In this document: positions 1 through 22,293 of the stretch, one piece after another
Position numbering within the stretch: the first letter of the stretch is position 1
Layout of the letters: every line of letters begins with the position of its first letter
DNA from: a virus
IMG/VR virus record: IMGVR_UViG_3300034630_000006
Location: 1-22,293 of that record
Direction: 5' to 3' (one strand)
DNA length: 22,293 nucleotides
The notes under the pieces: model-generated
Databases searched by the model: none
What the model was told of the DNA's origin: nothing
The model's input: only the letters and a program-made list of their open reading frames with translations
Position numbers and translations under genes: made by a program

Positions 1-126
1 CAGAACGGCGCGCTCAAACGCTACCAGATCGACGCCGAACTCAACCTGAAACGCGAGCAGAACCTAGCCGAAATGGCCGGCGGCACGGCCCTGACGACGG
101 CGCATATCGGAGGGATGCCGGGATGA
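1..126 (+). CDS. C-terminal end of a portal-like protein (partial)
   Basis: The window opens inside a reading frame that runs from base 1 to a TGA at 124-126 and gives the last 41 residues of a protein. The tail is rich in Gln, Leu, Lys and Glu (AELNLKREQNLAEMAG), ending in a short Gly-rich stretch. This helical, charged C-terminus is the kind seen at the end of podovirus portal (head-tail connecting) proteins, and a portal gene is expected upstream of scaffold and capsid genes. That placement is the main argument; no catalytic or diagnostic motif is visible in so short a piece. The next ORF starts in an ATGA overlap at 123, which suggests translational coupling. Confidence 0.5.
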   Translation, partial: QNGALKRYQIDAELNLKREQNLAEMAGGTALTTAHIGGMPG

Positions 127-263
127 CGGACAGAAGGAACCGACTGGCTTACGATCCCAGCGGGCTTCTGACTGGCGGTTCGCTAGCCAAAGCGGCGGCG
201 ACGCCTGTTGAACTCAGGGAATTTCGCGACGAACGGGTTCTTTTTGGTCAAGCCGCCCCCTAA
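123..263 (+). CDS. small hypothetical phage protein, 46 aa
   Basis: The ATG at 123 overlaps the stop of the preceding portal-like gene (ATGA), the usual coupling in this operon. The frame gives 46 residues with a plausible phage-protein feel (AYDPSGLLTGGSLAKAA, then TPVELREFRDERVLFG) and stops at 261-263. I do not recognise a family. Immediately downstream, in another frame, about 25 residues also look protein-like (KFATTPEEEAEIIRRADEIGG, roughly 262-324), so the gene may once have been longer and now be frameshifted. It could instead be a complete small protein. No signal peptide or membrane segment is visible. Confidence 0.4.
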   Translation: MTDRRNRLAYDPSGLLTGGSLAKAAATPVELREFRDERVLFGQAAP

Positions 264-626
264 ATTTGCAACGACGCCCGAAGAGGAGGCTGAAATCATC
301 CGGCGCGCGGACGAGATTGGCGGCGGGGGAAGGGCGGGTTGCACGACTTCTGTGAGCGAGGCCGTCAGCGGCGTTGGTCTTTTTCGAGGGGTGCAGAAGA
401 GCGACTGGCCGGTTGTCCTGGATCGGCAGTTGAAATGTTGGCCCCTTTGGCTGATGCGTGTGAGACGATAGCCGCTGGTTGTCAGACGTCATGCGCTTCT
501 CGTCGCAATACGGGGATGATCGAAAGTCTCGCTTGCAGCCGGTAGGAGCCAAGCGCGCGTCGGCGCGATTGGCGACACGGTCAAGGACCTGCTATGAGCA
601 GCGAAACGCGCAGTGGAGGGGCATGC
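264..626 (+). other. gene-poor stretch before the amidohydrolase
   Basis: No convincing gene is visible on either strand. The first ~60 bases encode a protein-like fragment in a frame different from the ORF at 123-263, which may be the remains of its C-terminus. The rest has short overlapping ORFs with unnatural composition. I see no clear sigma-70 promoter or terminator. It probably marks the junction where the amidohydrolase gene was inserted into the head operon. Confidence 0.3.
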
Positions 627-1781
627 ATGTTTCTGATCGACCGTGAACTCGAGGCGTTGGCGGCCTTCAGGCAGGAGCTGCACCGGCGGCCGGAGATTTC
701 GGGCGAGGAGCGGGAGACGGCGGAAACGATCGTTGCGGCACTTGCCGAGACGAAGCCGGATGCGGTCGTCACCGGCCTCGGCGGGCATGGGGTGGCGGCG
801 GTCTATGAGGGCCCAGAGCCGGGGCCGACCGTGATGGTGCGGGCCGAGCTCGACGGGCTGCCGATCGAGGAAGTCTCCGAGATCGCCCATCGCTCCGAGA
901 TTTCGGGCAAGGGGCATCTTTGTGGTCATGACGGCCACATGACGATCCTGATGGCGCTTGCCAAGGGCTTTGCGCAGAGGCGACCGGCGAGGGGCCGGGC
1001 GATCCTGATGTTCCAGCCGGCGGAGGAAAATGGTGCTGGTGCTGCGGCCGTGCTTGCCGATCCGAAATTTGCCGGGATCAAGCCGGATCTCGTGTTTTCG
1101 CTGCACAACTTCCCGGGATTAAGCTTCGGCCACGCGGCGCTGCGCACCGGGCCTGTCAACTGTGCCTCGCGCGGCATGCGGATATCGCTTTCCGGCAAGA
1201 CGGCGCATGCCTCGACGCCGGAGGACGGCATTGCGCCCACCTTTGCTATGGCCACATTGCTGTCCGGGCTGACGGCGCTCGGCAACAACGGGCTGCTTAC
1301 CGAGGACTATACACTTGTTACGGTGACGCATGCCCGCCTCGGCGAGGCGGCCTTCGGCATCAGCCCGGGCTACGCCGAAATCTGGGCGACGCTGCGGACG
1401 CTGACCGACGAACGCATGGCCGATCTGGTTGCCCGCGCCGAGGCGTTGGTCGCGCAAGAGGCTGAGGCTGCGGGGCTGAAGGTGGCGATCGGCTACGAGG
1501 ACGTGTTCCACCAGTGCAGCAATGCGGAAATCGCCGTGAGCGCGCTCGCGCGCGCCATGGACGAGGAGGGCGTCAGCCACGACCGCGGCGAAGGCGTGCT
1601 CCCGATGAAGGGGTCGGAGGATTTCGGGCTCTTCGGGCGCGCGGCGCCCTCGGCGATGTTCTTCCTCGGCGCCGGCGAGAACCATGCGCGGCTGCACAAC
1701 CCGGACTATGATTTTCCCGATGGCCTGATCGGCATCGGCGCCAAGGTGTTCATGCGGGTGATCCGCAACGAACTGGGGTGA
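627..1781 (+). CDS. M20 (M20D-type) metallo-amidohydrolase
   Basis: The 384-residue protein has the length and motif order of M20D amidohydrolases (hippurate / N-acyl-amino-acid hydrolase group), cytosolic zinc or manganese enzymes that cleave N-acyl or amide bonds of amino-acid conjugates. Visible motifs are FRQELHRRPEISGEE at 14-28, VRAELDGLPIE at 71-81, the metal-binding CGHDGH at 99-104, QPAEENGAG at 130-138 with the catalytic Glu pair, LHNFPG at 159-164, the lid-domain GKTAHASTPEDG, and a late NHARLHNPDY with the last metal His. I chose the ATG at 627 because GGAGGG ends 6 bases upstream and the protein then begins like family members; an ATG at 594 in frame would add 11 residues. The gene looks intact, lies between portal-like and internal virion genes, and is not a normal phage head gene. 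The exact substrate cannot be read from the sequence. Confidence 0.93.
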   Translation: MFLIDRELEALAAFRQELHRRPEISGEERETAETIVAALAETKPDAVVTGLGGHGVAAVYEGPEPGPTVMVRAELDGLPIEEVSEIAHRSEISGKGHLCGHDGHMTILMALAKGFAQRRPARGRAILMFQPAEENGAGAAAVLADPKFAGIKPDLVFSLHNFPGLSFGHAALRTGPVNCASRGMRISLSGKTAHASTPEDGIAPTFAMATLLSGLTALGNNGLLTEDYTLVTVTHARLGEAAFGISPGYAEIWATLRTLTDERMADLVARAEALVAQEAEAAGLKVAIGYEDVFHQCSNAEIAVSALARAMDEEGVSHDRGEGVLPMKGSEDFGLFGRAAPSAMFFLGAGENHARLHNPDYDFPDGLIGIGAKVFMRVIRNELG

Positions 1782-2077
1782 GGGCGGTCGAAGGTCGCTA
1801 GCGCGCGCGGTCGTCATCCCGCCCACCGGAACTGCTCTCGCTCGGGAGCAGCAGGCGAGTAGCTCCCTGCAAACGCCCGATTTCTCGTTCACGTGCGCGC
1901 CCCGCATTCATGCGGCGCGCGTTTGCACCTTTCCTAGAAGACCTTCCGTTCGTTTCGTCGCTTTAACCTGACGCTGACTGCGAAGTCGGTCCGATCTTGC
2001 GATCCAGTAGCGACTGGGCCGCGGGCGCAAACGCGTGTGGCCGAGAGGCGGCGGAAGCCAACCACCGGAGTAGATCA
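1782..2077 (+). other. intergenic region with two stem-loops after the amidohydrolase
   Basis: No gene is supported here. Two inverted repeats are visible: CTGCTC (1832-1837) with GAGCAG (1846-1851), and a longer one at about 1893-1921 in which CCGCAT pairs with ATGCGG and flanking GCGCG pairs with CGCGC across one mismatch. Only short T runs follow the second, so it is at best a weak terminator for the amidohydrolase. A GGAG at 2067-2070 serves the next gene. Confidence 0.4.
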
Positions 2078-3058
2078 ATGACGACCACGCGCAAAGCGGC
2101 ACGATATGATCAAACCGCCAGGCCGGCCCCGAAAACGGCACAGCTCCCGAGGCAAGCGACTGCCCTTGATATGAGCGCCTTCCGCTACCCTGATCGCCGC
2201 CAGCCGGAAATCCTGGATGCCCAGCCTACCGGCGCTCAAGCGGGACGTGCACAATTGTTCGCGCAGGCTGACCGCGAAACGGAGCAGCGGGCGCTTCAGA
2301 GCTTGCTCGCCCGCCGGGAAGCAGAGGCGGAAGCTGCAAGAGAGCAACAGGCGCGTGCCGCCGAGGCGGCTGAAAATCAGCGCATCAAAAGACACCAGGA
2401 CGAGTTCAACGCCGCCCCCTGGTACCAAAAGGCGGCGGTTGCAACGCAAGACATCATGGGCATTACAACCGATTCCGCCACGTTCGGTGCGATGAAGTAT
2501 CCGGTCGCCGCACTGGAGGCGGCAACCTCTGATGAAACCTTCGACCAGCGACTGAAAGCCTATGACGACAATCTGCAGGCCGCTCGTGATCGTGCAGGGT
2601 CCGCCGCATTGGCGGCCCAGCTCGCCGGCGGAATTGCGACAGGGGCCGCGCTGGAAAAGTCCGGATTGGCACTGGCAAGTAACCCTGTGGCCAAGAACAT
2701 GGCCGGTTGGAAGGGGCATGTTGCTCGCGGCGGCAGGAGCGCCATCGATGGCGCCGTGCAGGGGTTTGCCGAAGCGGTGTTTCGTGGAGAGCCGATTGGT
2801 CGGGGAACGCTGACCGGTGCGGTCTCAGGTCTCGGTGGCAGCGTGACCGGTGATATGGTTTTTCCGGCCGCCAACCCGGTTCCAAAGGTCAACCATGATC
2901 CGCTGGACTTCATCGACGCGGCCAATGGCCTAGCCGGCGCTGCGGCCGGCGAAGCGGTCGGGCAGACCTACGACTCCATCAAGGACTATCTTGCTGACCG
3001 TCCGCGCAGGGCCAGTGCATACACTAATTCCGGCTGGCAAAACCGCGAAAGATATTAG
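2078..3058 (+). CDS. probable internal virion / ejection-type structural protein
   Basis: The 326-residue protein has a disordered N-terminus (1-55), a highly charged, Ala/Glu/Arg-rich coiled coil at about 60-110, then APWYQKAAVATQDIMGITTDSATFG (113-137) followed by a region containing RLKAYDDNLQAARDRAG and long Gly/Ala-rich hydrophobic stretches. The combination of WYQK, a TFG motif and a charged helix followed by Gly/Ala-rich segments recalls proteins annotated as internal virion or structural proteins in proteobacterial podoviruses; this is pattern memory, not a proven homology. The ATG at 2078 has GGAG seven bases upstream and is preferred over in-frame starts back to 1997. Its position between portal-like and scaffold genes agrees with a virion role. 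An accessory block begins directly after it. Confidence 0.5.
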   Translation: MTTTRKAARYDQTARPAPKTAQLPRQATALDMSAFRYPDRRQPEILDAQPTGAQAGRAQLFAQADRETEQRALQSLLARREAEAEAAREQQARAAEAAENQRIKRHQDEFNAAPWYQKAAVATQDIMGITTDSATFGAMKYPVAALEAATSDETFDQRLKAYDDNLQAARDRAGSAALAAQLAGGIATGAALEKSGLALASNPVAKNMAGWKGHVARGGRSAIDGAVQGFAEAVFRGEPIGRGTLTGAVSGLGGSVTGDMVFPAANPVPKVNHDPLDFIDAANGLAGAAAGEAVGQTYDSIKDYLADRPRRASAYTNSGWQNRERY

Positions 3059-3160
3059 AGCATGCCGGCCTAGGACAGGAAGGCGATTGAGCGACGTCGG
3101 GTGCGCGGGCGGGAAGGCATTGCCCACCCGAATGACCAGGCCATCAAAAGGAGGTGACGC

Positions 3161-3451
3161 ATGAGAGGCGTGATCTGCAGGCTGGCCTTGTGCCTGGCGG
3201 TTGTCCTCACCTGCGCGCCCGTCGCGCGATCTGCGGACGTCCCGACGGCAGCAGGTCGGACGGTGCCGGATGCCGGAGCGGCCGAGACTGAGGGCAGCAT
3301 CGCGGCCTTCCTGAAATCCAACCCGAATTGCCTCGAATTTACCGATCAATGCTCGCACTGCGCTGTCGTCAACGGCGTTGCCGAGTGCTCGACGGCGGAG
3401 ATTGCCTGCATCAAGCGGGAAAACCAATGCACCAAATGGGCAGGCAAGTAG
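3161..3451 (+). CDS. small secreted Cys-rich protein
   Basis: A strong AGGAGG sits about 8 bases before the ATG at 3161. The first ~25 residues form a classical Sec signal peptide (basic RGVICR, hydrophobic LALCLAVVLTC, cleavage near ARSA). The mature ~70-residue protein ends in a compact domain with six Cys (NPNCLEFTDQCSHC, then GVAECSTAEIACIKRENQC), probably paired as disulfides in the periplasm. No function is recognisable. It runs towards the minus-strand gene that ends at 3459, leaving only 7 bases between the two stops, and it opens the first accessory block. No LexA-like box is visible upstream. Confidence 0.75.
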   Translation: MRGVICRLALCLAVVLTCAPVARSADVPTAAGRTVPDAGAAETEGSIAAFLKSNPNCLEFTDQCSHCAVVNGVAECSTAEIACIKRENQCTKWAGK

Positions 3452-3458
3452 AGCCGTG

Positions 3459-3698
3459 CTAAAGCCCGGACTGCAGACAAGGGGCGCCGACTACTTCCGT
3501 TGCCAAGGCTCTTCGGGCAAACTTCAATGCGGCGTGCACCGCCAATTTGATCGGCACGGCGATGAGGAGAACGAGCGCCAACTGGACCAGGAACGATTGC
3601 TCCGGGAAGGTGTGTTCGACAAACCGTATGATCAGAAAGCCAATTGCCAGGTCGACCACCAATTCGACGAGCTCAGACTTCTTGGATTTTTCGGACAC
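3459..3698 (-). CDS. small membrane protein, paralogue A
   Basis: From a GTG at 3698 the product is 79 residues: a basic SEKSKK start, then two hydrophobic segments (LVVDLAIGFLIIRFV, and LVQLALVLLIAVPIKLAV) separated by EHTFPEQSF, and a basic end. It aligns along its length with the product of 3791-3997: both share KSKK, then D/EHxFPExxFLV, then a second hydrophobic segment with VP. That alignment decides the GTG start; an in-frame ATG at 3740 is possible but lacks a ribosome binding site. It is the last of three minus-strand genes that probably form one operon read from the box-bearing repeat at 4464-4501. Function unknown; holin-like, toxin-like or exclusion roles are all conceivable. Confidence 0.6.
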   Translation of the reverse strand: MSEKSKKSELVELVVDLAIGFLIIRFVEHTFPEQSFLVQLALVLLIAVPIKLAVHAALKFARRALATEVVGAPCLQSGL

Positions 3699-3790
3699 TG
3701 GGATTTCTTGTTGACGACGGCTCGAGCGTGGACCTGACATGCAGAAGGTGACTACACGGTCCGCTTCGGGCGCGCAGTGACCGAACTCTG

Positions 3791-3997
3791 TTACTTGCGT
3801 CGCCAGTTCCTGCTACCGAAGACGACTGCCGCATCGAGCGCAATGCCGACTGGCAAGATCACGGCGAGGCTGGCAGCCGCCCGAACCAAGAACGTCGATT
3901 CCGGGAAAGCGTGGTCGATGACCTTTGAAACCAACAGGACGAGGGCAACGCCGATCGCGACGCGGAAGAATTCAAATTTTTTGGATTTTGCGGGCAT
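3791..3997 (-). CDS. small membrane protein, paralogue B
   Basis: This 68-residue protein starts MPAKSKKFEFF and has two hydrophobic helices (RVAIGVALVLLVSKVI and AAASLAVILPVGIALDAAVVF) joined by DHAFPESTFLV, ending in the basic NWRRK. An AGG lies 8-9 bases upstream of the ATG at 3997. The similarity to the gene at 3459-3698 is clear by eye, including the conserved HxFPExxFLV loop, so the two arose by tandem duplication and then diverged. I see no known family. It sits between the other two membrane-protein genes of the minus-strand operon. Confidence 0.65.
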   Translation of the reverse strand: MPAKSKKFEFFRVAIGVALVLLVSKVIDHAFPESTFLVRAAASLAVILPVGIALDAAVVFGSRNWRRK

Positions 3998-4069
3998 TGG
4001 ATGACCTGAGGCTCCACGGTTCGATAAGCGGCAATTGCCCGTCGAAGGCGATTTGGTCCAGCGCGCCGG

Positions 4070-4366
4070 TTAAAACCCGCGGGTGACGGCGAGGTAAGCG
4101 ACCAGGCACAGGACCCAGAATAGCGCGGCAAAGAGTGTGCCCATACCCGAGCTGAGCAGATAGCGGCCGTTTTCCTGGTGCTTCAGGCCCAACCAGTTGA
4201 AGCCGGTGCCGGCGGCGTAGAGGTCTTCAACCTTTATCCTGCCGAAGCTGAGGAACGGTACGAGGACGCGCGCCACACGATGCAGGAGAAAGCCGACGAC
4301 GATGATATCGAGAATGTCGAGGACGATCCCAGCGATGGCGTCCAGGGCAACTCCGACTTTCTTCAT
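4070..4366 (-). CDS. two-helix membrane protein
   Basis: The 98-residue product starts MKKVGVALDAIAG with GGGGA about 8 bases upstream on the minus strand. It has a first hydrophobic region at about 5-28 (IAGIVLDILDIIVVGFLL), a soluble loop with SFGRIKVEDLYAAGTGFNWLG and a second hydrophobic segment at about 76-94 (LFAALFWVLCLVAYLAV). It is the first gene of the minus-strand operon, beginning about 108 bases from the LexA-like box copy at 4483-4497. In-frame starts up to 4519 exist but would run through that box. No family is recognised; the product is predicted to be an inner-membrane protein. Confidence 0.6.
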   Translation of the reverse strand: MKKVGVALDAIAGIVLDILDIIVVGFLLHRVARVLVPFLSFGRIKVEDLYAAGTGFNWLGLKHQENGRYLLSSGMGTLFAALFWVLCLVAYLAVTRGF

Positions 4367-4463
4367 GCTGCAAATCCCCGAGATGTCAAACCGATGCCAC
4401 CGAGATAACGGCGAAGGCAAACAAAACTTCGACGCGCGGTAAAGTGGCGGTCGCCATCGTGCT

Positions 4464-4501
4464 TTCGCACATGGGTAGCGCGGAACAAAAGCAGAATCAA
4501 G
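4464..4501. repeat. 38-bp direct repeat, copy 1
   Basis: This stretch matches 5713-5750 at 36 of 38 positions, the only differences being TG (4472-4473) versus GC (5721-5722). The last 28 bases (4474-4501) are identical in the two copies. Each copy lies in the gap between a leftward gene (here 4366) and a rightward gene (here 4614) and contains a LexA-like box, so it is a duplicated control region and not a random repeat. Confidence 0.9.
4472..4500 (-). promoter_or_regulatory. candidate SOS-controlled promoter with LexA-like box
   Basis: Positions 4483-4497 read GAACAAAAGCAGAAT, that is ATTC-N7-GTTC on the minus strand, matching 7 of 8 fixed bases of the GTTC-N7-GTTC box known for alphaproteobacterial LexA. 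Reading leftward, TTGATT (4500-4495) and TACCCA (4477-4472) are 17 bases apart, a plausible if weak sigma-70 pair that the box overlaps. It would drive the membrane-protein genes from 4366 leftward; control of the rightward gene at 4614 is also possible. Confidence 0.5.
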
Positions 4502-4613
4502 CCCCATCACATTCGGCACGTTCCGCGAGAGTAGCCAATTCAGACTGGCCGCGTCGCGCGTGGGAACGCTCGCAATTTCCGACCTGCAACGACCATTTCA
4601 GAAGGACCATGCC

Positions 4614-5231
4614 ATGGAAGATTTCATTTTTCCGGGCCGTGCGAAGCCCGGCTCCGGAACCGTTGACAAGCGCAATCTGCCAAGCCGCGGCGCGGGAAAT
4701 CTAAGCCCCGAGGATGCGAGGGCCTATGCCGACGACCTTTTGCGCAGCGCTCTTGAGGACCCGTCGGCATATACGGCGGAAGGGCTGCGGAAATCTCTGG
4801 GTAAGCTGTCTGAGGGTGGTGACGGGACCTACAGCGCCAGGCCGCGGAAGGGCCTCGGTGGGATGCAGGGAAATCTTGAGGGCGTAAAGACCGAACTTAA
4901 CACCCTGCAGTCCGAGGTCAAGAACGTCGACGGGATGGCGGCTCTGAAGGATATCGTTTCGTCGATCCAATCGATGCAGGAGCTGCTGGCCGACAAGGAA
5001 CAACAGGGCTTCTATGAGGATCCTTATAGAAATCAGCCGAAGTTGCCGGACAATTGCGAAGAGCTCCCCTGGAACAACTCATCGCAGGCGCGGCCCATTT
5101 CCCTCGGGGCCTCGAATGGCAACAAGGATGCGCCACAGCCCTTCCGCTGCGTAACGCCTCCTACGCCCTGGAACAACCCGAAGCGGCAGCCCATTTCACT
5201 GAGGAAAGCGCTCGACACATGGAGGGAGTGA
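4614..5231 (+). CDS. unknown protein with a repeated PWNN...PISL motif
   Basis: The 205-residue product begins MEDFIFPGRAKPG; GAAGGA seven bases before the ATG at 4614 supports this start over a GTG at 4560. It is hydrophilic, with a helical, charged centre (GNLEGVKTELNTLQSEVKNV, then an Ile/Gln-rich helix) likely to form a coiled coil. The C-terminal third carries two copies of a short motif: LPWNNSSQARPISLGAS and TPWNNPKRQPISLRKAL. No signal peptide, membrane segment or known domain is visible. It may be a virion or effector-like protein; I cannot choose. Its stop is 13 bases from the stop of the minus-strand gene 5245-5655. The upstream gap contains repeat copy 1. Confidence 0.65.
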   Translation: MEDFIFPGRAKPGSGTVDKRNLPSRGAGNLSPEDARAYADDLLRSALEDPSAYTAEGLRKSLGKLSEGGDGTYSARPRKGLGGMQGNLEGVKTELNTLQSEVKNVDGMAALKDIVSSIQSMQELLADKEQQGFYEDPYRNQPKLPDNCEELPWNNSSQARPISLGASNGNKDAPQPFRCVTPPTPWNNPKRQPISLRKALDTWRE

Positions 5232-5244
5232 GGGGTCGTTCTGG

Positions 5245-5655
5245 CTATTTGAGGCTTTCGAGCGCGATGTAGAGTGTGCCGAGTTTCAGGCGGCCGGCGC
5301 CTGTCTTGTAGTAGAGCACTTCGGCGTGCGGGCGGACGTTTGCGACGGAGGTCTCGTAAGTTCCATCCGCGAAGAAGCAGCAGGGATTGTCGCCATCCCA
5401 GGACGACGCAACACGCAGGCGGTAGCTGTCGTAGCCCATGAAGAAGCGTAAGCCGATCTCATAATCGCCGACCGTGAGGGTGCAGACGCTGTTATCGCCG
5501 CACCAGTTCGTCGCGTGATCAAAGGTCTTGTCGTCCTTGAGCAGAAAGGCCTTGACGAGGTAGCGCGGCTCTCCCGATTGGCCGCTCGCCGAGGTGGGCG
5601 AAACCGCTGCGGCCAGAAGCAGGCCTGCCAATCCCAGGCTCGATAGTCTTCTCAT
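5245..5655 (-). CDS. secreted beta-rich protein of unknown function
   Basis: From the ATG at 5655 (GAGGAA just upstream) the product is 136 residues, beginning with a signal peptide (MRRLSSLGLAGLLLAAAVSP, cleavage near SAS-GQ). The mature part looks like a small beta-rich domain: YLVKAFLLKDDKTFDHAT, WCGDNSVCTLTVGDYEIGLRFF, then DNPCCFFADGTYETSV and a final LYYKTGAGRLKLGTLYIALE. Four Cys (a CxxxxxC pair and a CC pair) suit disulfides in the periplasm. I do not recognise the family. An in-frame ATG at 5685 would put 10 extra residues before the signal peptide and is less likely. The gene reads leftward from the second repeat copy. Confidence 0.7.
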   Translation of the reverse strand: MRRLSSLGLAGLLLAAAVSPTSASGQSGEPRYLVKAFLLKDDKTFDHATNWCGDNSVCTLTVGDYEIGLRFFMGYDSYRLRVASSWDGDNPCCFFADGTYETSVANVRPHAEVLYYKTGAGRLKLGTLYIALESLK

Positions 5656-5712
5656 GGGTTCCTCGTTCGATAGACACGCGCGCATGTGACCTAGAGTGGC
5701 AGATTGCTCTGG

Positions 5713-5750
5713 TTCGCACAGCGGTAGCGCGGAACAAAAGCAGAATCAAG
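5713..5750. repeat. 38-bp direct repeat, copy 2
   Basis: Same orientation as 4464-4501, with 36 of 38 bases identical and a perfect 28-bp core at 5723-5750. The two copies bracket a 1.2-kb unit holding one rightward and one leftward gene, so homologous exchange between them could delete or swap that unit. Confidence 0.9.
5721..5749 (-). promoter_or_regulatory. candidate SOS-controlled promoter with LexA-like box, copy 2
   Basis: GAACAAAAGCAGAAT at 5732-5746 is identical to the box in copy 1 and fits the alphaproteobacterial LexA box at 7 of 8 fixed bases. On the minus strand TTGATT (5749-5744) is followed 17 bases on by TACCGC (5726-5721), a poor -10. It lies 66 bases upstream of the secreted-protein gene starting at 5655 and 60 bases before the plus-strand gene at 5810. 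Confidence 0.5.
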
Positions 5751-5809
5751 GCAGCGTTCGACGCAAAATTTCGATCGAAAGCAATCGCTCTCCAACTGAG
5801 GTCCACAGC

Positions 5810-6046
5810 ATGAAACCTGAGGAACGGGCAGCGGCTGCGCGCGCCATTCTCGACGTGCCTTTTTTCAACGAGGTGATGAACGAGCTGGAATGGGCGGCGA
5901 TCAACGGCTGCATCCATGCCGGCCTTACCGACGATGCCGGGCGGGCGGCCCATGCGGCCGAAGCCCGCGCGATCAGAAACTTCCGGGCCAAGCTCAAGTT
6001 CCTGACGGAGCAAGCCAAGGCTGACGGCAAGGGCGCACCCGCCTGA
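5810..6046 (+). CDS. small cytosolic phage protein upstream of scaffold
   Basis: The 78-residue product (MKPEERAAAARAILDVPFFNEV, then ELEWAAINGCIHAG and AIRNFRAKLKFL) is a helical, soluble protein. GAGG eight bases upstream supports the ATG at 5810. It precedes the scaffold gene in the same direction and resembles small proteins commonly found between connector and scaffold genes of podovirus-like phages, although I cannot assign it to a named family. No signal peptide or membrane helix is visible. It marks the return to core head genes after the accessory block. Confidence 0.65.
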   Translation: MKPEERAAAARAILDVPFFNEVMNELEWAAINGCIHAGLTDDAGRAAHAAEARAIRNFRAKLKFLTEQAKADGKGAPA

Positions 6047-6066
6047 CGGGCAAGCGCTTTCACCAG

Positions 6067-6105
6067 GGCATTCCATCCGAGCGGCAAACGCCGCGCGTGA
6101 ATGCC
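6067..6105 (+). other. two-part stem-loop before the scaffold gene
   Basis: GGCATTC (6067-6073) pairs with GAATGCC (6099-6105), and inside it GCGGC (6081-6085) pairs with GCCGC (6090-6094) around an AAAC loop. No T run follows, so it does not look like an intrinsic terminator. It may be an RNA processing or stability element between the small ORF and the scaffold gene. Confidence 0.5.
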
Positions 6106-6129
6106 TCACCTACCTAAAAAGGTCACGCC

Positions 6130-7080
6130 ATGACGAACGATAGTGCCAACCTGCCTTTCGGCGGGAGCAAAACCGTTGACCCCGCGACCGGGCTTGACGA
6201 TGCCGATCTCGATTTCTGGGAGCCTGAAGATGAGGCCAACCTGGAGCCGGGAGGGCTAAGCGGGTACGGCGCAGAAGAAGCCATTGACCAAGGCCACGAC
6301 GACACGGCCCATCCCGAAGACGAGCCGACTGATCCTGACGAGGATACGGCGGCCAACGACGACGCGGATTTTCTTGTTGTGCTCAAGGGTGGCGAGGAAG
6401 TGCCGTTTTCCGAGCTGAAGCTCGGCTACATGCGCGACCGCGACTACCGTCACAAGACGCAGGACATCGCCAACCGCGGGCGGGCTCTGGAGGGCATGGC
6501 AAGCCGGGTGGCCCAATCGGCCAACGCCTTTGCCAACCTCCTCGCCAGCCAGATCCCGCCGGAGCCGCCCGAACACATGGCGGCGCTCGACCCGGACGGC
6601 TATCGGCGGCAATGGGCACTGCACCAGGCGGGGCTCCAGAGGATCGACGAGGTGCTGTCGATTGCCGAGGCGCCGGCGACCGTGGTGGATGCCCTTTCGC
6701 AGGCTGCGAGTGACGAACAGCTGGACGTGGAAAATGCCAGGCTGATCGAAGCCTTTCCCGAAACGGCCGATGCGGAGGGGCGTCTCTCCTTCTTCGCCGG
6801 TGCTTTCGATGTAGCGGAAGCGCTCGGCTTTTCCGAGGCCGAGGTGCGGGAAGTGACCGATCATCGCCTTTTCAAGCTCGCGCACTATGCCCGTCTCGGC
6901 CTTGCCGCCGAACACGCGAAAAAGCGGGCGATGAGCAAGCTGAACAGGGCACCGGCAACGGTGGCGCGACCAAGGCCGGCAGGCAAGGCAGTGCAGGCGC
7001 CGGGCCGGAGCCGGGAAGCGATGCAGCGGCTGACCAAAAGCGGCTCCATCCGTGACGCCATGGGTGTCGACTTCGACTGA
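6130..7080 (+). CDS. head scaffolding protein
   Basis: The 316-residue protein has the layout of phage scaffolds: a very acidic, disordered N-terminus (about 15-82, rich in Asp and Glu), a short folded segment with EEVPFSELKLGYMRDRDYRHKTQ (about 90-112), a long helical middle, and a basic C-terminus (RAPATVARPRPAGKAVQAPG, then SIRDAMGVDFD) of the type that binds the capsid protein. The FSELKLGYMRDRDYRHKT string is characteristic of scaffolds that precede DUF5309/SU10-type capsid genes. It would guide procapsid assembly in the cytosol and be lost before DNA filling. The gene directly precedes the capsid gene, as expected. Confidence 0.85.
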   Translation: MTNDSANLPFGGSKTVDPATGLDDADLDFWEPEDEANLEPGGLSGYGAEEAIDQGHDDTAHPEDEPTDPDEDTAANDDADFLVVLKGGEEVPFSELKLGYMRDRDYRHKTQDIANRGRALEGMASRVAQSANAFANLLASQIPPEPPEHMAALDPDGYRRQWALHQAGLQRIDEVLSIAEAPATVVDALSQAASDEQLDVENARLIEAFPETADAEGRLSFFAGAFDVAEALGFSEAEVREVTDHRLFKLAHYARLGLAAEHAKKRAMSKLNRAPATVARPRPAGKAVQAPGRSREAMQRLTKSGSIRDAMGVDFD

Positions 7081-7196
7081 CCTATGGTCGCCTCCGCTCG
7101 ATACTCGTCACAAACAGAGTCCGGAAATCCGTCTATCCAGTTGTTTTGATTGGAAACTGTTCCGTATCCGCGCGTCACGACCAGGACTGATCTCTT

Positions 7197-7224
7197 AGCG
7201 CCTGTACCCTCGGGTGTGGGCGCT
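7197..7224 (+). other. RNA stem-loop in the capsid leader
   Basis: AGCGCC (7197-7202) pairs with GGCGCT (7219-7224), three G-U pairs continue the stem (7203-7205 with 7216-7218), and ACC/GGT closes it around a CTCG tetraloop. As RNA this is a continuous stem of about 12 pairs, ending 32 bases before the capsid ATG. It has no T run. A role in mRNA processing or stability of the highly expressed capsid gene is plausible but unproven. Confidence 0.5.
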
Positions 7225-7256
7225 CATGACCATCTCAATCAATCAAGGACACTATC

Positions 7257-8252
7257 ATGGCTGTCGTAGCAAACACCTTCACGACCTCGCAGGCCGTGGG
7301 CAACCGCGAGGATCTTTCCGACGTCGTTTCCCGCATTACGCCGGAGGATACGCCGATCTATTCGCTCATCGAAAAGGGCAAGTGCAACACGCACCACCCG
7401 GAATGGGAGACGGACGAACTGGCCGCGCCCGGCGAAAACATCCGCCAGGAAGGCGACGAATACACCTTCGGCACGATCATCGCTCCGACCAGGCTCGGCA
7501 ACTACACCCAGATTCTGCGCAAGGACTGGATCATCTCGGCCACCCAGGAAGTGGTGGCGGAAGCCGGCAACGTGCAGAAGCGCAAATACCAGAAGCTGAA
7601 GAAGGGCGTGGAGATCCGCAAGGATCTCGAATATGCGATCGCCGACACCAATGCTTCCGTCTCCGGCGCCACCCGTGAACTCGGCTCGCTGCCGACCTGG
7701 CTGACGACCAACGTCTCGCGCGGGGCAGGCGGCGCCAATGGCGGCTACAACCCGACGACGGGCCTGACGGTGTCGCCGACCGACGGCACGCAACGCCCCT
7801 TCACCAAGGCGATCCTCGACCAGGTGATGCAGACGGGCTACCAGAACGGCGCCAACTTCCGCCATGTCTCGGTTTCGCCTTACGTCAAGAGCGTGTTCGT
7901 CACCTTCATGTCCGACGCCAACGTGGCGCCGTTCCGCTACGCCGTCTCGCAGGGCGGCGAGCGCAACACGATCGTGGCGACCGCCGACTACTATGAAGGC
8001 CCGTTCGGCACCGTGATGATCCACCCGAACCGGGTGCAGGCGGGCAGCGCCAAGCTTGCGCGCAACGCCTACTTCCTCGACACCGACATGCTCTCCTTCC
8101 TCTGGCTGCGCAACATCCAGGAAGACAAGGCGGTGGCCAAGACCGGCGACGCGGACAAGGGCGTGATCATCGGCGAGGGAACGCTGAAGGTGCACAACGA
8201 AAAGGGCCTCGGCGTTGCGGCCGACTTGTTTGGGTTGAGCGCTGCGAGCTGA
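7257..8252 (+). CDS. major capsid protein (DUF5309 / SU10-like)
   Basis: The 331-residue product is recognisable as a DUF5309-type major capsid protein (HK97 fold). It begins NTFTTSQAVGNREDLSDVV, continues with RITPEDTPIYSLIEKGK, EWETDELAAP, and TQILRKDWIISATQEVV, and ends with the typical DMLSFLWLRNIQED ... HNEKGLGVAADLFGL. AAGGA lies 7 bases upstream of the ATG. It follows the scaffold gene. A second, broken copy of its 3' end is found at 11220-11448. A stem-loop follows at 8309-8330, after which the order of head genes is interrupted by a 4.5-kb accessory block. Confidence 0.93.
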   Translation: MAVVANTFTTSQAVGNREDLSDVVSRITPEDTPIYSLIEKGKCNTHHPEWETDELAAPGENIRQEGDEYTFGTIIAPTRLGNYTQILRKDWIISATQEVVAEAGNVQKRKYQKLKKGVEIRKDLEYAIADTNASVSGATRELGSLPTWLTTNVSRGAGGANGGYNPTTGLTVSPTDGTQRPFTKAILDQVMQTGYQNGANFRHVSVSPYVKSVFVTFMSDANVAPFRYAVSQGGERNTIVATADYYEGPFGTVMIHPNRVQAGSAKLARNAYFLDTDMLSFLWLRNIQEDKAVAKTGDADKGVIIGEGTLKVHNEKGLGVAADLFGLSAAS

Positions 8253-8308
8253 TCGAGCGGAATAGGCCTTTCTCGCGCACCGATACCTAACCGGAGCGCT
8301 GACGGCTT

Positions 8309-8330
8309 GAGCGGCTTCAAGGAGCCGCTC
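8309..8330 (+). other. stem-loop downstream of the capsid gene
   Basis: GAGCGGCT (8309-8316) and AGCCGCTC (8323-8330) form a perfect 8-bp stem with a 6-base loop, about 57 bases after the capsid stop. No T run follows, so it may be a decayed or Rho-assisted terminator. Its stem resembles the intact terminator at 12746-12773, which may be where the capsid transcript originally ended. Confidence 0.5.
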
Positions 8331-8409
8331 TCGCTCGTCGGCGCCTTTGCGGGCTGCGCTCGCAATAGAGGGCACGCGTAAAACGAAACCGAGCTATGAG
8401 AGGTACAGT

Positions 8410-9228
8410 GTGACCAAACAGGACAAACCGCTGAATTCGATGGGGCTACCCGTCAGAATCCAATCCGTTCGAGAGGCGATGGGGTACTTCGACGAAAATC
8501 CGATATTGACCGGCAACAAGGCTTTTGCCGACGTGGAGGCGCGGCGCGGTGAGAACGCACTCTTCAAGCATCCGCCGCCGAGCGAACTTATGAACGGCGA
8601 TTTTCGCAAGGCACCGATGCACTTTCGCGGTACGCTGACGGATACCACGAAGTTCAGCAAGCAACATCAGGCGGTGCCAACCGAGCGCCTAAAGCCGACC
8701 ACGGACTACGACAAACTCTCGGATAACATCGCGTTGCGTCTGAAGCGAGATCTGCAACGGGATCTGATCATGACCGAACAGGACGCTGCCGCCTTCGTCG
8801 GAAATTTCGACCACGAAAGCGGCGGATTCGGACGGGTGTTCGGCAATTTGTGGCAAAATGGCCGGGTAAACGGAAATGCTTATGGCTATCCGCAATGGGA
8901 CGATCGCAGGGAAGCTTTCTTCAACTGGGCGGAAGAGCGCGGGCTGCCGCCCGAATCCTATGAGGCAAATTATGGCTTCATAAAGCACGAACTCCTCAAT
9001 GGCGAGCGTGGTGTACGGGAGCCGTTGTCGACTGCCAAGGATATCGACGACGCTACATACGTCGTCGCCGACAAGTACGAGCGTCCCAACCCCGCCAAGA
9101 TGAAGCTTGGAGAGCGTCAAGAGTTGGCGCGGCGAGCGCTGGGGCTTCCGGATTACTCTGTCGAGACACCCGTTCCCCCTGCCAATCCGATGCGCAATCC
9201 CATCTCAGATCCACCCTGGCGGCGCTAG
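8410..9228 (+). CDS. phage tail-lysozyme-domain protein
   Basis: From the GTG at 8410 (AGAGG upstream) the product is 272 residues. Residues about 115-245 match the phage tail lysozyme pattern: TEQDAAAFVGNFDHESGGFG with the probable catalytic Glu at 136, YGYPQWDDRREAFFNWAEERG, NYGFIKHELLNGERG and a final YVVADKYERPNPA. The ~110 residues before it have no recognised domain and could anchor it in the particle. Such enzymes cut peptidoglycan during DNA entry, unlike the endolysin at 20527. Because it has no signal peptide, a virion role is more likely than secretion. Its place right after the capsid gene, inside an accessory block, is unusual, since these domains normally sit with tail genes. 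An alternative is an effector or lysis accessory. Confidence 0.75.
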   Translation: MTKQDKPLNSMGLPVRIQSVREAMGYFDENPILTGNKAFADVEARRGENALFKHPPPSELMNGDFRKAPMHFRGTLTDTTKFSKQHQAVPTERLKPTTDYDKLSDNIALRLKRDLQRDLIMTEQDAAAFVGNFDHESGGFGRVFGNLWQNGRVNGNAYGYPQWDDRREAFFNWAEERGLPPESYEANYGFIKHELLNGERGVREPLSTAKDIDDATYVVADKYERPNPAKMKLGERQELARRALGLPDYSVETPVPPANPMRNPISDPPWRR

Positions 9229-9368
9229 GCGGCATCAAGGGTGTGGCCGTGGCCGAAGGACGGTCGTGTCACAGTTCACACGATTCCGCTGCCATTACCG
9301 AGTTCGTCAAGGCGGCAACTGTGGTTGGCTGTGCCGGGTAAAAGATACGATTTCTTCTCAACAATGCC

Positions 9369-9397
9369 TTGTGTTCGTTCTCTTAATGTTCTACAAG
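9369..9397 (+). promoter_or_regulatory. SOS promoter with a perfect LexA-type box
   Basis: GTTCTCTTAATGTTC at 9377-9391 matches GTTC-N7-GTTC exactly. It fills the 17-base spacer between TTGTGT (9369-9374) and TACAAG (9392-9397), so bound LexA would block polymerase. It lies 123 bases before the start of the triple-repeat gene at 9521. The arrangement is repeated at 11679-11707. Confidence 0.75.
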
Positions 9398-9520
9398 TTT
9401 TGCGAGTGAACAACGTTGATCGTACCGGTTGAATTCGCCGGTGCGCTCAGTATCGGCCCCCGCGTGCACTCTCAGTTTCCCATTCATTAGAGAGCGTCCG
9501 GCGTTGGCCTTGGAGGGATC

Positions 9521-11170
9521 GTGTTCAGGTGGTGCGTGTCGGCCCTGGCGGCCTTGTTTGTCTTGAGTTCGGCGATCCCGGCGGCGTCCTCGCAACCGTC
9601 ATCCGGCAGTGCAAGACAGGTTTTTGGCGCGTTCCTCGCCTGCAAGGCGGACATCTTTTCGCTTCTCGGCGGTGACAGGGCGGATTTTGGCGCAGCAGTG
9701 ATCGGGCCCTATGACTGGAGCATGTCGGATGGTGTCACAGGGCAAACGATCGCGTTCGCGGCGCCTGTCGACGTCGGTAGCCTGTCGCTCACCGGCTATG
9801 TCCAGTTTGAGGCCGTCGGCATTGCTGTTCCGCACTTCACGTGGGGTTTTGAGGTCGAGCGGCGCGTATCTGACGTCGCCAAGGCGATCGAGGCAATGCT
9901 TCCCGGTGCCAGGTTCGTGGCAAAGGATGGTGGTGCGCTCGAGTTGAAGCTCGATGCCCAATCGGTTCCGCAGGGCGACGCATCGGTCGCGCCGGAGGAC
10001 AGTTACAGAAAAATCGTCGTTCGCCAGGCAAACGATCCTTCGCGATCCTTCGTCATGTGTGACGCGTCCAAGGATCGAATGGCGGAACTGACGACCGATG
10101 AGGAGACTGGCAGGAGGCGCCTCCCGGACGCTGAGGACCTGTTCCCACCGGCGAGGCGGCCAGCCGTCAAGACCAACCATGTTCTTGACGCGTTCGTCGC
10201 CTGCAAGCCCTCTTTCTTCGAGGTGTTGAAGGCTGAAAGACGCATCTTCCCGCGGGTCCGTATCGAGCCTTGGGAGAGCCCGGACAACGCGCCTCACATT
10301 CCCGAAGCGGAGAAGACCTACAACGAAACCGTGACATTCGAACACCTGGTCGAGATTGGTGGCCTCCGCATCGTCCGGTTCTTTCAACGAAAGACGGTTC
10401 AGTCTGGTGAACCGACGCGCTTTGCCTGGGCCCTTCAGGTCGCTCAAACGCCCGATGGAGCCGCTCGTGCTATCTCGGCTCAGTACGGTGCGAGATTTAC
10501 GGATTACTGGAGTTTGGTTGACAAGGATGTCGGTGCCACGCCGGTTTCGCAGCACCTGACGTTGCGTTCCTACTTCGATCCCGATGAGCAGGCGACGGTA
10601 ACCTGCGCACCCGACGAAGCCGAGACGAAGGACTTTCGCCTGCCGGAAGCAGCCGAGACCTTCGGCTGGGCCCAACTTGGGCCACCACCGGTGGGCCGCG
10701 GCAACCGGCTGATCAATGCGCTGCTGCAATGCCGGGCGGATTTCTTCGAGGCGCTGGGCGAGGAAAAAAATGCTTTCGGCAAGGTGGCGTTCAAGCAGGC
10801 CGCCGGCCCATACCGCAAGGATGGAGACGCAGAACGCGCGCCAATGCGTGTGGCGTTCGAAAAGCCGGTCTATGCCTCGGGCTTCACGCTGACAGGATAC
10901 ATTCAGCGGCGCGTGAATGTTGCAGGCGAGATGAAACTGAGATGGGGTTTTCAATCACCGGACGGCATGAGCAGGATCGAGCGGACCACGGAGAGACGCA
11001 CAGGAAGCGTTCGTGTGTCCGGCAAGGGGTGGTTGTTCGACCTTGAGACCGACGAAACCGGCTACACACCGTCTTCGGATCTCGAGTTTGACGAGGGATT
11101 CTTGGGGTGCACGACGCCGCTCGCATCAGGCATGGAACTGCTGAAATCCGGTGACCTCTTTTTGAAATAA
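9521..11170 (+). CDS. secreted protein with three Cys-bracketed repeat domains
   Basis: The 549-residue protein starts at a GTG with GGAGGG just upstream and has a Sec signal peptide (cleavage near AASS-Q25). Three domains follow, each opening with a Cys in an [AL]xxC[KR]xxFFxxL-like motif and closing with a Cys: C41-C180, C228-C362, C404-C530. Domains 1 and 3 share a central xFxxPVxxxxxxLTGYxQ motif and W-G-F about a dozen residues on; domain 2 is more diverged. The Cys pairs suggest one disulfide per domain in the periplasm or outside the cell. Apart from C5 in the signal peptide there are no other Cys. I do not recognise the family. One further copy of the domain is in the protein at 11767-12459. 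A perfect LexA-type box precedes the gene, so it is probably induced with DNA damage. Superinfection exclusion or lysis control are guesses only. Confidence 0.85.
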   Translation: MFRWCVSALAALFVLSSAIPAASSQPSSGSARQVFGAFLACKADIFSLLGGDRADFGAAVIGPYDWSMSDGVTGQTIAFAAPVDVGSLSLTGYVQFEAVGIAVPHFTWGFEVERRVSDVAKAIEAMLPGARFVAKDGGALELKLDAQSVPQGDASVAPEDSYRKIVVRQANDPSRSFVMCDASKDRMAELTTDEETGRRRLPDAEDLFPPARRPAVKTNHVLDAFVACKPSFFEVLKAERRIFPRVRIEPWESPDNAPHIPEAEKTYNETVTFEHLVEIGGLRIVRFFQRKTVQSGEPTRFAWALQVAQTPDGAARAISAQYGARFTDYWSLVDKDVGATPVSQHLTLRSYFDPDEQATVTCAPDEAETKDFRLPEAAETFGWAQLGPPPVGRGNRLINALLQCRADFFEALGEEKNAFGKVAFKQAAGPYRKDGDAERAPMRVAFEKPVYASGFTLTGYIQRRVNVAGEMKLRWGFQSPDGMSRIERTTERRTGSVRVSGKGWLFDLETDETGYTPSSDLEFDEGFLGCTTPLASGMELLKSGDLFLK

Positions 11171-11219
11171 GACACGGGGCCGAAGAACGGCAATAGGCTC
11201 TTCCGCCAACGCCATTGCG

Positions 11220-11448
11220 CGTCTCGCGCGGGGCAGGCGGGCAGCGCGAATCTCGCGCGCAACGCCTACTTCCTCGACACCGACATGCTCTCCTTCCTCT
11301 GGCTGCGCAACATCCAGGAGGACAAGGCGGTGGCCAAAGCCGGCGACGCCGACAAGGGCTGATCATCGGCGAGGGTACGTTGAAGGTGCACAACGAAAAG
11401 GGCCTCGGCGTTGCCGCAGATCTGTTTTGGCTGAGTGCTGCGAATTGA
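11220..11448 (+). pseudogene. remnant of a second major capsid gene (3' end)
   Basis: Positions 11233-11448 match the last ~218 bases of the capsid gene (8036-8252) with about 20 differences by eye, mostly at third codon positions. The preceding bases (11220-11240) match an earlier part of the capsid gene (7712-7732) perfectly. The two parts join at an 8-base microhomology (GCAGGCGG), which corresponds to a 311-base internal deletion and shifts the frame. One base is also missing in GACAAGGGC-TGATC (near 11361), a second frameshift. The fragment has no start and cannot make capsid. Because the differences are largely silent, it comes from a related but separate phage capsid gene and is not a fresh copy of 7257-8252. 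Confidence 0.9.
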
Positions 11449-11678
11449 TCCCGGAGTCCTGCACATTGGAAAGGGGTGGACATTGGTTCGCCCCCGATCG
11501 ATCGAAAACTCGCTGCAGAGGCTGCCGTCGGGGCGAGCAGTGCGACGAGCATTCCGCTCTTGCCGTGGAGGCACTGCACGAAAAGCGGGATCTGCAGCGG
11601 ATGCAGGCTAACGTCGATGGCTGGCCGTCAAAACCTCCTCTGCACCGCATAAGCTGTGGAGATGGTTGGATTTCAACC
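11449..11678 (+). other. intergenic stretch after the capsid remnant
   Basis: No gene is supported. Short ORFs overlap in all frames with irregular composition and no ribosome binding sites. It may contain further decayed phage sequence, but I could not match it to anything else in the window. Confidence 0.3.
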
Positions 11679-11707
11679 TTGTGTTTGTTCTTGAAATGTT
11701 CTAGTAG
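11679..11707 (+). promoter_or_regulatory. SOS promoter with a perfect LexA-type box
   Basis: GTTCTTGAAATGTTC at 11687-11701 matches GTTC-N7-GTTC exactly. As in the promoter at 9369, it occupies the 17-base gap between TTGTGT (11679-11684) and a -10-like TAGTAG (11702-11707), and the preceding CCTTGTGTT is shared. The predicted leader to the domain gene is only ~35-60 bases long. Confidence 0.72.
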
Positions 11708-11766
11708 GCTGATGTCTGGTTACGCTCTGCAAATGAGGAGGCGGCACGAAGAGGTGGCTAAAGGTA

Positions 11767-12459
11767 TTGGTCTACACCGTTGTCACTCTCTTCGGGCTGT
11801 TCGTCGTGCTGGTCGGGCTGGTGTTGGCGACAATCGATCCCTATTCGTTTGAAGACATGAGCCGCGGCGGAATCTGCGAAAGAAGCGGTGGTGTAGTAGC
11901 GCCGGAATGCGCAATGCCACCGGAGAGCGCCGAGAAGGTGTTGGCTGCATTGCTCACGTGCGACGCCCAATTCTTCAAGACCCTTGACGAAGAGAAGGCT
12001 GTTTTCAAGAGGGCGAATATCGTGGCTCACCCTTACAACCTTCTCGACGCAGGCGAGCCGCGGACTTCCGTTGTGCCGTTCTCTCAGCCCGTCGAGGCGT
12101 ACGGACTTCACCTCACCGGTTACACGCAACAGGCCGTGCGGGGAAAGAGCGACTACGCGTGGGGGTTTTATGCGTCGGAACAGCCTGACGACGTCGAGCG
12201 CGCACTGGAAGCAGCCCGCAGCGACGCGCTTGCAGCAAACCCACGCGCCGGCGCGTTCGTGATAACGGCATCCGACACCCCTGATTTTCCTGGAACACGG
12301 CTTGGTTGTCGCGTTGCCGGGGATGGCGCCTCCACCATCGAGGACTTGCCGTCGGTTTACGATCTGTTCCTGTCTCGAGACATCACTACTTCACTCTTCG
12401 ACAAGTTCGATCTCTTCGTCGCGTCGGCGATGAAGACCGTTTCGGATTTTGGGCGATAG
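11767..12459 (+). CDS. membrane-anchored single-domain relative of the triple-repeat protein
   Basis: The frame opens with a hydrophobic segment (VYTVVTLFGLFVVLVGLVLAT), probably an uncleaved signal anchor, then a short linker with two Cys and one copy of the Cys-bracketed domain: LAALLTCDAQFFKTLDEEKAVF (C65), VPFSQPVEAYGLHLTGYTQQ, YAWGF, closing with TRLGC (C181). The listed start is a TTG, the first standard start in frame, giving 230 residues. However, seven codons earlier an ACG at 11746 would give (M)KRWLKVLVYTVV, a typical anchor start, and GAGGAGG sits 4 bases before it. So the true start may be ACG or a mutated ATG. The domain is shared with 9521-11170 and both genes have the same SOS promoter design. 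Function unknown; predicted to face the periplasm. Confidence 0.75.
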   Translation: MVYTVVTLFGLFVVLVGLVLATIDPYSFEDMSRGGICERSGGVVAPECAMPPESAEKVLAALLTCDAQFFKTLDEEKAVFKRANIVAHPYNLLDAGEPRTSVVPFSQPVEAYGLHLTGYTQQAVRGKSDYAWGFYASEQPDDVERALEAARSDALAANPRAGAFVITASDTPDFPGTRLGCRVAGDGASTIEDLPSVYDLFLSRDITTSLFDKFDLFVASAMKTVSDFGR

Positions 12460-12745
12460 AAAGATCCTGTCCACGATCGTCGAGGCATGCGGGTGGCCAC
12501 GTCGTCACCTTGGCCGTTGATGTTCAACTCAGTCTTGGCGGCTTGCTGAGCGGGGCGGCGGCAATGTTGCGTCGGCACCGCGGAGCAGGACTTCCCACCT
12601 GAACGGCGGTATTTGGCTCCCGCCCGTGCACCTGAGCACGTTGGGGCCCGGAACGGGCGCTGCGAATATTGATGGATGACACCAGCCCCTCCGGTGCGGG
12701 CGCCTGACCCGCGCCCGATCCTCTTCCAGAAGAACAATTGTTGCC
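12460..12745 (+). other. intergenic stretch with a stem-loop before the terminator
   Basis: No gene is supported. CGGGCGC (12697-12703) and GCGCCCG (12711-12717) form a perfect 7-bp stem with a 7-base loop, and smaller hairpins lie around 12630-12660. No clear promoter for the downstream connector operon is visible. Confidence 0.35.
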
Positions 12746-12773
12746 AAGGCGGCTCTCCGGAGCCGCCTTTTTT
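12746..12773 (+). terminator. Rho-independent terminator
   Basis: GGCGGCTC (12748-12755) and GAGCCGCC (12760-12767) form a perfect stem, extended by AA/TT, with a TCCG loop, followed by six T (12768-12773). It is the best intrinsic terminator in the window. It ends just before the connector operon and may be the original capsid terminator, now separated from the capsid gene by the accessory block. Confidence 0.9.
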
Positions 12774-12786
12774 CATGGAGATTTTT

Positions 12787-12954
12787 ATGTCCGAAGCAAA
12801 GAAACCTGTTCCGGTCCGTCTCGTCTACGACGTCTGGTTCCAGGAAGGGGAACGCGCGGCCGCCGGCGCGATCGTATGCGTCAGCCTGGAACAGGCCAAG
12901 GCGTTGATCGCCGCTGGCAAGGCGGAGCGCGCCGACCCGCTGCCTGGGGAGTGA
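12787..12954 (+). CDS. small conserved phage head protein, 55 aa
   Basis: GGAG six bases upstream supports the ATG at 12787 (MSEAKKPVPVRLVYDVWFQEG). The protein reads as a small beta-barrel type: RLVYDVWFQEGERAAAGAIVCVSLEQAKALIAAGKAERADPLPGE. The pattern 'hydrophobic strand - D-W - G - ARxAAGxxV - AxxLIxAGxAERADP' is common in short phage proteins located after capsid genes, which I recall as the DUF7210 type. It starts right after the terminator, 3 bases before the next gene. A structural or head-decoration role is possible but not shown. An in-frame ATG at 12775 would add four residues. Confidence 0.7.
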   Translation: MSEAKKPVPVRLVYDVWFQEGERAAAGAIVCVSLEQAKALIAAGKAERADPLPGE

Positions 12955-12957
12955 GCC

Positions 12958-13281
12958 ATGCTGATCCGTGATGGAGCCTGGACGCTCTACGACCATGACA
13001 GAATGACCGGCCGCTCCGTCTGGCACCACTTCGACGGAGAGAAGGACGTCTACCGTGTCGATTATCCCGTCGACAACCTGGTGAGCGAAAACCAGGCGGT
13101 GCGCAACAGCGCCGAAAGGATCTGGCAAGGCGATTGGCATCGCGTCGCCTCGGTCCCGCTCAACATTGCGCATGCTTCGGGTCTGGTGACGGCACATTCC
13201 GAAGGTGACGACCGTTTCGTCAAACGCTTCCTCAACGACGGCGACAACCGCGCCTGGCGCACCAAGGAGGGCAGGCTATGA
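12958..13281 (+). CDS. conserved phage protein of the connector operon
   Basis: The 107-residue protein (MLIRDGAWTLYDHDRMTGRSV...) has a beta-rich start, a central VSENQAVRNSAERIWQGDWHRVASVPLNIAHASG and an end FVKRFLNDGDNRAWRTKEGRL. The combination 'RVASVPL ... LND-DN-xxRT-xGR' is a pattern of small phage proteins found just before the adaptor genes of short-tailed phages. I cannot attach a biochemical role. GGGGAG precedes the ATG at 12958, and its stop overlaps the next start (ATGA at 13278). Confidence 0.7.
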   Translation: MLIRDGAWTLYDHDRMTGRSVWHHFDGEKDVYRVDYPVDNLVSENQAVRNSAERIWQGDWHRVASVPLNIAHASGLVTAHSEGDDRFVKRFLNDGDNRAWRTKEGRL

Positions 13282-13877
13282 GCATTGCAGACTATGCCGC
13301 GTTGCTTGTCGATGCGGGTGAATACAGCGGGCGCAACGACATCGCGCATCTCTTTCCGCGTTTCGTCGGACTTGCCGAATTGAAACTCAACAGGGCACTG
13401 CGCGTGAGCGAGATGGAAGCGACGGCGTCGATCAATGTCGTCGACGGCGACGCGCCTCTGCCGATGGACTTTCTCGAAGCTCGACAGGTCTTGACGGCTA
13501 CGGGCCGGCCGATCCGCGCAGGCGCCTTGCAGCAATTTTCCGACATCGGCCTGACGGGCGGTGGCACCCCACTCGGCTATTCGATCGTCGGCAACCGGAT
13601 CAAAGCCTTTCCAGCCGGCAGCTACGGGCTGACGGTGACCTACTACCGCAAGATCCCGCCGCTTTCGGCCGTCAACCCCACAAACTGGCTGCTGGAGCAG
13701 GCGCCCGACGCCTATCTCTATGGTCTTGTCGAGGAGATCGCCATCTGGGAGCGCGACGCCGGCAAGGTTGGAGCCGCGCAACAGCTGAAGATGTCGGCGC
13801 TTTCCGGGCTCGGTATTGCCGATGAACGCGCGCGCTGGGGCGATGCCCAGATGATGGTGGGAGGGGCAACACCATGA
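13278..13877 (+). CDS. head-tail adaptor protein
   Basis: The 199-residue product has the features of SU10-type phage adaptors: an N-terminal helix with LFPRFVGLAELKLNRALRVSEMEA, then VDGDAPLPMDFLEARQVL, a beta-rich section with GTPLGYSIVGNRIKAFP and LTVTYYRKIPPLS, and a C-terminal NWLLEQAPDAYLYGLVEE helix. Such proteins dock on the portal and connect it to the tail tube. Overlaps of 4 bases with the genes on both sides point to tight translational coupling. No residues appear to be missing. Confidence 0.75.
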   Translation: MSIADYAALLVDAGEYSGRNDIAHLFPRFVGLAELKLNRALRVSEMEATASINVVDGDAPLPMDFLEARQVLTATGRPIRAGALQQFSDIGLTGGGTPLGYSIVGNRIKAFPAGSYGLTVTYYRKIPPLSAVNPTNWLLEQAPDAYLYGLVEEIAIWERDAGKVGAAQQLKMSALSGLGIADERARWGDAQMMVGGATP

Positions 13878-14476
13878 CCTTGCTTTCGGCAATCAACGAG
13901 GTCTGCGACATCGTTTCGCTCGACCGCTTCGAGAATATCTATGGTTCGAACGATCCGAACGCCCAGACGATGGTGGCGCTGGCGCAAGAGGCGGGCGAGG
14001 AGATTTCCCGCCGTGGCGACTGGCGCCGCCTGCTGAAGCAGCACGTTGCGATCCTTTCCCCATCGAACTTGCCGGGAGACTACCAGCGATTGACGCCCGG
14101 TGGCGCAGTGCGGACCGCGTCCGGCATCTGCTTCAGGCCGATCGCCAACAGCTCGCAATGGGCGATCGTCAGAGGGACTGAATCGACGCAGCCCTATTTC
14201 TTCCTGCGCGACAGCCAGGTGCTATTTTCTCCGACAGCGGCCGGGATTGGAGCGGTGATCGACTACATCTCGAAAAACTGGGTGTTGGGCGACCCTTTCG
14301 AGGAGCGCGACACATTGCGAGCGGACGACGACCGGACGCTGTTTCCCGAACGTCTGCTTGGCAAGGGCATCCTCTGGCGCTGGAAACGGCAAAAGGGCCT
14401 GCCGTTCGATGACAGTCTAGCGGAATTCGAAGCCGATCTCCTGCAGGAGATCAATGCAGATCGGGGTGTGTCATGA
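13874..14476 (+). CDS. tail accessory / head completion protein (P22 gp4-like)
   Basis: The 200-residue protein starts MTLLSAINEVCDIVSLDRFENIYGSNDPNAQTMVALAQEAGEEISRRGDWRRL, a helical start like that of proteins resembling the P22 tail accessory factor. It then becomes beta-rich (YFFLRDSQVLFSPTAA, IDYISKNWVL) and ends with FPERLLGKGILWRWKRQKGLPFDD. It would extend the portal-adaptor ring and help close the filled head. The similarity is by pattern only. It overlaps both neighbours by four bases. Confidence 0.65.
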   Translation: MTLLSAINEVCDIVSLDRFENIYGSNDPNAQTMVALAQEAGEEISRRGDWRRLLKQHVAILSPSNLPGDYQRLTPGGAVRTASGICFRPIANSSQWAIVRGTESTQPYFFLRDSQVLFSPTAAGIGAVIDYISKNWVLGDPFEERDTLRADDDRTLFPERLLGKGILWRWKRQKGLPFDDSLAEFEADLLQEINADRGVS

Positions 14477-16089
14477 GAGCGAACCTGAAGCCAGGGCGGA
14501 TCGGGCAGAGCAATCGCGGCGCAACCAGCGTCGGTCGTCGGCAGTCTTCGCAGCCAGTCACCTTTCCGGCGCCCGTCAACGGGCTGGTAACCGCCGCGGA
14601 CATGGCTTCGCAGCAATCGGGATCGGCAACCGTGCTTCGAAACTTTTTTCCGACACTCGTTGGGTGCCGCATTCGGGGCGGCTCGCGAAAACGCGGTCGC
14701 GCAGCGGATGGCGGGGTTATCCGAAGCGCCTTCAAGTACAAGTACGGGGCTGTCGAAACCTTGTTCATGGCGACCGACAAGGCAATCTACGACATGACGT
14801 CGCCAACAGCGCCTCCGGCCGTGACAGCAGCCGTCGTCGGCGGGCTTTCTGGAGGGGACTGGTGCACCTTCCAGCATACCAACTCAGGCGGTTCGCATCT
14901 CATCTGCCTGAACGGAGCGGACCCGCGTCGCGTCTACAATGGCAGCAGTTGGGCGACGAACCCACCGATCACCTTTCCAGACACATCGACCACCGCGCAG
15001 CTCAACTACGGCTGGCTGTTCAAGAACAGGCAGTTCTTTCTGAAGAATGCGACGCTCGACGCGTACTATCTGCCGGTCAATGCGATTGGCGGGGCGGCGG
15101 CCGTGTTTCCACTCGGCGGGGTGATGAAGAAGGGGGGCTCGTTGCAGACAGGTTTCTCCTGGTCGCTCGAAAGCGGCGACGGGCTTTCCGACCTCTGCGT
15201 CTTTGTCTCGAGCGAAGGGGAGGTGGCCGTTTATGCTGGAAGTGATCCGAGCGACGCCAACAGCTTTGCGCTGAAGGGGGTCTACCAGATCGGCCGGCCG
15301 CTCGGAAAGAACGCCTGGATCCGCGCCGGCGGCGATATCCTGATTGCCACCACGGATGGTCTGACGCCGATTTCGCAGGTCTTCGAGCGTGATCGCCAGG
15401 CATTGAGCCAGGTTTCGATTTCCCGACCGATCGAGGACGAGTGGCGCCGGGCGGCAAACGCGACAGGCGCGGGCTGGGTGATCAAGCAGTGGCCTGAGCA
15501 AAACCTCGTCTTCCTCGCCTTTCCCGCCAACAGTGTGATGTCCGACACGACCTTCGTGCTCAACGTCTTGAGTGGCCGCTGGTCGACGGTCAGCAACTGG
15601 AAGGCGAGTTGTTACGAGACGCTGCAGGGGGGACTGTTTTTCGGTACCGACGGCGGTTTCTGCTGGCAGGGCGACTCGACCGGGACCGACGACGGGCTGA
15701 CCTTCACCGCTGCCTATCTCTCACAGTTTACGTCGGCCGGGCAGTTCGGACAGCGTGCACAGGCCACGCTTGCCCGTATGTATTTCCGCGCGAAGAGCAG
15801 ACCCATGGTGCGGCTCTTTGCACGCGCCGACTTCGACAGGACGATCCCGCCGGCCTCTCAAGTCACAATCGGTGACGCCGCCTCATCCGAATGGGATGTG
15901 GGGCTTTGGGACAAGGGTGTCTGGGATTCATCGACAGAGCAGCTCCGATACAGTTTTCGCCAGAATGTCCGAGCGGCCGGCGACATGCTTGCAGTCGGCT
16001 GCGCCATTACGTCCGGCGGGATCGCGAGGCTCGACATCGAAGTGGATCTCGCCACGTTGCAGGTCGAGGCCGGTGAGGCCAGCACATGA
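14473..16089 (+). CDS. tail hub / packaged-DNA stabilisation-like protein
   Basis: The 538-residue protein is beta-rich with repeated Gly-Asp/Trp turns, for example FMATDKAIYDMT, GWLFKNRQFFLKNATLDAYY, VFVSSEGEVAVYAGSDP, DILIATTDGLTPIS and VLNVLSGRWSTVSNW. This is the make-up of the beta-propeller hub proteins of short-tailed phages, including P22 gp10-type stabilisation proteins. The early motif FPAPVNGLVTAADMAS and the order after an adaptor and a gp4-like gene agree. It would form the base of the tail to which fibres attach. It overlaps its neighbours by four bases on both sides. Confidence 0.65.
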   Translation: MRANLKPGRIGQSNRGATSVGRRQSSQPVTFPAPVNGLVTAADMASQQSGSATVLRNFFPTLVGCRIRGGSRKRGRAADGGVIRSAFKYKYGAVETLFMATDKAIYDMTSPTAPPAVTAAVVGGLSGGDWCTFQHTNSGGSHLICLNGADPRRVYNGSSWATNPPITFPDTSTTAQLNYGWLFKNRQFFLKNATLDAYYLPVNAIGGAAAVFPLGGVMKKGGSLQTGFSWSLESGDGLSDLCVFVSSEGEVAVYAGSDPSDANSFALKGVYQIGRPLGKNAWIRAGGDILIATTDGLTPISQVFERDRQALSQVSISRPIEDEWRRAANATGAGWVIKQWPEQNLVFLAFPANSVMSDTTFVLNVLSGRWSTVSNWKASCYETLQGGLFFGTDGGFCWQGDSTGTDDGLTFTAAYLSQFTSAGQFGQRAQATLARMYFRAKSRPMVRLFARADFDRTIPPASQVTIGDAASSEWDVGLWDKGVWDSSTEQLRYSFRQNVRAAGDMLAVGCAITSGGIARLDIEVDLATLQVEAGEAST

Positions 16090-16535
16090 GGCTTCTATGG
16101 GGCGGCGATGGCGATCCCGTCACGAACCGGGTGATCGCTGATTTCGTCGCCGCCCATATCACCGGCTGCGCCAGAGGCTTCACAGCGTTCACCACCATGG
16201 GAATCGTCGGCGATGACGGCAGGCTCGTTGCCGGTGTCGTGTACCACAATTACGCGCCGGAAGCGGGCGTGATCGAGCTTTCGGCCGCTTCGACCAGCAA
16301 GCGCTGGCTGACCCGACAGGTGCTCAAGGGCATGTTTGGTTATCCTTTCGGGGAAATCGGCTGCCAACTGATCGTTCTGCGCGTGTCGGAGCGCAATGCC
16401 GGCATGATCGCGATTGCAGAGCGCTTCGGCTTTGCGTCCCACCGTATTCCCCGCCTTCGCGGGCGGGATGAAGCGGAAATCATCTTCACACTTTCAGACA
16501 GTGACTGGCGGGCGCATCCCGTCAACCAGAGGTAG
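16086..16535 (+). CDS. GNAT-family acetyltransferase-like protein in the tail operon
   Basis: The 149-residue protein fits the GNAT fold: GFTAFTTMGIVGDDGRLVAGVVYHNYAPEAGVIELSAASTSKRWLTRQVLKGMF (strands 2-4 and the helix after the acetyl-CoA site), then IVLRVSERNAGMIAIAERFGFASHRIPRLRGRDEAEIIFTL. The usual Q/R-x-x-G-x-G/A pyrophosphate loop is not clearly present, so acetyl-CoA binding may be altered or lost. GNAT proteins are common at this place in related phages; whether they modify a tail protein, a host target or nothing is unknown. It overlaps the hub gene by four bases and lies five bases from the next start. Confidence 0.75.
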   Translation: MRLLWGGDGDPVTNRVIADFVAAHITGCARGFTAFTTMGIVGDDGRLVAGVVYHNYAPEAGVIELSAASTSKRWLTRQVLKGMFGYPFGEIGCQLIVLRVSERNAGMIAIAERFGFASHRIPRLRGRDEAEIIFTLSDSDWRAHPVNQR

Positions 16536-16540
16536 ATACC

Positions 16541-18070
16541 ATGGGAAAACCCAAAGCACCAAAACCGCCGGATCCCCGCCAAACCGCGGCGGCGCAGACC
16601 TCAACAAACATTGGCACGGCAATAGCCAACGGCACGCTGGGCAACATCAACCAGGTGACGCCTGACGGCAACCTGACCTACTCCCAGACCGGCAGCCGCA
16701 AATGGACCGACCCGATGAACGGTGCCACCTACGATCTGCCGGAATGGACGGCGACGCAGACGCTCTCGCCGGCGCAGCAGGCGATCAAGGACCAGACGGA
16801 CGCTGCGGAAAAGAACATGGCGACGCTCGCCAACAATCAGTCGGCCCGGTTGAACGATCTGCTCGGCCGACCGATGGACCTCTCCGGAGCGCCGGCGGCC
16901 GGCAACCCCAATGCGATAGGCCTGCCGCAGTACCAGCAATATGGTTCGGGCCCGGCCCTGCAGACGGCGCTGCCCAGCACGGGCAATGTTCAAAGTGCTG
17001 TGGCCAATGCCGGGACGATCCAGACTGCGCTTGGCAATGCGGGCGACATCAAGCGCAGCTACGAGAGCAACTTCGATACCAAGCGCTATGAAGATGCGCT
17101 GATTGCCCGCATGAACCCTCAGCTGGACCGTGATCGCGCTGCACTCGAGACGCAACTTGCCAACCAGGGCCTTCAGCCCGGGTCCGAAGCCTACAACAGG
17201 GCAATCGACCAGGCGACACGTCAGGCAAACGATGCGCGTTTCGGCGCCATCCTCAATGCCGGGCAGGAGCAATCGCGGCAGGTGGGGCTTGCCCAGCAGG
17301 TCGCTGCCTTCCAGAACGCGGCCCAGCAGCAGGCCTACGGCCAGATGCTTCAAAACGGGCAATTCGCCAACCAGGCACAAAACCAGCAATACACCCAGAA
17401 CGCCAACAACATGCAACTGGCCAATGCCGCCCAACAGCAGACCTTCAACCAAGCACTCGCGGCGTCCGGGTTCAACAACGACGCCCTGCAGCAGATGCAT
17501 CAGAACAATCAGGCGGCAACGGCTGCCAACAACACGCTGAGGGATCAGACCTTCAATGCCGAGCAGGCCCGGCTCGCGGCGCAAAACGCTGCCCGCACCC
17601 AGTATCTCAACGAGATGTATGCGCAGCGCAACCAGCCGATCAACGAGATTTCGAGCCTGCTTTCCGGTGCCCAGGTCAGCAATCCCAACTTCGTGCCAAC
17701 CCAGGGGCAAAGAATTGAGGCGCCGGACTACGTGGGGATGGTGCAAAACAACTATCGAAACCAGCTCGATGCTTACCAATCGCAGCTGAGCGCGCGCACA
17801 GGGGCGCTTGGTAACGTGCTGGGCATGTTCAAATCCCTACGCGAGAGCGACCGGCGTCTGAAGAAAGACATCAGGAAAGTTGGCAAGCTCGATGGGCATG
17901 CGCTCTATGAGTATCGCTATCGGGGGGAGCCGGCGCACGGCGCCAAACATATCGGCGTGATGGCGCAGGAGGTGGAAAAATCCCGCCCCGATGTCGTCAG
18001 CCTCAGGCCCGACGGGATGCGCCGCGTCGACTACGGCCGGCTCTTCGGCGCCGGGCGCAAGCCGCGCTAG
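16541..18070 (+). CDS. tail/virion protein with S74 self-cleaving chaperone domain
   Basis: The 509-residue protein starts MGKPKAPKPPDPRQTAAAQT, has a long Gln/Asn/Ala-rich helical middle (about 200-360) and ends with an intramolecular chaperone domain of the peptidase S74 type: SDRRLKKDI at 436-444, then LDGHALYEYRYRGE, HIGVMAQEVEKSRPDVV and MRRVDYGRLFG. The Ser436 and Lys441/442 of SDRRLKKD match the catalytic Ser-Lys pair, so the chaperone may cut itself off after trimerisation. The Gln/Asn-rich centre is typical of proteins that enter the virion or span the envelope at ejection. GAGG upstream supports the ATG at 16541. It may be a fibre or an internal protein. Confidence 0.85.
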   Translation: MGKPKAPKPPDPRQTAAAQTSTNIGTAIANGTLGNINQVTPDGNLTYSQTGSRKWTDPMNGATYDLPEWTATQTLSPAQQAIKDQTDAAEKNMATLANNQSARLNDLLGRPMDLSGAPAAGNPNAIGLPQYQQYGSGPALQTALPSTGNVQSAVANAGTIQTALGNAGDIKRSYESNFDTKRYEDALIARMNPQLDRDRAALETQLANQGLQPGSEAYNRAIDQATRQANDARFGAILNAGQEQSRQVGLAQQVAAFQNAAQQQAYGQMLQNGQFANQAQNQQYTQNANNMQLANAAQQQTFNQALAASGFNNDALQQMHQNNQAATAANNTLRDQTFNAEQARLAAQNAARTQYLNEMYAQRNQPINEISSLLSGAQVSNPNFVPTQGQRIEAPDYVGMVQNNYRNQLDAYQSQLSARTGALGNVLGMFKSLRESDRRLKKDIRKVGKLDGHALYEYRYRGEPAHGAKHIGVMAQEVEKSRPDVVSLRPDGMRRVDYGRLFGAGRKPR

Positions 18071-18324
18071 GAGATGCGTCTCCATCAACATGACTTGTCG
18101 GCAGCAAGAACCACTGCAACGACATCGGCAGCCTTATGAAGTGTTCCGGTGTGTTCAATTCCATGTTCGGCGCCGGGCACACGCAACGACCCGGCGGCTG
18201 CTCACTTGCTTGGTAATCTCTGTCGCGATGACGACCGATGCTGCGAGCGACATCACCCCATTGAAAACGCGTGCTCGATGATCATCGGCAGGCGCACTGC
18301 TGCACATTTTTCTGGAGAACAGCC
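18071..18324 (+). other. gap before the tail fibre gene
   Basis: A short hairpin (GGAGA/TCTCC, 18070-18083) follows the S74 gene at once, with no T run. A 26-codon ORF beginning at 18136 (MKCSGVFNSMFGAGH...) is present but lacks a ribosome binding site, so I do not call it. Nothing else is supported. Confidence 0.35.
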
Positions 18325-20004
18325 ATGCCCAGAACAGGTGGCGTCTATTCGCCTCCCGCCGGCACCAAAGGCGTGCCAAACACCACCATTCAAAGCGTGC
18401 CATACAACACGCTGATCGACGACCTCACCGCGGATGCCAACGCGCCGCGCCCCGTCACGGCAGGCGGAACTGGGGCGACAAGCGCGAGCGGCGCAAGAGC
18501 GGCGCTTGGGGTCGAGATCGGCTCAACCGTCCAGGCCTATGACGCCGGACTGCAATCAATCGCGGGCCTAACGACGGCTGCGGACAGGATGCTTTACACG
18601 ACGAACGCCGACCTCTATGCGACGACGGCACTGACGCCGTTTGCGCGGGATATTCTCGGTGATTCGAGCGCTGCGGCGATGAAGACGAGACTCGGCCTCG
18701 CGCCGATCGCCTCGTCGGGCTCGGCGAGCGACATTACGACCGGCACGATCGCGGACGCGCGGTTGCCCGGCACGATGTCGTCGAAGACGGTTCTAAGTAC
18801 CCTCATTGTTGCGACGGGCACAGCCGGAAATGGCACCGCGAACGTGAGTGCGGGTAACGCGACGAACACAGGCTACATAGACCTACGCAAAGGGGACGGC
18901 AACCGTGCCGGTTTCATCGGCTACGCGGCGCATGCTGGCGGCAATATCGAACTGAATGCGGAAGCGGGTTTTCGCTACAACTTCAGCAGCGTTCTCGGGC
19001 CGACCTGGAATGGTGCCCCATTAATCACGACATCCGGCGCGACGTTTTCTGGGCTGGTTTGGGGCACAACATTTATCGCGCAAAGCGATTTTCAGATACG
19101 CGCGGCAGGTGACCGTTTCCTCTGGCTGATGAGCAATGCCGGCGTGAGCCGCGGTGCGATCCTACATAACAACGCAGTCGGTTCCATTGACCTTGCTATG
19201 TACAACACCAGCGGCACCTATGTACGCAACATGTCATTCCGTGAAAATGGGGCGGCGTATTGGGCAGGGCACCACTTCGAAGTCGGCAACAATGCAGGCG
19301 CAGCTGAATTCCGGCTCCACGCAAACTTGAACCGCAATCATCGTTTGCTGAGTGATTCAGGCGGTGCGTTCTACCTGCAGTATTCGAACAATGCGTGGGC
19401 AAGCGCCGCGACCCTTGCTTGGTGGGATTCCGCAGCTAACGCTAACTTCGGGGGAAGCATCTATAGCCCGTCGGGCTTCTATACCGCCGCCGGTTTGGGC
19501 GGCGGCAACGGCGTCATATCTGGCAACATCGACGGAGCTACTTATGTCGGACATAACCTTAGGATCAGTTCTTGGTGGGGCGTCGGATTCTGGGACTATT
19601 CCAGCGGCGCATGTAGAGTTGTGGTTAATACCAGAACTGGTGAAATTTCTGCGCTCGGTGCTCTGTCGCTCGGTAGTGCTCGTGTCTTTACCGACGGCAA
19701 CATCCAGTTCGCCGGCACCATGGCCGGTTTCGGTACTTATCTCAGCGATGCCCTCAGTCAAAGAGCGGTTGTCTATACGGGCTCCAACGCCAACGAAACC
19801 AACTTCCCGCTGGGTCACGTCATTTCGGTGCTGTCGATGCATACGGTTCCGCGAAATGGAGCCATGACGGTTTACGTTCGTACGGCCAACAACATCGACT
19901 ACACCACCTTTCCCGCCGACGCCCCCGGGGGCACGCTTGCTGGAACGTGGCGTACGCGGGGCCGGATGACGGGTGACAACGGCATCATGCAGAGGACAGC
20001 ATAA
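18325..20004 (+). CDS. tail fibre protein
   Basis: GGAG seven bases before the ATG at 18325 sets the start and gives 559 residues. The N-terminus (MPRTGGVYSPPAGTKGVPNTTIQSVPYNTLIDDLTAD) followed by PVTAGGTGATSASGARAALG is typical of phage tail fibres, the last part being the GGTGATTxxxARxxLG repeat that joins shaft units. A long Gly/Asn/Ser-rich beta region follows (for example NTSGTYVRNMSFRENGAAYWAGHHFEVG), and the C-terminal ~90 residues (from about ALSQRAVVYTGSN) form a distinct tip likely to bind a host surface sugar or protein. It overlaps the next gene by one base (TAATG). Confidence 0.85.
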   Translation: MPRTGGVYSPPAGTKGVPNTTIQSVPYNTLIDDLTADANAPRPVTAGGTGATSASGARAALGVEIGSTVQAYDAGLQSIAGLTTAADRMLYTTNADLYATTALTPFARDILGDSSAAAMKTRLGLAPIASSGSASDITTGTIADARLPGTMSSKTVLSTLIVATGTAGNGTANVSAGNATNTGYIDLRKGDGNRAGFIGYAAHAGGNIELNAEAGFRYNFSSVLGPTWNGAPLITTSGATFSGLVWGTTFIAQSDFQIRAAGDRFLWLMSNAGVSRGAILHNNAVGSIDLAMYNTSGTYVRNMSFRENGAAYWAGHHFEVGNNAGAAEFRLHANLNRNHRLLSDSGGAFYLQYSNNAWASAATLAWWDSAANANFGGSIYSPSGFYTAAGLGGGNGVISGNIDGATYVGHNLRISSWWGVGFWDYSSGACRVVVNTRTGEISALGALSLGSARVFTDGNIQFAGTMAGFGTYLSDALSQRAVVYTGSNANETNFPLGHVISVLSMHTVPRNGAMTVYVRTANNIDYTTFPADAPGGTLAGTWRTRGRMTGDNGIMQRTA

Positions 20005-20501
20005 TGGAGAAAACAGAGAATCCGTCGACACTCGCCCTCAATAGGGTGCATTCGATCCGGGCGGCGGCACAGCCCGACGTCTTCATCGTCCACTGCAACA
20101 TTACCGACATTCACGGTCGAACCTACGACTGCGATTACGGCTTGCAGCCGGACGACCCGCACGGCCTTGCGCCGAGCATTCGTCAGTGGATGCTGGACAA
20201 GCCCACGTTCCCCATCGGCATCTATGTTCCTCCCACGGTCGAGGAGGTGCGTGCCGGCATGCCATCACTCACAGCGCGCCAGTTCCGCTTGGGGCTGGTA
20301 AACGCCGGCATTTCTCAATCGACGGTGGCCGCGATTGTCGCCGAGCTGCCGGCCGGGCCCGATCGCGACAAGGCGCAGATCGAATGGGAATACGCCACAA
20401 CGTTCAACCGAACGCACCCGCTGATCGCAACCATCGGCGCAGCGCTCGGTCTTGCCGGCGACCAAATTGACGAGATGTGGCAGGCCGCGGCCAGCCTGTA
20501 G
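20004..20501 (+). CDS. tail fibre-associated protein
   Basis: The 165-residue protein has an N-terminal part with FIVHCNITDIHGRTYDCDYGLQPDDPHGLAPSIRQWML and a C-terminal helical part, PSLTARQFRLGLVNAGISQSTVAAIVAELPAGPDRDKAQIEWEYATTFNRTHPLIATIGAALGL. The second motif is common in small phage proteins encoded beside tail fibres in alphaproteobacterial phages. Coupling by a one-base overlap (TAATG) and its position suggest a fibre-assembly or fibre-tip accessory role, which is inference. No signal peptide is visible. Confidence 0.65.
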   Translation: MEKTENPSTLALNRVHSIRAAAQPDVFIVHCNITDIHGRTYDCDYGLQPDDPHGLAPSIRQWMLDKPTFPIGIYVPPTVEEVRAGMPSLTARQFRLGLVNAGISQSTVAAIVAELPAGPDRDKAQIEWEYATTFNRTHPLIATIGAALGLAGDQIDEMWQAAASL

Positions 20502-20526
20502 TTACCCTCCAAATCGAAGGTGAACC

Positions 20527-21354
20527 ATGAACAGAGCAGCGTTTTACGCGGCCCTGCGTCGTCGCGCGTTCGGCAAATCGCTTTCCGGGCAGCAAGTCGA
20601 AGGGTTCGAAGCCGTGCTTGATGAGGCGTTGCGGCGCAGGACAAGCCTCTTCCATCTCGCCGCTGTGCTGGCCGAGGCTCATCACGAGACCGGCGGTGCC
20701 ATGCGGCCGGTCGAGGAGAACCTGAACTATTCCGCACGGCGGCTGATGCAGGTCTGGCCGGCGCGATTTCCGACACTTGCAAGCGCCGAGCCATACGCGA
20801 ATAACCCGCGGGCGCTCGCAAACAGGGTCTATGGTGGACGGCTCGGTAATGTCGGAGCGGATGACGGCTGGCGCTATCGCGGGCGAGGGCTGGCGCAGAT
20901 CACCGGCCGTGCGAATTATGCGACGTTCGGGCTGGCCGAAGCGCCCGATCGGGCGAGCGATGTGGCGACGGCAGTCCGGGTGTTGTTTGACGGGATGACC
21001 GGCGGACTTTTCACCGGCAAGCGCTTGTCCGACTTTGACATGAACGACAGCGGTTCGGCCATCGCCGCCTATCGTTATGCCGCATCGCGGGCAATCATCA
21101 ACAGCGACATCCGGCAAAACGGCGTGAAGATCGAGACCTATGGACGAGCGTTCGAGGCAGCTCTGCGCGAATCCGGGTATGGCGGTGATCGTCCCGCAGG
21201 GGGCCGCGGCGACGAAGGCGTCGTTGTCGTTCTTCGCCCGGGCACGTCCCGGCAAACGCGCGAGAACGGGGATACCAGCCCCGTTCGCCCGTCTCAATTC
21301 CCTCGTTTCTTGCCAAGATCGATAGCGGAAATTCTCGCGAGGTGGTTCGGATGA
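20527..21354 (+). CDS. GH19-type endolysin
   Basis: The 275-residue enzyme carries the chitinase-like GH19 lysozyme pattern: LFHLAAVLAEAHHETGGAMRPVEENLNYSARRLMQVWPARFP with probable catalytic Glu at 54, LANRVYGGRLGNVG, and DDGWRYRGRGLAQITGRANYATFG. It would cleave peptidoglycan glycan strands at the end of infection. The catalytic part covers about 1-220; the last ~50 residues (GRGDEGVVVVLRPGTSRQTR..., ending RSIAEILARWFG) are a low-complexity extension that may help localisation. There is no signal peptide, so release depends on the holin-like gene that starts four bases before its stop. AAGGTG upstream supports the ATG. Confidence 0.85.
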   Translation: MNRAAFYAALRRRAFGKSLSGQQVEGFEAVLDEALRRRTSLFHLAAVLAEAHHETGGAMRPVEENLNYSARRLMQVWPARFPTLASAEPYANNPRALANRVYGGRLGNVGADDGWRYRGRGLAQITGRANYATFGLAEAPDRASDVATAVRVLFDGMTGGLFTGKRLSDFDMNDSGSAIAAYRYAASRAIINSDIRQNGVKIETYGRAFEAALRESGYGGDRPAGGRGDEGVVVVLRPGTSRQTRENGDTSPVRPSQFPRFLPRSIAEILARWFG

Positions 21355-21554
21355 ACGCCGCCGTTGTGCGCATTCTGCTCAGATACGGCGCCGGGTTGCT
21401 TGTGGCGAAGGGGCTGCTGGCGCCGGAAGCGGGTGTTTTGATCGCCGAGGATCCGGACATGCAAATGCTCCTGCAGGTCGGAGGCGGGCTTCTGGCGGGC
21501 TTCATCTGCGAGGGGTGGTACTTGCTGGCGCGGCGCATGGGATGGGCCAGATGA
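21351..21554 (+). CDS. holin-like small membrane protein
   Basis: The 67-residue product (MNAAVVRILLRYGAGLLVAKGLLAPEAGVLIAEDPDMQMLLQVGGGLLAGFICEGWYLLARRMGWAR) has two hydrophobic segments, about 4-24 and 41-58, and a basic end. Its size, topology and place between endolysin and spanin genes fit a holin that opens the inner membrane for the endolysin. Four-base overlaps join it to both neighbours. The assignment is by context, with no family-specific motif. An in-frame GTG at 21342 is less likely. Confidence 0.65.
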   Translation: MNAAVVRILLRYGAGLLVAKGLLAPEAGVLIAEDPDMQMLLQVGGGLLAGFICEGWYLLARRMGWAR

Positions 21555-21796
21555 TCGCGCCTTGGCACCTGCTCCTGGCCGGCATCCTCGCCATCGCCGG
21601 CGTCACCTGGCTTGTCCACGAAATCCGCGAGGACGGCGCTCGTTCCCTCGCCAATGCCATCGAAAGGCAGAACAATGACGCCGAGAACAGCGCTCACGAA
21701 AAGCGCCTTGAATATGATTCCTGTCTTGATGCTGGTGGCTTGTGGGACTTCTCAACCGGCCAGTGTTCCCGGTCTGCGCGGGGTGGTCGGCACTGA
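21551..21796 (+). CDS. i-spanin (Rz-like)
   Basis: The 81-residue protein has one N-terminal membrane helix (WHLLLAGILAIAGVTWLV, about 5-22) and then a charged periplasmic helix (HEIREDGARSLANAIERQNNDAENSAHEKRLEYDSC), the layout of inner-membrane spanins that bridge to an outer-membrane partner. The ERQNN segment and the closing CLDAGGLWDFSTGQC are typical of i-spanins of rhizobial phages. The ATG overlaps the holin-like stop. The lipoprotein gene at 21675 starts inside it in another frame, as in classic Rz/Rz1 pairs. Confidence 0.75.
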   Translation: MIAPWHLLLAGILAIAGVTWLVHEIREDGARSLANAIERQNNDAENSAHEKRLEYDSCLDAGGLWDFSTGQCSRSARGGRH

Positions 21797-21932
21797 CCTG
21801 GTCGGTGCCCACGGAGCCTCGGCGATCGACCAGCGCAAGATCGACCGGACGATCGTCGGCCTTTGCGCCGCGGACATCTGGACAAAGGCCGAATGCCGTA
21901 AACATGGGGGTCGTGACGATGTCGTCCGTTGA
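21675..21932 (+). CDS. o-spanin-like lipoprotein overlapping the i-spanin gene
   Basis: This frame starts inside the i-spanin gene (AAAGG upstream of the ATG at 21675) and extends 136 bases past its end. The 85-residue precursor has a short hydrophobic signal and a lipobox, MIPVLMLVAC with the lipidated Cys at 23, so the mature ~63-residue lipoprotein would sit in a membrane facing the periplasm. It ends with a compact part having two Cys (VGLCAADIWTKAECRKHGG). It is longer and less Pro-rich than classic Rz1, so the partner role is inferred from the nested position. The ATG at 21714 is a possible shorter start. Confidence 0.65.
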   Translation: MTPRTALTKSALNMIPVLMLVACGTSQPASVPGLRGVVGTDLVGAHGASAIDQRKIDRTIVGLCAADIWTKAECRKHGGRDDVVR

Positions 21933-22293
21933 AATCGACATCGTCGTTCATCGGCAGCTGGGAGAGCTTGTTGCCGGGATGCGTGCTCTGCAAGAGTCCA
22001 TCCATCGGGTCGAGGAAGGGGCAAGGCGGGCCGAGGACAAATCGGCCTTCAGTCATGCCGGCGTTCACAGACGCATGGACCAACTCGCCGACAGGGTCAG
22101 TGAGCTCGAAACCTCTGTCTCGGCGATCGGCTCGGATATCTCGGACATGAAACCTGTGACCGACGACGTCAGGCGGTGGAAGCTTATGGGGATCGGCGCC
22201 CTCGGCGTCACCGGCATTGCGGCGATGGCGCTGGGTGTCAGCTTTGCCGAGGCGATCCGGCGCCTCGTGTTTGTGATCGTGGGCAAAGGGTAG
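21919..22293 (+). CDS. DUF1515-like phage membrane protein
   Basis: From the ATG at 21919 (GGGGG upstream) the product is 124 residues: MSSVEIDIVVHRQLGELVAGMRALQESIHRVEEGARRAEDKS, then HRRMDQLADRVSELETSVSAIGSDISDMKPVTDDVRRWKLMGIGALGVTGIAAMALGVSFAEAIRRLVFVIVGKG. It has a charged coiled coil (about 10-75) and one C-terminal membrane helix. The DMKPVTDDVRRWKLMGIGALG string is what I recall from DUF1515 proteins of rhizobial prophages. Its start overlaps the lipoprotein gene by 14 bases, so it may belong to the lysis cassette; the actual role is unknown. An ATG at 21904 would add five residues. Confidence 0.8.
   Translation: MSSVEIDIVVHRQLGELVAGMRALQESIHRVEEGARRAEDKSAFSHAGVHRRMDQLADRVSELETSVSAIGSDISDMKPVTDDVRRWKLMGIGALGVTGIAAMALGVSFAEAIRRLVFVIVGKG

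Follow-up and report, generated by a model that had tools for sequence, protein, structure and literature searches.

The 22,293-nucleotide stretch of DNA analysed here (the window) belongs to an SU10-like prophage whose relatives occur in Ensifer, and two of its genes for exported-looking proteins are each preceded by a LexA-type box within a predicted promoter (Table 1). Based on the comparisons described below, it is highly probable that the first of these boxes functions as an operator for host LexA, which would render moron cassettes of rhizobial prophages inducible by DNA damage. LexA control of the cassette genes is considered very likely; The sites, their constant layout, their association with the gene family and the operator form of the hosts are observed, whereas LexA binding, SOS induction and export of the encoded proteins we infer from sequence.

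Host LexA bound at the box, within the spacer of a sigma70 promoter, would block RNA polymerase, and in the lysogen the gene at 9521 would be kept silent. In the SOS response, RecA-stimulated self-cleavage of LexA opens LexA-blocked promoters. DNA damage would thereby, via active RecA and LexA self-cleavage, lead to transcription of the genes at 9521 and 11767, each from its own promoter. The unit of a LexA promoter and an exported-looking cysteine-domain gene would represent a moron cassette of rhizobial prophages, mainly of Ensifer, present in one to four copies per prophage between the capsid and adaptor genes. As is characteristic of morons, the cassettes have their own (predicted) promoters, lie between conserved phage genes and are absent from related prophages.

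Table 1. Features of the cassette region in the window.
Feature	Position	Strand	Evidence or remark
Major capsid protein gene, SU10-like (PF17236)	7257..8252	+	bounds the cassette region on the left; origin of the 3'-end copies
-35-like element TTGTGT	9369..9374	+	sequence; TTG at 25/25 distinct family-upstream sites
LexA-type operator GTTC-N7-GTTC (predicted)	9377..9391	+	sequence; family-wide conservation; host operator form
-10-like element TACAAG	9392..9397	+	sequence; family alignment
Cassette gene 1, 549 aa	9521..11170	+	GTG start; apparent signal peptide; three copies of one domain
GTTC-N7-GTTC inside ORF 9521-11170	10181..10195	+	match also within coding sequence in relatives
Degenerate extra copy of the capsid gene 3' end	11229..11450	+	91% to 8031-8254, 224 columns
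Second promoter TTGTGT-N17-TAGTAG (predicted)	11679..11707	+	contains LexA-type box GTTCTTGAAATGTTC at 11687-11701
Cassette gene 2, 230-aa one-domain paralogue	11767..12459	+	N-terminal hydrophobic segment
Terminator-like hairpin 3' of the second cassette	12746..12769	+	most pairs (10) of 5 sites
SU10-like adaptor gene (PF24175)	13278..13877	+	bounds the cassette region on the right, together with 12958-13281

Architecture of the promoter and its box

Read from the sequence, GTTCTCTTAATGTTC is a direct repeat that matches exactly the motif GTTC-N7-GTTC given for alphaproteobacterial LexA in the available text of PMC3323433, as the original prediction had stated, and its placement in a 17-base spacer (9375-9391) between TTGTGT and TACAAG was likewise confirmed. 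The box thus overlaps a predicted promoter with -35- and -10-like elements at a fixed spacing that is conserved over the gene family, and is located 129 nt upstream of the GTG start of ORF 9521-11170. In the frame of the rhizobial sigma70 promoter, the motif of which is CTTGAC-N17-CTATAT in Sinorhizobium meliloti according to an excerpt of PMC2873474, the site reads CTTGTG (9368-9373)-N17-CTACAA (9391-9396). At the -10-like element the last T of the consensus is missing, and a generic sigma70 scan did not pick up the promoter at 9369-9397. The box preceding the paralogue at 11767, to which the original prediction makes no reference, lies in a promoter nearly identical to that at 9369-9397.

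The 15-mer on its own is near chance both in the window (three occurrences vs a shuffle mean of 0.78, with 4 of 100 shuffles reaching three) and in six host genomes (192-253 per genome vs 124-186 for the reversed pattern), and its count was rejected as evidence for a switch. The box at 9377 stands out from chance matches through its constant promoter setting and because it is conserved throughout the gene family. The additional match within ORF 9521-11170 was rejected as a part of the switch and is attributed to chance and coding conservation.

Association of the box with the gene family

A sample of prophage loci blind to the family was assembled via the capsid protein, comprising 80 of the 175 loci that encode a relative and the window itself (81 loci, 1.47 Mb). 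These loci contain 74 GTTC-N7-GTTC matches in the sense direction and 30 in the antisense direction (8 and 18, respectively, for the reversed control), and the family is encoded in 19 of them. All promoter-type sites, defined by TTG at the fixed spacing, precede family genes with a single exception upstream of an M20 peptidase gene in locus L099, and the 62 family-less loci have none. Much of the sense-strand surplus that is left comes from a motif in coding sequence, located some 1,500 bases 3' of the capsid start. The 25 distinct sites upstream of family genes share TTG (25/25), T before the second GTTC (24/25) and TA after it (24/25); the same features occur at only 1, 10 and 1, respectively, of 47 other distinct sites. 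Upstream of eleven other phage genes the box was present in 21 of 535 stretches, 19 of which precede the adaptor gene, where it represents a single coding motif, namely the one described above.

When further loci, chromosomal ones among them, were included and proteins above 95% identity removed, 54 of 86 family ORFs were kept. Among these, 38 are intact leaders, of which 32 have a perfect box within 300 nt, two a box with one mismatch and four (L014 6775, L094 8151, L096 15062 and L110 12743) no box even when one mismatch is allowed. Perfect boxes are found at one of the six second-in-tandem genes and at two of the ten family fragments, the other five and eight having none.

Thirty promoters less than 80% identical to each other were aligned, with the GTTC and TTG letters fixed by the selection and all others free; one family-upstream match without TTG (L020 7975) was left out of this count. 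Conserved positions among the free letters include C before TTG (25/30), A8 (28), A9 (28) and T10 (29) before the second GTTC, and T15 and A16 (29/30 each) directly after the box. It is extremely improbable that the box is a functionless match, arisen by chance or carried along in recent cassette duplications: GTTC-N7-GTTC is common by chance and the cassettes clearly duplicate, but the flanks of the 30 promoters are at background (0.16 bit on average) around fixed promoter and box letters, and the box is retained by the great majority of leaders. Some 12 bases past the box, family promoters (L016 7856 and others) also show a weakly conserved element resembling GCGAG, with G at +27 in 26 of 30.

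The original prediction further held that the gene at 9521 would be induced independently of the late phage operon. The promoter of each cassette supports this claim in part; against it, the cassette genes are co-directional with the late operon, and a region scan identified no terminator-like site between the end of the upstream gene (9228) and the box at 9377, so that late read-through could add to expression. Terminator-like sites in the region amount to five, compared with 4.9 expected. That expression results mainly from late-operon read-through after prophage induction, with the LexA promoter playing a minor part, nevertheless appears unlikely, as a promoter kept before each leader, over domains that share only 20-30% identity across the family, would be without purpose under read-through.

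Operator form in host genomes

The same operator form is found at host SOS genes. In all six host genomes, which are those holding relatives and do not include the window's own host, GTTCCATATGTGTTC is located upstream of lexA and GTTC-N6-T-GTTC upstream of recA, in both cases on the strand opposite to the gene. Eighteen more boxed stretches were fetched, 16 of them picked from the listed sites of one genome and two from another. Pfam-supported genes following a box encode an IMS polymerase (dinB-like), a ChlI protein (comM-like) and a UvrD helicase; an ABC ATPase with a Pfam match below the cut-off is probably UvrA, and the fifth boxed-gene protein tested had no Pfam match. The boxes of most other stretches fall within or ahead of genes that are unrelated or were not recognised. 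The composite pattern TTG-N5-GTTC-N6-T-GTTCT occurs 15 times in the six hosts (once for the reversed control), 12 times before family genes and once each before a comM-like, a UvrD-like and an M20 gene. Together with the position shared by the leaders of the family, the host SOS genes strongly support the predicted placement of a LexA operator inside the promoter.

Alternatively, the main protein acting on the box might be a LexA-like (CI/S24) repressor of the phage instead of host LexA. An S24 peptidase domain is indeed encoded in two of 13 family-carrying viral records, and a LexA-family repressor is encoded by a rhizobial prophage-like tailocin locus, according to the available part of PMC10811719. 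However, the host SOS genes share the GTTC-N7-GTTC form, and the other 11 family-carrying records, which may be fragments, lack an S24 match. The 62 family-less prophage loci without a promoter-type box argue against a general phage operator, and this absence, together with the low number of S24 matches, makes a phage repressor as the reader very improbable. Control by host LexA remains the preferred reading. In a scan of 16 viral records for a second LexA-type switch elsewhere, the further matches inspected, in seven stretches, had no gene in common.

The cassette protein family

A putative signal peptide of the 549-aa protein was recognised by reading its N-terminus by eye. Among 72 non-redundant domains of the family, C14, F19 and F52 are invariant and W81 and C153 nearly so; the conserved cysteines suggest a disulfide. 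The expected start of the 230-aa paralogue at 11752 (after GGAGG) is ACG in the window and ATG in the relative L005, which may mean that the gene is translated inefficiently or is decaying in the window.

Six genome records, five titled Ensifer and one 'Rhizobiales bacterium', encode close relatives of the 549-aa protein, and tblastn did not find the protein in 50,697 phage records. By profile, the family was detected in 9/16 genomes of a genus sample, 6/394 of a family sample, 2/397 of an order sample and 1/385 of a class sample; these samples overlap, the query genome is counted in each, and the three wider ones were scored on at most nine candidates per genome. A distant member (L094 8151-8738, E 4e-12) is encoded, without a box, in another genome of the same order.

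The family had no match in Pfam, PHROGs, NCBIfam or PADLOC, the models of the latter matching none of 18 members, and a profile search of the PDB with the family likewise yielded no match. AlphaFold2 predicts a mixed alpha/beta domain (pLDDT 86.6, pTM 0.85); the model of the full 549-aa chain has a pLDDT of 77.6. For the domain, neither the PDB nor BFVD gave a fold match with E ≤ 0.001, and the full chain had none in the PDB; the best PDB matches (E 0.15 for the domain, 0.048 for the full chain) are both weak. The weak VIA matches, among them START domains with Z values reaching 5.0, the best, and the periplasmic immunity protein Tsi3 (Z 4.0), were within noise and were rejected.

It is quite improbable that the product belongs to one of the classical LexA-controlled types, being either an antirepressor that acts as an induction switch or a bacteriocin. 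Prophage antirepressors under LexA control are described in the accessible text of PMC3121763, and the sequence places a LexA operator at the promoter here too; against this stand the signal-peptide-like N-termini (read by eye), the conserved cysteines and the lack of a family match in the four databases named above. As a guess that we hold loosely, the cassettes might instead encode envelope proteins that help the induced cell, from within or from its surroundings, to compete against other phages or strains. Such a role would agree with the apparent export of the proteins, with their divergence and variable copy number, and with expression timed by DNA damage.

Capsid gene copies and cassette history

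In addition to the degenerate copy in the window, stretches that repeat part of the capsid gene 3' end lie between cassettes in loci L016, L095, L097 and L102, mostly about 480-590 bases long and 87-95% identical; one repeat in L102 (1000 columns at 85%) extends into the neighbouring lysozyme-type gene. The window encodes a protein of the tail-lysozyme type at 8347. Additional pieces of the capsid gene were detected with tblastn in 7/19 loci with the family vs 0/62 others, a comparison in which the loci are related, some are cut short and the sample is not independent. As capsid 3' copies are found only beside cassettes, they suggest that cassettes spread by homologous recombination, and the sequences would most simply be explained by growth and exchange of cassettes through such recombination involving the 3' end of the capsid gene.

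We propose only tentatively, and with some doubt, that the capsid 3' ends serve as docking sites for an SOS cassette array built by recombination, which would resemble an integron without an integrase and be deployed against rivals upon DNA damage. In the same doubtful scenario, phages would gain, swap and stack cassettes of a LexA promoter and a gene for an exported, fast-diverging protein.

Comparison with known systems

Like the alphaproteobacterial LexA regulon, the cassettes have GTTC-N7-GTTC upstream, as do the host lexA, recA, dinB-, comM-, uvrD- and probably uvrA-like genes. In contrast to that regulon, the targets here are exported-looking phage cargo, and the rigid promoter layout is absent at lexA and recA. 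Prophage genes under LexA control are already known (PMC3121763 and PMC9437464, as far as the available portions of these sources describe them). The Gifsy antirepressors, 186 tum and N15 antC share control by host LexA, which is predicted from sequence in the present case, but in the available text of PMC3121763 they are antirepressors that trigger induction; the cassettes instead form a multi-copy family of exported-looking proteins, located in the structural gene region and preceded by an alphaproteobacterial operator.

As in phage morons, an extra gene with its own promoter is inserted between conserved late genes and is missing from 62/81 loci. Unlike morons, which are expressed in the quiet lysogen, the cassettes would be induced by damage, and they form tandem arrays with repeated capsid gene 3' ends. 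Rhizobium phage RHph_N2 and its relatives (major capsid protein 83% identical) encode the same capsid and following structural genes, but have only three short annotated genes separating the capsid gene from the structural gene that follows, and no large cassette gene.

Our literature search, made mostly at the level of abstracts, found no description of this exported-looking cassette family or array, or of capsid 3' docking copies. Apparently new here are the multi-copy, exported-looking cassettes under a LexA-type switch in rhizobial prophages, with capsid 3' copies as apparent docking sites. The tie to the rhizobial DNA-damage response provides a first handle on when this unnamed family may act, and the capsid 3' copies suggest that cargo can be stacked and exchanged inside a structural operon without a dedicated recombinase.

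Additional features of the loci

Of 92 loci searched, 11 contain an M20 peptidase gene with its start; L018 and L099 represent the same prophage. It lies to the left of the structural genes, without a box in the window (594-1781) and with a perfect box in L016 (1689) and L099 (4658), and was not included as a part of the system, given perfect boxes in only two distinct prophages. Rfam and tRNA scans of the window returned no match. A 38-base direct repeat (95% identical) was observed at 4464-4501 and 5713-5750, near the starts of two small ORFs.

What the first reader, a model, noticed from the sequence alone, without database searches (positions are those of the whole stretch)
9521..11170. 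Novel Cys-bracketed domain in three tandem copies, exported
Each unit (C41-C180, C228-C362, C404-C530) starts with a Cys in an FF/L-rich motif and closes with a Cys. Units 1 and 3 share PV...LTGYxQ and W-G-F motifs. I know no named family with this pattern. One predicted disulfide per domain and a signal peptide point to an envelope function, perhaps blocking other phages or timing lysis.
Basis: partly seen in the sequence, partly recalled or inferred. Interest (0 to 1): 0.78.

Follow-up and report, generated by a model that had tools for sequence, protein, structure and literature searches.

The report
Immunity protein in phage-derived toxin array
The three-domain exported protein looks like the antidote to a cell-wall-cutting toxin encoded just upstream, one cassette in an array of exchangeable toxin-antidote pairs carried by a virus-derived particle locus that Ensifer soil bacteria keep at a fixed place in their chromosome, probably as a weapon against rival bacteria.

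Summary
ORF 9521-11170 has three homologous domains (each pair beats 500/500 shuffles), each with one invariant Cys pair, plus an export signal; a fourth copy lies in 11767-12459. No Pfam, PHROG, NCBIfam, PADLOC or PDB sequence match; the predicted domain fold has no significant Foldseek match in PDB or BFVD.

The interpretation changes. In eleven Ensifer-type elements and one related locus, this family sits 3' of cell-wall enzymes that lack export signals: phi29-gp13-type lysozyme (window 8410-9228), lambda-type lysozyme, Tlde1/YkuD-type enzyme, and two unknown families. Family members cluster by partner enzyme, not strain; lysozyme and family member co-vary (r=0.99) independently of flanking genes (r at most 0.27). 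27 of 28 members carry an N-terminal export segment. Orphan members beside decayed enzymes recur. Cassettes are separated by duplicated 3' ends of the capsid gene; a second array follows the portal gene. Unrelated effectors share a short terminal tag. The host element is a podovirus-derived locus at one chromosomal site, without recognised integrase, under purifying selection.

Best reading: periplasmic immunity protein of a polymorphic toxin system, probably delivered by a domesticated phage-like particle. Pairing is well supported; particle loading is inferred.

The parts
1..126 (+). 3' end of the portal gene (anchor of the first cassette array)
   Evidence: 92.9% nt match to portal positions 1933-2058 of Ensifer LC11
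262..435 (+). remnant of a portal-array effector, frame-broken
   Evidence: tblastn 40% to AFS effector residues 142-208, E 7e-10
4070..4366 (-). membrane protein, probable immunity protein of glycine-zipper (pore-type) effectors; the effector itself is not intact here
   Evidence: family c16, beside the 253-262 aa tagged effectors in SD006 and L18
4614..5231 (+). tagged putative effector (C-terminus ISLRKALDTWRE)
   Evidence: tag score 26.2; conserved beside family c17 in several elements
5245..5685 (-). exported 146 aa protein, probable immunity partner of 4614-5231
   Evidence: convergent neighbour in elements where both occur
6130..7080 (+). head scaffolding protein
   Evidence: phrog_3927, E 3e-59
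7257..8252 (+). major capsid protein; its 3' end is the anchor of the second array
   Evidence: SU10_MCP E 4e-82
8410..9228 (+). effector: phi29 gp13-type lysozyme domain with N-terminal tag QSVREAMGYFDE; no export signal
   Evidence: Phage_lysozyme2 E 7e-20; PDB 3csr weak (E 0.014) with the HES/SES glutamate motif aligned; GTG start
9521..11170 (+). the finding: exported three-domain protein, predicted periplasmic immunity protein to the lysozyme effector
9554..10174 (+). unit 1 (profile envelope)
   Evidence: E 2e-54
10145..10693 (+). unit 2 (profile envelope)
   Evidence: E 3e-60
10661..11167 (+). unit 3 (profile envelope)
   Evidence: E 1e-59
11220..11450 (+). duplicated 3' end of the capsid gene (cassette boundary)
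   Evidence: direct repeats of 7712-7732 and 8033-8254, 88-100% identity; 91.6% over 215 nt
11562..11645 (+). remnant of a c35-type effector
   Evidence: tblastn 79% to residues 158-185 of the intact ST2 effector, E 6e-11
11767..12459 (+). single-domain family member with N-terminal membrane anchor; orphan immunity gene of the decayed c35 effector
   Evidence: 90% identical to the gene directly after the intact c35 effector in ST2; C35 clade 100/99
12775..18070 (+). particle genes downstream of the array: head/tail proteins, 538 aa tail-region protein, GNAT-like gene, virion protein with S74 chaperone
18325..20004 (+). tail fibre, fast-evolving
   Evidence: Phage_T4_gp36 E 7e-8; median dN 0.50 between strains
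20527..21354 (+). endolysin (producer-cell release)
   Evidence: phrog_181 endolysin E 9e-43

Best explanation
The protein at 9521-11170 is the periplasmic immunity protein of a toxin-immunity cassette. The gene before it makes a lysozyme without an export signal. The inferred mechanism: the lysozyme is loaded, by a short shared tag, into (or onto) a podovirus-like particle built by the surrounding head and tail genes; the producer lyses, the particle binds a related bacterium by its tail fibre, and the enzyme enters the periplasm and cuts peptidoglycan. The exported three-domain protein, held in the periplasm of producer kin with probably one disulfide per domain, binds and blocks the enzyme. 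New cassettes insert at the 3' end of the capsid gene by homologous recombination and push older ones downstream, where effectors decay and immunity genes remain as orphans, as with 11767-12459 here. Shown by sequence: family, pairing, co-variation, export signals, tags, duplicated anchors, orphans, fixed locus, purifying selection. Inferred: enzyme inhibition, loading into a particle, delivery, killing.
For: Pairing: family members follow phi29-type lysozyme, lambda-type lysozyme (PDB 1am7 E 2.5e-9), Tlde1/YkuD-type enzymes and two unknown families in 12 loci. Unit number follows the partner: main lysozyme group 3, diverged lysozymes 2, transpeptidase type 1, c35 1, c110 1. Tree: units group by partner, clades C35, LDT, C110 each 100/99. 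Lysozyme-versus-partner identity r=0.99, against -0.11 to 0.27 for flanking genes, Mantel 3 of 5040. Export segment in 27/28 family members, 1/19 effectors and there not at the very N-terminus. Orphan members beside remnant or absent effectors in WIN, L18, ST2, AFS, G018, G020, G277. Tag: in held-out genomes the eight best of 215 ORFs are all cassette genes, one from a family not used to build it. Anchors: capsid and portal 3' duplications between cassettes. The portal array has matching logic: DUF6258 partner without export signal E 2e-44, membrane partners for glycine-zipper effectors. Same locus next to ddl and AraC-type genes, no integrase recognised. Particle genes dN/dS about 0.05-0.15, like host genes.
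Against: No enzyme assay, particle image or killing assay is at hand. Physical linkage alone can produce co-variation of neighbours. The tag is weak for the lysozyme family when that family is left out (15 of 498 ORFs score as high) and fails for one c110 member. The intact terminase suggests the particle may also package DNA. One effector (AFS c35b) lacks an adjacent intact family member. How a podovirus-like tail would pass a protein to the periplasm is not shown. c35 and c110 have no known activity.
Confidence: 0.72

Rival explanations
1. Superinfection exclusion: the lysozyme is a virion entry enzyme of a working phage and the exported protein blocks the entry lysozyme of related incoming phages, as T4 Sp is thought to do with the tail lysozyme (own knowledge).
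For: The gene lies between capsid and tail genes; the lysozyme family is known from phage tail proteins; an exported inhibitor would act at the right place.
Against: Three related prophage loci lack both genes (sesb2); the element lacks a recognised integrase and the two large genes after the virion protein; partners include transpeptidase-type enzymes not known for entry; the portal array carries cytosolic and membrane partner genes.
Confidence: 0.13
2. Gene transfer agent: the particle packages host DNA, the lysozymes help entry, and the exported proteins protect recipients or producers from wall damage.
For: Terminase and portal are kept and under purifying selection, dN/dS 0.075 for terminase; no replication or integrase genes recognised; fixed locus.
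Against: Does not explain several alternative wall enzymes and cytosolic or pore-type effectors with their own partners, nor the orphans. Not exclusive with the best explanation.
Confidence: 0.08
3. Lysis timing: the exported protein restrains the element's own endolysin so that release is delayed.
For: Exported, next to a lysozyme gene, in a phage-derived locus.
Against: The locus has a separate, syntenic endolysin at 20527-21354 far from it; family copies follow the array enzymes whatever their type.
Confidence: 0.03

Closest known systems
MuF phage-capsid-like polymorphic toxin systems (Zhang et al. 2012, PMC3482391; Jamet et al. 2017, PMC5576092)
   Same: Toxins with adjacent immunity genes inside phage head loci; [quoted passage not shown]
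   Different: No MuF domain found; effectors are separate small proteins with a short terminal tag; podovirus-type locus; tandem arrays bounded by duplicated capsid and portal gene ends; wall-acting effectors with a new exported immunity family.
CDI / Rhs polymorphic toxins (own knowledge; PMC3482391)
   Same: Variable toxins, cognate immunity, orphan modules downstream, recombination at a shared anchor.
   Different: The anchor is the end of a structural gene upstream, not a delivery domain fused to the toxin; no long stalk protein.
Bacteria-killing T4SS effectors of Xanthomonas with cognate immunity proteins (PMC10933484, PMC6536674)
   Same: Diverse effectors share a terminal recognition region and have immunity partners, some against wall enzymes.
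   Different: Delivery genes here are phage head and tail genes, not a T4SS; the tag is about 12 residues.
Tailocins, including rhizoviticin of Allorhizobium vitis (PMC10811719)
   Same: Phage-derived weapons of Rhizobiaceae.
   Different: Capsid, scaffold, portal and terminase genes are kept, and protein effectors are encoded.
Lysozyme inhibitors and muramidase immunity proteins (Ivy, PliC/MliC, PliI from own knowledge; Tsi3, PMC3792639)
   Same: Exported proteins that block a lysozyme or muramidase in the periplasm.
   Different: No sequence or fold match found.

Membership tests
Polymorphic toxin-immunity system | Diverse toxin domains at one locus sharing a trafficking element | tested here: met
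   at least five effector families in the capsid array and three in the portal array; shared tag in most, weak or absent in some
Polymorphic toxin-immunity system | Cognate immunity gene adjacent to each toxin, in the compartment of the target | tested here: met
   family member follows wall enzymes, export segment 27/28; one exception, AFS c35b
Polymorphic toxin-immunity system | Displaced orphan modules and recombination anchor | tested here: met
   capsid and portal 3' duplications, orphan family members
Polymorphic toxin-immunity system | Toxicity neutralised by the immunity protein | not testable with these tools
   needs an experiment
MuF capsid-delivered toxins | MuF domain fused to toxin | tested here: not met
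   no MuF match in Pfam for the effectors scanned
Tailocin | Headless: no capsid, portal or terminase | tested here: not met
   capsid, scaffold, portal, terminase present
Functional temperate phage | Integrase and replication genes, varied integration sites | tested here: not met
   none recognised in the elements between host genes; same flanking genes wherever read; the related prophage loci have an integrase-like gene
Gene transfer agent | Packages host DNA and transfers it | not testable with these tools
   terminase gene kept; nothing further can be said
Known lysozyme inhibitor families | Sequence or fold match to the family | tested here: not met
   no Pfam, NCBIfam or PDB sequence match; best Foldseek E 0.64 in PDB, 0.14 in BFVD

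The most novel reading that the evidence does not exclude
A vertically inherited podovirus-like particle of Ensifer has become a loadable protein-toxin weapon: two large virion-region genes of its phage relatives (perhaps ejection proteins) are gone and exchangeable effectors with a short tag have been gained, inserted as cassettes at the ends of the capsid and portal genes, with a new-fold immunity family built from one to three copies of one domain against unrelated wall enzymes. It may contribute to the killing of other bacteria by Ensifer adhaerens, whose genetic basis is little known (PMC5701487).
Probability: 0.4. Interest if true: 0.92.

Novelty: new variant of a known kind. Interest (0 to 1): 0.8.

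Why it matters
Capsid-based delivery of protein toxins between bacteria was proposed from genomics for MuF loci; this locus would give a compact, culturable case in soil bacteria, with a short tag that can be tested for cargo loading. The immunity family is a new fold candidate that appears to neutralise chemically different wall enzymes through repeats of one domain. The arrays keep a readable history of cassette gain and loss. It also offers a testable candidate in a genus with a described bacterial predator whose killing genes are little known.

Tried and rejected
Scaffold mimicry: the tag resembles the scaffold C-terminus SIRDAMGVDFD by eye, but the scaffolds rank 68-241 of 385 ORFs, so this is dropped. 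Named families: no match for the focus protein in Pfam, PHROGs, NCBIfam, PADLOC or PDB. Weak Pfam and PHROG hits of the fourth copy (E 0.06 and 0.5) are treated as chance. Phage and plasmid collections: only chance-level matches (E 0.3-9) or none. A scan of viral contigs with the 40-unit alignment could not run, the columns being too variable. Foldseek against PDB and BFVD: nothing at E below 0.1. The leave-one-family-out tag test is strong for three of six families, borderline for c35, weak for the lysozyme and failed for c110, so the tag is called likely, not proven. Literature searches found no description of this system in the papers held; subscription papers and preprints are not covered.

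Full report
What was claimed and what is there. The ORF 9521-11170 encodes 549 residues with an N-terminal export segment and three homologous units. All pairs among the three units and the single unit of the neighbouring ORF score far above shuffles (z 14-25, 0 of 500). An iterated profile finds 43 units in the loci. Across 40 units the two bracketing cysteines are invariant. AlphaFold2 gives a moderately confident unit (pLDDT 78, pTM 0.76) and a similar element order for all three units in the whole protein. No family library or PDB sequence matches, and no fold matches at E below 0.1.

Where it lies. The window is a virus-classed record. Relatives come from Ensifer and one Rhizobiales assembly. 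Around the gene are a scaffold, an SU10-type capsid protein, head and tail proteins, a fibre and an endolysin. The window begins in the 3' end of a portal gene. In the longer assemblies terminase and portal precede it. Host genes on the two sides are shared wherever the flanks were read: ddl and neighbours or a Sel1-like gene upstream, an AraC-type regulator and neighbours downstream in most strains. No integrase was recognised between them. Three related prophage loci in the same genus (sesb2, P16, P22) have an integrase-like gene, lack the arrays, and have two large genes (about 810 and 674 residues) after the virion protein that the elements lack. Capsid proteins fall in two groups: 95-99% identical to the window's in elements with the domain family, 82-87% in the prophage type; three genomes with only the prophage type have no domain match. 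Most particle genes have median dN/dS of 0.05-0.15, like flanking host genes (0.09-0.15); fibre, endolysin and the GNAT-like gene are looser. The locus is therefore best read as a domesticated, still functional particle locus.

The arrays. Between the capsid gene and the next head gene each element has one to three or more cassettes, mostly separated by copies of the capsid gene's 3' part of 49-542 bases at about 86-94% nucleotide identity. A second array follows the portal gene, separated by portal 3' fragments. In the capsid array the effectors are a phi29-gp13-type lysozyme, a lambda-type lysozyme (PDB 1am7, E 2.5e-9), a Tlde1/YkuD-type enzyme (E 2e-6, just under the curated cut-off), and two families of unknown activity. 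With one clear exception each is followed by a member of the present family. In the portal array an effector of about 222 residues is followed by a DUF6258 protein without export signal (E 2e-44), other effectors by membrane proteins. The compartment of each partner thus fits the likely place of action of its effector.

Pairing. The number of units follows the partner: three for the main lysozyme group, two for diverged lysozymes and for the intact lambda-type lysozyme, one for the transpeptidase type, c35 and c110. A maximum-likelihood tree of 53 units groups them by partner (C35, LDT and C110 clades at 100/99); the two-unit proteins correspond mostly to units 2 and 3 of the three-unit ones. 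In seven intact lysozyme pairs, identities of enzyme and family member correlate at 0.99, while those with capsid, scaffold, tail and g107 genes correlate at -0.14 to 0.27 (Mantel 3 of 5040). The cassette therefore travels as a unit. Linkage by itself would give some of this; partner-specific clades and unit numbers are the stronger argument.

Orphans. Family members outlast their effectors: the window's 11767-12459 stands after a capsid fragment and an 84-base remnant of a c35 effector, whereas in ST2 and G015 the c35 effector is intact before the orthologous gene. Similar orphans occur in L18, ST2, AFS, G018, G020 and G277. G015 has lost terminase, portal, scaffold and much of the capsid gene but keeps c35 with its partner. 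A single-domain relative sits in an ordinary chromosomal setting in another genome of the order (G461, E 1e-8). This is the expected mark of immunity genes.

Tag. Otherwise unrelated effectors share a terminal segment, about S-[LV]-[RK]-[ED]-A-x-x-x-[WF]-x-E, at the C-terminus in most and near the N-terminus in the lysozyme. In genomes not used to define it, the eight best of 215 ORFs are all cassette genes, one of them from a new family. Left-out-family scores are beyond all 498 other ORFs for three families, borderline for c35, weak for the lysozyme and absent for one c110 member. A resemblance to the scaffold C-terminus was tested and is not significant.

Reading. The best explanation is a periplasmic immunity protein against a wall-cutting effector in a polymorphic toxin system carried by a phage-derived particle. 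Export signals, pairing and cassette exchange are shown by sequence; inhibition, loading and delivery are inferred. [quoted passage not shown] PMC5576092); no MuF domain was found here, so it is a variant rather than a member. Tailocins are excluded as a class because head genes are present. Superinfection exclusion and gene transfer remain as rivals. No paper held describes this system. Ensifer adhaerens is a described predator whose genetics of predation are little known (PMC5701487); a link is speculation.

Noticed in passing
window 594-1781: An M20-type peptidase/amidohydrolase gene lies inside the element between the two arrays in several elements and was not found at this place in SD006 and AFS; its role is unclear.
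   Followed up: no
window 2075-3058 with 3161-3451, 3459-3740 (-) and 3791-3997 (-): A glycine-rich possible pore-type effector not seen in the other elements, followed by small exported and membrane proteins that could be its partners.
   Followed up: no
portal array of LC11, ST2, SD006, L18 (L015, L017, L023/L024, L027): Repeated DUF6258 genes and portal 3' fragments; many DUF6258 copies stand without an effector, so this DUF is probably an immunity family.
   Followed up: partly
capsid gene 7257-8252 and homologues: Synonymous divergence dips at the capsid gene (median dS 0.24 against 0.40 in the scaffold gene and 0.5-0.85 downstream), consistent with frequent recombination at the cassette anchor.
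   Followed up: partly
L044 1453-2040 (genome G461): Lone single-domain relative with a signal-peptide-like N-terminus among ordinary chromosomal genes: possible acquired orphan immunity.
   Followed up: partly
G277, L038: A related prophage-like locus in another genome of the family with one frame-broken lambda-type lysozyme cassette, a portal-array effector, and two large genes with HExGH motifs between head genes.
   Followed up: partly
window 18325-20004: The tail fibre is far more divergent between strains than other particle genes (median dN 0.50), as expected if targets differ.
   Followed up: no

Follow-up and report, generated by a model that had tools for sequence, protein, structure and literature searches.

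LexA-type boxes in the promoters of two related genes of a prophage cassette array, and a proposed role for their predicted exported products

The window, by which we mean the whole stretch of 22,293 bases analysed here (IMG/VR virus record IMGVR_UViG_3300034630_000006), is assigned to a pCB2047-like podoviral prophage with an SU10-type capsid, its major capsid protein having 83% identity with the Rhizobium phage RHph_Y25 protein and 72% with the proteins of Sulfitobacter phages pCB2047-A and -C. An array of cassettes begins at the capsid gene, with two units in the window, each with a promoter and a gene for a member of one protein family (hereafter the family genes and proteins). The features, all on the plus strand, are as follows.

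7257–8252 (+): major capsid protein gene, SU10-type (PF17236, E = 4e-82; phrog_1328, E = 3e-111), where the array begins
8410–9228 (+): unit 1 enzyme, lysozyme-like (PF18013, Phage_lysozyme2, E = 6.7e-20), without export signal (no hydrophobic N-terminus)
9368–9373 (+): −35-like element CTTGTG of the unit 1 promoter
9377–9391 (+): LexA-type box 1, GTTCTCTTAATGTTC, before the three-domain gene
9391–9396 (+): −10-like element CTACAA of the unit 1 promoter, 17-base spacer
9521–11170 (+): unit 1 family protein, 549 aa, GTG start, predicted signal peptide, three two-cysteine domains
11230–11443 (+): copy of the capsid gene 3′ end (capsid gene nt 777–991), 91.6% identical to the window capsid gene, left edge of unit 2
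11562–11642 (+): unit 2 enzyme remnant, 27 aa, DUF6973-like (81% identity to residues 201–227 of the L111 enzyme, E = 2e-12)
11678–11683 (+): −35-like element CTTGTG of the unit 2 promoter
11687–11701 (+): LexA-type box 2, GTTCTTGAAATGTTC, before the single-domain gene
11701–11706 (+): −10-like element CTAGTA of the unit 2 promoter, 17-base spacer
11746–12459 (+): unit 2 family protein, single domain, ~230 aa, membrane-anchored N-terminus

Both promoters resemble the rhizobial sigma-70 form CTTGAC-N17-CTATAT. The original prediction had placed the box GTTCTTGAAATGTTC at 11687–11701, in the same 17-base slot and behind the same sequence as the box of the upstream gene; its letters and coordinates are correct, and slot and preceding sequence are indeed common to both promoters, CCTTGTGTT lying at 11677–11685 and 9367–9375 and ending one base ahead of the respective box. 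Aligned over 60 bases, as had been proposed, the two promoters are identical at 32 positions, with the matches clustered in the promoter core. That two such matches were very unlikely by chance, as also claimed, holds for the full design but not for the bare box: CTTGN5GTTCN7GTTCTA matches the window twice and none of 400 dinucleotide shuffles, whereas bare GTTCN7GTTC occurs three times versus 1.04 expected, and three or more copies arose in 10 of 100 shuffles. On a promoter matrix trained on 30 sites, the window sites excluded, the two promoters reach 47.3 and 45.0, against 5.0 for the runner-up in the window and at most 7.3 in 12 shuffles. Since GTTCN7GTTC is also too common in the 7.5-Mb genome of Ensifer adhaerens ST2 (G001; 232 occurrences versus 160 for the reversed control), we dropped bare-box statistics as evidence. 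The third bare box of the window, at 10181–10195, was ruled out as an operator by its position inside the 549-aa gene; its identical 15 bases recur at the same gene position in three other loci (L005, L006 and L009).

Two minus-strand promoters of a different design (ATTCN7GTTC), possibly related to the above, lie outside the cassette array.

5722–5751 (−): promoter before a secreted cargo gene (5245–5655)
4474–4501 (−): second copy, before a membrane-protein cargo gene (4070–4369)

They are near-identical (TTGATTCTGCTTTTGTTCCGCGCTACC, with an imperfect box), and this promoter is kept before homologues with as little as ~44% identity in related prophages. We rejected them as instances of the window-box design and list them separately because the better one scores only −3.7 on the matrix. 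A further cargo gene upstream of the capsid region, for an M20 peptidase (594–1781), has a perfect GTTCN7GTTC box in front in two of three relatives (L148 and L141) and none before the L025 and window copies.

GTTC-N7-GTTC is the published LexA motif of the alpha-proteobacteria (PMC3323433). When the last two bases of the core were restricted to (A/T)T, the box was found 37 times in G001 versus 6 for the control, and 33 versus 14 times in a second genome, G002. Some of these sites stand before host genes that we take, with the help of Pfam matches, to be uvrA, dinB (IMS), a comM-like Mg-chelatase gene, a UvrD helicase gene, and SRAP, minC and radical-SAM genes; others lie within genes or ahead of genes with no assigned identity. 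In the same E. adhaerens genome, which also carries the same kind of prophage, GTTCN7GTTC boxes in opposite orientation lie ahead of lexA, at ~50 b, and of recA, at ~130 b. The window promoters thus share with the alpha-proteobacterial LexA regulon a direct-repeat operator that overlaps the promoter and that also stands before lexA, recA, uvrA, dinB and the comM-like gene, but differ in where it is placed, within the 17-base gap of a fixed CTTG-N17-CTA promoter that prophage cargo reuses. Because the motif matches the published one and the same box precedes these host SOS genes, the prediction of a LexA-type operator is upheld and the assignment of the cassette box as a putative host SOS (LexA) operator is strongly supported; the cassette promoters would then be induced by DNA damage. 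As a separate observation on the host, the SOS-type box upstream of minC (GTTCTTGTTATGTTC, ~280 b upstream; locus L057 of G001) would bring the control of the division site in Ensifer under the influence of DNA damage.

The two window genes, originally described as related, share a ~140-aa domain that iterated HMM searches found in many prophages, and their products belong to one new domain family. Across 66 domains, two cysteines (C13 and C129) and one phenylalanine are invariant, and 39 of 40 non-redundant family proteins are hydrophobic at the N-terminus, as a signal peptide or anchor would be. Family proteins had no PHROG, no Pfam match above cut-off and no PDB sequence match (E ≤ 1), the 549-aa protein matched no NCBIfam model and no annotated phage record, and the PADLOC-DB defence models gave 0 matches for five proteins at E ≤ 0.05. 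A structural model of the single domain is of fair quality (mean pLDDT 76.7, pTM 0.72) and mixed alpha/beta, and searches with Foldseek against PDB and BFVD and with VIA-align returned no convincing fold match, the best Z being 3.7, to unrelated chains, and the lowest Foldseek E-value 0.0055 (63 columns). dN/dS is 0.22 for the three-domain gene (median of 36 pairs) and 0.31 for the single-domain gene (15 pairs), compared with 0.06 for the capsid gene, values which indicate that the family proteins are constrained, yet evolving faster than the capsid protein. The family is narrowly distributed: alignment A1 matched 9 of the 16 genus genomes and at least 4 of the 297 in the host family sample, and alignment A4 at least 2 of the 397 in the order sample, one of these two more weakly. 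With at most 13 (family sample) or 8 (order sample) candidates scored per genome, weak members may have escaped the last two counts. In the window, the single-domain gene has ACG at 11746–11748, in the place of the ATG seen in 7 of 7 aligned relatives, and its first listed start is a TTG at 11767, from which a membrane-anchored product could still be made. Unit 2 thus keeps its box intact before an orphan gene whose start is weakened.

The promoter is closely tied to these genes. CTTG-N5-GTTC-N7-GTTC-TA occurs at 15 sites in 8 of the 16 Ensifer-group genomes (reversed control, 1), all 15 of them, by coordinates, just upstream of a family gene, and the full design was not found away from family genes in any of the 16. 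The possibility raised with the prediction, that such boxes would prove frequent at random positions, is therefore true of the bare box and untrue of the full design. At loci collected by protein similarity alone (41 non-redundant genes, each preceded by 400 b or more of sequence, promoters being sought within 420 b before domain 1), TTGN5GTTCN7GTTC is perfect in 31, has one mismatch in 2 and is lacking in 8; seven of these eight stand directly behind another family gene (two are fragments) and the eighth is L015. Put differently, 32 of the 33 family genes that do not directly follow another have the promoter, which is perfect in 30 and has a single mismatch in 2, compared with 2.5% of random 420-b windows of the same loci having the perfect pattern, real promoters included. 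With pattern-found loci added, GTTCN7GTTC is perfect in 34 of 46 genes; in the 41- and the 46-gene counts alike, redundancy was judged by domain 1 start and N-truncated genes were dropped. When viral contigs were searched for the DNA pattern only, it turned up 24 times, in 21 stretches. At 18 of these sites a family gene follows immediately; at a nineteenth (L023) the stretch ends too early, but its contig has a relative in the expected position, and the remaining five have no family gene. In the 4801-b viral stretch L031, the same promoter pattern precedes an unrelated 307-aa gene. Over 33 sites, part of them from the pattern search itself, TTG and both GTTC are invariant, the three bases of the AAT that precedes the second GTTC are each conserved in 31, and the flanks are near random; many of the proteins behind this near-invariant core are only 20–30% identical. 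All such counts of promoters and neighbours are inflated, as cassettes kin by descent inherit promoter and neighbour jointly.

A cassette typically runs, in order, from a copy of the capsid 3′ end through an unexported enzyme gene and the SOS promoter to one or more family genes. The first unit follows the intact capsid gene and later ones follow partial capsid copies of ~50–540 b, mostly from the 3′ end of the gene, with up to three units in an array (clearest in L142). Of the copies longer than 150 b, 12 in number, one was left out because its own intact capsid gene is not in the stretch; 8 of the other 11 are closest to the capsid gene of their own prophage (one tied in identity), at up to 98%, and 3, including that of the window, are not. 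As most copies are closest to their own intact gene, recent internal duplication or continuing exchange with that gene is suggested for most arrays. Behind the capsid gene, RHph_Y25 and pCB2047-C have other small genes, and no cassette-type enzymes were found in the stretches examined there; the array therefore looks like an insertion. Phage morons are extra genes with their own promoter between the virion genes of a prophage. The cassettes likewise add own-promoter genes among virion genes, but unlike morons are inserted as multi-unit arrays jointed by capsid 3′-end copies. Judged by titles and abstract openings, searches of the open-licence literature (PMC) listed no paper on comparable cassettes, and the terms LexA, lysozyme, superinfection and Ensifer are absent from a paper on the evolution of these podoviruses (PMC10386132).

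The enzymes fall into several classes: PF18013 lysozyme, Tlde1/YkuD L,D-transpeptidase-like, phrog_90 endolysin-like, DUF6973-like and an unassigned 393-aa type. Among the four Tlde1/YkuD enzymes scanned, one passes both Pfam cut-offs and three fall below, the Tlde1 bit scores (cut-off 30.1) being 30.4 for L146, 28.3 and 28.5 for the two L141 enzymes and 25.8 for L142. The three phrog_90 enzymes scanned match at E = 1.5e-17 to 3e-23. The DUF6973-like class has a weak match (E = 0.04), and a structural model of such an enzyme, built from five rows, has a mean pLDDT of 46.5. The cassette enzymes thus appear to be mostly peptidoglycan-active, an assignment that leaves out the DUF6973-like and 393-aa types. 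In unit 2 of the window, the enzyme is evidently deleted apart from its 27-aa remnant. None of 20 enzymes has a hydrophobic N-terminus, versus the 39 of 40 family proteins that do. Twelve enzyme rows outside PF18013 (from L111, L114, L115, L141, L142, L144–L147 and L149) have in common a C-terminal motif, approximately FW..L...RGSLKD...W.E, which the PF18013 enzymes lack; it also ends other ORFs of these phages and, by eye, is seen at 4614–5228 of the window. By analogy with the capsid targeting of T4 internal proteins, we infer that the motif is a possible sorting or virion-loading tag. This motif and the position behind the capsid gene are the basis on which the enzymes may be delivered by the virion.

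The type of enzyme goes with the subtype of the family protein. When 26 family proteins were each labelled by the preceding enzyme, their tree required 5 label changes (minimum, 4), compared with a mean of 14.3 when shuffled, none of 200 shuffles being as low as 5; near-copies make this test too easy, but the split nonetheless holds between deep clades. The partners of Tlde1, DUF6973, endolysin and PF18013 enzymes form their own clades with two exceptions, a Tlde1 enzyme in L022 whose partner is close to the DUF6973-group partners, and an endolysin in L146 before a two-domain family protein, with which the two-domain PF18013 partners share a weakly supported fork. Left off the tree were L113 and the second promoters of G001 and L022 (no recognizable enzyme), the third unit of L143, and L013–L016; unit 1 of L147 holds a PF18013 remnant as well as a DUF6973-like gene and took its label from the remnant, which lies next to the box. 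Unit 1 of the window places a PF18013 enzyme beside the three-domain protein, and the DUF6973-like type of the unit 2 remnant is the usual companion of the single-domain protein elsewhere.

The reading of the whole that we favour, with somewhat better than even confidence, is that these are SOS-switched mobile cassettes whose family proteins act in the periplasm as inhibitors, or immunity proteins, of the neighbouring enzyme class and provide resistance to enzymes from other phages or from the lysates of kin. Its structural side (promoter design, host SOS context, cassette structure, coupling of enzyme and partner, the split in export, purifying selection) is read from sequence, and the inhibition and superinfection exclusion would be the activities of the family proteins. 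An inhibitor or immunity role is suggested because an exported partner adjoins a specific, unexported cell-wall enzyme. LexA bound in the promoter spacer would block RNA polymerase until DNA is damaged, and prophage induction would turn on the family gene. The exported protein could then wait in the periplasm for the matching enzyme to arrive from outside, making the induced cell resistant to the same enzymes from other phages (superinfection exclusion) or from kin lysates; LexA control would supply the protein once DNA damage has removed the immunity given by the prophage repressor. Stacked arrays and orphan partners might represent a stored repertoire against rivals with other enzymes, and unit 2 of the window would be an orphan inhibitor whose enzyme has been lost.

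Three known systems offer comparisons. Spackle of phage T4 is described as a disulfide-bonded periplasmic protein, made early, which excludes superinfecting phages through selective inhibition of the virion lysozyme gp5 (PMC7677548). Like Spackle, the family protein is an exported phage protein with a conserved cysteine pair beside a lysozyme-type enzyme, for which periplasmic inhibition may be proposed by analogy, and its specific lysozyme partner is seen as a genomic pairing with the two exceptions above. Spackle, in contrast, is a helical bundle and the model of the family domain mixed alpha/beta, the above searches having detected no relation between them in sequence or fold, and the cassettes differ in their several enzyme classes, their stacking and an SOS operator in place of early phage gene expression. 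With the T6SS pair Tlde1a/Tldi1a, the cassettes share a Tlde1/L,D-transpeptidase domain beside an exported partner; that catalytic domain is found in one enzyme class only, which is not that of the window's own enzyme. They differ from that pair in lying in the phage capsid region, among capsid and tail genes and not in a known T6SS locus, and in having a partner family common to lysozyme and endolysin types, with its own SOS promoter. The lipoprotein Ltp of phage TP-J34 is described as a prophage-encoded surface protein that excludes other phages (PMC3952083), its target being the tape measure protein according to the title of a reference cited there. The cassette protein is likewise prophage-encoded and exported, and exclusion is proposed for it; Ltp differs in belonging to a Gram-positive host, and the available text of PMC3952083 mentions neither an enzyme partner nor an SOS operator for it.

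We consider it rather unlikely, but worth serious attention, that the cassettes are antibacterial effector–immunity pairs, whose enzymes, freed with virions or lysates, would kill non-lysogens while the SOS-controlled partner protects producing and neighbouring lysogens, phage exclusion being a side effect or absent. Tlde1 is described as an effector domain used between bacteria, with Tldi1a as its cognate immunity protein (PMC9638812), stacked and orphan partners resemble the immunity arrays of polymorphic toxins, and weapons of this sort are usually under SOS control; rhizoviticin, a rhizobial tailocin, is reported to be recA-dependent (PMC10811719). Set against these points are the lack of an export signal in the enzymes and their site in the phage capsid region, and lysozyme and endolysin types would suit phage entry or exit equally. 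Less probable in our view is that family proteins modify the envelope or help lysis, acting in the same step as the adjoining enzyme. They are exported and SOS-timed, and a shared pathway would also make subtype follow enzyme type; this role sits poorly, however, with different subtypes of one domain tracking different enzyme chemistries, with the family gene having its own promoter, and with orphan copies such as unit 2 of the window persisting without an enzyme, as expected of immunity proteins and not of co-factors.

The remaining alternatives concern the operator. We give low probability to its being bound by a LexA-like repressor of the prophage itself in place of host LexA, the genes then forming part of a phage induction circuit. 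A related alphaproteobacterial prophage-like region does encode a LexA-family repressor (PMC10811719), and the core of the cassette boxes, NTGNAAT, is tighter than the bare host motif, but the same genome has this box before lexA, recA, uvrA, dinB and further host genes, and because of this host LexA should bind the cassette box anyway. The window contains no repressor region. Inheritance from recent cassette duplication, with no function, would account for sites that all descend with their cassettes, several loci being near copies, but is scarcely credible for a near-invariant core with near-random flanks over 33 sites before proteins often 20–30% identical, with the same operator carried independently by host SOS genes.

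Returning to periplasmic inhibition of the neighbouring enzyme class, a wider version of that reading, which we offer tentatively and hold at less than even confidence, is that these prophages of soil bacteria maintain a recombining library of phage-delivered enzymes and periplasmic antidotes, added via copies of the capsid 3′ end, in which enzymes of several chemistries would be loaded into the virion by a common C-terminal tag and nearly all antidotes would be SOS-switched, so that exclusion is gained when repressor immunity breaks. The capsid 3′ end marks the joints at which cargo is added, and in most arrays these joints stay similar to the intact gene. The cassettes would link the SOS response, exclusion between phages and pairs of cell-wall enzymes and immunity proteins, which are usually studied separately. 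If the proposed role is true, the family would be a new one of peptidoglycan-enzyme inhibitors without a recognized fold, the target of each being named by its genomic neighbour, and exclusion would be timed to the moment of greatest need, at induction, when repressor immunity is gone.
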